36,634 nucleotides of DNA from IMG/VR virus record IMGVR_UViG_3300045927_000052, positions 1 through 36,634 of that record; one strand, 5' to 3'. The notes under the pieces are model-generated. The model saw only the letters and a list, made by a program, of their open reading frames with translations, did not search any database and had not been told where the DNA came from. Shown one piece after another: positions 1 to 36,634 of this stretch. How positions within the stretch are numbered: position 1 is the first letter of the stretch; every line of letters begins with the position of its first letter. This DNA comes from a virus. Position numbers and translations under genes: made by a program.

Positions 1-1942
1 CGATCCCGACCAGCGTCCCGACCTGACCGGCGCGCCGCATCCGACGGGCCAGCTCGGTGTCAGACGCGATGACCGCACCGCGCAGGTCGTAGACGGTCGC
101 CGAGGCCGGTCCGATTGCGGAGATGCCGGACATGGCGCCGGACCGGTTGGGGACGATGGTGCCGGACCGTTTCGGCACGAACAGCTCCGGGCCTTCTTCG
201 CCGACCAGGTACGGCATGCCGGCAGCGACCGGGCCGCCCTTCGCGTGGGGCTCGGCACCGCCGGCAGACACGTCCGCCACGTACCGTTGACCGGAGATGC
301 GCGCAAGCTGCCGCAGAATGTTGGCCAACACCGCCGAGGCCCGGTCGTTCACCGACACGTCGGTCGCCTTCGACGGCGGAACCTCGTTCAGCTTGTCGAT
401 GTAGCCCTGGATGAGAGGCCGCAACGTCGGGAACTTCCCGGCCAGATCCTCGAGGGCGCCGACCTGGGCTTGCGCCTTCTCCGACGCCGACAAGGTGCGC
501 CCCTCCAGGCGGGCCTGGTCCTCGGCCAGGCGGGCAGCCGACGCCGCAGCCTCCAACGCCGACGCACGGAAGTCGCGCTGCGACTCCGACAGATTCCCGG
601 ACGCCTCCGCCGCCCCCTCGCCGCCGGCGGCGATCGCATCCATGTTCGACAGCACCCCAACCGCCGCTTCATCGACGCCTTGCAGCGCCGACTCGAGCCC
701 GATCTGCGAATCGAACAGCGACAGCGTCGCCGTCAGCGCGTCGTTCGCCTTCTCCTCGATGCCGGCAAGCTGGTCGGCGACCGACTGGGCGGCGCCAGCC
801 AGCGCACCCGACGAATCGGCCGCGGCGTCCAGCGCCGCCCGTTGCGCACGGATCGCCCCCGCCGACCGGGACGCCCCTTCAGTGACCGCGCCGAGCCCGT
901 CGGCGGCTTCCTGCGCTCCGGAACCCATCCCGAGCAGTGACCGGCCCGCATCCTCTGCGTTCGTGATGAGCGCGTCGATGCCGACGGTCAGCGGGTTGAT
1001 CTGGCGAAACTCTTGAAGGGTGCCGAGGAACCCGCCGGCGGCGTCCTTTAGCCCGTCGAAGAACCCGCCCGCGTCCTTTTGCTCAGCGGCGGACGCCACG
1101 CTCGCGAGTCCGCCCAATGAGCGGATGCCCTCGTCGACGATCGGCAGCAGCTTCTGGCCGATGGTGACGGTCAGGTTGTCGAGCGTGGCCTGAAGGGTGC
1201 GGCTCCGGTTGGCCGCCGAGTCGGCGGTGCGGTCGAAGTCGCCGAGCGCCTCACCGGCGTCCCGGAACATCAGCGTGACCGTCGCCGCCGCCTTCTCCTG
1301 CGCGGTCAGCGCCGCCGCGTTCGTCTTGCCGGTCTCGGCCATCGCCTGCTGCTGCACCGACGCCGCCGTGATCGTCGGCACGAACCTTTGCAGCGCGTCG
1401 AACTCGCCGCGGAACGCCGCCGTCTGCGCCTCGATCACCTGTGTGATGTCGGCGTTGTGGAACGACGCGAAGTCAGACGCCAGCTCAGTCAGCTGCTGAG
1501 AGAAGGCCGCCGTCTGATCGGTGCCGAACCCGAGCTGATCGAAGATGTTCCCAAACGTCGACGCCGCGTCGAGCGCGCCCTGCTTCGACTGACCGAAATC
1601 GGCGGCCGCCTGGTCGGCCCACTCCCGGATCGCGTCGGACTGGTCACCGAAGATCGCTTCGGTCTTCGACACGGTCTCCTGGAAGTCGACCGCCGCTCCG
1701 ACCGCCCGGGAGATCCCGTCCACCACCGCGCCACCCACGGCGAACCCGGCGAACCCGGCGCCGAGCACCTTCCCCAACCCGGCCGACGCCCGCTGAACCC
1801 GGGAGATCTCGTTCGAGGCGGTGTCCCCGGCCTTGCGGGTCGCCTTCTCCAACGGCGCGCCGAACTCCGGCTCGATCGCCCGTTGGATGCCCTTCGCCGA
1901 CGCCGTAATCGACACGTAGGCGGTCGCGAGCTCAACTGCCAT
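1..1942 (-). CDS. Tape measure protein, C-terminus cut by window edge
   Basis: The frame is open from ATG at 1942 to base 1 (647 codons, no stop), so the gene continues past the left edge. Tape measure proteins set tail length and pass through the tail tube during DNA ejection. The N-terminus (MAVELATAYVSITAS) is typical. A Gly/Ala hydrophobic stretch lies near residues 45-70, followed by a long Ala/Gln-rich, largely helical body. Near the end is a tail motif common in siphophage tape measures (VGEEGPELFVPKRSG), suggesting only a few residues are missing. At about 0.15 nm per residue the length implies a tail near 100 nm. The start overlaps the end of the upstream chaperone by 11 bases, the usual order for these genes. 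Confidence 0.93.
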   Translation of the reverse strand, partial: MAVELATAYVSITASAKGIQRAIEPEFGAPLEKATRKAGDTASNEISRVQRASAGLGKVLGAGFAGFAVGGAVVDGISRAVGAAVDFQETVSKTEAIFGDQSDAIREWADQAAADFGQSKQGALDAASTFGNIFDQLGFGTDQTAAFSQQLTELASDFASFHNADITQVIEAQTAAFRGEFDALQRFVPTITAASVQQQAMAETGKTNAAALTAQEKAAATVTLMFRDAGEALGDFDRTADSAANRSRTLQATLDNLTVTIGQKLLPIVDEGIRSLGGLASVASAAEQKDAGGFFDGLKDAAGGFLGTLQEFRQINPLTVGIDALITNAEDAGRSLLGMGSGAQEAADGLGAVTEGASRSAGAIRAQRAALDAAADSSGALAGAAQSVADQLAGIEEKANDALTATLSLFDSQIGLESALQGVDEAAVGVLSNMDAIAAGGEGAAEASGNLSESQRDFRASALEAAASAARLAEDQARLEGRTLSASEKAQAQVGALEDLAGKFPTLRPLIQGYIDKLNEVPPSKATDVSVNDRASAVLANILRQLARISGQRYVADVSAGGAEPHAKGGPVAAGMPYLVGEEGPELFVPKRSGTIVPNRSGAMSGISAIGPASATVYDLRGAVIASDTELARRMRRAGQVGTLVGI

Positions 1943-2339
1943 CGTCTCGCCTCCGTGCCTCGTCTCGACGGTGCAGGTCGATCAGCCGTCGTTTCATCTC
2001 CCCGCCGGACAGCTCCGACTTGCGGCGACGTGACGTGCCGGGCCGGTCGATCGGTTGCGGCCGGGGCGCCTTCGAGTTGCCGCCCCGCTGCCACAGCGCC
2101 AACCGCTCGACGTCGACCAGATCCGCGACGAGATGCTCGACCGGACCCCACGCCATCACGTCGCCGTGCATCTCCCGCCACAGCTCCGCGTCACGCGGCA
2201 GCCGGCCGATGAGGTTCCGGAAGCGGCGCATCGACAGACGCGGCCGGCCCAGGTCGAACAGGTCCAGCCCGTACCAGCGGAGCAGATCCGCTTCGATCGC
2301 CTCCCCATGCTCACGCACGAACACGAGAAGGCCGATCAT
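1932..2339 (-). CDS. Tail assembly chaperone, second (gpT-like) cistron
   Basis: This 135-aa protein starts at an ATG that overlaps the TGA of the preceding chaperone (ATGA at 2336-2339), and its end overlaps the tape measure start. The N-terminal half is well folded in character (MIGLLVFVREHGEAIEADLL, then LGRPRLSMRRFRNLIGRLP). The C-terminus is Arg/Lys-rich. Position between the first chaperone and the tape measure, size and overlap are those of lambda gpT-like partners, which in many phages are made as a frameshift fusion with the first chaperone. The function rests mainly on synteny. Confidence 0.82.
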   Translation of the reverse strand: MIGLLVFVREHGEAIEADLLRWYGLDLFDLGRPRLSMRRFRNLIGRLPRDAELWREMHGDVMAWGPVEHLVADLVDVERLALWQRGGNSKAPRPQPIDRPGTSRRRKSELSGGEMKRRLIDLHRRDEARRRDDGS

Positions 2340-2350
2340 TCCCCCTCGGC
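2336..2350 (-). other. Candidate frameshift or coupling site between tail chaperones
   Basis: On the coding strand the first chaperone ends GAG GGG GAA TGA. The second frame is the -1 frame and runs open upstream through this point. The run of five G is slip-prone but does not fit the strict X XXY YYZ rule, because the A-site codon would mismatch after slippage. The same bases form an ATGA overlap, so simple translational coupling is an equal alternative. Confidence 0.4.
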
Positions 2351-2617
2351 GACACCCTGCGCGTCGGCGATCATTCTGGACAGCATGTTGGCCGTCCCGC
2401 CCGACGACGTGTAGGTGGCGTACTGGGCGTCGCCGAGCAGCGCCTTCGCCCACGCGACCATGTCGCCTTGCTTGCCGGCTTCGATCGCTTCGTCGGGCCA
2501 CATGAGCGGCGACGGGACGAACAGGTCTCCGGTTGGGGTGCGGATGATGACCGACTCGGCGGCGTGCTCTTCGATGAAGTCGGAGAGGACGACGACGCGC
2601 TGTTCCTTCTTCGGCAT
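2336..2617 (-). CDS. Tail assembly chaperone, first (gpG-like) cistron
   Basis: A 93-aa acidic protein starting MPKKEQRVVVLSDF. It resembles the small chaperones that bind the tape measure during tail assembly: short, acidic and ending in a helical segment (MLSRMIADAQGVAEGE). It lies directly downstream of the tail tube gene and a strong hairpin, and upstream of the second chaperone and the tape measure, the canonical siphophage order. The stop overlaps the next start. No catalytic motif is expected for this family and none is seen. Confidence 0.82.
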   Translation of the reverse strand: MPKKEQRVVVLSDFIEEHAAESVIIRTPTGDLFVPSPLMWPDEAIEAGKQGDMVAWAKALLGDAQYATYTSSGGTANMLSRMIADAQGVAEGE

Positions 2618-2650
2618 GACGAGGCTCCTCGGCGTGGCTCAAGGGTCTGA

Positions 2651-2695
2651 CTCGGGTGGGTGGCGAGCCTCGCCAAAGGGGACCACCCACCCGAG
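2651..2695 (-). terminator. Strong intercistronic hairpin after the tail tube gene
   Basis: A perfect 13-bp inverted repeat (CTCGGGTGGGTGG at 2651-2663 and CCACCCACCCGAG at 2683-2695) encloses a 19-nt loop. It sits just after the tail tube stop codon. No U-run follows on the minus strand, so it is more likely a partial attenuator or a 3'-end stabiliser that raises tail tube expression over the genes downstream than a full terminator. Confidence 0.7.
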
Positions 2696-2702
2696 GAACA
2701 GG

Positions 2703-3260
2703 TCAGGACTCGGTGATGTTCTGCGGGTCGTCGGTGAGCTCGGTGTAGAGCAGACCGTTCGCGTCCGGGTAGACGGTGATCGTCAGCTCGTACCCGGTCA
2801 TCTCGGAGTCGGACGACACGACGTCACCCACTGAGGTGACCTCACCGCGAGCGACGCACAACCGGCGAGTGATGTCCCCGTCGACGGTCTCGATCACCCA
2901 CGCCCTGACGTTCGGCTCGGTCGGCACGTAGTGGCCGCGGGTCACGTTCGCGCCGGCGATCGTCACCGTCGAGCCGGGGTTGACGACCGAGAAGACGCGG
3001 CCGTTGTCCTCGAGCGCGGTGACGGTGAAGGTGCGCTTGTGCTTGGCGCGGGTGGTGCGCACGAGGATGCCGCCCCACGCGTAGTGGTCGGTCTGCTCTT
3101 CCTCGCGGGATTCGGTCATCCCGTCGTCGGAGAGAAGCCCGAGCGCCTCGAACGCCGGGTCGAGAGCCGCGGCGGGGGTGGTCGGCATCGTGGAGCCTTC
3201 CGGCGCGTGGTACACGTCGGCGTTGATCCAGATGCGTGGGTTGTCAACATCACCGGCCAT
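2703..3260 (-). CDS. Major tail (tube) protein
   Basis: This 185-aa protein builds the tail tube. The sequence is beta-rich: an N-terminal MAGDVDNPRIWINADVYHAP segment, a central KHKRTFTVTALEDN strand pair, and a C-terminal GYELTITVYPDANG segment typical of actinophage tube proteins. It has a strong ribosome site (AGGAGG, 8 nt from the ATG), as expected for an abundant structural protein, and a strong hairpin follows it. It lies between the tail terminator and the tail chaperones, which supports the call. No C-terminal Ig-like extension is present. Confidence 0.88.
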   Translation of the reverse strand: MAGDVDNPRIWINADVYHAPEGSTMPTTPAAALDPAFEALGLLSDDGMTESREEEQTDHYAWGGILVRTTRAKHKRTFTVTALEDNGRVFSVVNPGSTVTIAGANVTRGHYVPTEPNVRAWVIETVDGDITRRLCVARGEVTSVGDVVSSDSEMTGYELTITVYPDANGLLYTELTDDPQNITES

Positions 3261-3337
3261 GAAGGCGGCCTCCTGAACTCACGCCGCCACGCGGCGAAGG
3301 TGTCGGTTCTCAGGTGGCGAGGCCCTGGCGGCGAGGC

Positions 3338-3739
3338 TCAGGAGATGGGGGTCAGCAGCGATCCGCGCATCCCGATCTGGACCGTGTACGTGTACCGCTC
3401 ATGGTCGGACAGGTCCGGGAGTCGGGCGGGGCCGGAGATCTCCGTGATCCGGTAGACAGCGACTCCGGACGACGTGGTCCCACGCATCGCGTAGATGAGA
3501 GCTCGGGCTTGCTGGCACAGGTCGTGGGCGTCGGCTTCGTCGGATCCCCACGCTTCGACGGTGAGCATCGCCTCGTCGGCGACGAGGTTCATGCGGGGGC
3601 CGCCGATGCGGCGCACGGTCACGAACCGGGCGGGGCGTTCGTCGGGGACTCGGGAGAGGACGGGTACCCACATCTGCGGGTCGATGGCGTCGATCACGAT
3701 CTTGACGGCGTCGGGGAACTCGACAGGGTCTGCGGGCAT
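3338..3739 (-). CDS. Tail terminator (tail completion) protein
   Basis: A 133-aa alpha/beta protein with FVTVRRIGGPR followed by MLTVEAWGSDEADAHDLCQQ and a C-terminal YTYTVQIGMRG strand. This pattern is shared by minor tail proteins of the terminator family, which cap the tube and join it to the neck. It lies immediately upstream of the tail tube gene, where the terminator gene normally is. The 77 bases between the two genes hold the tube ribosome site and a short CGCCGC-CAC-GCGGCG hairpin. Confidence 0.78.
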   Translation of the reverse strand: MPADPVEFPDAVKIVIDAIDPQMWVPVLSRVPDERPARFVTVRRIGGPRMNLVADEAMLTVEAWGSDEADAHDLCQQARALIYAMRGTTSSGVAVYRITEISGPARLPDLSDHERYTYTVQIGMRGSLLTPIS

Positions 3740-3741
3740 GG

Positions 3742-3990
3742 TCAGCCCCTCCCCGCATCGATGGCTCTGCTGAGCGTGCGATTCTCCGCCTCGGCGCGCA
3801 TCGCCTCGAACGTCGCCGTGCGCACCGACGCCCGGGCACGGACACGGCCTACGGCGAGTTCGACCTCATGACCGTCGCCGGCCGCCGTCGCGATCCGGGA
3901 AGCCCGGCCGCGCAGATCGCCCTGCACTTCAGACGATCGGAGCAGCTGCCGCACCCCGGACCGGTTCAGCACGATCCGCACCTTCGCCAT
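3742..3990 (-). CDS. HK97 gp10-like neck / minor head-tail protein
   Basis: An 82-aa basic protein (MAKVRIVLNRSGVRQLLRSS) with the Arg-rich helix and RASVRTATFEA strand typical of small gp10-like neck proteins. ATG at 3990 has GGGAG about 7 nt upstream. Start and ribosome site both lie inside the 3' end of the preceding glycosyltransferase gene, overlapping it by 62 bases. In related phages this gene directly follows the head-tail stopper, so the five sugar/methyl genes have been placed between the two. It is followed two bases later by the tail terminator gene. Confidence 0.72.
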   Translation of the reverse strand: MAKVRIVLNRSGVRQLLRSSEVQGDLRGRASRIATAAGDGHEVELAVGRVRARASVRTATFEAMRAEAENRTLSRAIDAGRG

Positions 3991-5686
3991 CGAGCATCTC
4001 CCGCGCCGTCGCAGCCATCGCCGTCATGCGTTCATGGTTGGCCTGCCGGTAGTGGATGAACAGGTTCTTGCTCTCGCGGCTGCCGGCGTTGCGGGTCAGC
4101 CGCTGCGCGGGCTGGTGGAACAGATGGATCAGCGGCCCGTCGTTCCGACCGGGCGGCCCGACGAGCAGGTGCAGCGCAAGCGACCAGGCAGAGTCCTCTT
4201 GACCCCAGCCGACGAAGCGGGGGTCGAGCGGCACCCGTTGCCACACGGAGCGGGTGATGGCGGTGATGCCGCCGCCCTGGTTGGCGTGGTGCTGCTCCAT
4301 GAACCGCCGCGGCTCTTCGCCGCCGGCGAGGAGGACGGCGGTGGATGCTTCGTCGAGGCGGTGCACCTGGCCGTGTGGCTTGGCCCATCCGAACCGCAGT
4401 GCCTGAGCGGCAGCGATGCGCACCGTCTGCGGGTCGCAGTAGACGTCGGCGTCGGCGATGACGAACAGGTCGCCGGTCGCCTGCAGGGCAGCGGTTTCGA
4501 CGGCTCGGGCTTTCACCCAGTCGCCTTCGCAGCGTCCGACGATCACCTGCCAGTCCGGGAAGTTCGTTCGCCACCAGTCGGTCACCCAGTCGAGCAGCCG
4601 GACCCGTTGCGGGTCGTCGCCGCCGAACGGAATCAGCACACTGACTCTTGGCCCGGCCGGGCGAGGCGGTCGGGTAGCGGCCCGGTCGAGCTCGTCGAGC
4701 CACACCGGTAGGAGCCGCTCCCACGAGTTCAGCCGCGCCCACTGGCGGGACATCTTCTGACACACCGCGAGCGACGAGGGGGCGGCGAGCCGGTCCATGA
4801 GCTTGGCCAGCGCAGTGGTGGATGGTTCGGCGACGTCGACGGTGCCGCCGGGCATGTCGACCTGGTCGAAGCGGTCGACGGGGATCTTCAACCCGGGCCA
4901 CGTGTCGTTCGGTTCGCAGTCGGTGACGATGACGGCGAGGCCGGCGGCCATCGCCTCCTGGGCCGGGAGGCACAGTCCGCCGTAGCGGCGGGGCATGACG
5001 AGCACGTCAGCGTCGTCGTAGAGCCGCCAGTAGTCGGGGGTCTCGAACCGGTGAACGTCGACGGTGACGTGGAGCGGTGTGTGCTTGCCGAGCGGGATGG
5101 TCCGGTCCTGTGTGGCGAACCGGACGTGGACGGGCTGCTCGAGGTGGTGGAGAGCGGCGGCAGCGATGCGGACGCCGTTTCGGTCGCGCATCGCTGTGAC
5201 ACCGCCGACGTGCAGGAACCGGGTAGGCCCGTCGGCTGGTGTCGTGGGGGTGAACCGGTCGACGGCGACGGGCATCGGAACGACGCGTGTGTCGGACGGG
5301 AGCAGGGGGAGCCGCCAGTCGGTCGCCGCCCACCAGGTGATGTCGGGGATCGCCGCCCGGTCGGGGCGCAGCATCTCCGGGTTGACGTGGCAGACGATCC
5401 CGGCCCGACCCCAGCTGGGCATCCGCCAGTCGTAGAGCGTTTCGGCGGTGTAGACGACGTCGAGCCCGGACAGCCACCGCTTCACCGTCTGGTCGTCGAG
5501 GACGTCACGGGCGGGCCAGTCAACCGACGTCGTGTCCCAATCGCGGTACCGGTTGGGATGCTCCGACACCCGGCACGGGCGGGGGCGGATGAGCAGCACC
5601 CGCTCCGGGTTCAGATGCCGGCAGGCTTCCCACGTCTGAATGCCGAGGCCACGGTTCGTGGACTGGGCGATGACTCCGATCTTCAC
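3929..5686 (-). CDS. Bifunctional glycosyltransferase: GT-B (GT4-like) plus GT-A domain
   Basis: This 585-aa protein starts at GTG 5686 (GTGA overlap with the upstream gene); the frame continues upstream but only as a shadow of that gene. Residues 1-335 look like a GT-B retaining transferase: VKIGVIAQSTNRG start, FLHVGG strand near 157, and RRYGGLCLPAQEAMAAGL at 233-250, which holds the nucleotide-sugar-binding glutamates. Residues 347-530 look like a GT-A transferase: VSVLIPFGGDD, ADADVYCD (DxD-type metal site, 411-418) and FVGWGQEDSAWSLAL (491-505), the acceptor/base motif of galactosyltransferase-like GT2/GT27 enzymes. It probably adds two sugars in succession. It is the last gene of the cassette, and its final 20 residues are encoded within the next gene. 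Confidence 0.85.
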   Translation of the reverse strand: MKIGVIAQSTNRGLGIQTWEACRHLNPERVLLIRPRPCRVSEHPNRYRDWDTTSVDWPARDVLDDQTVKRWLSGLDVVYTAETLYDWRMPSWGRAGIVCHVNPEMLRPDRAAIPDITWWAATDWRLPLLPSDTRVVPMPVAVDRFTPTTPADGPTRFLHVGGVTAMRDRNGVRIAAAALHHLEQPVHVRFATQDRTIPLGKHTPLHVTVDVHRFETPDYWRLYDDADVLVMPRRYGGLCLPAQEAMAAGLAVIVTDCEPNDTWPGLKIPVDRFDQVDMPGGTVDVAEPSTTALAKLMDRLAAPSSLAVCQKMSRQWARLNSWERLLPVWLDELDRAATRPPRPAGPRVSVLIPFGGDDPQRVRLLDWVTDWWRTNFPDWQVIVGRCEGDWVKARAVETAALQATGDLFVIADADVYCDPQTVRIAAAQALRFGWAKPHGQVHRLDEASTAVLLAGGEEPRRFMEQHHANQGGGITAITRSVWQRVPLDPRFVGWGQEDSAWSLALHLLVGPPGRNDGPLIHLFHQPAQRLTRNAGSRESKNLFIHYRQANHERMTAMAATAREMLDGEGADRAEPVRGAAAAPIV

Positions 5687-7197
5687 GTGAACCTGCACTC
5701 GAACTTCGGGTCGTCGCCGCGCCCGTCGAGATGCCAGCTGCGCTTCAGGTTCTCCCCCGGTGCGTAGAGGCCGATGCGATGCGCGTGCCAGCCTTCGACC
5801 TGGGCGACCGAGTGCATCTTGTCCTCGATCATCGTGCGCCCCGATGTGGGGAAGTGGTCGTCGAGGATCCGCCGGTAGTAGCCGGCGGCAGCGAGGTGGG
5901 GGCGTTGCGACCATTGGGTTGTGCGCAGGATCGGCGCCCCAGCGAAGTCGATCGGTGTCTTGTCGACCATGAGCGGGCGGTGCGACCCGACGATCACCGC
6001 TTCGTGATGCAACCGGATCACGTCGAGCTGGTCGCCGACGGCGTCGAAGAGGGCGGGCCAGTCGATGAGCCAGTCGGTGACGAGCGGCGTGTCGTGCTCG
6101 ACGAACAGCACCGCCGGGGTGTCGACGTGACCGAGCGTGACGCGGGTCATGTTCGCCTGATGCTGGAAGTCGTCGAACACGATCGGGGTGACACCCTGCC
6201 ATCGCCATTGGCAGAGCCACAGCAGCCTGCGCAGATATGCCTCGTACCGGCCGCGGTGGTGTTCCTGCTCGGTGCGGACCCCGTCGCACATGATGATGAT
6301 GTCGGCGTCGGGGAGCCAGTGTCGGACGGAGGCGACGGTGGTCTCGATGATCGACGTGTCCGGATGGGTCGGGATCGGCGACGTCGGGATGAGCACCGTG
6401 ACGGGGCGCTGGTCGCTGCAGCCGACGTCGTCGAGGAGCTGGCGGCGGAGGGTGCGCTTGTGCAGCTGCCACCATGCGAAGCAGCGGTTCGCGTTGGCCG
6501 GCCATCGGTCGAGCTCGACGGCCAGGACGTCGGGCAGGTTGGCCCAGTCGTCGATGATCGGGAATGGCACCTGCCCGTACGTGAATGGCCAGTAGCCATC
6601 GACTCCGGCCGGGCATCGGCCGTCGGCGATCGGCACCACTCCGGCCTCGAGCGCCTCCCACACCCGGAACGTGTCCGGCGTCTTCGGCCCGGACGGGCAC
6701 GGCGCGGCCTTGACCGCCGCCAACGTGGCCAAGTAGCGGTCTCTGGCCGCGCCTTGGGTGAAGCCGGGCGTTTCGACGACGTTCGCCGGGTCGACGGCCC
6801 GCATCGCCGCGACGGCCTCTTGGCGGCGGCGGTGGTTGACCTGACCGGCGAACCACCAGTCCCCCGTCGGGTCGACGGGTCCGTCGCCCTGCAGCTGGCC
6901 GAGCAGCGCCCTGGTGTCGGCCGGCCAGCCGAGCGGCCAGAACCGGTCATGGCCGGCGTGGATGTCGGGTCGGGGGGTCTGGATCCACACGAGCGGAGCG
7001 CGCAGCTCGCGCCACGGGAAGATTGATTCCTCGTCCGACGTGAGGATCGCCACGTCCGCCGGGTCGACGTCGCCGGGGGTGTGGTAGCGGGCCGGGACGA
7101 CGACCGTCTGGCGGGGCGTCTCAGCCGGGAGCATCTCGTCGAGGAGGGCCTGGTCCCAGCAGAGCGGATGAGCGTCGAGCCAGCGGACCGGGATCAT
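5683..7197 (-). CDS. Bifunctional glycosyltransferase: exostosin-like plus GT-A domain
   Basis: A 504-aa protein from ATG 7197 (ATGA overlap). The N-terminal part, to about residue 255, has the exostosin/GT47-like signature FRVWEALEAGVVPIADG (177-193). The C-terminal part begins with a GT-A nucleotide-binding strand, VTVLIPTSPIPTHP (266-279), and has FVEHDTPLV (365-373) at the place of the metal-binding DxD motif. A Trp/His-rich acceptor region (ENLKRSWHLDG) is near the end. The domain calls come from motif recognition; donor and acceptor are unknown. With its neighbour it gives the cassette four separate transferase domains in two proteins. Confidence 0.75.
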   Translation of the reverse strand: MIPVRWLDAHPLCWDQALLDEMLPAETPRQTVVVPARYHTPGDVDPADVAILTSDEESIFPWRELRAPLVWIQTPRPDIHAGHDRFWPLGWPADTRALLGQLQGDGPVDPTGDWWFAGQVNHRRRQEAVAAMRAVDPANVVETPGFTQGAARDRYLATLAAVKAAPCPSGPKTPDTFRVWEALEAGVVPIADGRCPAGVDGYWPFTYGQVPFPIIDDWANLPDVLAVELDRWPANANRCFAWWQLHKRTLRRQLLDDVGCSDQRPVTVLIPTSPIPTHPDTSIIETTVASVRHWLPDADIIIMCDGVRTEQEHHRGRYEAYLRRLLWLCQWRWQGVTPIVFDDFQHQANMTRVTLGHVDTPAVLFVEHDTPLVTDWLIDWPALFDAVGDQLDVIRLHHEAVIVGSHRPLMVDKTPIDFAGAPILRTTQWSQRPHLAAAGYYRRILDDHFPTSGRTMIEDKMHSVAQVEGWHAHRIGLYAPGENLKRSWHLDGRGDDPKFECRFT

Positions 7198-7772
7198 CGC
7201 TTCACCGCGACGATCCAACGCCATTCGCTGTAGCAGTCGTTGAGGAGGTGGGTGATCGGTGCGAGCCGGGCGGCGTGACACCAGTCGAATACGACGTCAC
7301 GGTTGACCTGGTGCGACGTCGGGCCGTGCTCGTCACCTTCGACGTACTGGGCTACTAGCCGTGCACCGGGGACGAGACGCTGCCCGATCGACTTGATCGC
7401 CACCGCCCCTTCGCCGTGGGTGAGGTGTTGGAGCACGGTGACGGTGTAGGCGCCGACGAACCACACGTCCGGGATGACCGGATCCACCACAGCAGGAACT
7501 AGACGCTCGATGAACCTGGCCCGGATCGCGTCAGCGGGTTCCACGCCGCGAATGTCGAAGCCGGGCCGCAACCGCGCTACGGCGGCCGTGAGACGACCGG
7601 TACCGCACCCGAAGTCCAGCACCGGGCCTTCGCGCACCTCGAGCTTGTTGGTCACGATCTCGGCGACCCGGTCGACGTCGTATGGCGGGACCCCTGCCGT
7701 GTTGTCGTCGATGGCGTCACCTTCGAGACTGCGCCACCAATCGAGCCCGGTCAGCACGGCGAGAAGAGCCAA
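7194..7772 (-). CDS. Class I SAM-dependent methyltransferase
   Basis: A 192-aa protein with a clear SAM-binding motif I, VLDFGCGTGRL at residues 51-61, followed by the acidic-loop strand DIRGVEPADA (about 73-82) and a YTVTVLQHLTHGE motif matching post-motif II of small-molecule methyltransferases. The start could be ATG 7772 or GTG 7757; the latter gives the short overlap usual here. Lying among glycosyltransferases, it probably O-methylates a sugar or the glycan end rather than DNA. There is no DNA-methyltransferase catalytic motif (no NPPY and no PC-type motif). Confidence 0.82.
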   Translation of the reverse strand: MALLAVLTGLDWWRSLEGDAIDDNTAGVPPYDVDRVAEIVTNKLEVREGPVLDFGCGTGRLTAAVARLRPGFDIRGVEPADAIRARFIERLVPAVVDPVIPDVWFVGAYTVTVLQHLTHGEGAVAIKSIGQRLVPGARLVAQYVEGDEHGPTSHQVNRDVVFDWCHAARLAPITHLLNDCYSEWRWIVAVKR

Positions 7773-8458
7773 TGCTGCTCGTGGTCAGTGCCGAGATGCT
7801 CCCCGTCGTAGCCACGCTCCGCCATGTAGGCGAGCAGCTCTTCCGGGGTGGCGGCGTAGTCGCGGGCCATCAGATCCGGGTGAATCGACACCCACACCAG
7901 CGGGCGACGCATCCGCAGCACCATGTCTGCGCCGCGCAGCACGTCAAGCTCGGCACCTTCGACGTCGATCGTGATCGCGTCCGGCATCGCCGTCCGGGCC
8001 AGCCGATCGATGGTCGTCACCGGACATTCGGTCAGGTGCTTCGGTTCGTGCAGGTACGTGTATGACATGGCGCCCCATTCGCCGCCGATCGAACAGTCAG
8101 GCCACCCACCGACGTTGATCTCGGCTTCGCCGGCACCCCACTGGCCGGCGTGCCCGACCAGCGACCGGACGGTGGCGAGCGGCGCCGCCAGAGCGTTGTG
8201 CTCCCACGTGAGCCGGATGTTGCCCCACAGCGGCCCGGTCGGTTCGATCAGCACCATGTGCTCGGCGCCGACGAACGATGCGTAGATCGCGGAGATCCAG
8301 CCGTGCTCGGCGCCGACGTCGAACAGGGTCATCCCGTGCCGGAGATGGTGCTCCATCGACGCGAACCGTTCGACTTCCCAGCGGGAGATCGCATCCCAGT
8401 CGGCGATGCTGTCCGGCAGGATCAGCCGCCACCGGCCGTTCACGACGGCGGGTTTCAC
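7751..8458 (-). CDS. FkbM-family methyltransferase
   Basis: A 235-aa protein starting at GTG 8458 in a GTGA overlap. SAM motif I is MTLFDVGAEHGWISAIY (43-59), with MVLIEPTGPLWGNI as the second strand. The FkbM hallmark DAITIDVEGAELDVLRGA is at 160-177. FkbM enzymes O-methylate hydroxyls on sugars and polyketides. In a glycosyltransferase cassette the likely target is a sugar of the glycan being built, which would cap or mask it. Two different methyltransferases in one cassette suggest two methylated positions. Confidence 0.88.
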   Translation of the reverse strand: MKPAVVNGRWRLILPDSIADWDAISRWEVERFASMEHHLRHGMTLFDVGAEHGWISAIYASFVGAEHMVLIEPTGPLWGNIRLTWEHNALAAPLATVRSLVGHAGQWGAGEAEINVGGWPDCSIGGEWGAMSYTYLHEPKHLTECPVTTIDRLARTAMPDAITIDVEGAELDVLRGADMVLRMRRPLVWVSIHPDLMARDYAATPEELLAYMAERGYDGEHLGTDHEQHWLFSPC

Positions 8459-9423
8459 AGCATGCCCCGCTGCTCGAGGACGGCGACGAGCTGACGCATC
8501 CTCACCTCGTACGTGTGGCCGGCGAGCACATGGCGGCGGCCGAGCTCGGCGACCCGCTCTCGTGTGGAGTCGTAGCGGAGCGACCCGTCGATCAGGTCAC
8601 GCAGGCTCGACCAGTCACCGACGTGCCACGTCAGCAGATGCTGCCCGTCGCTGTAGAGGCGGCCGTCGGTGACACCTTCGACGTGCGGGTGGATGAGGAA
8701 CCCGCCACGTCCGAGCGTCTCCGGGATCCGATCACTTGCGTACCTGGTCTGGCCGCCGGCGAGACAGGAGTCGCCGACGAGCACCTTCACCGTCGCGTAC
8801 AGGTCGCGCAGCGCCTCGCCTCGAACAGCTGGCTGCCCCTTGGCTGGCCAGAACCGGCAGCGGGTGCCGTACGTCTCACGCAGCCACCGGACGAGCTGCC
8901 CGCGGTGGGGCCATTCGCGGTGATAGTGGCCCTGCCACGATCCGACGAACGCGACGTCGGAAGAGAAGTCCTCGCGGAACGTGCCGGGTTCGCACTCGGC
9001 CTCTGAGACGCCGGGCGGCATCCACACGTGCTCGATCCCGACTTCGGCCCATTGTGCGTTGTGTCCGCCGTCGGCCGTCGCCAGCAGATCGACGGTGAAG
9101 AACGGCGACTCGCGGATGCGATGCTCCCGATCCAATCCCCACCAGCGATCCAGATGGGTGCCGATGATCGGGACGCCGCGGTTTCGGATCTCTTTCAGGA
9201 AGCGGCGCTGGTCGTCGTAGGTGACGGGCGGCGCGTAGTCGTAGGTGGTTACCCACTGCACGAGCTGGACGTCGTCGGGGATCCGTTCGGCCATGTGTCG
9301 CCACGCCGACGGCGCCTCTTGGATGCGGGCCACGTCGTGGCCGTTGGCTTCCCAAGCGTTCGCCAGGTGTGTCTCGGTCGAATGGGGCACGGAGTGGTTG
9401 CCGATCAGGGCGACGTTCAACAT
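8455..9423 (-). CDS. CgeB-like GT-B glycosyltransferase
   Basis: A 322-aa protein, first gene of the cassette, with GGAG 7 nt before ATG 9423. It starts MLNVALIGNHSVPHSTE, a GT-B N-terminal strand and loop. SSDVAFVGSWQGHYHREW (154-171) and ASDRIPETLGRGGFLIHP (229-246) match the second Rossmann domain of CgeB-like and GT4 transferases, where the RxxE segment binds the nucleotide sugar. It is a good candidate for adding the first sugar onto a protein, since it leads the operon. The acceptor is not visible from sequence. Confidence 0.8.
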   Translation of the reverse strand: MLNVALIGNHSVPHSTETHLANAWEANGHDVARIQEAPSAWRHMAERIPDDVQLVQWVTTYDYAPPVTYDDQRRFLKEIRNRGVPIIGTHLDRWWGLDREHRIRESPFFTVDLLATADGGHNAQWAEVGIEHVWMPPGVSEAECEPGTFREDFSSDVAFVGSWQGHYHREWPHRGQLVRWLRETYGTRCRFWPAKGQPAVRGEALRDLYATVKVLVGDSCLAGGQTRYASDRIPETLGRGGFLIHPHVEGVTDGRLYSDGQHLLTWHVGDWSSLRDLIDGSLRYDSTRERVAELGRRHVLAGHTYEVRMRQLVAVLEQRGML

Positions 9424-9441
9424 GGCGAGGCTCCAGAGGGG

Positions 9442-9774
9442 TCAGCCGTCGACGGTGCGCAGCGCGACCTCGAGGTGATGAGCGGCGGTCGTCGTCCACA
9501 TCGACCCAGGGACACCGTCGACCTCGAACGTCCGCCCGTCCCACACGACCCGGTCGCCGGCGGCGATCGCAGTGGCCGGATCCATGAACGCCACCCAGCC
9601 AGTGACCACGACCTGGCGGCCGTCGGCGTGCTGCTCACCGGGCAGGGTCCGCTGCTGCACGAACGCCCGCACCTCCGCCTCGGACGGCGCCGACCAGTCC
9701 GGTTCGCTGTTGCCGTACCGGTCGGACGACGACGACGCGCGTTGCACGGTCACCGTGTGCGGAAGGGTGATCAT
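9442..9774 (-). CDS. Head-tail stopper / joining protein
   Basis: A 110-aa protein from ATG 9774 (ATGA overlap with the adaptor gene). It is a small beta-barrel-type sequence: MITLPHTVTVQRASSSSDRY, then VVVTGWVAFMDPATAIAAGD, RVVWDGRTFEVDGVPGS and a C-terminal HHLEVALRTVDG. This is the pattern of SPP1 gp16-like stoppers and related head-tail joining proteins of actinophages. It follows the adaptor, as expected. The next structural gene in normal synteny would be the neck protein, now separated by the 5.5-kb sugar/methyl cassette. Confidence 0.8.
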   Translation of the reverse strand: MITLPHTVTVQRASSSSDRYGNSEPDWSAPSEAEVRAFVQQRTLPGEQHADGRQVVVTGWVAFMDPATAIAAGDRVVWDGRTFEVDGVPGSMWTTTAAHHLEVALRTVDG

Positions 9775-10388
9775 CCGACGCGGATCTGGCGAGCCGGTCG
9801 GACCGGGTTGGCGTAGCGGCGGGCGATCACCTTCTCCGAGTCGAGCAACCCGAGCCCGCCAGCCGCGGCGGCGACACCGATGCTGTACGAGTAGGCGCCG
9901 ATCGTCTCCTGCGTCAACCCGGACGTCTCCGGTGGCCGACCCAACGCCCGCGCCGCCACCTGACACACCAGGGCGACGATGTCGTCCGGGACCGGGTCGT
10001 AGCCGTGGTCATAGACGACGGTGACCGGAGCCAGCGGGGTGCGCCACGGGTACTCGTAGTCAAACCGGTACACCTCAGCCGACGTGAGCGTGATCTCGGT
10101 CCCGCCGCCGTCAACCTGATACCAGGTGAAGTCGAGCGCCGCAGCGTCCTTGTCCACAACCGAATCCACAGCCGTCACCGGGATCTGCGGGAGGCGGACG
10201 ATGCCGCACTGTGGAACGATCTTCACCGAGTCGTTCGCCACCGACGAGATGACCTGACCACCGGCTGCGGCACGCACCGCCGCCGACGCGTCGTCCAACA
10301 GGGCGACGGCGCGGGCCTTCACGGTCCCGTCGTTCAGGTCGATGGCGACCCGCTGCTGAAGATCGACGATGGTCGCGAGAGCAGCCAC
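9771..10388 (-). CDS. Head-tail adaptor (HK97 gp6-like connector)
   Basis: A 205-aa protein with an N-terminal helical region (LQQRVAIDLNDGTVKARAVALLDDASAAVR), a strand-rich middle (IVRLPQIPVTAVDSVV, APVTVVYDHGYDPVPDDI) and the VALVCQVAARAL helix. The YDHGY(D)PVPDDI segment is characteristic of the gp6-like adaptors that dock on the portal ring. It follows the capsid gene across a strong hairpin and overlaps the stopper gene by 4 nt. Confidence 0.85.
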   Translation of the reverse strand: MAALATIVDLQQRVAIDLNDGTVKARAVALLDDASAAVRAAAGGQVISSVANDSVKIVPQCGIVRLPQIPVTAVDSVVDKDAAALDFTWYQVDGGGTEITLTSAEVYRFDYEYPWRTPLAPVTVVYDHGYDPVPDDIVALVCQVAARALGRPPETSGLTQETIGAYSYSIGVAAAAGGLGLLDSEKVIARRYANPVRPARQIRVG

Positions 10389-10409
10389 ATGCCACCTCCA
10401 ACAGCAGGT

Positions 10410-10441
10410 GACCCCGGACCAGCCTGGACCGGTCCGGGGTC
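10410..10441 (-). terminator. Strong intercistronic hairpin after the capsid gene
   Basis: A perfect 11-bp inverted repeat, GACCCCGGACC (10410-10420) and GGTCCGGGGTC (10431-10441), with a 10-nt loop lies just after the capsid stop. There is no U-run. Like the hairpin after the tail tube gene, it probably sets capsid message above downstream message, either by partial termination or by protecting the 3' end. Confidence 0.7.
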
Positions 10442-10448
10442 TCTTGGT

Positions 10449-11399
10449 TCAGGACGTCTGGATGTCCGTCAACTGCACGAACGCGTCGACGTCGTTCACG
10501 AGCCAGCCGTACTCGGCCTCCGCCCGAATCGCGACGAGGTTGTTCTCCCACAGCGACGTGAGCGACCCGTTGATCGTCACGGTCGCCTCGGTCGACACGT
10601 CGTAGCTGATGCCTCCGACGACACCCCACGCGCACTGCGAGAAGTCGCCGCCGAACCCGCACGTGATCCCGTACGACAGCTCGCCCATCGCGGCGGGCCG
10701 ACCGAGCAGCCGACCGTTCTGCACACCGGCGCCGATGTTGACCGTCCCGTCGGGGGTCTCCATCGCCGTCCAAATCGGGCGGCCGGTCGTGTCGACGGCG
10801 TCGAGGAGGATGCCCTCCACCTTCGGGTCGAGCACCCAGCCGGTGAGCCGGTAGCGGCGACCGACCGCGTCGCTGTCCTGCACGAGGAGCTTCAGAGCGT
10901 CGACGAGATCGTTGTGGACGCCGCCGGTGTTTTGCGCCGACGTGCCGAACTCGACGTCCTTCGTCGTCGCGGCGAGGTTCGTCGAGAACGGGCCACCGGA
11001 GGGGGTGCCGTCGGGGCCGGCGTCGTACAGCGCCGCGTAGTCGAACGCGACGGCGAACGCCTCCGCGATCTGCGGGCGGAGCAGGTTCATGTAGTTGCCG
11101 GGGTTGGCGCGCACGACCTCCGCCGAGACGACCGCGATGGCGGCGAGCTTCTGCGGGGTCATCGTCTTCAGCGTCATCGACCCGGACGACGCCGGCTTGG
11201 CTGCGGCCTCAGCGACCCAGCCGGCCGACATGCGTCCGGTGACGACCGGGATCGATTCGCCGTTCGCGCCGAGCGGGATCTGAGGGGCGACGCGTTGCAC
11301 GACCGACATGCGGGCGGCACGTTCGAAGATGGGGGCAGCGATGTTCGCCGGCAGGAAGCCGGAGAAGTCGCCGGTGACGGTTGCGGCGGAAATCGCCAT
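10449..11399 (-). CDS. Major capsid protein, HK97 fold
   Basis: A 316-aa protein with features of HK97-fold capsids without a fused delta domain: MAISAATVTGDFSGFLPANI start, SVVQRVAPQIPLGANGESIP, the KPASSGSMTLKTMTPQKLAAI beta-hinge region, the long spine helix around LLRPQIAEAFAVAFDYAAL, and a C-terminal NLVAIRAEAEYGWLVND strand. It has a near-perfect ribosome site (TAAGGAG, 8 nt from ATG). The separate scaffold gene upstream explains the short N-terminus. It is flanked by scaffold and head-tail adaptor genes. Confidence 0.92.
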   Translation of the reverse strand: MAISAATVTGDFSGFLPANIAAPIFERAARMSVVQRVAPQIPLGANGESIPVVTGRMSAGWVAEAAAKPASSGSMTLKTMTPQKLAAIAVVSAEVVRANPGNYMNLLRPQIAEAFAVAFDYAALYDAGPDGTPSGGPFSTNLAATTKDVEFGTSAQNTGGVHNDLVDALKLLVQDSDAVGRRYRLTGWVLDPKVEGILLDAVDTTGRPIWTAMETPDGTVNIGAGVQNGRLLGRPAAMGELSYGITCGFGGDFSQCAWGVVGGISYDVSTEATVTINGSLTSLWENNLVAIRAEAEYGWLVNDVDAFVQLTDIQTS

Positions 11400-11425
11400 G
11401 ACAGGTTCTCCTTACGGAAGGGTGC

Positions 11426-11974
11426 TCAGGTGATGCCGAGCTTCGACTTGAGGGCCCGCTCGAGCGGGTCCCCGTTGAGCGCCATCGCTGACCCGCTGCG
11501 CTGCCCCTGCCCCAGGTCGAGCACGGCGGCGAGAGGGTTCTCCGGCTGCTCGGGGATGGGGGCGATGCGATCCACCCACTTGCCGATCGCTTCCCGGTCG
11601 GGGTCGCCGTCGTCGCCGATGAACCGGGACTGGTTGACTCCTTCGAGGAGCGCGTCGACGTCGACGTTGCGGCCCGCCAGGGCGGCGCGCAGCTCGGCGG
11701 CGACGAGCTTCGACCCGGCCTCCGCGGCGCCTTCAGCGCGGCCCTTCGCGTGGGCCTCGGCAACGGCCTTCTCGAGGTCGGTCATCGTGGACTTGCGCAG
11801 CTCAGCGAGCTCGGCAGCGGCCGCGGCGTTGGCCTTGGCGCGCTCTTCCTGCTTCTGAGACTGGCGCTTCCACTTGTCGGCTTCCGCCTGCCAGTCCTTC
11901 TCCGGTGCCGTTGCGGCTTCGGTGTCGACGGTGTCGGCGGTGGTGGTGGCGTCCGTTGCGGACACATCGGTCAT
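11426..11974 (-). CDS. Capsid scaffolding protein
   Basis: A 182-aa acidic protein from ATG 11974 (GGGAGGA upstream). The Thr/Ala-rich N-terminus is followed by a charged coiled coil, KDWQAEADKWKRQSQKQEER and a further Ala/Glu-rich segment. A C-terminal region with LNGDPLERALKSKLGIT is typical of the capsid-binding end of actinophage scaffolds. It lies immediately upstream of the capsid gene. The frame is open further upstream, but the bases before 11974 hold two hairpin repeats and a ribosome site, so the shorter start is preferred. Confidence 0.87.
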   Translation of the reverse strand: MTDVSATDATTTADTVDTEAATAPEKDWQAEADKWKRQSQKQEERAKANAAAAAELAELRKSTMTDLEKAVAEAHAKGRAEGAAEAGSKLVAAELRAALAGRNVDVDALLEGVNQSRFIGDDGDPDREAIGKWVDRIAPIPEQPENPLAAVLDLGQGQRSGSAMALNGDPLERALKSKLGIT

Positions 11975-12020
11975 GGATGGGTTCCTCCCGTTGCGGGTGG
12001 CTGGTGCCCCGTTGCGGGGC
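11951..12020 (-). repeat. Cluster of CCGCAACGG hairpins at the scaffold start
   Basis: Three copies of a short dyad with the same CAA loop on the coding strand: 12006-12020 (GCCCCG-loop-CGGGGC), 11987-11997 (CCCG-loop-CGGG) and 11951-11963 (GTCCG-loop-CGGAC, inside codons 4-8). The middle copy runs directly into the scaffold ribosome site (GGGAGGA). The first two are spaced almost exactly as in the pair ahead of the small terminase gene. Confidence 0.8.
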
Positions 12021-12026
12021 GAGAGA

Positions 12027-12608
12027 TCATGCGAAGACCGGGGCGGCGGAGCAGTGGCAGCGGTCGTGGCCGTAGTCGGCTGCTTCGGCGGTGTCGTAGA
12101 CGGTGCCGGAACGGGCCCGGCACCACGTGCACGCGCCGCGGTTCGCGACACGCTCGAAACCGATCACGTCCACTTCGGCGCTGGCGGTGGCGTGGTCGCC
12201 GGTGCGACGCGCCGCGGAAACGACGAAGTTCGCCGCGATCGCCGCCGCCCGACCCCGCCCGGATTCAAGCGCGGCTTCGACGGGGTGTCCGTTCTTCAGC
12301 GCCGCCCAGTAGGCGATGAATGGTTCCCGGGTCTCGACCGGCACCGGCACGTCTCCGGGTTCGATCGCGGCGGGACGGATCTGGGCGAGCGTCGAGAAGT
12401 AGGCGACGCTCGACGCCACCGCGACACGCTTCGCCGCGGCCAGCGGCGGCCTCGACCGTGCCTCGAAATCGTCGACGTCCGCCTCGTCGTAGCCGTCCAG
12501 GCCATCCCACACCGACGCCAACAGCACACCGGCCCGCAGTCCGAGACGGTCAAGGAACGTCTGATGTCGGCGGGTCAACGCCCGCCGCTGCCGGTCAGGT
12601 AGCGGCAT
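12027..12608 (-). CDS. MuF-like minor head protein with C-terminal zinc-type motif
   Basis: A 193-aa protein from ATG 12608, overlapping the portal end by 14 bases. The N-terminal half is helical (RALTRRHQTFLDRLGLRAGV). The C-terminus has the Cys/His cluster CTWCRARSGTVYDTAEA, then HDRCHCSAAPVF, found at the end of many phage Mu gpF-like (SPP1 gp7-like) head morphogenesis proteins in actinophages. These proteins bind the portal and enter the head. Position between portal and scaffold fits. No extra toxin or enzyme domain is fused to it. Confidence 0.8.
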   Translation of the reverse strand: MPLPDRQRRALTRRHQTFLDRLGLRAGVLLASVWDGLDGYDEADVDDFEARSRPPLAAAKRVAVASSVAYFSTLAQIRPAAIEPGDVPVPVETREPFIAYWAALKNGHPVEAALESGRGRAAAIAANFVVSAARRTGDHATASAEVDVIGFERVANRGACTWCRARSGTVYDTAEAADYGHDRCHCSAAPVFA

Positions 12609-13992
12609 CAGCTGACACCGGCTCACGCTCGGCCGGTTCTTGGATGCCGGCCAACAGCACATCGGTCGCTCGTTCGGCTTCCATGCGGGTCACCTGCTGC
12701 GGAGTGAACTGCAGCACGTCGGTCATCACCGTCCGCCACGGCACACCAGCCGCCTGAGCCTTCGACGCCGAGTCGTACCGCTCCACCAGGCTGAACCGCT
12801 CCGGCGACGACCAGATCACTTCCATGTCGCCACGGCGGGCCCGCTCCTCGTCGCCGGCGAACGCGAACGCCAGCGACATCACCTGCTCCCACGACTCGCC
12901 TGCCTGCAACAGCCGGTCCTGCGTCTTGAACACCAGCCCCTCACGAGCCAGCGACGCCCCCTCAGCGGAGCCGTTCGCCGCGTCCGGGGTCAGGTAGAAC
13001 AGCGGCGTCCGGGTGACAGCGGCGAGGTCTTGGATGTCGTGGCGGACCGCGGACAGGATCGGGGTCAGGTCAACCTGTTGCGACTCCCACATCTCGGCCC
13101 CTTCAGGCAGTTGCCACAGCGCCCCCGGGTCGGCGGAGAAGATCCCGTTGTAGTCGATTTCGTTCCCGTCGGCGTCCCGGTCCGGCAGGTTCGACACGGC
13201 CCGTTGACGGAACGCCTGCAACGCGGCGACGACGAGCCGCTGCAGCACCATGAAGTTGATCCGGTCGAGCACGTCCATGACGTCCTCGAACTCTCCGAGC
13301 GACCGGCCCGCCAGATCGGCACGGTTCGCGAACCGCACCACCGGCACCGCCGGAACCCGTGTCGTCTGCGCCCCTTCCCACTCCCAGCCGCCGACGTCAA
13401 GCTGCACCCCGACCGCCGCGGCGTCCGGCCGGCGGCCAGCACGGAGAACGACGCCGGGCAGGTACAGGTAGGCGACGTCGCGGCCCTGCTCCACATCCCG
13501 GTACGCCTTCAACGCCGCAACCGTCCGACGGCGGCGGATCGGGTCATGAGCGGTGACGACCTCCCGCGGGTCCTCCGGTGTGATCACCGGCGCGCCACCC
13601 TCCTCATCCGCCGGGCCGACGATCACGTAGGCGTCGCCCATCGCCAGCTGCGCCCGGTGCACGAGCGCCGAGTCGGCGTCGAGTCCGTTGGCCTGCCAGA
13701 TCGCCCACGCATCGGCGTCTTGGATGTCGTCGCCGGCGGCGCCGGTGCGAAACCCGGCCGGCTGCATCCGCTCCCGCACAGCCTCCACCACGAGCTGCGC
13801 GAAGTTCGTGCGCGCCTTCGCTTGGAAACGCCGGTACGAGTCCCGGCAGCCCTGCGCCCCCTCCGGCAGATCCGGGTCGCCGCGGTAGTAGCAGTCGAGC
13901 CGATTCAACCGCGGTTGACGGGCAGCGAGCTCGCCGAGCAGCTTGGAGAACCACCAGCCCGGGGAACGGGGAGACGTCGTGTCGATCGGCAC
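12595..13992 (-). CDS. Portal protein
   Basis: A 465-aa portal of the SPP1 gp6/mycobacteriophage type: WWFSKLLGELAARQPRLNRL and YYRGDPDLP near the N-terminus, GDAYVIVGP in the wing, FMVLQRLVVAALQAFRQRAV in the stem region, and VTRTPLFYLTPDAANGSAEG ahead of the crown. The preferred start is GTG 13992, where GGGAGG lies 5 nt upstream and the gene clears the terminase stop by 22 bases; the frame is open to 14118 but only within terminase. It forms the dodecameric DNA channel at one capsid vertex. Confidence 0.9.
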   Translation of the reverse strand: MPIDTTSPRSPGWWFSKLLGELAARQPRLNRLDCYYRGDPDLPEGAQGCRDSYRRFQAKARTNFAQLVVEAVRERMQPAGFRTGAAGDDIQDADAWAIWQANGLDADSALVHRAQLAMGDAYVIVGPADEEGGAPVITPEDPREVVTAHDPIRRRRTVAALKAYRDVEQGRDVAYLYLPGVVLRAGRRPDAAAVGVQLDVGGWEWEGAQTTRVPAVPVVRFANRADLAGRSLGEFEDVMDVLDRINFMVLQRLVVAALQAFRQRAVSNLPDRDADGNEIDYNGIFSADPGALWQLPEGAEMWESQQVDLTPILSAVRHDIQDLAAVTRTPLFYLTPDAANGSAEGASLAREGLVFKTQDRLLQAGESWEQVMSLAFAFAGDEERARRGDMEVIWSSPERFSLVERYDSASKAQAAGVPWRTVMTDVLQFTPQQVTRMEAERATDVLLAGIQEPAEREPVSADAAT

Positions 13993-14014
13993 GGGCACCT
14001 CCCACAGAGCCGAG

Positions 14015-15643
14015 TCACCTGATGCGGCGAGGCACCTGACCCGTCGCCCGACCCAGACCGACAGCGACAGCAGCCAACCGGGCCTGCCAAGCGAGCACCG
14101 CAGCCACCGCAGCATCAATCTTGCGGGACGACTCCGGATGCTCCTTCGCGATGATCACCCCGGACGTCGTCGCCCGCCGGCGGGCGTTGAGCACATGCCG
14201 TGTCAACGCGTACGACCCGTCGTGCGACAGGTCACCGTCGACGACCGCCGAATGGAACTTGTCGAGCGCCCTCACCACCAGCCCGCGGCGGCCGGTCGTC
14301 ATCCACCACTCGATCGGATGATCCCGCGTCGCCTTCACCTTCAACCTGCGGTGAAACTTCGCCTCCCAGGAAGCGATCCACGACTCCCACTTCGCCGGAT
14401 CGGCATAGAACCCGACGACACGCCACCGATCGAACGCGTGCGCCACCGCCGCGTCCACCTCGACCACCGGCACAGACCATCCCTCACCCGCCGGACCGGT
14501 CGGCTGCTCCCACACCCCAACCTCGAACACATGCCCATCCGACACGCGGCACCCGATCAACGCCGTCGCATCGGTGACACCCTTCGCCCGCGAGCGGGAC
14601 CCGTCAAAGCCAAGCGTCACAACGTCCCGATCGGCGACCACCTTCGTCGCATCCGCACAGCCGGCCCACTCCGGTTGGGACAGCCACGAATCCGACGCGT
14701 GCGTCACCTGGTTCAGGTAGAAGCGGCGGGCATCCTGCGGGTCCGTCGCCGGATCCCACACCTCCGCGACGATCCGATCCAAGTCAACCCAGCCGCCGGC
14801 GCCTTCAGCCGAATCGCCGTAGGTGACCGCCAGTCCGGCGAGCAGCGACTCCCGATCCGCCAGATCGGTCTCAGCTGGCGCCTCGCGATGGTCATACAGC
14901 AGCCCGTCGTCCCGCACCCTGCGCTCAAGGATCCGGCGCCAAAACTCGGCCGAGTCCTCCGCCACCGACCCGACCCCAGGCTCGTAAGCGTTCGGTGACT
15001 CCACCGACGTCCCGCCCGTCTTGCCCAGATTCCGGCGGATCGTGGCCGCCAGACGGACACCGCCGTTCGACGGCTTCCACTCCTCCGTCTGATCCAGCAC
15101 CGCGAACACCGGCCGGTTCCCCTCACGAGATGTTGCCGCGGAGGTGACGAACTCGATCCGGCCCTTGTCGGGCAGGTTCACGAACGTGTCCAACGGCTCC
15201 AACCCAGGGAACGCATCCACGGCCGGGCCCTCGCGCAACATCTCCAACAGCGGCGCCCAGGCGTTCCGGGTCTGATCCTCCGACACCGCCGCCAGCTGCA
15301 CCCACGGCGTCCGCACCGACGACCACGGCCGACCCACCGGCTGCCCATCGAGATCCCACCCGTCCGGCACCACATCCGCCAACGCCTCCGCGCACGAGAT
15401 GGCGGCGAGCAGCGGCGACTTTCCCGATCCCTTCGACCTCGAGTAGACGGCACGCCGGAACCGGCGCCGCCCCGATCTCGGATCGACCGCGTACAAGCGG
15501 AGAACGAAATCCTCCTGCTCCGCCGTCAACACCATCGGTTCGTACCCTGGCCGGTCCGGCGCTGCGAGATGCTCGGCGATCCAGTCGATCACGTAGAAGC
15601 CGAGCGTCGGAACCTCACCCGGCTGCGACGGCTTCCACGGCAC
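14015..15643 (-). CDS. Terminase large subunit
   Basis: A packaging ATPase-nuclease of about 542 aa. It begins PWKPSQPGEVPTLGFYVIDW, usual for actinophage large terminases. Walker A is SRSKGSGKS (about residues 68-76). Walker B is FAVLDQTEEW (about 180-189). The nuclease domain shows DVVTLGFDGSRSRAKG and later VVGFYADPAKWESW, with the acidic residues expected of the RNase H fold. The start is taken at GTG 15643; GTG 15676 (11 codons longer, weak GAGG upstream) is possible. It overlaps the small subunit end by 29 bases and is intact. Confidence 0.93.
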   Translation of the reverse strand: MPWKPSQPGEVPTLGFYVIDWIAEHLAAPDRPGYEPMVLTAEQEDFVLRLYAVDPRSGRRRFRRAVYSRSKGSGKSPLLAAISCAEALADVVPDGWDLDGQPVGRPWSSVRTPWVQLAAVSEDQTRNAWAPLLEMLREGPAVDAFPGLEPLDTFVNLPDKGRIEFVTSAATSREGNRPVFAVLDQTEEWKPSNGGVRLAATIRRNLGKTGGTSVESPNAYEPGVGSVAEDSAEFWRRILERRVRDDGLLYDHREAPAETDLADRESLLAGLAVTYGDSAEGAGGWVDLDRIVAEVWDPATDPQDARRFYLNQVTHASDSWLSQPEWAGCADATKVVADRDVVTLGFDGSRSRAKGVTDATALIGCRVSDGHVFEVGVWEQPTGPAGEGWSVPVVEVDAAVAHAFDRWRVVGFYADPAKWESWIASWEAKFHRRLKVKATRDHPIEWWMTTGRRGLVVRALDKFHSAVVDGDLSHDGSYALTRHVLNARRRATTSGVIIAKEHPESSRKIDAAVAAVLAWQARLAAVAVGLGRATGQVPRRIR

Positions 15644-16079
15644 CCGGCAACCCCACCAACACGCCACGCCGCTCACGCGACCTCGACCGCGCCTCAGGCC
15701 GCTTCGCGTCAGCCTCATCCGCCTGAGCGAACGTGATCCGCAACCGCGCCCGATCCTCAGGCGTCGCACCGAACTTCGCCACCCGCAACCGCAGCTCCGG
15801 AGCAGCCCTCACATCCCCCGACCACAGCCGCGCATGCAAGATCGCCGTGTCCAACAGCTCCGACCAGTCCGACGCCGTGAAGTTCTCCGACAACGGCGAC
15901 GCGCCCCACATCTCCCACCACGTCACCGTCTGCGCCGGCCACGGCTCACCGAGCGGCGACACCCCAGGCAACTCCGGCTGCGAGCCGAGCTCGAACCGAA
16001 GCACCGTCACCGCATGCGCGTCCTTCGACTTCCCAGCACGACGATGCGCCGGCTTCGGCGCAGGACCATGACCAGCCAT
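15615..16079 (-). CDS. Terminase small subunit
   Basis: A 154-aa DNA-recognition subunit: basic N-terminus (MAGHGPAPKPAHRRAGKSKD), then a compact helical middle (WWEMWGASPLSENFTASDW, LLDTAILHARLWSGD) and a basic C-terminus. It lies directly upstream of the large subunit, overlapping it. ATG 16079 is preceded by GGGAG within the second of two CCCGCAACGGG hairpins. Its DNA site (cos or pac) is probably in the flanking non-coding stretch. Confidence 0.85.
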   Translation of the reverse strand: MAGHGPAPKPAHRRAGKSKDAHAVTVLRFELGSQPELPGVSPLGEPWPAQTVTWWEMWGASPLSENFTASDWSELLDTAILHARLWSGDVRAAPELRLRVAKFGATPEDRARLRITFAQADEADAKRPEARSRSRERRGVLVGLPGAVEAVAAG

Positions 16080-16089
16080 CGTTCATCAC

Positions 16090-16122
16090 TCCCGTTGCGG
16101 GAAAGGGGCGCCCGTTGCGGGC
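16090..16122 (-). repeat. Paired CCCGCAACGGG hairpins before the small terminase gene
   Basis: Two dyads with 4-5 bp stems and a CAA loop (coding strand) lie at 16090-16102 and 16110-16122, 7-8 bases apart. The 3' copy runs into GGGAG, the ribosome site of the small terminase gene. This repeats the arrangement seen ahead of the scaffold gene. Confidence 0.8.
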
Positions 16123-16236
16123 CTCACACTGCGTGACTCCCCCCGGATCACCAGACCCAGGGCCAGGGGCTGCGACAGACCTTCCGGCAGGCCAGGTGGC
16201 CGGGTAGGAGGTCCCCACCCCCACACTCTGCGGGCT
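16123..16236. other. Non-coding gap between HNH and small terminase genes; possible packaging site
   Basis: About 114 bases with no convincing reading frame. It is G/C-rich with short dyads (such as GGCAGGCCAGGTGGCC). In HK97-like phages with an HNH gene beside the terminase genes, the cos site lies near here. No cohesive-end sequence can be recognised directly, so this is positional inference only. Confidence 0.25.
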
Positions 16237-16527
16237 TCAGTCGATCAGACCTGGGTGCTGCTCGGCGCCGCGACCGTTGCGGTGTCGCCACCGCGCTCGA
16301 GCAGCTTCACGTTTCGACTTGGCGTCGTGGCATGGCTGGCAGACGGCGGCGAGGTTCGACGGGTGGTCCGATCCACCTTCGGAGATGGGGACGACGTGGT
16401 CGATCTCGGTCGCTGTTGGCCGGTGGCACACGTGGCAGACGTGGCTGTCTCGGGTGAGGATGGTGTGGTCCCTGGCGCGTGTGGCGCGGGTCCGGGGGGG
16501 GCGTGTCGATCGGGTGGTCCATGCCAT
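16237..16527 (-). CDS. HNH endonuclease of the packaging module
   Basis: A 96-aa HNH protein. Zinc knuckle CHVCHRP (about residues 31-37), the HNH core EIDHVVPISEGGSDHPSNLA (about 41-60) and the closing CQPCHDAKSKRE are all present with the catalytic His and Asn. Small HNH proteins encoded next to terminase genes (HK97 gp74-like) take part in cos cleavage and packaging. It is the first gene after the leftward promoter at 16731-16759 and precedes the small terminase gene, so it starts the structural operon. Confidence 0.92.
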   Translation of the reverse strand: MAWTTRSTRPPRTRATRARDHTILTRDSHVCHVCHRPTATEIDHVVPISEGGSDHPSNLAAVCQPCHDAKSKREAARARWRHRNGRGAEQHPGLID

Positions 16528-16552
16528 CGGCGGGGTGGCCTATCGTCGTGGG

Positions 16553-16705
16553 ATGGCGGACGTGCTCGAGGTGTGGTGGCTGTGGCTCGGTGGCGGGATT
16601 GCTGTCGGTGTGCTGCTGGTGCAGACGTTGCGGCAGGAACGCCGGTCGAAGGAGTACTGGCGGGAGCAGCAGCGGAGCGGGGACGGCGACTCGGCGGGCG
16701 GGTGA
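16553..16705 (+). CDS. Small single-helix membrane protein (plus strand)
   Basis: A 50-aa frame opposite to all neighbours: MADVLEVWWLWLGGGIAVGV, then LLVQTL closing one transmembrane helix (about residues 7-27), then a charged tail (RQERRSKEYWREQQRSGDG). Codon third positions are mostly G/C. A TATCGT hexamer at 16541-16546 lies 6 nt before the ATG, as in leaderless actinobacterial promoters, but no good -35 is visible. It is antisense to the leader of the structural operon. It may be a real small membrane protein or a chance frame. Confidence 0.42.
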   Translation: MADVLEVWWLWLGGGIAVGVLLVQTLRQERRSKEYWREQQRSGDGDSAGG

Positions 16706-16730
16706 CGCACGCCTGTCAAGATTGCCGCGC

Positions 16731-16759
16731 ACTGTAGCCCCCCGACGCGGCTCTGTCAG
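16731..16759 (-). promoter_or_regulatory. Leftward promoter for the structural operon
   Basis: On the minus strand CTGACA (16759-16754), a 17-nt spacer and TACAGT (16736-16731) match sigma-70/HrdB-type consensus at 5/6 and 4/6 positions. It sits exactly in the gap after the last early gene (stop at 16760) and about 200 bases ahead of the HNH and terminase genes. A TTGACA further in (16719-16714) lacks a partner -10. Confidence 0.6.
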
Positions 16760-17428
16760 TCATGCAGGCTTCTTCGTGTCGTCGCGCTGCTCGGCGAGCA
16801 GACGTTGGATGGCGCGGTCGTTGCCGGTGATCATGCGATCGCCGCGGTCGTAGGCGTCGAGCAGGCGGGCACCTGGCCAAACTCCCCAGCGTTTGTGGAA
16901 CTCGTGGCAGACGCCGCAGTGGGCGAGGCCACGGTCGGATGCTTTCGGGGTGCGCTTGCCGAAGCGGGCGTGGTTGGGGCACCACATCGGGTCGTTGGCT
17001 GCGGCGAGGTCGCGTTGGGCTTCGTCGCCGCGGTTGAGCGCGTCGGCGGTGCAGCGCGCCATGTAGTGCTCGTCGGTGGCGCGTTGGAGAGCGCGCACGG
17101 CGGCGATGGTTCGGGTGCGGTGGTTGTCGGTCCATGCGTCTCGGGCGACGATGGCGGATTCGACGCTGGTGAGGTCGATGGTTTCGCCGGCTCCTTCGTC
17201 GCCGCGGTCGATGCGGTGGCCGGGTCCGCCGGTGCCGGGTTCGGCTCCGGGTGTGCGGGTGGGGTAGCCGTCGGGTCGGCTGGGGTGGGTTCGTTCGAGG
17301 TCGAGGTGGTGGCGGATGGCGGCGATGGTGCCGGTGAGGACGTCGAGCTCGGCTTGCAGGGTTGTTTCGATGCGGTCGAGGTCGGCGGTGGTGGGGAGCC
17401 GTTCGTGGTGGTTGGTCCGTCGGGGCAA
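16760..17428 (-). CDS. Hypothetical phage protein with zinc-ribbon-like motif
   Basis: A 222-aa protein with an unusual TTG start at 17428; AAGGA lies 7 nt upstream and no ATG or GTG fits better. The N-terminal part is a helix/coiled coil (LDRIETTLQAELDVLTGTIA), followed by a Pro/Gly-rich linker, a helical middle and a C-terminal Cys/His cluster (MWCPNHARF then AHCGVCHEFHKRWGVWP) that could bind zinc. Last gene of the early operon. I do not recognise the family; a nucleic-acid-binding role is only suggested by the zinc-type motif. Confidence 0.7.
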   Translation of the reverse strand: MPRRTNHHERLPTTADLDRIETTLQAELDVLTGTIAAIRHHLDLERTHPSRPDGYPTRTPGAEPGTGGPGHRIDRGDEGAGETIDLTSVESAIVARDAWTDNHRTRTIAAVRALQRATDEHYMARCTADALNRGDEAQRDLAAANDPMWCPNHARFGKRTPKASDRGLAHCGVCHEFHKRWGVWPGARLLDAYDRGDRMITGNDRAIQRLLAEQRDDTKKPA

Positions 17429-17467
17429 TCGGGTGTCCTTTCGTGGGGCCCGCCAGGGCCAGATCGG

Positions 17468-18187
17468 TCAGGCAGTGTCGGTCCAGGCTGCGAGGGGTCG
17501 GAGGTTGCCGGCGTGGAGTGCTTCGGCGATGGCGTGGGCTGGGGCGTTGGGTGCGCGTGCTCGGAGGTCGTGGACGGTGTCGACGTGGTCGGCGGCGAAG
17601 TTGGCGATGATGGTTCGCTGGTAGCTGCGCGGGTTGGTTTTGCCGTTGGCGGTGGCGCAGCGGTGGGCGTAGCTGGTTGCTACGGCTTGGAGGAAGTCGT
17701 CGTCGTCCTGTGGATAACTCGGGTCGTTACTGGACTCTGTGTAGGACGATGACTCTGTAGAACTAAGGGGACGGGACGGGGTAGAGCGAACTTCGGGCGA
17801 ACGTTCCGCCTTGTTACGGCGTAACGCTGGCGTAACACCTGCCGAACGTTTCCGGGTTCGCATGGCTTGCATCCGTTCTTTCGCTTGGCGGCGGTCGCGT
17901 TCCACCGACTCTCTCGTCGGCTGGTACTCGTGGAAGTCGTGGATCTGCCACCCGTCGTCGGTGACGTCCCAGAGGTCGAGTTCGGCGAGCTTCTTCGCGA
18001 CGGCGGGTTTGACTTCGGCGTAGGCGCAGATGAGCGCGAGTGAGTCGGTGGGGATGTGGCCGTCGGTGAGGTTTTGGTTGCTCCAGCAGAGAGCGGCGAT
18101 GTAGAGGGCGCGTCCTTGGAGGCCGGCGGCGCGGGCCTTCGGGTGGGTGTAGAAGCCGTCGTCGAGCCGAACCCACGTCATCGTCAC
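17468..18187 (-). CDS. Replication initiator / helicase-loader-like protein
   Basis: A 239-aa protein. Residues 1-110 form a winged-helix-type domain (WVRLDDGFYTHPKARAAG, ALYIAALCWSNQNLTDGHIP, WQIHDFHEYQPTRE), common in phage replisome organisers. Residues about 125-185 are a basic then Ser-rich linker. The C-terminus (DDDDFLQAVATSYAH... NLRPLAAW) resembles a small DnaD-like helicase-loading domain. The start is GTG 18187 (GTGA overlap), with ATG 18181 as an alternative. The linker codons contain repeats and a DnaA box, so gene and origin may coincide as in lambda O. No polymerase or helicase is encoded in the window, so host enzymes are probably recruited. Confidence 0.72.
   Translation of the reverse strand: MTMTWVRLDDGFYTHPKARAAGLQGRALYIAALCWSNQNLTDGHIPTDSLALICAYAEVKPAVAKKLAELDLWDVTDDGWQIHDFHEYQPTRESVERDRRQAKERMQAMRTRKRSAGVTPALRRNKAERSPEVRSTPSRPLSSTESSSYTESSNDPSYPQDDDDFLQAVATSYAHRCATANGKTNPRSYQRTIIANFAADHVDTVHDLRARAPNAPAHAIAEALHAGNLRPLAAWTDTA
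17709..17850. other. Candidate replication origin inside the initiator gene
   Basis: A cluster within the coding linker: a perfect DnaA box (TGTGGATAA at 17709-17717, reverse of TTATCCACA); GACTCTGT at 17733-17740 and 17751-17758; CGAACGTT at 17798-17805 and 17843-17850; GGCGTAAC at 17818-17825 and 17829-17836; and a GTTAC-GGC-GTAAC dyad at 17813-17825. Local GC is lower than in neighbours. Repeats of this kind in an initiator gene are typical of phage origins. Confidence 0.5.
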
Positions 18188-18468
18188 GCTGCTCCTGTCA
18201 TGCGTCGGAGGAGCCGCCGTGCGTCCTCCCGAACGTGGTCTCGTGCTGGTCTGGGTGCGGTCGGATCGCACTTGGTGGGCGCCATGCCGGTGCGGATTTG
18301 TGTGGCCATGACGTCGACGATTCGGCGTTCGCGGTCGGTGATCCACGGGTGCCAGCGGGGATGCCAGGGCCAGCCGGCCCGGTCGTGCATGTCGTCGGGG
18401 ACGTCGTCGATCGTCGGGTGGTCGGGCGGCGCGGGTGGGAGCACGAACCGGAATCGGGGGCCGCTCAT
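18184..18468 (-). CDS. Hypothetical protein, 94 aa
   Basis: Not recognised. ATG 18468 and the stop at 18184 make ATGA and GTGA overlaps with both neighbours, which supports this reading of the frame; the longer upstream extension is a shadow of the HNH gene. The N-terminus is Pro/Asp-rich (VLPPAPPDHPTIDDVPDD), then a Trp/His/Pro-rich turn (WPWHPRWHPWITD) and a helix DRERRIVDVMATQIRTGM, ending in an Arg-rich helix. It sits between an HNH protein and the initiator, so a role in replication is possible but not shown. Confidence 0.65.
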   Translation of the reverse strand: MSGPRFRFVLPPAPPDHPTIDDVPDDMHDRAGWPWHPRWHPWITDRERRIVDVMATQIRTGMAPTKCDPTAPRPARDHVREDARRLLRRMTGAA

Positions 18469-18908
18469 TGCCGGTTCCAGATCCATGCGGGGGTGGGCGG
18501 GTGCCGCCACCAGTTGCGGCGCCGCACGCGGCGGACGTGGCGGCGGGTCAGTTCGGCGAGGTTCGGTGTGTAGCGGTCGTGGCCGGCGAGCAGGCCGGTG
18601 CGGTGGCAGCGGGTGCACAGCTCGATCAAGTCGGTGGCTCGTTCTCCGGCGCCTCGAGCCGGCTGCCATCGGCCGGCGATCCACGCTTTCCGGTAGAGGC
18701 CGTGGTGGACTTCCAACCGTCGGGTGCGTCGTCTTCGCATCCAGCCGTCGTCGGGTTGGCGGCGCACCCGGCCGCACGCCATGCACCGATCTTGGCTCCA
18801 CGACTGGAGCCAGGCGGCTCGGATTGGTGGCCAGTGGACCTGTTCGTAGGCGTCGACGGTGACGGGGGCGAGCAGCTCGGCGAGCCTCGGATTGAGGTCG
18901 ACGGTCAC
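18465..18908 (-). CDS. HNH-type nuclease-like protein
   Basis: A 147-aa protein from GTG 18908 (GTGA overlap). It has the layout of an HNH fold: CMACGRV knuckle (about residues 42-48), RRLEVHHGLYRKAW (about 63-76) with paired His, and LIELCTRCHRTGLLAGH (about 94-110) closing the zinc site. The C-terminus is strongly basic (RRHVRRVRRRNWWRHPP). It lies beside the initiator and translocase genes, which suggests processing of phage DNA during recombination or replication. It is shorter on motif than the packaging HNH, so catalytic competence is likely but less certain. Confidence 0.72.
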   Translation of the reverse strand: MTVDLNPRLAELLAPVTVDAYEQVHWPPIRAAWLQSWSQDRCMACGRVRRQPDDGWMRRRRTRRLEVHHGLYRKAWIAGRWQPARGAGERATDLIELCTRCHRTGLLAGHDRYTPNLAELTRRHVRRVRRRNWWRHPPTPAWIWNRQ

Positions 18909-19186
18909 GGCTGGCCTCCGGACTGACCCTCAGAATCGTTTATGGCGTCGCCAAAAACCCCGTAGACGAGCGATCGGGCCAGCGCGGCTATCGAGCTATG
19001 CCCGGCGGCTTCTGCGACCTCTGAGAGCCTCTGCCACGTTTCGTCGTCCGGGACCTCGAACGAGACCTTGTGGCGGTGCGGACGGAGACGTCGGCGGAGC
19101 CCGGACGGGTAGACCCAGCCGTACTCGGGGTGCTTGACGCGGCCGCGGCTGTCGACGGTCCACGGGGCGACCGGCGGACGGGCCAT
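18905..19186 (-). CDS. Small ribbon-helix-helix-like DNA-binding protein
   Basis: A 93-aa protein; ATG 19186 shares its A with the upstream TGA (TGATG). The N-terminus is basic (YPSGLRRRLRPHRHKVSF). The rest fits a ribbon-helix-helix fold: KVSFEVPDDETWQRLSEVA, then AGHSSIAALARSLVYGVF. Proteins of this type act as autoregulators or as partition/relaxosome accessory factors. It lies right after the FtsK-like translocase, so it may be its regulator. A longer start (19249) would overlap the translocase heavily and is not favoured. Confidence 0.65.
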   Translation of the reverse strand: MARPPVAPWTVDSRGRVKHPEYGWVYPSGLRRRLRPHRHKVSFEVPDDETWQRLSEVAEAAGHSSIAALARSLVYGVFGDAINDSEGQSGGQP

Positions 19187-20907
19187 CACGCCGACCTGAC
19201 TCTCGACCGGGTGACCGACTCGGCGAACCACCTCGCGCCGTTCGACCACGCACCCACCGCATGAAAATCACGGGTAGCAGCGTCCTTCTTCAGAGCGAAC
19301 CGCTCCTGATGCTCCCGGAGAGTCAGACCGACCGAACCGACAGCGGACAACCGACCCCGCAGATCCTGCCTACGGACCCCTATCTCGTCCGCGTAGCGGA
19401 CCGGGGGGACGGAAGGCGGGCCATCAGCGGAGGGATACAAGGGGGTCGGGTCGGCGTGAAGCGGTCGCGACTGGGTTGTGACTGGGCCAAGCGCGATCGC
19501 CTGGCTGGCGGACGGCTGGTGCTCGACTGGGGGACGGCTGGCCTCGTACAGCTCGGCGGCGACGGCGTCCAGTTGCTGTCCGAACAGTCCTGCGGCCCGG
19601 CCGTGGCGCCATTCGACGCCGTTTTTGTAGACGAGTCGGCCGGGGATCGCGGGCAGCTTCGACAGGTCTACGCCTTGCCCGCGTAGGCCAGGTGCGATGG
19701 CGTCGGCCTGTTCGCCCTGCTCGCAGCGCAGGCCGACCCGGTGCCGGATGTTGCCTTTCGTGCCCGTGGTGAGCACGTCGGCTTCGGGGTGCTGCGTCGA
19801 GAAGATGAGCGAGATGCCGGAGGACCGGCCGCGCTGTGTCAGGAGTTGGATGAGCCGCTTCGTGTCCGCCTTGTCGGGGGACATTTCGACGATCGAGGCG
19901 ACTTCGTCGACGAACACGACGGTGTAGGGCCACAGGTCGGGGCGGTCAACGGCGTTGCGGATCCCGTGGGCTTCCATTTCGAACTCTCGGCGTTCGAGGT
20001 CGTGGCCGAGGTCGATGAGGGCCTTCAGGATTTCGTCGGGGGTGCGGGCGTAGACGTCCAGGTGCCGTTTCCACACGCCGAGCTCGACGCCGCCTTTGCC
20101 GTCGAGTCCGACGGCTCGGACTCCGGCGGCGATCAGCTGCGCGGCGAAGCTGTGGACGATCGACGATTTGCCCATGTCGGTGGCGCCGCCGATGAGACAG
20201 TGCGAGCCGACGAGTTTCAGCCACAGGTCGCCGTGGCGGGTGACCCCTACCCTCAGGCGGCCGGGGCGGGGGTGGTCGGGCATCGTCCAGGGGACGGGTT
20301 CGAGGAGCCGGTCGCGCCAGATGATGGTCAGCCGGTAGCGTTCGGCTGAGTCGCCGGGGACGGGTTCGACGGTGAGGTCTCTCGCCTTGTAGTCGGCGGC
20401 GAGGGTGCCGCGCAGGTTGCGGAACCGGACGGGGTCGGTGTGGTCGCCGAGCGCGACGGTCAGTTCGAGCACGTCGACTTTCGGGCGTGCCGGACGCGGC
20501 TTGGGGCGCCGGTTCGGTTCGGTGAGGCGTCGCCGCAGGTTCCACCAGGCGGCCCAGTAGACGGCGGCGGCGAGGTCGTTCGGGGTGCGTCTCCACGTCG
20601 TGATCGTCGGCGTCGGGAACCACGTCGACGGGGCACCGTCGAGCGGCGCGGCGCGGGATTGGGCGCCTTGGACGTAGCCGTGGAACCGCTTCCCGATCCG
20701 GTACGTCTGCCGTTTGCGTTCGAGCCGCGGCGACGTGGCGGCTACGAGGACGGCGGCGATCGGGATTGCGGCGGCGAGCCATCGCCAGTCGGTGAACCTG
20801 AACGCGAGGATGAGCCCGGCGACGGTCGGGGCGATTTTGTCGAACCACCGGCCGGCGAGCCGGAGGTAGTGGGCGGGGAGCAGTTCGGCGAGGAAGTCGC
20901 GGATCAT
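19186..20907 (-). CDS. FtsK/SpoIIIE-type DNA translocase, membrane-anchored
   Basis: A 573-aa protein from ATG 20907 (ATGA overlap). Two hydrophobic segments (about residues 26-37 and 43-57) anchor the N-terminus. The motor domain has Walker A GGATDMGKSS (240-249), Walker B TVVFVDEVAS (329-338) and the ISLIFSTQHPEAD sensor segment (365-377). The C-terminus (LTLREHQERFALKKDAATRD) could be a winged helix for DNA recognition. This layout matches the single-protein TraB/TraSA transfer ATPases of actinobacterial plasmids and integrative elements as well as phage FtsK-like genes. It probably pumps double-stranded phage DNA or acts at the membrane. Confidence 0.88.
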   Translation of the reverse strand: MIRDFLAELLPAHYLRLAGRWFDKIAPTVAGLILAFRFTDWRWLAAAIPIAAVLVAATSPRLERKRQTYRIGKRFHGYVQGAQSRAAPLDGAPSTWFPTPTITTWRRTPNDLAAAVYWAAWWNLRRRLTEPNRRPKPRPARPKVDVLELTVALGDHTDPVRFRNLRGTLAADYKARDLTVEPVPGDSAERYRLTIIWRDRLLEPVPWTMPDHPRPGRLRVGVTRHGDLWLKLVGSHCLIGGATDMGKSSIVHSFAAQLIAAGVRAVGLDGKGGVELGVWKRHLDVYARTPDEILKALIDLGHDLERREFEMEAHGIRNAVDRPDLWPYTVVFVDEVASIVEMSPDKADTKRLIQLLTQRGRSSGISLIFSTQHPEADVLTTGTKGNIRHRVGLRCEQGEQADAIAPGLRGQGVDLSKLPAIPGRLVYKNGVEWRHGRAAGLFGQQLDAVAAELYEASRPPVEHQPSASQAIALGPVTTQSRPLHADPTPLYPSADGPPSVPPVRYADEIGVRRQDLRGRLSAVGSVGLTLREHQERFALKKDAATRDFHAVGAWSNGARWFAESVTRSRVRSA

Positions 20908-21329
20908 CGACGGCGCCGCCCTGTCGACTGTGACCCGGTGAATTTCCCGTCTCGGCCTTTCGTGTACCGCTGCCCGCCTCGCGTGCTGCGTCGGAAGCTG
21001 GTCCGGTCGTAGGGGTTGCGGTACCGGTGGTTGGCTGCCGCGCCGCCGCTGTGGGGCCGGTCTTGGTCGCCGCGCAGCATCCACCCGATGCGCCCGATCG
21101 TGTCTGCTGTCGCCCATCCGCCGACGGCGAGGGTGGTCCAGCCGACCCAGCCGGACGTGAAGAACCACGTCGGTGATGTGGCGAGGGTGACGCCGAAGAA
21201 TCCGACGAGGAGTGTGCGGCGGACGACGCGTCCGGTGCCGCGGTCCATCCGCAGTTTCGGTTCCGCTTTCTTCCTGGTGTGGCGTGGCCGGGGCGCGGTG
21301 AGCGGCCGCGGCCGCACTCCGCGGGTCAC
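20904..21329 (-). CDS. Small basic membrane protein upstream of the translocase
   Basis: A 141-aa protein from GTG 21329 (GTGA overlap). The N-terminus is Arg/Pro-rich (about 38 residues), followed by two hydrophobic segments (about 39-57, LLVGFFGVTLATSPTWFF; and 61-80) and a basic, Gly/Arg-rich C-terminus. It overlaps the translocase start by 4 nt, so the two are probably translated together. It is unrecognised by family; size and topology resemble the small spread (Spd-type) membrane proteins that accompany actinobacterial transfer ATPases, which is only an analogy. Confidence 0.62.
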   Translation of the reverse strand: MTRGVRPRPLTAPRPRHTRKKAEPKLRMDRGTGRVVRRTLLVGFFGVTLATSPTWFFTSGWVGWTTLAVGGWATADTIGRIGWMLRGDQDRPHSGGAAANHRYRNPYDRTSFRRSTRGGQRYTKGRDGKFTGSQSTGRRRR

Positions 21330-21658
21330 TTGACGCACCACCACCCGTGGTCCTTGACCCATGTGAAGGTGAGGTCCGTCGGTCCGCCGGTGATCTTCGG
21401 GTATCCGGGCTTGACGATGTAGCGGCCGCCGGCGGCTTCGCAGACGAGATGCCGGAACACGTCGTACTGGTTGATGTGTTCGTAGAGGCCGGGCGGGTCG
21501 CCCCAGGCGTCGGGGCCTTGCCGGTTGCGGTCAGGGAGCGGGACTCCGCATCGCCATCCGAGTTGGGTCGCGGCGAGGAGAGCGCCGGCGACGGCGAGGA
21601 ACCACCAGGGCGGTTCACGATGGCGGTGGCGTTGTGTCGGTGGGTCATGGTTGGGCAT
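21326..21658 (-). CDS. Small membrane-anchored protein with conserved-looking cysteines
   Basis: A 110-aa protein from ATG 21658, with one hydrophobic segment (about residues 18-34, WWFLAVAGALLAATQLG) after a His/Arg-rich N-terminus. The remainder is a soluble domain with Cys at about 37, 73 and 108 and a C-terminal FTWVKDHGWWCVK. Not recognised. It overlaps the next membrane gene by 4 nt and may form part of a membrane complex with the FtsK-like translocase. The preceding 90 bases are non-coding. Confidence 0.62.
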   Translation of the reverse strand: MPNHDPPTQRHRHREPPWWFLAVAGALLAATQLGWRCGVPLPDRNRQGPDAWGDPPGLYEHINQYDVFRHLVCEAAGGRYIVKPGYPKITGGPTDLTFTWVKDHGWWCVK

Positions 21659-21727
21659 TCGCAGGGGCTCCCGGTTGTCGTACGGTTCGGTTGCGGCTCG
21701 GGGGAGGGGAGTCCTTCGCAGGGGCTC
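21658..21727. repeat. 13-bp direct repeat in the leader of the 110-aa gene
   Basis: TTCGCAGGGGCTC occurs at 21658-21670 and 21715-21727. The first copy covers the start region of the gene at 21658. The second lies 57 bases upstream and looks like a duplicated leader in which the ATG is altered to AGG. The 91-base gap (21659-21749) holds no frame and no clear promoter. Confidence 0.5.
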
Positions 21728-21749
21728 GCCCCTTCCCCGGCCGTCCAGG

Positions 21750-21971
21750 TCAGGCGGTGAGCGGCTCCTCGCGTGGCCAGCGGGCGACGAGGTCGACGAA
21801 CTCCCATTCGGCGAGCACGACTTCGATCGGGTAGCTGCGGGTCGCCCCGCACATGGGGCAGCCGTGCCTCACCCAGCGGCGGCCGACAGTCCAGTTGCCG
21901 ATGCGCGGCTTCTGTCCGCACCGGTATCGGGCGGTCACGACACACGACGGCGCAGCGGCGGCGATGGTCAT
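21750..21971 (-). CDS. Small zinc-finger-like protein
   Basis: A 73-aa protein from ATG 21971 (ATGA overlap with recT). Cys at 10, 18, 38 and 41 (RYRCGQKPRIG and HGCPMCGATRSYP) suggest a zinc-ribbon, followed by a helix (IEVVLAEWEFVDLVARW). Being coupled to RecT, it might assist recombination, but no function is known. The region just downstream (21659-21749) is non-coding. Confidence 0.6.
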   Translation of the reverse strand: MTIAAAAPSCVVTARYRCGQKPRIGNWTVGRRWVRHGCPMCGATRSYPIEVVLAEWEFVDLVARWPREEPLTA

Positions 21972-22906
21972 GCGGCGTCTCCTGCGGTGCGTTGTTCGTC
22001 GGCGATCGTCTGCAACTTGTCGATCAGCTCGGAGGCTTGGTCGGCGGACAGTTCGGAGAAGCCGGTCGGGTCGGCGAGGGCGAGGACACCGGCGACGTAC
22101 TCGCGGCGGTCATCCTCAGAGACGCCGAGCTCGGCGAGGAGCGCGAACACCGCCGCGCGTTGCTTCGCGGTCGGCTTCCGTGGTTCCGGGTCGGCCTGGT
22201 CGACGACTTCGGCGTCGACGATCGCCTCGTCTTCGCCGGGCAGCGGCGGCAACGGGGGTCCCGGATCGACGACGGTCGGCACCGCGGCAAGTGACTCCCC
22301 TGCCCGTGCGGTCGTGGCCTTCGCCTTGCGTCGCTGCGTCCCCGCCTCCGGCTCCGTGCCGACCCCGTTCGACACGACCGGAGCGTCGATGTCGCCGTCG
22401 AGCTCTTCAGCGAAGTAGGCGACCCCACCCAACGCGTCGGGGGCGACCATCCGCGCCAGCTCAGCCGACGCACGGGCGAGGAGCATCTGACGCGGGTACT
22501 TGCGGTAGTTCTGGCGGCCGTCGAGCCCGGCCTTCTTGGCGTCGTCCATCGTCCACGTCACCCGCTGCACATTCGTGGAGCCGCGGCGCTGGCCGGCGAC
22601 GGTGACCTTCGTGTTCGTCGCCTCTTCGACCCACAGGTCGTGACCGGCGCCGAGCACGAGCGCTCGGGCGAGCTCAGCGCGGGGCGCTGCGCGCCCTTCG
22701 ACGATGTCCACCTTCGCTAGAGCTTGCATTGGTCCGAGGCCGAGTTCGGCGCCGTACAGGATGCAGGCGGCGATCTGGGCGGGCTTGCCTCGGAACGTGG
22801 CAGGGACGAAATCGGTGTTGGCGATCGACGCGGCGAGCTCGGCGGCGGGTTGGACGAGCGCGACCCAGCCGGTCGCCGGGTTGGTGTAGGGGACGATGTC
22901 TGTCAT
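21968..22906 (-). CDS. recT: RecT-family single-strand annealing protein
   Basis: A 312-aa protein from ATG 22906 (ATGA overlap with the exonuclease gene). Residues 20-190 carry the RecT-like core: TDFVPATFRGKPAQIAACIL, YGAELGLGPMQALAKVDIVE, LARALVLGAGHDLW, VTWTMDDAKKAGLDGRQNY and YPRQMLLARASAELARMVAP. The C-terminal 120 residues are an acidic/Pro-rich linker and a helical bundle (LSADQASELIDKLQTIADE). RecT proteins anneal complementary strands made by a partner 5'-3' exonuclease, here the neighbouring gene. Together they would repair, circularise or recombine phage genomes. Confidence 0.9.
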   Translation of the reverse strand: MTDIVPYTNPATGWVALVQPAAELAASIANTDFVPATFRGKPAQIAACILYGAELGLGPMQALAKVDIVEGRAAPRAELARALVLGAGHDLWVEEATNTKVTVAGQRRGSTNVQRVTWTMDDAKKAGLDGRQNYRKYPRQMLLARASAELARMVAPDALGGVAYFAEELDGDIDAPVVSNGVGTEPEAGTQRRKAKATTARAGESLAAVPTVVDPGPPLPPLPGEDEAIVDAEVVDQADPEPRKPTAKQRAAVFALLAELGVSEDDRREYVAGVLALADPTGFSELSADQASELIDKLQTIADEQRTAGDAA

Positions 22907-23739
22907 GCGGCGGTGCTCCTGACTGGCGGGGCGAGGGCTTCGCCCAGGACGGTGTCGTCCTTCTGGGCGATGGCGACCTGCTGGATGTAGAGGAACCTTC
23001 GGAAGGCGCGCTCGTCGGCTTGGACGGGGATGAGGTCGTAGCCGTCGGCGCGTAGCCACAGCGCGGCGACCCGGTCGACGGGGATCATCGGCTGTTCGAC
23101 ACCGTCACCGTCGATGTACGTCTCGGCGTGCCGGTAGGCGGTCAGCTGGTAGGCGGTCTCCGGGAAGATCCCGGACCGGTTCGTCTTGATGTCGATGAGC
23201 CACCACATGCCGCCGATGCGACAGATCAGGTCGAGGGTGCCCATGTAGCGGTGCCGGCGGTTGACGACGACGAGCTCGAGCAGCTCGTCGGTCGGCTCCC
23301 ACTCTTCGCGGAACCGGAGGTACGAGTCGACGTGACCGACGAGCGGTTCGGGGACGTCGACTTCTTCGCCGCGGGCGAGCCGCTCAGCGAACTTGTGGAC
23401 TGTCGTGCCCTTGTTGGCGGCGGCGTCGCGTTCGTCCCACTGGACGCGCTTCAGGTTCTCGACGATGGCGATGCGCGAACCGGGGCGCCATTTGCGGCGG
23501 TCGCGTTGCGCCTTCGCTTCGAGGTCGGCGAGGAGCTGCGCCGGGTTCCACTGGTCGGTGTCTTCGTCGTAGGCGAGCCGGTCGGCGACGTACTCGGAGA
23601 CGGTGTTGGCAGCCCAGTAGACGAGGGCGGGTTTGGGCCAGCCGTCGCCGAGGATGCTGGTGACGCCGTCGACCTTGTCGCCGTCGAGCTTGTAGTAGTG
23701 GCCTCGGCCGGTGTCGTAGCGGCGGGTGAGTCCGGTCAT
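22903..23739 (-). CDS. PD-(D/E)XK exonuclease, Cas4/RecB-like (RecE role)
   Basis: A 278-aa nuclease from ATG 23739. Motifs in order: KGTTVHKFAERL with His115; RYMGTLDLI with Asp170; WWLIDIKTNRSG with the Asp183-x-Lys185 core; and YQLTAYRHAE (197-206), the QxxxY-type motif of RecB-like nucleases. Residues 20-45 (DGVTSILGDGWPKPALVYWA) are typical of phage exonucleases paired with RecT. It would resect double-strand ends for RecT. A long Arg/Pro-rich upstream extension of the frame is a shadow and is excluded. Confidence 0.88.
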   Translation of the reverse strand: MTGLTRRYDTGRGHYYKLDGDKVDGVTSILGDGWPKPALVYWAANTVSEYVADRLAYDEDTDQWNPAQLLADLEAKAQRDRRKWRPGSRIAIVENLKRVQWDERDAAANKGTTVHKFAERLARGEEVDVPEPLVGHVDSYLRFREEWEPTDELLELVVVNRRHRYMGTLDLICRIGGMWWLIDIKTNRSGIFPETAYQLTAYRHAETYIDGDGVEQPMIPVDRVAALWLRADGYDLIPVQADERAFRRFLYIQQVAIAQKDDTVLGEALAPPVRSTAA

Positions 23740-24035
23740 TGGTTGTCCTCGGGGTAGAAGATGGCGCGGGTTTCGCCGCGGACGGGTGGGATGTCGAGCG
23801 GCCAGCCGCGCCCCAGCTGGGGGGCGGTGCGCCGGTAGCCGGCGGGGGCCGGGGGGAGGTGGGTGCCGCAGTAGATGGTTCCAACTTCGACGCCGCAGAT
23901 GTGGCAGCGGGCCCGCGGCGGCGGTGTCTGTTGCGGGCGGGCGGTGCCGCGGAGGAGCCATCCGGCGGTGAAGCCGGGGAGGGAGAAGAGGAGAATGGCG
24001 GCGGCGACGCCGACGGCGTCTGTCACGGCGGTCAC
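23736..24035 (-). CDS. Small membrane protein with Cys4-type motif
   Basis: A 99-aa protein from GTG 24035. One transmembrane helix (about residues 8-29, VGVAAAILLFSLPGFTAGWL) is followed by CHICGVEVGTIYCGTH (44-59), whose CxxC...CxxH spacing could bind one zinc, and a Pro/Arg-rich tail. It overlaps genes on both sides by 4 nt (GTGA, ATGA). Not recognised. A membrane-tethered zinc motif beside recombination genes is unusual. Confidence 0.6.
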   Translation of the reverse strand: MTAVTDAVGVAAAILLFSLPGFTAGWLLRGTARPQQTPPPRARCHICGVEVGTIYCGTHLPPAPAGYRRTAPQLGRGWPLDIPPVRGETRAIFYPEDNQ

Positions 24036-24112
24036 GCGGTCTCCGGTTCGTCGAACAGCGACGGGGCAGACGCCTCATATTCGGCTAGGCGGAAGTCGGC
24101 ATATCCGGTCAC
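24032..24112 (-). CDS. 26-aa micro-gene in the overlap chain
   Basis: GTG 24112 forms GTGA with the stop of the upstream gene (24109-24111), and its own stop (24032-24034) forms GTGA with the next start (24035). The peptide is acidic (VTGYADFRLAEYEASAPSLF, then DEPETA). Without it there would be a 73-base hole in an otherwise gap-free chain. It is far too short for routine gene callers. The double 4-nt overlap is the main evidence; function is unknown. Confidence 0.5.
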   Translation of the reverse strand: MTGYADFRLAEYEASAPSLFDEPETA

Positions 24113-24294
24113 GGTTTCGCCTCGTCGGGGAGTGCGTCGACGGCGGCGCGCAGTTCCTTCGCTGGCCCGTACACCGCGGCGGCGACGACGGGTCGCCAGG
24201 CGTCGACGAGGGCGGCGAGCCGGTCCCGCTCGGCGAGGAGCGGGTGGCGGGTGAAGTCGATGTCGCCGAGTTCGTCGAAGGGGTTGTCGCTCAC
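24109..24294 (-). CDS. Small hypothetical protein, 61 aa
   Basis: GTG 24294 overlaps the RusA stop (GTGA), and its stop overlaps the 26-aa gene. The sequence VSDNPFDELGDIDFTRHPLL leads into a helical Ala-rich region (AERDRLAALVDAWRPVVAAA). Not recognised. It is probably a small acidic helical accessory protein of the replication/recombination block. Confidence 0.6.
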   Translation of the reverse strand: MSDNPFDELGDIDFTRHPLLAERDRLAALVDAWRPVVAAAVYGPAKELRAAVDALPDEAKP

Positions 24295-24722
24295 GCCGCC
24301 ACCCCCGTCCGGTCCGCTAGGTACAGCTTCGCTCCGGTCCACTCGTCGACCTCGGCGGCGTAGACGTGGATTTCGCAGACTTGGGCGTCGTTGCGGATCA
24401 ATCCGCCGTCGGCGAGCCCGTCCAACGTGGCGCGCAGCACCTTGTCTTTGTCGGGCATCACCACGTGCCAGCCGTGGTGGGATTTGGGGCGGGATTTGGG
24501 GCGGGGGAACCGGAAGTAGGCGACGAGGACGGTGGGTCCGTCGATGCGGCCGTGTCGTCCGGCGGCGGTGCGGGCGGCTTGGGAAACGGCGGTGCGCCAC
24601 GCCCGATGCTTGGCGCGGCCGGTGGCGGAGGCGCCTTCGATGACGGCGCCGTTCGGCATCCGGGTTTTGGAGCCTTGTGGGGCGGGGATGCCTTCAACGT
24701 CGAACGAGATGGGGTCAGGCAT
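24291..24722 (-). CDS. rusA: RusA-family Holliday junction resolvase
   Basis: A 143-aa protein from ATG 24722. It has the RusA layout: an N-terminal strand FDVEGIPAPQGSKTRMPNG, basic region HRAWRTAVSQAARTA, then PDKDKVLRATLDGL with the paired acidic residues (Asp91, Asp93, Asp101) and GGLIRNDAQVCEIHVY with Asp112. RusA cuts four-way junctions made during recombination and packaging. It works with the RecT/exonuclease pair three to four genes downstream. The size fits the family (about 120-145 aa). Confidence 0.92.
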   Translation of the reverse strand: MPDPISFDVEGIPAPQGSKTRMPNGAVIEGASATGRAKHRAWRTAVSQAARTAAGRHGRIDGPTVLVAYFRFPRPKSRPKSHHGWHVVMPDKDKVLRATLDGLADGGLIRNDAQVCEIHVYAAEVDEWTGAKLYLADRTGVAA

Positions 24723-25014
24723 CGCCGTTGACCTTGGCTTCGAGGGCGGTGAGCGCCGCCGTCGTGGTCGGGCCGCGAGCCTCGATGTAGTCGGTGATGT
24801 TGCCGATCGGTGACAGCCCGTCGTCCTTCTGTGCGGCGGCGAAGGCTTCGGTGGAGACAGTCCACCCGTCGGTTTCGAGGCGGGCGATGATGTCGTCGGG
24901 GTCAGGGCCGAGCGCCGCGTTGACACGGTCGGTCAGTGAGTCGACGTCTTCCATCTCCCATTCGCCGGTCGTCCATTCGACGATGGCTTCGTAGATGCGG
25001 TCACGGCGGGTCAT
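24715..25014 (-). CDS. Hypothetical protein, 99 aa
   Basis: Acidic helical protein starting MTRRDRIYEAIVEWTTGEW, with VDSLTDRVNAALGPDPDDII and a C-terminal TTTAALTALEAKVNGDA. ATG 25014 overlaps the upstream stop (ATGA); the end overlaps rusA by 8 bases. Not recognised. The N-terminal helix resembles small DNA-binding or adaptor domains, but no motif is diagnostic. Confidence 0.65.
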   Translation of the reverse strand: MTRRDRIYEAIVEWTTGEWEMEDVDSLTDRVNAALGPDPDDIIARLETDGWTVSTEAFAAAQKDDGLSPIGNITDYIEARGPTTTAALTALEAKVNGDA

Positions 25015-25244
25015 GGCCGGGTCTCGACTTCCCGGTCATCGACGGCGAGCGCGTCCTCTGCGACGATGCGGGCTCCGGCGTCCGACGTTTCGCCGAAGAT
25101 CATCCGGAGCGCCTCGGTGAGCTGTGCGGTGTGTGCCCGTTCAGCGTCGAGCGCATCACACAGGTCGAGCCACCGTCGTCGCTCGGCGTAGGGCAAGGCT
25201 CCGACGTGGCCGCGGTAGGCGGCGGTGTCGATCGGGTCAGTCAT
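25011..25244 (-). CDS. Small helical protein, paralogue of the next gene upstream
   Basis: A 77-aa protein (MTDPIDTAAYRGHVGALPYA). Its middle LDAERAHTAQLTEALRMIFG and end DREVETRP match the neighbour at 25241-25513 (LNAERAHTTQLIAAVQ... DREVQRRP). The DNA around both stop codons is also similar (CGACTTCCCGGTCAT against GGACTTCCCGGTCAT). The genes therefore look like a tandem duplication that diverged in the middle. Function unknown; a short coiled coil is likely. Confidence 0.65.
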   Translation of the reverse strand: MTDPIDTAAYRGHVGALPYAERRRWLDLCDALDAERAHTAQLTEALRMIFGETSDAGARIVAEDALAVDDREVETRP

Positions 25245-25513
25245 GGTCTTCTCTGGACTTCCCGGTCATGGTCGGCGAGGGCAGGATGTCGACGCATCCC
25301 TGTCAGCAACGGTGAGACACCCCGTAGCGCTTCGGCGAGCTGGTCGGCGTCGACCCACGCAGCTTGCACCGCAGCGATGAGTTGTGTGGTGTGCGCCCGT
25401 TCGGCGTTGAGCTCGTCCCTTAGGCCGTCCGCCTCGCGACTCTTGTGGATCGCCCAGTTGCGGACTTCGTCGATCGTGAGGGCGGCGACTGTGGCGGAGT
25501 GCTTGTCAGCCAT
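25241..25513 (-). CDS. Small helical protein, paralogue of the gene downstream
   Basis: A 90-aa protein from ATG 25513, starting MADKHSATVAALTIDEVRNW, then a charged helix (SREADGLRDELNAERAHTTQ) shared with its neighbour, and ending DHDREVQRRP. It overlaps the LPxTG gene by 8 bases upstream and its paralogue by 4 downstream. Similar coiled-coil proteins of unknown role are common in actinophage early regions. Confidence 0.65.
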   Translation of the reverse strand: MADKHSATVAALTIDEVRNWAIHKSREADGLRDELNAERAHTTQLIAAVQAAWVDADQLAEALRGVSPLLTGMRRHPALADHDREVQRRP

Positions 25514-25991
25514 CGCTGCGCCTCCGTGCCGTCCACGCCGTGAACGTTCCGCCGGCGACGAGGATGAGTCCGGCGATGATGAGCTGCAGTTCGCTCCCGG
25601 TGGCCGGCAGGGTCCGGCTCGAGGCAATGCTGGTTGGCGCCCCCGGACCAGCTCTCGGTGTGCTGGTCTCAGGGGGCGCCGTCGTCACCGGTGCCGTCGA
25701 CTCCACCGTGGGGGTGGTGGTGGTCGGTTCCGCCGGTGGCGAACTCGTTGCGGGGGTGGGACACACTTCGGGGGTGTCGCCGGTGACGGTGAACCCGTCG
25801 CCCCATGTGGCGGTCCAGGTGCCGTCCCCGTTGTCGACCCAGCCGAAGCCGGGTTCCGATGTGAGGGCGGTGACGGTGTAGGTGTCGGTGCCTTCGACAC
25901 AGGACGGTTCGGCGTCGTGGGCCGAGGCGACGCCGGAGGTGGCGAGGAGTACGCCGGCGGTGACGGCAGCGGCGGTGACGATGCGGTTCAT
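25506..25991 (-). CDS. Secreted LPxTG cell-wall-anchored protein
   Basis: A 161-aa protein with all parts of a sortase substrate: signal peptide with hydrophobic core (residues 1-24, cut after ASA), a compact domain with two Cys (C31 and C77; TYTVTALTSEPGFGWVDNGD, TATWGDGFTVTG), a Thr/Pro/Ser stalk (about 80-125), LPATG (128-132), a hydrophobic helix (LIIAGLILVAGGTF) and an RRR-containing tail. It would be displayed on the host wall by a host sortase. In an early phage operon it could block superinfection, alter adsorption or serve lysogenic conversion. ATG 25991 makes ATGA with the upstream gene. Confidence 0.88.
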   Translation of the reverse strand: MNRIVTAAAVTAGVLLATSGVASAHDAEPSCVEGTDTYTVTALTSEPGFGWVDNGDGTWTATWGDGFTVTGDTPEVCPTPATSSPPAEPTTTTPTVESTAPVTTAPPETSTPRAGPGAPTSIASSRTLPATGSELQLIIAGLILVAGGTFTAWTARRRSDG

Positions 25992-26260
25992 GACTCGTCG
26001 TCGGAAGCGGAACGCGTGGCGAACGCGAGGGCGTCGAAGATGCGGACGACACGGTCGAAGTCATTGCCGCCGGCGCGGGTCCACGGCACCCAAACGGTGA
26101 TTGCCGACGAGTCGTCGTCGTCGGGTGTGACGTGCAGTTCGTCGGGCGAGGCGAGGTAGAGGCGGATGCCGTAGAAGGTTTCGCCGGGATGGTTGTCCGG
26201 ACGCTTGGTGACGACCTCAACGCGGTCGGTTAGTTCTTCGGCGTAGATGTTGATTCTCAC
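25988..26260 (-). CDS. Hypothetical protein, 90 aa (actinophage early gene)
   Basis: A GTG start at 26260, with AAAGGA 7 nt upstream. The sequence MRINIYAEELTDRVEVVTKR continues to FYGIRLYLASPDELHVTPDD, then AITVWVPWTRAGG. I recognise this as similar in style to a small conserved protein of actinophages with the same opening (MRINxYAEELTDRVE), function unknown. Beta-rich and acidic, it is followed by the LPxTG gene. Confidence 0.75.
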   Translation of the reverse strand: MRINIYAEELTDRVEVVTKRPDNHPGETFYGIRLYLASPDELHVTPDDDDSSAITVWVPWTRAGGNDFDRVVRIFDALAFATRSASDDES

Positions 26261-26272
26261 GGGTTGGTCCTT

Positions 26273-26488
26273 TCAGGTGGTGCCGGCGCGGGAAACGGCG
26301 GGACGATGCGCGTCCAATTGGAGGCGGCGCCGTCGAGTGGTGAGCACCTGCCGTTGGAGGTTGGCGGCGATCGTCATGTCGAGCTTCGTGCCGCTTCGCT
26401 CAAGAACGGTGATGACTCGTTCCCATCGCTTGTCGCTGAGGATGGGGGATGGGTAGAGCCCTGCCATCGGTGGCAAGTAGTCGGTCAT
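26273..26488 (-). CDS. Hypothetical protein, 71 aa
   Basis: ATG 26488 makes ATGA with the membrane micro-gene. The sequence MTDYLPPMAGLYPSPILSDK leads into WERVITVLERSGTKLDMTI and a strongly basic end (VLTTRRRRLQLDAHRP). The basic helix may bind nucleic acid. Not recognised. Confidence 0.6.
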   Translation of the reverse strand: MTDYLPPMAGLYPSPILSDKRWERVITVLERSGTKLDMTIAANLQRQVLTTRRRRLQLDAHRPAVSRAGTT

Positions 26489-26643
26489 GTCGTCCTCCGG
26501 TCTCGTCGTTGCCATCCCCACCGCACCACCGCCGGGGCGGCCACCATGACGGCGAGGGCGGCGGCGACGATGACGGCCAGCCATCGCCACACGAACGCGG
26601 CGAGGGCGACGGCACCGATGTAGAAGATGAGAAACGGGGTCAC
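26485..26643 (-). CDS. 52-aa two-helix membrane protein
   Basis: GTG 26643 overlaps the methyltransferase stop (GTGA), and its stop overlaps the next ATG (ATGA), so it exactly fills the space between them. The peptide has two hydrophobic stretches (PFLIFYIGAVALAAFVW and LAVIVAAALAVMVAAPAVV) with a short turn containing one Arg (WRW), and a basic tail (RRDRRTT). Size and topology fit small holins or other phage membrane peptides, but its place in the early operon argues against a late lysis role. It might instead act in exclusion. Confidence 0.68.
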   Translation of the reverse strand: MTPFLIFYIGAVALAAFVWRWLAVIVAAALAVMVAAPAVVRWGWQRRDRRTT

Positions 26644-27881
26644 GCCACGGCCTCGAGGTGGGCGGCGAGCCGGGTGAGGATCGCGGCGGCGACGGGGGGG
26701 CAGACGGCGTTGCCGATCTGGCGGAACCGTGAGGTCTTGGTGCCGGTGACGGGGAAGTCGGGGGGGAAGCCTTGCAACACGAGGGCTTGTTCAACGGTGA
26801 GCTTGACGGAGCCGACGTGTTGCGATGGTCTGCCGTCGCCGTGGTGCTCAGGTCGGAACAGTTGACTGTCACCCATGACAACGGTGGCGGGCCGCTCCCA
26901 TGCCCACCCGCCAGCCTGTGTCGTGATCTGCGGCGCGGGCCTGGAGTCGGGGAACCGGTAGTAGTAATCGCTTCCGTCATCGGCTCGCGCCGGTTGCACG
27001 CCTTCGCTGTCGCGTGGTCGGTCGTGACGTGCCGAGTTGTGACGCAATGTCCATCCGTAGTTGCCGTTGTCGGCGGATGCGGTGATGGTCATGGCGGGCT
27101 GGTCCTGGTGTCGCCATGCCCCGTTGGCTTGCGTCTCCCGCAACACGAATCCGGGAGACGCGTGACCGCCGCCTTCACCGGTGCGAAGCGTGAACGCCGG
27201 CTCGTCGTCTCGGCGGGTCGGCCGTTCGCCGTACCGTTCGACCATGCCTGCTCCCCGTGGGCTGTACGCCTCGAACCCCGACCATCCCAACGCGTCGGCC
27301 ATCGACATCCACGGCAACAGACCCGTACCGAACAGTCCCGCATCGGTTGCTCGTGCCGGTTCGCCCGACACGTACCGTTGATGGGTCGGCTCTGGGGGGA
27401 CGGCGGGGCCGTTGAGGCGGGCGATCAGGTAGGCCCGCTGCCGGGTCTGCGGTACCCCGTACTGCTCGGCCGACAAGATGCCGCACCATGTTGAGTAGCC
27501 GAGCCGGTCGAGCTCTAGGGCGGTCATCCGCCAGATCGGTTCCACGTCGGGCACCTGCTCCAACGCGACCGCCCGCGGGCGGAGGGCCTCGATGAAGCGG
27601 AGCGGTTGCCAGACGAGGTGTCCGGTGGTGCCGTTGAGCCCGGCGCGTTTACCGGCGCGGGAGAAGTCGGTACAGGGAGGCGACCCGACGAGCACGTCTA
27701 CGGCACCGAACCGGGCCGGGTCGAGGGTGGCGATGTCGGCCCGGATGGTGGCGTGACCGGCGGTGTGGTGGGAGCGGCAGGCGTCTCGGTCCATGTCGAC
27801 ACCGATCACCGTCCAGCCGAGCTGGGCGAGGGCGAGCGACCAGCCGCCCATTCCGCAGAACAGGTCAAGCGCCGCGGTCAC
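26640..27881 (-). CDS. C5-cytosine DNA methyltransferase
   Basis: A 413-aa protein from GTG 27881. Conserved motifs in order: I LDLFCGMGGWSLAL (5-18), IV GSPPCTDFS with catalytic Cys70, VI ALEQVPDV (usual ENV is EQV here), VIII QTRQRAYLI, a long variable target-recognition region (about 180-340) and IX/X RFRQIGNAVCPPVA. No restriction enzyme gene is next to it, so it is probably a solitary phage methyltransferase that protects phage DNA from host restriction or mimics host methylation. The target site cannot be read from sequence. Confidence 0.93.
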   Translation of the reverse strand: MTAALDLFCGMGGWSLALAQLGWTVIGVDMDRDACRSHHTAGHATIRADIATLDPARFGAVDVLVGSPPCTDFSRAGKRAGLNGTTGHLVWQPLRFIEALRPRAVALEQVPDVEPIWRMTALELDRLGYSTWCGILSAEQYGVPQTRQRAYLIARLNGPAVPPEPTHQRYVSGEPARATDAGLFGTGLLPWMSMADALGWSGFEAYSPRGAGMVERYGERPTRRDDEPAFTLRTGEGGGHASPGFVLRETQANGAWRHQDQPAMTITASADNGNYGWTLRHNSARHDRPRDSEGVQPARADDGSDYYYRFPDSRPAPQITTQAGGWAWERPATVVMGDSQLFRPEHHGDGRPSQHVGSVKLTVEQALVLQGFPPDFPVTGTKTSRFRQIGNAVCPPVAAAILTRLAAHLEAVA

Positions 27882-28039
27882 GCCGATTCCTCGTGGGTGG
27901 CTCTCACCGTGGGTGGAGGGAGGGCGGTGGGGGCCATGACCGGATGCCCGTCACGGGCGGCTTGGGCGGCCGCTTCGGTCCAGATCGGAAGTGGAGTGAG
28001 GCGGGCGAGCTCGCCGTCGGTGAGGGTGAACAGGTGCAT
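27878..28039 (-). CDS. Small hypothetical protein, 53 aa
   Basis: ATG 28039 shares its A with the WhiB stop (TGATG); its stop overlaps the methyltransferase GTG. The sequence MHLFTLTDGELARLTPLPIW continues to TEAAAQAARDGHPVMAPTA and a Pro/Thr-rich end. Not recognised. Both overlaps support the short start over the long open frame. Confidence 0.62.
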   Translation of the reverse strand: MHLFTLTDGELARLTPLPIWTEAAAQAARDGHPVMAPTALPPPTVRATHEESA

Positions 28040-28443
28040 CACGCCACCGTCAACCGCTTCATGCGGAGCCGTCGCCGTTCCCGCGGCGTCAACCCACCCC
28101 ACATCCCGAACTTCTCGTCCATGCCGGCTTCGAGGCATTCGGCACGGACGACACATCCGCGGCACACGTCCTTCGCGTTCGCGGTTTCGCCGGGGGCGCA
28201 GCCTCCCCGTTCGGGGAAGAACAGGTCGACGCCCATGCCGAGACAGTTGGCTTCCGCCATCCACGGGGCGGGGGTGAAGGGGCCGGCGTCGGGGAGCTGC
28301 ACGGCGTCGCGGGTGACGGGCACGTACCGTTGGCGTTGCTTCTCGGCCCAGAGGGCGCGGCAGTCGGGGTGGCGGCAACCGCGGATGTAACGGCCGATCG
28401 ACGGCGGCCCATCATGCGTGTGAACGCCGGTGTCACTGTCCAC
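28039..28443 (-). CDS. WhiB-family iron-sulfur regulator with N-terminal Cys extension
   Basis: A 134-aa protein from GTG 28443. The C-terminal half is a WhiB domain: Cys67, then CRGC (94-97) and Cys103 in VVRAECLEAG give the four cluster ligands; GMWGGLTPRERRRLRMKR is the family GG-turn and basic DNA-binding tail. The first 45 residues add GRYIRGCRHPDCRALW (Cys23, Cys28), a small module also seen alone in actinophage proteins. Phage WhiB proteins such as that of TM4 can repress host whiB genes and alter septation or superinfection. An extra Cys82 is present. Confidence 0.92.
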   Translation of the reverse strand: MDSDTGVHTHDGPPSIGRYIRGCRHPDCRALWAEKQRQRYVPVTRDAVQLPDAGPFTPAPWMAEANCLGMGVDLFFPERGGCAPGETANAKDVCRGCVVRAECLEAGMDEKFGMWGGLTPRERRRLRMKRLTVA

Positions 28444-28702
28444 GGTTCTCTACCCGGTTGGTCGGGTGGACGTACCGGCTGTGCGCCTCCGCCACCACCG
28501 TCTCAGCGGTTTGGACGGCCGGGTGTTGCCGGTCGGAGCACACCTGCAACTCGCCGATGACGGCGTCCATGTCGATGACGACGCCGTGGCGGCGGGCGAC
28601 GTGCAAGATGACGTGTTGCAGGAGGTGGTTGGCTTCGCGCAGCTCGTGTTCGAGGACGTCGCGTTGCCCGCGGAGCAGGGCGGCTTCGAGGCGGGGACGC
28701 AT
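28433..28702 (-). CDS. Hypothetical helical protein, 89 aa
   Basis: ATG 28702 shares its A with the upstream stop (TGATG). The N-terminal half is a helix MRPRLEAALLRGQRDVLEHE, then NHLLQHVILHVARRHGVVID and MDAVIGELQVCSD. Likely a short coiled coil. It overlaps the WhiB start by 11 bases. Not recognised. Confidence 0.62.
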   Translation of the reverse strand: MRPRLEAALLRGQRDVLEHELREANHLLQHVILHVARRHGVVIDMDAVIGELQVCSDRQHPAVQTAETVVAEAHSRYVHPTNRVENRGQ

Positions 28703-29046
28703 CACATCTCCTCGACGTCGTCGATTGAGCACCAGGAGGTGAGCGGCCCTTCATGCCATTGGATGCGGCGGGGCCGTTTCACGTACTGCGAGTCGAACGC
28801 GGCGACCTTGACGACCTTCGATGTCCTTTGGATGTCGACGTCAACGTGTCCGCCGCGGAGGGTGGAGACGACGGTGCCGGGGCGGATGATTGCGAAGTGG
28901 TCGAGGTGGACGTCGGCGGGCATGGGAGCCTCCGGGTAGAAGTCGACGTCGACGCCGTGGACGTGAACCCATTCGCCTTCGGCGGCGAGGTCGCAGGCCA
29001 GTTCGTAGGCGGCGTCACGAGTGGAGCAGTGAATGACGGTCATCAC
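28702..29046 (-). CDS. Hypothetical protein, 114 aa
   Basis: GTG 29046 (GTGA) or ATG 29043 (TGATG) start. A beta-rich sequence: MTVIHCSTRDAAYELACDLA, then GEWVHVHGVDVDFYPEAPMP and SKVVKVAAFDSQYVKRPRRI. Not recognised as a family. Its start is coupled to the 38-aa lipoprotein gene. Confidence 0.62.
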   Translation of the reverse strand: MMTVIHCSTRDAAYELACDLAAEGEWVHVHGVDVDFYPEAPMPADVHLDHFAIIRPGTVVSTLRGGHVDVDIQRTSKVVKVAAFDSQYVKRPRRIQWHEGPLTSWCSIDDVEEM

Positions 29047-29159
29047 GGCTCCAACGTGCAGGCGGTGCCGGTCCGATCACAGCTGAGCCGCCCGCCGCCG
29101 GCGGGGACACAGCCGAACGCGGCGGCGGCGAGGGCGAGGGTGACGATGAGGGCGCGCAT
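29043..29159 (-). CDS. 38-aa predicted lipoprotein
   Basis: ATG 29159 (TGATG with the excisionase stop). MRALIVTLALAAAAFGC is a short signal sequence ending in a lipobox-like AFGC (Cys17 would be lipidated), followed by a 21-residue mature peptide with two more Cys (SCDRTGTACTLEP) that could form a disulfide. It is the second gene transcribed after the Cro-like gene apart from the excisionase, so it should be made early. Small prophage lipoproteins in other systems block superinfection; that role is inferred only. Confidence 0.6.
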   Translation of the reverse strand: MRALIVTLALAAAAFGCVPAGGGRLSCDRTGTACTLEP

Positions 29160-29449
29160 CAGGCGGCTTCTCCTTGGGTGGGATCGCCATTGCGGGCCGG
29201 CAGGCGGGTGCAGTGGTCGATCCAGGCGTCGAGCGCGGATTGGCGGTAGGCGACGGATCGGGTGGAGGTGCGGATCCAGGTGGGGCCGACGCCTCGGTAT
29301 CGCCATTGGCGGAGGGTGGTGCGGGATTTGCCGAGGTAGGCGGCGGCGTCGGGTTCGTTCCGGATCGGGTCGAGCGGGGTACGCTTCGCGGCGTCGACTC
29401 GACCAGCGGGCGAGGCGGTGGCGGACCGGGCGGTAGAGGTCGCGCTCAT
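29159..29449 (-). CDS. xis: Excisionase-like helix-turn-helix protein
   Basis: A 96-aa protein from ATG 29449 (ATGA overlap). After a Ser/Thr-rich N-terminus it has a MerR-like winged helix typical of recombination directionality factors: NEPDAAAYLGKSRTTLRQWR (helix-turn-helix), YRGVGPTWIRTSTRSVAYRQ (wing) and a closing helix SALDAWIDHC. It lies beside the immunity region and opposite the integrase, the usual place for xis. A transcription regulator of the same fold cannot be ruled out. Confidence 0.8.
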   Translation of the reverse strand: MSATSTARSATASPAGRVDAAKRTPLDPIRNEPDAAAYLGKSRTTLRQWRYRGVGPTWIRTSTRSVAYRQSALDAWIDHCTRLPARNGDPTQGEAA

Positions 29450-29682
29450 GCGGCCACCTCGCCTTTGCGGGGGCGGGGGTCGAACAGCCACGACCATTCG
29501 ACCTTGAGTGCCTTTGCGAGACGAACCTGGTTGTCGGGGGTGGGGGCGGAGCGTCCGCTTTCCCAGGCGGAGACCATCTGTTGTGAGACTCCGACCGTGC
29601 CGGCGAGCGTCACCTGGTCGATGTCCAACGCCTCGCGTGCGGCTTTGATGCGCAGTCCCCAGCGGAGGCGGGTGATGCTCAT
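29446..29682 (-). CDS. Cro-like XRE helix-turn-helix repressor
   Basis: A 78-aa protein (ATG 29682; GTG 29688 also possible). The helix-turn-helix is TLAGTVGVSQQMVSAWESGR, followed by APTPDNQVRLAKALKVEWSW. It is divergent from the plus-strand repressor and first gene of the early operon. The promoter -10 ends 8 nt before the ATG with no ribosome site between, so the message is probably leaderless. It likely shuts down the repressor promoter during lytic growth. Confidence 0.82.
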   Translation of the reverse strand: MSITRLRWGLRIKAAREALDIDQVTLAGTVGVSQQMVSAWESGRSAPTPDNQVRLAKALKVEWSWLFDPRPRKGEVAA

Positions 29683-29690
29683 GGGCACGC

Positions 29691-29719
29691 ACCGTACGCC
29701 CGTTACAAGCGTACGTCAA
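29691..29719 (-). promoter_or_regulatory. Leftward early promoter, probably leaderless
   Basis: On the minus strand TTGACG (29719-29714), 17-nt spacer, TACGGT (29696-29691). The -10 lies 8 nt before ATG 29682 and 2 nt before GTG 29688, so transcription should begin at or next to the start codon. It is overlapped at the -35 by the CAAGTACTTG dyad. Confidence 0.75.
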
Positions 29720-29764
29720 GTACTTGTGTCGAGAATGTACCGCTAGCGGGTCATGTACAAGCGT
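29701..29764. promoter_or_regulatory. Operator region between Cro-like and repressor genes
   Basis: Several short symmetric elements: CAAGTACTTG (29717-29726, perfect dyad over the early -35), CCGCTAGCGG (29740-29749, perfect dyad), TGTAC...GTACA (29736-29740 and 29755-29759), and a direct repeat TACAAGCGT (29704-29712 and 29756-29764). These are plausible sites for the two XRE proteins. I cannot pick out a clear rightward promoter. Confidence 0.6.
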
Positions 29765-29788
29765 CGGTTGTGTGGAAGGGTGGATGGC

Positions 29789-30217
29789 ATGGAGGGATTC
29801 GGGGCCATCATCAGGGACTGGCGCGGCGAACTCACGCAGACACAAGCCGCGAAGAAGATCGCCGAGGTCGCCGGGAAGACCGTGCTACAGCAGGACGTGT
29901 CCCGATGGGAGCGTGGCGGCGGAACCGATGACGTCGACGTGGTCGCGGCCGTAGCTGAGCTTGCCGGCGTCCCGGTCGATCAGGTTGAGGCGGCGGCTAG
30001 AACGACGGTGACGCTCGATCAGCTCGCCGCTGACCTTGCGGCGTTCCGTGCCCTGTTCCTCGAAAAAGAGAACGAGCGCATCGCCGTCGGGCGGCGGATG
30101 GCGGAGGTGATGGCAGAGGTGGCGATGACGTTGCATGTCGCGCTGCCAAACGGGTTCGTAGCTGAACCGCTGCCACCTCAACGGCGGCGAGCGCGATCAT
30201 CAACTCACCGTACGTAG
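29789..30217 (+). CDS. Immunity-type repressor (XRE family)
   Basis: A 142-aa protein from ATG 29789, with AAGGG 8 nt upstream (an in-frame ATG at 29753 lies in the operator region and lacks a site). The N-terminal helix-turn-helix domain reads FGAIIRDWRGELTQTQAAKK, then TVLQQDVSRWERGGG, and LAGVPVDQVEAAAR. The C-terminal half is a helical segment (LEKENERIAVGRRMAEVMAE) probably for dimerisation, with no LexA-type protease motif. It is divergent from the Cro-like gene and followed by the integrase on the same strand, which is the usual lysogeny arrangement. Confidence 0.82.
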   Translation: MEGFGAIIRDWRGELTQTQAAKKIAEVAGKTVLQQDVSRWERGGGTDDVDVVAAVAELAGVPVDQVEAAARTTVTLDQLAADLAAFRALFLEKENERIAVGRRMAEVMAEVAMTLHVALPNGFVAEPLPPQRRRARSSTHRT

Positions 30218-30324
30218 TCGGACTCATCCCCGCCATCCCTGACACCCTCCTGGTAGCCAGCCGCCCTGATTGGAGACAACGGTACCTGACCGGTGAGACA
30301 GAGACCGTCGCGTAGCCTTGTCCC

Positions 30325-31398
30325 GTGGCGTCGATTGATCGCACCCCGTCGGGGAAGTGGCGGGCGAGGTGGCGGCCGACACCGGGCGGCCCCCAGAGGT
30401 CGAAGTCGTTCACTCGGAAGCTGGACGCGCAGCGGTTCCTGACCCGGATCCAGGCGGACATCGACGGCGGCCGGTACGTCGACCCACGGGCCGGCCAGGT
30501 CACGCTCGACGTGTTCTGGCGGCAGTGGTCGACGGTGCAGTCGTGGCGCAACGGCACCAGGGAGACGCAGACGGCGGTGTACGTGAACCGGATCGCCCCG
30601 ACGTTCGCTGACCGGCCGATGGCGTCGGTGCGCCGCTCCGACATCCAGGCGTGGCTGGCGACATTGACTCCTCGGCTGGCGACGTCGACGGTGGAGGGCA
30701 CGTTCCGGCTGTTGGCGGCCCTGTTCCGGGCAGCGCAACAGGACGGGATGATCGGCCGCTCCCCCTGCGAAGGGGTCCGCCTACCCCGCCGTGAGGGCAG
30801 GCTGTCGGAGCCGTTGACCGTGGCCGACGTCGAAGCCATTGCGGCGGCGATCCGCCCCGACCTCCGCGGTGCCGTCCTGTTCGCCGCCATGTCCGGGCTA
30901 CGCCAGGGCGAGCTGTTCGGGTTGACCGAGGATCGGGTGCGGTGGCTCAAGCGTGAGGTCGTGGTGGACCGGCAGCTCCTCACGTTGGTCGGTCAGGATC
31001 TCCGCCTCGGGCCGTGCAAGACGTCCCGGTCGGTGCGGGTCGTGCCGCTGGCCGATCGGGCCGTCGAGGTGTTGGCGGAGCACCTCGAGCGGCACCCGCC
31101 CGATCACGGTTGGGTGTTCCACCGGGACGGGCGACCGTGGGGGAGGTCGCCGGCGGCGGAGGCGATCCGCCAGGCGGGCGGCCGGTGGCACGACCTCAGA
31201 CGTCACGCCGCGTCGGTGTTGATCCGTGACGGCGCGTCGGTTACGGCGGTGGCGGCGGCGTTGGGGCATTCACCGGCGGAGTGTCTGCGGACGTATGCGG
31301 GGTGGTGGCCGGCGGAGGGTGACGTGGTGCGAGACGCGATGACGAAGGCATGGGGGGCGGCGCCCGTGTCCCGCCTGAGTCACGACACCCCCGGCTGA
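30325..31398 (+). CDS. int: Tyrosine-family integrase
   Basis: A 357-aa recombinase from GTG 30325. An N-terminal arm-binding region (residues 1-60, SIDRTPSGKWRARWRPTPGG) and SAM-like core-binding domain (about 65-150) precede the catalytic domain with Arg193 (SGLRQGEL), Lys232 (CKTSRS), His289-x-x-Arg292 (HDLRRH), His315 (LGHS) and Tyr324 (LRTYAGWWP). All catalytic residues are present. A TAGCCT hexamer 6 nt before the GTG suggests a leaderless start. It integrates phage DNA at a host attB; the attP is probably in adjacent non-coding DNA. Confidence 0.95.
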   Translation: MASIDRTPSGKWRARWRPTPGGPQRSKSFTRKLDAQRFLTRIQADIDGGRYVDPRAGQVTLDVFWRQWSTVQSWRNGTRETQTAVYVNRIAPTFADRPMASVRRSDIQAWLATLTPRLATSTVEGTFRLLAALFRAAQQDGMIGRSPCEGVRLPRREGRLSEPLTVADVEAIAAAIRPDLRGAVLFAAMSGLRQGELFGLTEDRVRWLKREVVVDRQLLTLVGQDLRLGPCKTSRSVRVVPLADRAVEVLAEHLERHPPDHGWVFHRDGRPWGRSPAAEAIRQAGGRWHDLRRHAASVLIRDGASVTAVAAALGHSPAECLRTYAGWWPAEGDVVRDAMTKAWGAAPVSRLSHDTPG

Positions 31399-31585
31399 CC
31401 CGTACAATCCCTGCCACACGCAGGAACGATGCCGGAATATCGCACTATATCCCGCCTATCGGTCGACTCGCCGTCGTTAGCAGGCACAATGGGCGGATTT
31501 GGCCGGTACGCAGGGGTTTCGATGTGTCGTGACGGTCTCTGCTGGTCTCTGTTTGTCTATCCCTGTTGAGTCACGGCTGAGTCAT
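31376..31585. other. Candidate attP region with integrase arm-type repeats
   Basis: The 183-base gap after the integrase is less GC-rich than its surroundings and holds direct repeats: TGAGTCACG at 31376-31384 and 31567-31575, TGAGTCAT at 31578-31585 (11 bases from the previous copy), and GGTCTCTG at 31534-31541 and 31544-31551 (10 bases apart). One-helical-turn spacing is usual for arm sites. A short CCTGC-loop-GCAGG dyad is at 31410-31424. No tRNA 3' end was recognised as the core. Confidence 0.42.
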
Positions 31586-32043
31586 AGATTGCTGCCTTGA
31601 ACCGGACGGGTTCGCGCCCGAGCGCAGATCAGGCATTCGCGCCAGGTTCGGAGGACACCCTGCATGGGCCGACACCTGACGACGAACGAGCCTTCGACGT
31701 AGGGATGTCCATTCCGACACGCCGACCCAAGAATGTTCCGACGTCCCCTGCTGACCGATCCGCGTCGGAGGTTCTCTCTGTTGGTGACCGGCTCCATGTG
31801 CCACGGATTGACGCAGTGCCGAACTCGGCAGAGATGGTCGATGACCAACCCGACGGGTACCGGCCCCCGTAGAAGCTGATAGGCGAGCCGGTGTGCTCCG
31901 TACGTGGTCGCGTGCTTGTCCCGCTGGATCTTGAACTTGCCGTACCCGTCGGGATTCTTCGGACCCCGCCACGGCCAGCATTCATCCATGAGGCCGACAG
32001 TGAACTTCGTTCGGAACAGCGCTTCCGCTCTATCGTCGAGCAT
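31582..32043 (-). CDS. HNH homing-type endonuclease (free-standing)
   Basis: A 153-aa protein from ATG 32043 (GGAAGG upstream). It has the HNH pattern common in free-standing phage homing enzymes: CWPWRGPKNPDGYGKFKI (about residues 22-39), YGAHRLAYQLLRG, LVIDHLCRVRHCVNPWHMEP (about 66-85) with the HNH His and Asn, and TNRENLRRG. The C-terminus has further CxxC-type Cys (SACRNGH, ECLICARA) and basic residues. It is isolated by its own promoter and the late terminator, and lies beside the probable attP, as expected for a mobile intergenic gene. Confidence 0.85.
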   Translation of the reverse strand: MLDDRAEALFRTKFTVGLMDECWPWRGPKNPDGYGKFKIQRDKHATTYGAHRLAYQLLRGPVPVGLVIDHLCRVRHCVNPWHMEPVTNRENLRRGSVSRGRRNILGSACRNGHPYVEGSFVVRCRPMQGVLRTWRECLICARARTRPVQGSNL

Positions 32044-32106
32044 GTCGTCACCTTCCCAAGAGGTGCGGCCGGGGCCGGGAACGTTGACGCGTTGCCCGGC
32101 CCACCC

Positions 32107-32134
32107 ATCATACCTGACCGCTAGAACGCAAAAA
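32107..32134 (-). promoter_or_regulatory. Promoter for the homing endonuclease gene
   Basis: On the minus strand TATGAT (32112-32107) is one base from consensus. The -35 is poor (a T-rich stretch shared with the U-run of the late terminator). It lies about 65 bases ahead of the endonuclease start and just downstream of that terminator. Confidence 0.5.
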
Positions 32135-32185
32135 GCCCCTCGACCTGTCGCCCCGGGCGGACGGGGGGAGACAAGGTCGAGGGGC
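32130..32185 (-). terminator. Intrinsic terminator of the late operon
   Basis: A perfect 12-bp stem, GCCCCTCGACCT (32135-32146) with AGGTCGAGGGGC (32174-32185), is followed on the minus strand by TTTTTG. This is the clearest rho-independent terminator in the window. It ends leftward transcription from the fibre and lysin genes and insulates the lysogeny region. Confidence 0.88.
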
Positions 32186-32229
32186 AGGTTCCCGCCGGAA
32201 AGGGGAAACAGCGGGAAGGGGTTAGAGAA

Positions 32230-32634
32230 TCAGTACCAGCCTTTGGCGTTCCATTCGGCGAGCGCGTTGCCAGGGGTGCCGTACCGGGCGGCGATGTAGT
32301 CGAGCCCCCAATCCACCTGAGCGTGTGGGTGGAGGGCGTCGAGTCCGTGGCACGGGTATCTCTGCGGGATGCCGCACGCCCCCGATGACGGGTTGACCGC
32401 GTCCGGCTGCCAGTGCGATTCGCGTTGCCACAGGTCCTCGAGGGCGGGCCACTGATCGCATCCCCACCGGGCGCACACAGAGTCGTAGGCGTAGCCGCGG
32501 GCGTCCCGCAACGCGTCGACGACAGCTTGCGCGGCGGCCGGGTCACGGGCCCGCAGCTGGTGCCATTGGGCGACCTGGTCGGGGGTGCAAGCGGCGAGGA
32601 CGAAGACGAGCGGTGCGAGGGCGCGAGCGAGCAT
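32230..32634 (-). CDS. Lipoprotein-type lytic transglycosylase (candidate endolysin)
   Basis: A 134-aa protein. The N-terminal hydrophobic signal ends in a lipobox LAAC (Cys16). The domain from about residue 60 has the transglycosylase pattern: LEDLWQRESHWQPDAVNPSS with Glu72 as catalytic acid, GACGIPQRYPCHG, then AQVDWGLDYIAARYGTPGNA and WNAKGWY at the end, as in SLT/Rpf-like lysozyme-fold proteins. It is the last late gene before the terminator and no holin is adjacent, so it may be exported by the host Sec system as the lysis enzyme, or be a virion or surface muramidase. Confidence 0.8.
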   Translation of the reverse strand: MLARALAPLVFVLAACTPDQVAQWHQLRARDPAAAQAVVDALRDARGYAYDSVCARWGCDQWPALEDLWQRESHWQPDAVNPSSGACGIPQRYPCHGLDALHPHAQVDWGLDYIAARYGTPGNALAEWNAKGWY

Positions 32635-32672
32635 TCGGCTCCGATGTCCGAGGGACAGGGACTAGCGGACGG

Positions 32673-33014
32673 TCACGCGAGGTCGGCGGTGATGACGATC
32701 AGGTCGTAGCCGTCGTTCGGGACGGTGAGCGTCACGCCGCCCCCGTAGGAGACCTCGAACTCCGAGTCGTACGCGCCTTCGGTGTCCGTGTCGTCAGCGG
32801 CCCACGCGTAGGACACGACGCCGGCCGCCGGTGTCACGATCGACGCTGCGGCGTCGATCTTCAGCTCGCCGGTGTCCCGGTTCCTCATCTTGAACAGGAC
32901 GGCGCTCGCCGTGGTCAGGTCGATGGCGGCCTCGTCGGTCTCGCCGACGTTCTGGCGGAGGGTCGCCTGGAGCACGGGCAGCCGGTCGTCGCGTTTGATC
33001 GTGAACGTCGCCAT
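32673..33014 (-). CDS. Small baseplate/fibre accessory protein (BppU N-terminal-like)
   Basis: A 113-aa all-beta protein: MATFTIKRDDRLPVLQATLR, then TASAVLFKMRNRDTGELKID and YDSEFEVSYGGGVTLTVPND. This order resembles the N-terminal domain of siphophage baseplate upper proteins, which attach receptor-binding proteins. The ATG at 33014 shares its A with the fibre stop (TGATG), so the two are coupled. A stand-alone domain of this kind after the fibre gene is common in actinophages. Confidence 0.65.
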   Translation of the reverse strand: MATFTIKRDDRLPVLQATLRQNVGETDEAAIDLTTASAVLFKMRNRDTGELKIDAAASIVTPAAGVVSYAWAADDTDTEGAYDSEFEVSYGGGVTLTVPNDGYDLIVITADLA

Positions 33015-36000
33015 CAGTCGAACTCCGTTGCCGTGGTGCCGGTTGTGGTGAACGTCGATGCCGTGGTCGCACGCGTCAGCCGGGAGCGGACCGGACTGCC
33101 GATGTCGGGGATGCCGGTCTGCCCGAAAGCGGCGGCGGTGAACGCGGCGAGGATCACGGCTGCGGTACCGGTGACGTTCGCGATGACTTGGCCGGTGGCG
33201 TTGCCGGTGAACGCTTCGAGTTCGATGGCTGCCGAGCCGGTGACTGGGGGGGCGACGATCCCGGTGGCGGTCGACGTGACGTCCGCGAGGGTGACGGCGG
33301 CGGTGCCGACGATGACGACGGCCCCGGCGGCGGTCGATGTCGCATCGGCGAGGGTGTCCGCGGCCGATCCGGTGATGAAGTCGCCGATGCCACCGGACGC
33401 GTTCGACGTGAAGTCGGCCAGCGTGACCGCGGCCGACCCCGTGATCGTCTCAGTGCCGGTCGCCGCCGAGGTCGCGTCGGCGAGAGTGACGGCGGCCGAC
33501 CCCGTGATCGTCTCAGTACCCGACGCCGAGCTCGTGAAGTCCGCGAGGGTCACCGCGGCGGTGCCGGTGATCACCACCGACCCAGACGCGGTCGACGTGA
33601 CGTCCGCCAGGGTCTGCGCTGACGTGCCGGTGATCGTCTCAGTGCCCGAGGCAGTCGAGGTGAAGTTGGCGAGGGTGACTGCGACGGTGCCGGTGATCTC
33701 CGGGGTGCCGGTGAACACCAAGAGCCAGTCGGGGTCGCCGGCGTCGTTGTTGCCCGGATAGGTCGGCTGGCCGGTCGTTGGGGCGGTGGTGTCGCCACTG
33801 GTCGGGTCGAACCAGTAGTGGGTGACCGTGCCGGTGAGCTCGCCGAGGTCGAACGTGTTGCCGGTGGCGGTGACGTAGGCGACGGCTAGCAGCCCATCCG
33901 CCGTGACGCCGGCCGTGGTGAAGTCGGTGGTGTCGGCGTCCTGCCCGTTGGCGGGCGGCGAGTCGACGTCCCCGAACGTCGGTTCGGTGTCGGCGTTGGT
34001 GGTGACGAACGCCGCGGCCGCGTCGGGGACGAGCCCCTCCCACCCGTCGAGGCTGGCGATGTGGGCGATGGTGCGGGCGACGTGAGCGAAGACGGCGTCG
34101 GCGATGTCAGTGTCGGCGTCGTCGGTCGCCAAGCTCAGGTCGTCGGAGGAGACGATCGACCCGCCGAGACCGCCCCAGCAGATCGAGCGGATCGCGTTCT
34201 TCCGGACCGCTTTGCGGGTCGTGGTCGAGATGCCGTCGACCGTGTGGAACCTTGACTGCCAGTAGTGGCTTTCGAGGAACATGACCGGGATGTTGTCGGT
34301 CTCCCACGCCCGGTTCGCTTCGATCTCGGTCGTGTAGTACGTGTACGTGCCGTTGATGTCCGGGTACTCGTAGGTGTAGCCGCCCCGGTCGGTGGTGCCG
34401 TCCCAAGCGGTGTTGTCCGTGGAGATCGACCGCAGGTACTGAAGCCAGAGGGTGACCGGTTGGGTGGCGCCGCCTTCACGGATGCCGCGCAAGAGCGACC
34501 CGTACTTCGAGTTGAGCGCCGACCATTGCTCGTCCTGCCAGTCGTTGCCGATCGACCACAGCAGGTTGGGTTCGTCGGCGAACCAGGCGCCGATGGCCTG
34601 GCCCAACGTTCGGCAGTCGGCGTCGGTCTCGGACCCGAAGTCGTTGGCCCACGAGATGTTGTCGACTGGGTTTAGCATCACGGTGATGCCGGCGAGCGCC
34701 GCCGCCCGGACGTGGGCCCGGATCGTGTCCACCCAGTAGTCAGGGTTGGGGTCGGTGATGTCGCCGCCGATGTACGGCAGGTTCCCATCCCAGTCGGAGC
34801 CGTCCTCGGGGGCGTTCATCGCTGCGCCCTTGGCGTTGCCGATGCACTGCCACAGGTTGACGCTCAGCGTCTCGGATGTGGAGAGCAGGGTCGACATGAC
34901 GGCGCCGCCCGGCTGGTAGTTCTGCCACATCTGGATCGAGATGCCGTTGCCGAGCCACGGGTTGGCGAACTGGTCTTCGAGGTAGCGGCCGGAGGCGGCG
35001 ACGGCGGTGGCGTAGGGGGCGAGCGTCTCGAACGCGTCGCATGTGAAGTCGGCGAGGGTGACCGCGGCGGAGCCGGTGATGATCAGCGTGCCGGACGCGG
35101 TCGAGGTGAACGCGGCGAGGGTCTGTGCCGAGGTGCCGGTGATGACCAGTTGGCCCGACGCCGAGCTCGTGAAGTCGGCCAACGTCACCGCGGCGGATCC
35201 GGTGATGACGTCTCCGACGGTGCCCGACGCCGAGCTCGTGAAGTCTTCGAGTGTGACGTCGACGGTGCCGGTGACCGGGTTCGCGACCGTGCCCGACGCC
35301 GAACTGGTGTAGTCGGCGAGGGTCTGTGCGGAAGTGCCGGTGAAGACCTCGGCACCTGAAGCCGACGACGTGAACGCTTCGAGCGTGACCGCAACCGTCC
35401 CGGTGATCCCCGGATCCGTGACCGTGCCCGAGGCGCTCGAGGTGGCGCCCGCCAACGTGACCGCGACGGTGCCGGTGATCGGCTGGCAGTCGAGGACGAG
35501 AATCGCTGCGCAGTGATCCCTCGCCGTGCCGAGCATCGTCGAGTGGTCGTAGGTCTGCGCCGACGGGGTGCCCGTATTCTGGACGTACTTGTACGTCGAG
35601 TTGAGCGTCGACCCGGACGTGGTCGTCCCCGACCCGCGGCGGGTCAGCGTCACCCAGGCACCGTCGGTCGTGTCGGTGTCCTGCGTGAAGCTGTCGGCGG
35701 TGCCACCCTCGACCGCGACGAGAGCGCACACCACTTGACCGTTCATGTCCGGGGTTGCAGCGACGGATACGGCCTGGCCGGTCTGGTTGTCCTGCCGGGC
35801 GTACGAGGAGGCGAGGACGGGGGTGGTCGTGTCGGCGCCGGCGAACTGCTGCGCGCAGATCGCCTTCGCGGTGGTCGAGTTGCCGTAGGTGATCGTGATC
35901 GTGTCGCCGGCGTCGAGCGACCGGGTCACGGGGCAGACAACGAAGAAACCCTGCTGCCCTGCGGAGGCGGCGCCGGGGTCGGCGATCGCCTGCGGGGTTT

Positions 36001-36634
36001 GCAGCGTATAGGTGTTGGCGGTGCCCGCGTTGTTCGAGTTGTCGGCGACGGAGATGGTGGTGGCTGCGCCGGCGGAGCCGGTGTTGTCGCAGGCGCCGTA
36101 GATGACGATCGTGTCGCCGATCGGCACCCCACCGGAGGCGACGGTGATGTCGGAGGTACCGGCGCCGGTGGTGTTCGTGACGAACCCGACCTCTTTCACG
36201 TAGAGGACGGCCGGCGGGTTCATCACCGACCCGCTGGCCGAGCTCGTGCAGGCGGCGAGGGTCACCGCGGCGGAGCCGGTCACACCGGACGACGAGTCGT
36301 CGTAGAACGACAGGAAGATTTCGCGGGCGTCGTCGACCGTGTCCGAGTTGGATGCCGCGACCGCGGGGGTGCCGGACTCGTTCAGCTTGTAGCTGGCGTG
36401 CGAAACGGTGTTGTTCGCCCCGTCGGTTTCTTCGTAGATGTCGGTGTACCCGGTCGGGTTCGTGAACGCGTTCGTGCCGCCGGTCGAAAGCACGACACCG
36501 TAGAGGCCGATCGCTCCGGCTTGCAGCGCGGCGGCGGCGGTCACCGAGAACGGGCTGGTGGTGTCGTTCGCGGTGGCGGCCGACGCCGAGTCGTACGAGA
36601 TGTTCCCGTCGGACGTGATCTCGATGATGTGAAG
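33014..36634 (-). CDS. Tail fibre/spike with glycoside-hydrolase-like domain, N-terminus cut by window edge
   Basis: The frame is open to the right edge (in-frame codons run past 36544), so this is at least the last 1206 residues. Order: a beta-sandwich region (36300-35500; strands such as DTIVIYGACDN and DTITITYGNS), a block of short Thr/Ser/Ala repeats (about 35490-35040), a globular domain (about 35025-34040), a linker domain, and a second repeat block (about 33700-33080). The globular part has GRYLEDQFANPWLGNGISIQ, WFADEPNLLWSIGNDW and VMFLESHYW, resembling DUF4038/apiosidase-like glycoside hydrolases. It probably binds and cuts a host surface glycan during adsorption. Confidence 0.82.
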   Translation of the reverse strand, partial: LHIIEITSDGNISYDSASAATANDTTSPFSVTAAAALQAGAIGLYGVVLSTGGTNAFTNPTGYTDIYEETDGANNTVSHASYKLNESGTPAVAASNSDTVDDAREIFLSFYDDSSSGVTGSAAVTLAACTSSASGSVMNPPAVLYVKEVGFVTNTTGAGTSDITVASGGVPIGDTIVIYGACDNTGSAGAATTISVADNSNNAGTANTYTLQTPQAIADPGAASAGQQGFFVVCPVTRSLDAGDTITITYGNSTTAKAICAQQFAGADTTTPVLASSYARQDNQTGQAVSVAATPDMNGQVVCALVAVEGGTADSFTQDTDTTDGAWVTLTRRGSGTTTSGSTLNSTYKYVQNTGTPSAQTYDHSTMLGTARDHCAAILVLDCQPITGTVAVTLAGATSSASGTVTDPGITGTVAVTLEAFTSSASGAEVFTGTSAQTLADYTSSASGTVANPVTGTVDVTLEDFTSSASGTVGDVITGSAAVTLADFTSSASGQLVITGTSAQTLAAFTSTASGTLIITGSAAVTLADFTCDAFETLAPYATAVAASGRYLEDQFANPWLGNGISIQMWQNYQPGGAVMSTLLSTSETLSVNLWQCIGNAKGAAMNAPEDGSDWDGNLPYIGGDITDPNPDYWVDTIRAHVRAAALAGITVMLNPVDNISWANDFGSETDADCRTLGQAIGAWFADEPNLLWSIGNDWQDEQWSALNSKYGSLLRGIREGGATQPVTLWLQYLRSISTDNTAWDGTTDRGGYTYEYPDINGTYTYYTTEIEANRAWETDNIPVMFLESHYWQSRFHTVDGISTTTRKAVRKNAIRSICWGGLGGSIVSSDDLSLATDDADTDIADAVFAHVARTIAHIASLDGWEGLVPDAAAAFVTTNADTEPTFGDVDSPPANGQDADTTDFTTAGVTADGLLAVAYVTATGNTFDLGELTGTVTHYWFDPTSGDTTAPTTGQPTYPGNNDAGDPDWLLVFTGTPEITGTVAVTLANFTSTASGTETITGTSAQTLADVTSTASGSVVITGTAAVTLADFTSSASGTETITGSAAVTLADATSAATGTETITGSAAVTLADFTSNASGGIGDFITGSAADTLADATSTAAGAVVIVGTAAVTLADVTSTATGIVAPPVTGSAAIELEAFTGNATGQVIANVTGTAAVILAAFTAAAFGQTGIPDIGSPVRSRLTRATTASTFTTTGTTATEFD
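33080..33700 (-). repeat. C-terminal block of about nine coding beta-repeats
   Basis: Tandem units of about 20-24 residues with the pattern ITGTAAVTLADFTSSASGT. Variants include ITGTSAQTLAD and VTGSAAIELEAFTGNATG, so units have diverged but length is kept. They encode regular beta-strand linkers in the fibre. The codons also create a long, meaningless plus-strand frame here. Confidence 0.85.
35040..35490 (-). repeat. N-terminal block of about seven coding beta-repeats
   Basis: Seven further units of the same family (for example ITGTVAVTLAGATSSASGT and VTGTVDVTLEDFTSSASG) lie just ahead of the hydrolase-like domain; the last is degenerate (LADFTCDAFETLAPY). A single isolated unit lies near 36240. 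The pattern places the enzyme domain between two flexible or rod-like arms. Confidence 0.85.

Follow-up and report, generated by a model that had tools for sequence, protein, structure and literature searches.

A glycosyltransferase and methyltransferase cassette within a phage head-tail module, and a C-terminal serine signature suggesting virion glycosylation

Known systems of virion glycosylation

Only a few mycobacteriophages have so far been shown to glycosylate their virions. In Che8 and the cluster O phages, the capsid and tail tube are reported to be glycosylated, with the glycans located at the C-termini (PMC12619734, PMC11600133, PMC12363180). Che8 (cluster F1) encodes its own glycosyltransferases (GTs), including a GT7-like enzyme, in gp108-110 at the right end of its genome. 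Che8 gp108 contains a methyltransferase (MT)-like domain, as judged by homology to phage O-methyltransferases. The gp110-type, GT25-like enzyme (Che8 gp110/Corndog gp38) has been described as essential for capsid glycosylation (PMC12363180). This enzyme does not define the wider Che8/Corndog/Myrna kind, because the Myrna GT was reported in a different structural cluster.

Cassettes that combine GTs and MTs are also present within head modules. Cluster O phages (Firecracker/Corndog) carry an O-methyltransferase and a three-gene GT cassette in the portal-protease interval, annotated as gp33-36 in Firecracker. The cluster J phage Courthouse carries an MT and two further genes after the capsid gene (gp15-17). 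In Streptomyces phage Dryad (gp34-36), a GT trio is placed after the tail genes, directly behind a 3.6-kb gene that ends the tail region. The window described here, the whole stretch of 36,634 nucleotides of a metagenomic record, encodes a system that is best read from its sequence as a larger, new variant of this known C-terminal glycosylation.

Genetic organization of the cassette

A five-gene cassette, predicted to build and methylate a glycan, occupies the minus strand from 9423 to 3929 and is flanked by the head-tail stopper and neck genes. The cassette, its flanks and the two predicted acceptor proteins are as follows.

10449..11399, minus strand: major capsid protein, predicted acceptor, ending ...LTDIQTS (PF05065, 86 bits; C-terminal serine rule)
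9442..9774, minus strand: head-tail stopper (Hc1), bordering the cassette upstream (phrog_501, 4e-17; PF05521)
8455..9423, minus strand: GT1, CgeB-like/Glyco_trans_1_2 glycosyltransferase, 322 aa (PF13524, phrog_28745)
7751..8458, minus strand: FkbM-family methyltransferase, 235 aa, GTG start (TIGR01444, PF05050)
7194..7772, minus strand: class I SAM-dependent methyltransferase, 192 aa, presumed TTG start (PF05175, PF13489, SAM motif)
5683..7197, minus strand: P4, fused double glycosyltransferase with exostosin/RXYLT1-like N half and GT-A-like C half, 504 aa (RXYLT1_C)
3929..5686, minus strand: P5, fused GT4 and GT7/polypeptide-GalNAc-transferase-like glycosyltransferase, 585 aa, GTG start (PF13692)
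3742..3990, minus strand: neck protein, downstream flank of the cassette (phrog_387, 5e-26)
2703..3260, minus strand: tail tube protein, predicted acceptor, ending ...PQNITES (placed after the terminator, as in relatives; C-terminal serine rule)

All five genes have the boundaries given in the initial annotation, its flanks are borne out by PHROG and Pfam matches, and the short overlaps said to chain the genes are present, at 4-22 bp within the cassette. GT1 and the FkbM gene overlap by 4 bp, as do the class I MT and P4 genes and the P4 and P5 genes; the FkbM and class I MT genes overlap by 22 bp, provided that the TTG start is correct. An 18-bp gap separates the stopper from GT1, and the P5 and neck genes share 62 bp. 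The cassette is located inside the late head-tail operon, in which PHROG matches were also obtained for the terminator (5e-31) and capsid (6e-56), and the overlaps make its co-expression with the virion genes likely. This soil actinobacterial phage looks temperate, with an integrase gene at 30325-31398 and repressor-like genes.

Enzymes encoded by the cassette

GT1 matched PF13524 at 45 bits (cut-off 25) and a PHROG glycosyltransferase (phrog_28745) at 7e-37. It is 57% identical to its counterpart in L007 and 29% identical to Dryad gp34, its closest homologue among isolates. The FkbM enzyme scored 55.8 bits with TIGR01444 (cut-off 37.7) and 46 bits with PF05050, and is 60% identical to the L007 counterpart. 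The class I MT contains the SAM motif VLDFGCGTG and matched several MT families, mostly under cut-off; PF05175 scored 23.4 bits (cut-off 23) and PF13489 gave 3e-5.

The N half of P4 has a weak RXYLT1_C match just under cut-off (E 9e-6), and its other half is GT-A-like (C-half alignment A6). An AF2 model of P4 predicted from the single sequence was poor (pLDDT 37.7) and was left out of the analysis. The two halves are encoded as separate, adjacent genes in the phages L160 and L161. P5 matched GT4 family PF13692 at 40.6 bits, and its GT2/GT7-like C half carries the motifs DADVYC and FVGWGQED. An AF2 model of P5 (pLDDT 85.7) matched beta-1,4-galactosyltransferase and pp-GalNAc-T folds. Five GT domains are thus predicted in the cassette from Pfam, PHROG and homology. 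The maximum hydropathy across the cassette proteins was 1.47 (19-residue Kyte-Doolittle), so that none has a transmembrane-like segment, and the scan revealed no membrane flippase or polytopic membrane GT of the serotype-converting gtr-type operons among them. A megablast search of the region against the phage collection gave no match, and tblastn searches of isolate phages found no relatives of P4, or of FkbM with a query whose first part contained three incorrect letters. Alignments of the terminator and of the full-length neck protein proved too divergent to serve as queries against the collection.

Relation to the Che8 glycosyltransferases

Profile A5, built on the P5 C half, detected homologues in Che8, Firecracker, Babsiella, Courthouse, Marvin and phiGD20-1; five control phages gave no match. 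The Che8 homologue is gp109 (profile E 3e-24; pairwise 27% identity, 1e-8); Firecracker gp35 and Courthouse gp17 are likewise homologous. Pairwise blast found no counterpart of GT1, FkbM, the class I MT or P4 among the three Che8 genes, and the window set, unlike that of Che8, is placed within the head-tail module. Profile A7, representing the gp110-type GT, matched Che8, Firecracker, Marvin, Fryberger, phiGD20-1, L023 and L056 but gave no match in the window record; the initiating enzyme must therefore differ from that of Che8. When tested as possible diverged forms of Che8 gp110, the P4 C half and the third GT in cassettes of the L059 type were both rejected.

The cluster O and J cassettes share with the window a GT7-like enzyme, MTs, a location within the head module and a Ser-terminal tube, but differ in insertion point, MT family and their smaller number of GT domains. 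Dryad resembles the window in GT1 and in an FkbM-like methyltransferase two genes on, whereas profile A5 found no P5 C-half homologue there. P4 is common to the window and the metagenomic phages L160/L161 (GC 0.43-0.45) and L158/L159/L162; the GT4 half of P5, where read, is present in L158, L160 and L161, and GT1 was seen in L158 and L160. In contrast to the window, the set in these phages adjoins the terminase and the virion proteins are unrelated. Given the cluster O and J cassettes, the novelty claimed initially is only partly right, GT and MT cassettes in head modules being already known.

The same site in related phages

In most capsid relatives the gap between stopper and neck is about 0 and the site is empty, as expected from the initial statement that phages normally have nothing there. 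That statement does not hold for ten other capsid relatives, which carry GT/MT sets at or near the same site within the capsid-to-neck interval, nor for many further phages with GT cassettes in this interval. The head-tail module is thus a recurrent integration zone for GT/MT sets. In L075, a 4.9-kb insert encodes structural-looking proteins and no recognisable GTs. A short blast match of GT1 in L075 fell at the scaffold/capsid junction, where a six-frame reading showed no GT, and was taken as chance.

A C-terminal serine on capsid and tail tube

Capsid relatives ended in [GST]S in 11 of 11 cases with a cassette and in 1 of 71 without. Similarly, tail tubes ended in serine in 31/32 cassette-bearing loci and 1/49 others (Fisher 4e-20). 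Control proteins of the same loci did not follow this rule: a terminal serine was found on 5/39 adaptors with a cassette versus 10/67 without, and on 0/20 versus 1/30 neck proteins. Isolates with such GTs had a Ser-terminal capsid in eight of nine cases and a Ser-terminal tube in all nine. Che8 ends in KTGS (capsid) and SDGS (tube), Firecracker in LVGS and KGDS, and Dryad in ALS and AGS. The rule covers unrelated capsid families, those of Che8, Firecracker, Babsiella, Marvin, Fryberger and Yvonnetastic. It also extends to a phage of GC 0.43 that shares the P4 and GT4 genes but has unrelated virion proteins (capsid GNVS, tube VNIS). Sister contrasts agree: L023, with a cassette, ends in VVNGGS and L092, with an empty site, in SLVATP; the window tube ends in NITES and that of cassette-free L086 in AVVP.

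There are exceptions. L221 carries the GT, yet neither its capsid nor its tube is Ser-terminal, and the Courthouse capsid ends in GD. Conversely, L121 ends in AGS with no cassette seen within its 5.1-kb fragment, and the L075 tube ends in serine although no cassette occupies the site. On the tube tree, about 4.8 of 5 independent pairs on well-supported branches agree with the rule and none opposes it; the sign test on the starred tube tree gave p 0.06. The capsid tree offers only 3-4 independent pairs. Taken together, the pattern suggests that the sugar is attached at the terminal serine of the shell and tail-tube proteins, a residue found likewise in dozens of other GT-bearing phages.

Proposed role of the cassette

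The cassette is most probably a virion-glycosylation module (probability roughly 0.8), in which GTs build a chain on the C-terminal serine of capsid and tube and one or both MTs methylate it. The enzymes would be made late, along with the capsid and tail proteins, and would attach sugar to the terminal serine of the capsid (...DIQTS) and tail tube (...NITES). The GT7-like domain of P5 is the candidate for starting the chain, the remaining GT domains would lengthen it, and the MTs would methylate sugar hydroxyls. The virion glycosylation proposed initially is thus well supported, albeit indirectly, by homology to a GT of Che8, location in the late operon and the serine signature. From these lines of evidence we infer that the phage's own capsid and tube are modified; the sugars, methylation and benefit of the predicted glycan are putative. 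A methyl-capped glycan is plausible; its use to hide this phage's virion from recognition by the host or in the environment is speculative.

Temperate-phage GTs frequently modify the host surface, and the temperate appearance of the window phage would suit a cassette that, like those of serotype-converting phages, targets glycolipids or cell-wall glycans in the lysogen or infected cell and so excludes superinfection. This role is unlikely: the cassette has no membrane-spanning protein and hence lacks the flippase and polytopic GT seen in gtr operons, its genes lie within the late head-tail operon and not beside the integrase, and a serine rule specific to capsid and tube is not predicted by it. 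Slightly less probable still, the serine signature may be a by-product of shared ancestry or another constraint, with the cassette glycosylating a different component of the virion, for instance a tail fibre. The relatedness of many loci, the failure of independent-pair sign tests to fall to 0.05 when the strictest trees are used, and the position of the Dryad trio behind the tail genes favour such a reading. However, the rule spans unrelated capsid families in two unrelated proteins at once, the near sisters L023 and L092 differ exactly with the cassette, and it is at these same two C-termini that glycans have been reported in Che8. Glycosylation of modified bases in the phage genome is very unlikely: DNA-modifying phage GTs exist (as cited in PMC12619734) and a DNA methyltransferase-like gene lies at 26640-27881, but no base-hypermodification gene was found among the 30 window proteins scanned, which make up part of the ORFs of a possibly incomplete record, the GT families are of protein or polysaccharide type, the P5 C half resembles beta-1,4-galactosyltransferase and pp-GalNAc-T, and a link to virion C-termini is not expected.

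Significance

Virion glycosylation by the cassette being the preferred reading, a broader one has moderate confidence. Phages that glycosylate their own virions would in general be recognisable by a terminal serine on both capsid and tube, a mark found also in a low-GC lineage probably outside the Actinobacteria. The capsid-to-neck interval of many phages would have been invaded again and again by modular GT/MT cassettes, which have at least three unrelated gene contents, and the window set would use an initiator other than Che8 gp110 to build a longer, probably methylated glycan. The analysis also shows that genes for building sugars have landed repeatedly in head-tail gene modules. Should the serine mark hold, sequence alone would suffice to recognise glycosylated phages and to predict the acceptor residue, which would make the extent of phage coat glycosylation a testable question.

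Phage and cassette

The window, a linear IMG/VR virus record of 36.6 kb, encodes a WhiB-like regulator, an integrase, repressor-like genes, RecT, an exonuclease, a DNA methyltransferase, a portal and a large terminase. Because of this gene content, and because the capsid relatives within named bacterial genomes are in Actinomycetota in every case, the virus is probably a temperate siphovirus that infects an actinobacterium. A DNA methyltransferase-like gene (PHROG 1e-71) lies in the early region at 26640-27881. The late genes run right to left as terminase, portal, capsid, adaptor, stopper, five cassette genes, neck, terminator and tail tube.

Late genes, read right to left
11399-10449, capsid
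9774-9442, stopper
9423-3929, five cassette genes
3990-3742, neck
3260-2703, tail tube

The cassette proposed in the initial annotation, comprising a CgeB-like glycosyltransferase (GT1), an FkbM methyltransferase, a class I methyltransferase and two double glycosyltransferases (P4 and P5), was confirmed as described. Judged from sequence, P4 and P5 are gene fusions, since their halves occur apart: P4 as two separate adjacent genes in L160 and L161, both distant phages, and the GT4 half of P5 as a stand-alone gene in L158, L160 and L161. The C-terminal glycosyltransferase domain of P5 carries a DxD-type motif and FVGWGQED, and its AF2 model (pLDDT 85.7) matches beta-1,4-galactosyltransferases and polypeptide GalNAc-transferases. 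The P5 and neck genes overlap by 62 bp (3929-3990) in different frames, more than at other cassette junctions. Virion glycosylation is the best explanation of the cassette, with a probability of roughly 80%.

Insertion site and cassette types

In capsid relatives with both genes mappable, stopper and neck genes nearly always abut (gap about 0). Cassettes of glycosyltransferases and methyltransferases were found in 10 other capsid relatives, at three different places. L056 and L090 carry them behind the capsid. In L108 the cassette lies between adaptor and stopper, as it does in L007, where a glycosyltransferase follows the adaptor and no stopper is seen up to the contig end. In L016, L023, L059, L102, L122 and L130 it comes after the stopper.

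Cassette types by gene content (several labels are the author's sequence reading, not a profile search)
Type A: window, L007; GT1-FkbM-...-P4
Type B: L059, L130, L108, L090, L016, L122; 2-5 other glycosyltransferases, with a methyltransferase in L059, L130 and L108
Other: L023; dehydrogenase-like, GT32-like, FkbM and GT25-like
Other: L102; GT4-like, GT7-like, GT32-like, methyltransferase-like
Other: L056; neither type A nor type B

A scan with A5, the profile of the P5 C-terminal domain, found 80 viral loci. Where head-tail genes were mappable, the matching gene preceded the adaptor, stopper and neck genes or lay among them in 32/34, and came after the tube in 2/34. The capsid-to-neck interval is demonstrated to be a recurrent landing zone for glycosyltransferase/methyltransferase cassettes. 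In L075/L076, a 4.9-kb capsid-adaptor insert looks structural (a long Ala-rich protein); the C-termini are NAVS (capsid) and DGVS (tube), and elsewhere on the contig lies a strong GT2 gene (G044:1855-2142).

C-terminal serine

In cassette phages the capsid C-terminus is [GST]S (window DIQTS, L023 ENGGS, L059 NLTGS), and in empty-site relatives it is NAA, TP, NAV, HTA or similar. This rule was derived from a first capsid set of 7 cassette loci, two of which duplicate the window phage; new loci then served to try it. Across every capsid relative whose site could be determined, including those that suggested the rule, it holds in 11/11 with a cassette versus 1/71 without, 'no cassette' meaning that none was visible at the site or within the contig searched, since contigs are fragments. 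Loci fetched by glycosyltransferase rather than capsid homology, a set that took in the window phage along with three earlier contigs, had Ser-terminal tubes in 29/30 and capsids in 9/10. The combined tube table gave 31/32 with a cassette versus 1/49 without (Fisher 4e-20).

Within the same loci, Ser ends with versus without a cassette were 94% versus 13% for the capsid and 97% versus 2% for the tube. They were alike for adaptor (13% versus 15%) and neck (0% versus 3%), and differed mildly for stopper (22% versus 9%) and terminator (31% versus 14%). Related loci do not count as independent: well-supported branches gave five independent pairs in the tube tree (about 4.8 with the rule, 0 against; p 0.06) and three for the capsid. 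The argument is carried by breadth over unrelated capsid families and by the control proteins. L221, the Courthouse capsid, L121 and L075 depart from the rule. L121 (capsid end 1040), L037 and L089 have capsids ending AGS, NGS and TGS on short contigs where no cassette is visible; L037 and L089, which end before the site, are predicted to carry one.

Isolates with such glycosyltransferases, chosen by glycosyltransferase homology to Che8 gp108 or window GT1, with controls (capsid end; tube end)
Che8: KTGS; SDGS
Firecracker: LVGS; KGDS
Babsiella: ETAS; EDGS
Marvin: PQGS; FGGS
Fryberger: YAGS; EPAS
phiGD20-1: RAGS; IAGS
Yvonnetastic: GTAS; AASS
Dryad: SALS; TAGS
Courthouse: GFGD; IGLS
Control Boohoo: VPTP; TEIP
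Control Drake94: TNAA; VQTP
Control ArV2: LNAA; AQGT
Controls Giles, Spartoi: not Ser (Giles tube taken as gp15)

The near-sister phages L023 (cassette; capsid ENGGS, tube VVNGGS) and L092 (none; VENGD, SLVATP), with tail-tube branch lengths of 0.07 and 0.06, are an ideal natural comparison. The L161 phage (GC 0.43), with P4 and GT4 homologues, has capsid GNVS (assigned by PF05065) and tube VNIS (assigned by position and length only). In L160, L161 and L242 (GC 0.43-0.45) the same glycosyltransferase set adjoins terminase genes. These low-GC phages suggest that virion glycosylation may extend beyond actinobacterial phages.

Relation to known virion glycosylation

Summaries of primary work (Freeman et al. 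2023) describe glycans at capsid and tail-tube C-termini in Che8, Corndog and Myrna, made by the phages' own glycosyltransferases (PMC12363180, PMC12619734, PMC11600133). The capsid and tube, outstanding for Ser ends, are the two proteins reported glycosylated in Che8. A5 matches Che8 gp109 (3e-24), Firecracker gp35, Babsiella, Courthouse gp17, Marvin and phiGD20-1, with no match to this profile in ArV2, Boohoo, Drake94, Giles or Spartoi. Between portal and protease, Firecracker carries an O-methyltransferase plus three glycosyltransferase-like genes, and behind its capsid Courthouse carries a methyltransferase and two genes, one GT7-like; cassettes that combine glycosyltransferases and methyltransferases inside head modules therefore have precedents.

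A gp110-type profile found no such glycosyltransferase in the window; one summary describes this type as essential in Che8 (PMC12363180). The chain must thus be started by another enzyme, which would differ from the gp110 type; the GT7-like half of P5 is an unproven candidate. In the contractile-tail phage L072/L073, a GT25-like ORF resembling Che8 gp110 lies ~4 kb upstream of the L073 capsid, which ends VDIS.

The window cassette is probably a variant of known virion glycosylation, new as a variant only; we infer the methylation, sugars and benefit of its glycan. Beyond the initial annotation, the analysis adds a predicted acceptor, the serine that ends both capsid and tube, and shows that such cassettes have landed repeatedly between capsid and neck.

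What the first reader, a model, noticed from the sequence alone, without database searches (positions are those of the whole stretch)
25506..25991. Early-operon LPxTG protein displayed on the host wall
Signal peptide, small domain, Thr/Pro stalk, LPATG, membrane helix and RRR tail are all intact. A phage gene making a sortase-anchored surface protein right after repressor release suggests superinfection exclusion or masking of the receptor, or a surface trait if also expressed in the lysogen.
Basis: partly seen in the sequence, partly recalled or inferred. Interest (0 to 1): 0.7.

Follow-up and report, generated by a model that had tools for sequence, protein, structure and literature searches.

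The report
Phage-made protein for host cell wall
An actinobacterial virus carries, among the genes it probably switches on first during infection, a small protein built to be pinned to its host's cell wall; it may shut out competing viruses, but that is not shown.

Summary
The gene lies on the MINUS strand (25991 to 25506, 161 aa). Its protein has a signal peptide, a 55-residue two-cysteine domain, a Thr/Pro/Ser stalk, LPATG, a membrane helix and an RRR tail. A strict architecture search finds it once in the window and never in 200 shuffles. An ortholog with the same architecture sits in a second, otherwise mostly unrelated phage. Its domain is 80% identical and only this reading frame shows clear constraint. 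In both phages the gene is locked by 4-8 base start/stop overlaps into a same-strand chain that runs from a Cro-like repressor gene to recombination genes. That is an early lytic operon by anatomy; no transcript was seen. It is the twelfth gene of the chain, not the first. Phage-encoded LPXTG proteins are already known: SasX of a staphylococcal prophage, a group B streptococcal prophage protein, and one annotated in P35-like Listeria phages, which are obligately lytic. My best explanation is a wall-anchored surface protein made early in the lytic cycle that blocks adsorption of later or progeny phage (0.45). Lysogenic conversion is less likely because of the operon position. Function, host and sortase use are untested. 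New protein family, new variant of a known kind.

The parts
25506..25991 (-). LPATG wall-anchor candidate, 161 aa: signal peptide 1-24, domain 25-80, stalk 78-127, LPATG 128-132, helix, RRR tail
25752..25919 (-). Codons 25-80: two-cysteine all-beta domain, 80% identical in the second phage; AlphaFold2 pLDDT 86 from two sequences
25988..26260 (-). Upstream neighbour, phrog_20753 family, unknown function; its stop overlaps the start of the LPATG gene by 4 bases
25241..25513 (-). Downstream neighbour, starts 8 bases inside the LPATG gene
24291..24722 (-). RusA-type Holliday junction resolvase, further down the same chain
24109..24294 (-). Small gene with a homolog two genes after the LPXTG gene of the second phage
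26640..27881 (-). C5 cytosine DNA methylase in the same chain
28039..28443 (-). WhiB-type regulator in the same chain (points to an actinobacterial host)
29043..29159 (-). 38-residue lipoprotein-like peptide, second surface candidate of the chain, with a counterpart in the second phage
29159..29449 (-). HTH_17 / excisionase-like gene, second of the chain
29446..29682 (-). Cro-like HTH gene, first of the chain
29753..30217 (+). Divergent HTH gene, probable repressor (weak match)
30325..31398 (+). Tyrosine integrase: the phage is temperate
33704..35014 (-). GH5-like part of a large tail-fibre-like protein (33014-36544), 85% identical in the second phage; candidate receptor-binding part

Best explanation
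A temperate actinobacterial siphophage makes, early in the lytic cycle, a secreted protein that the host's own sortase links to the cell wall. The small beta domain is held out on a Thr/Pro/Ser stalk and there binds or covers what related phages (and the phage's own progeny) adsorb to, so infected cells and their fragments stop taking up phage. Shown: anatomy, conservation, operon position. Inferred: early expression, sortase anchoring (the record has no sortase, so the host must supply it), and adsorption blocking.
For: Complete sorting architecture, not by chance, conserved in a second phage with only that frame constrained. Embedded in the lytic chain by overlaps in both phages, with no promoter-like or same-strand terminator-like site next to it. 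The two phages share few genes but share this one and an 85% identical tail-fibre/glycosidase-like domain, as expected if surface protein and adsorption apparatus concern the same host surface. A lytic-only precedent: P35 gp23 has the same layout in a phage described as lytic (passages), where lysogenic conversion cannot be its role. Many phages make exclusion proteins early, also to avoid adsorption to infected cells and debris (abstract and passages of PMC9586334).
Against: No homology to an exclusion or defence family. No fold match: best PDB E 0.8, best BFVD E 0.19. No expression, localisation or adsorption data. Host unknown. Only two members exist in what was searched, so the link with the tail domain is n = 2 and may only reflect a shared host. 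The known Gram-positive exclusion lipoprotein Ltp lies in the lysogeny module, not the early operon (passages of PMC3952083).
Confidence: 0.45

Rival explanations
1. Lysogenic conversion: the protein is displayed by lysogens and gives the bacterium an adhesive or protective surface trait, as SasX does.
For: Documented phage LPXTG proteins with a proposed or shown role are of this kind: SasX on a phiSPbeta-like prophage (passages of PMC10232760), the LPXTG gene of phiD12-like GBS prophages (passages of PMC6546898). The window phage has an integrase. Weak fold resemblance to Rib-type surface-protein domains.
Against: The gene lies inside the chain headed by the Cro-like gene, coupled on both sides in both phages; conversion genes typically have their own promoter and terminator (recalled). 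None seen, though the promoter scan is weak for such hosts.
Confidence: 0.25
2. The protein acts on the host envelope during infection without excluding phage: it strengthens or remodels the wall, occupies sortase, or shields the cell during the latent period.
For: Early position and surface design fit; a second small lipoprotein-like gene in both chains could belong to an envelope set.
Against: No enzymatic or known binding domain found.
Confidence: 0.2
3. It is secreted and membrane-held, not wall-anchored, because the host sortase does not use LPATG.
For: Host not identified; whole-protein TIGR01167 score below cut-off.
Against: Ortholog far above the cut-off; intact motif, helix and charged tail in both.
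Confidence: 0.1

Closest known systems
SasX (phiSPbeta-like prophage, Staphylococcus aureus ST239)
   Same: Prophage-encoded cell-wall-anchored surface protein (passages of PMC10232760)
   Different: Known as a colonisation and virulence factor of the lysogen; its sequence was not compared here; the window gene is in a lytic-type operon of an actinobacterial phage
gp23 of Listeria phage P35 / LP083-1_023
   Same: Signal peptide, short N-terminal segment, long repetitive stalk, LPPTG, helix, basic tail; start and stop overlap neighbours
   Different: No convincing sequence homology (best BLASTP E 0.002, low-complexity stalk); lytic Firmicute phage; function unknown; TIGR01167 14.6 bits, under the cut-off
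Ltp superinfection-exclusion lipoprotein of phage TP-J34
   Same: Phage-made protein outside the host membrane that excludes phage (abstract and passages of PMC3952083)
   Different: Lipid-anchored, lysogeny module, transcribed in the prophage state
Llp of phage T5
   Same: Small surface-directed phage protein made early that blocks re-adsorption (passages of PMC9586334)
   Different: Gram-negative outer-membrane lipoprotein acting on a known receptor; sequence not compared here

Membership tests
LPXTG sortase substrates (TIGR01167) | LPXTG motif, hydrophobic helix, basic tail at the C-terminus | tested here: met
LPXTG sortase substrates (TIGR01167) | Score over NCBI's cut-off of 15.9 bits | tested here: inconclusive
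   P0002 whole 13.7; six-frame 16.9; last 35 residues 17.4; ortholog 25.8-29.3
LPXTG sortase substrates (TIGR01167) | Cleaved and wall-linked by a sortase | not testable with these tools
   No sortase in the record; host unknown
Phage superinfection-exclusion proteins | Sequence membership in a known exclusion or defence family | tested here: inconclusive
   No match in Pfam, PHROGs or PADLOC; such proteins are diverse, so absence decides little
Phage superinfection-exclusion proteins | Reduces adsorption or injection of a second phage | not testable with these tools
   bench test needed
Lysogenic-conversion (moron) genes | Autonomous unit with its own promoter and terminator | tested here: inconclusive
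   Start/stop overlaps on both sides in both phages speak against it; promoter scan weak for this host type
Rib / Ig-like surface domains | Same fold | tested here: inconclusive
   Rib domains top the list but with Z 3.9 at most, rmsd 3.4, 55 aligned; Foldseek's best PDB match has E 0.8

The most novel reading that the evidence does not exclude
A cell-wall-anchored (sortase-dependent) superinfection or adsorption exclusion protein deployed early in the lytic cycle of actinobacterial temperate phages: a phage borrows the host's sortase to re-coat the wall, with P35 gp23 of lytic Listeria phages as an independently evolved counterpart.
Probability: 0.3. Interest if true: 0.72.

Novelty: new variant of a known kind. 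Interest (0 to 1): 0.47.

Why it matters
The phage exclusion proteins I read about are lipid-anchored (Ltp, Llp). A wall-anchored one made in the lytic programme would show that phages use the host's sortase pathway against competitors, and would explain why obligately lytic P35-like Listeria phages also carry an LPXTG gene. The gene is small and separable, so the idea is directly testable by expressing it and measuring adsorption.

Tried and rejected
Chance ORF or antisense artefact: rejected by shuffles and by the six-frame substitution test, although the crude gene caller favoured the antisense ORF.

L002, a second tblastn hit, matches only a 28-residue DNGDGTWTAT-like stretch inside a structural-type protein; dropped as a chance or repeat match. 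The weak A1 match in G012 (E 0.018, one stop inside) was dropped too.

Relatives elsewhere: none in 50,697 phage records with P0002; with P0003 only weak anchor matches in Listeria phages. Only the one relative in IMG/VR. None in GTDB species genomes with the patterns tried; these pattern scans reach close relatives only.

Host: a terminase scan of genome contigs found no relative, so the host stays unknown beyond 'actinobacterial' (WhiB; terminase kin).

Upstream neighbour phrog_20753: its two relatives' records (L019, L020) have no match to the A1 profile or TIGR01167.

Fold of the domain: no confident PDB or BFVD match. VIA-align rows are all under Z 4. The full-length model is mostly low confidence. 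The five domain models scored 86, 82, 62, 55 and 53 pLDDT, so the fold itself is not secure.

The overlap script picked out-of-frame ORFs at 28415 and 28102; I replaced them by WhiB 28443-28039 and the 53-aa gene that follows, from the ORF list and sequence.

Base rate: TIGR01167 over cut-off in 0 of 18 other IMG/VR records carrying a related terminase or neighbour (many are fragments) and in 0 of 17 actinobacterial phage or phage-plasmid records chosen by terminase similarity. One of those 17 had a sub-cut-off match (12.4 bits) inside a 1615-residue frame and lacking the motif columns.

Literature: seven word searches on LPXTG with phage terms showed no report, in the titles and abstracts listed or passages read, of an LPXTG protein used for phage exclusion; the library lacks most subscription papers.

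Full report
What is there. The finding's coordinates hold a 161-codon ORF on the minus strand. The protein reads as a textbook sortase substrate: signal peptide ending in ASA, a short domain with cysteines at 31 and 77, a stalk in which 33 of 50 residues are Thr, Pro or Ser (hand count), LPATG at 128-132, a hydrophobic stretch and RRRSDG. An explicit architecture scan gives 1 ORF in the window, 1 in the relative's 45.8-kb record, and 0 in 200 dinucleotide shuffles. TIGR01167 is borderline for this protein (13.7 whole, 16.9 six-frame, 17.4 tail alone against 15.9) and clear for the ortholog (25.8-29.3). Two results ran against the gene: the whole-protein score, and my crude GC-based caller, which chose an antisense ORF in both phages. 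The substitution test settles the second: omega is 0.59 in the claimed frame and 0.87, 1.49, 1.0, 0.86 and 1.12 in the other five.

Relatives. One true relative was found: a 180-aa protein in IMGVR_UViG_3300049733_000161, again with signal peptide, stalk, LPATG and RRR tail. The two are 66% identical over the aligned columns; the best tblastn segment shows 54% and the domain 80%. By segment, dN/dS is 0.155/0.379 in the domain, 0.233/0.442 in the stalk, 0.556/0.824 in the sorting part and 0.317/0.276 in the signal peptide, so the domain is the most constrained part. No relative appeared among 50,697 phage records or in the genome collection with the patterns used.

Place in the phage. The minus-strand genes form a chain from the Cro-like HTH gene at 29682 through an HTH_17 gene, a 38-residue lipoprotein-like peptide, WhiB, a C5 DNA methylase, a one-helix protein and phrog_20753 to the LPATG gene, then on to RusA, a PD-(D/E)XK-like nuclease and a RecT-like gene. 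Nearly every junction is an overlap; the only gap between the Cro-like gene and the LPATG gene is 12 bases, before phrog_20753. The LPATG gene overlaps its upstream neighbour by 4 bases and its downstream neighbour by 8. In the relative the LPXTG gene overlaps both neighbours by 4 bases and is followed by a Holliday junction resolvase (phrog_1770) and a homolog of the window's 24294-24109 gene. So in two phages it is an integral gene of the putative early operon. It is the twelfth gene, so 'right after repressor release' overstates it. A repressor-like gene and an integrase face the other way, so the phage is temperate by gene content. A near-identical contig (IMGVR_UViG_3300045944_000072) runs from window 16177 to 1, then through about 6.3 kb absent from the window, then from 36634 to 29567; the loci I held cover this except window positions 4017 to 2083. 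The phage map therefore closes to a circle of about 43 kb, and the integrase side is continuous with late genes, as in excised or virion DNA and not an integrated prophage.

Mosaic partner. Between the two phages the ORF comparison finds only a few shared genes: the LPXTG gene, the small downstream gene, WhiB, and a 437-residue part of the tail-fibre-like protein at 85% identity with a weak GH5 match. Terminase, portal and capsid gave no match at E 1e-4. That the surface protein and the likely adsorption module are both shared fits an action at the host surface, but with two phages it may only reflect a shared host.

How it probably works. Made early after infection or induction, exported, linked to peptidoglycan by the host's sortase (the record has none), the domain sits above the wall on a mucin-like stalk and masks or binds what phages adsorb to. 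Anatomy and position are shown; the rest is inference. The literature supports the logic: early exclusion proteins that also prevent wasteful adsorption to infected cells and debris are known (PMC9586334, abstract and passages). The strongest outside hint is Listeria phage P35. Its gp23 has a signal peptide, long repetitive stalk and LPPTG anchor, in a phage that two papers call virulent or lytic (PMC3989731, PMC8070769, passages). There a role in the lysogen is impossible. The two proteins are not convincingly homologous, so the likeness is one of design.

Rivals. Lysogenic conversion is the role of SasX (PMC10232760, passages) and is proposed for a GBS prophage LPXTG protein (PMC6546898, passages). 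The coupled early-operon position speaks against it but lacks transcript proof. A general envelope role in the latent period, or failure to be sorted in the real host, remain open.

Known or new. Phage-encoded LPXTG proteins are known. This one belongs to no Pfam, PHROG or PADLOC family, lies in the early operon of actinobacterial phages, and was the only such case besides its ortholog: 0 of 17 actinobacterial phage or phage-plasmid records over cut-off and 0 of 18 other IMG/VR records, many fragmentary. I rate it a new variant of a known kind.

Noticed in passing
window 29043-29159 (-); L026 15231-15344 (+): Tiny lipoprotein-like peptides (38 and 37 aa, lipobox-like Cys, shared ACTLE motif) in both early chains; 43% identical over a very short length. 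A second surface candidate in the same chain as the LPXTG gene.
   Followed up: partly
window 5683-9423 (-): Block of glycosyltransferase-like, FkbM methyltransferase and methyltransferase genes inside the head/tail region; the second phage seems to have a glycan-type block there too, judged by eye. Possibly virion glycosylation, or modification of the Thr-rich stalk.
   Followed up: partly
window 1 and 36634: A near-identical contig bridges the window's two ends through about 6.3 kb missing from the window: the phage map is circular, about 43 kb.
   Followed up: yes
window 33014-36544 (-): 1176-aa tail-fibre-like protein with many short repeats around a GH5-like centre.
   Followed up: partly
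L032 4380-5153 (Listeria phage P35): gp23, unnamed in its RefSeq record, is an LPPTG-type wall-anchor protein in a phage described as obligately lytic; its close relative in LP-083-1 is annotated as such.
   Followed up: partly
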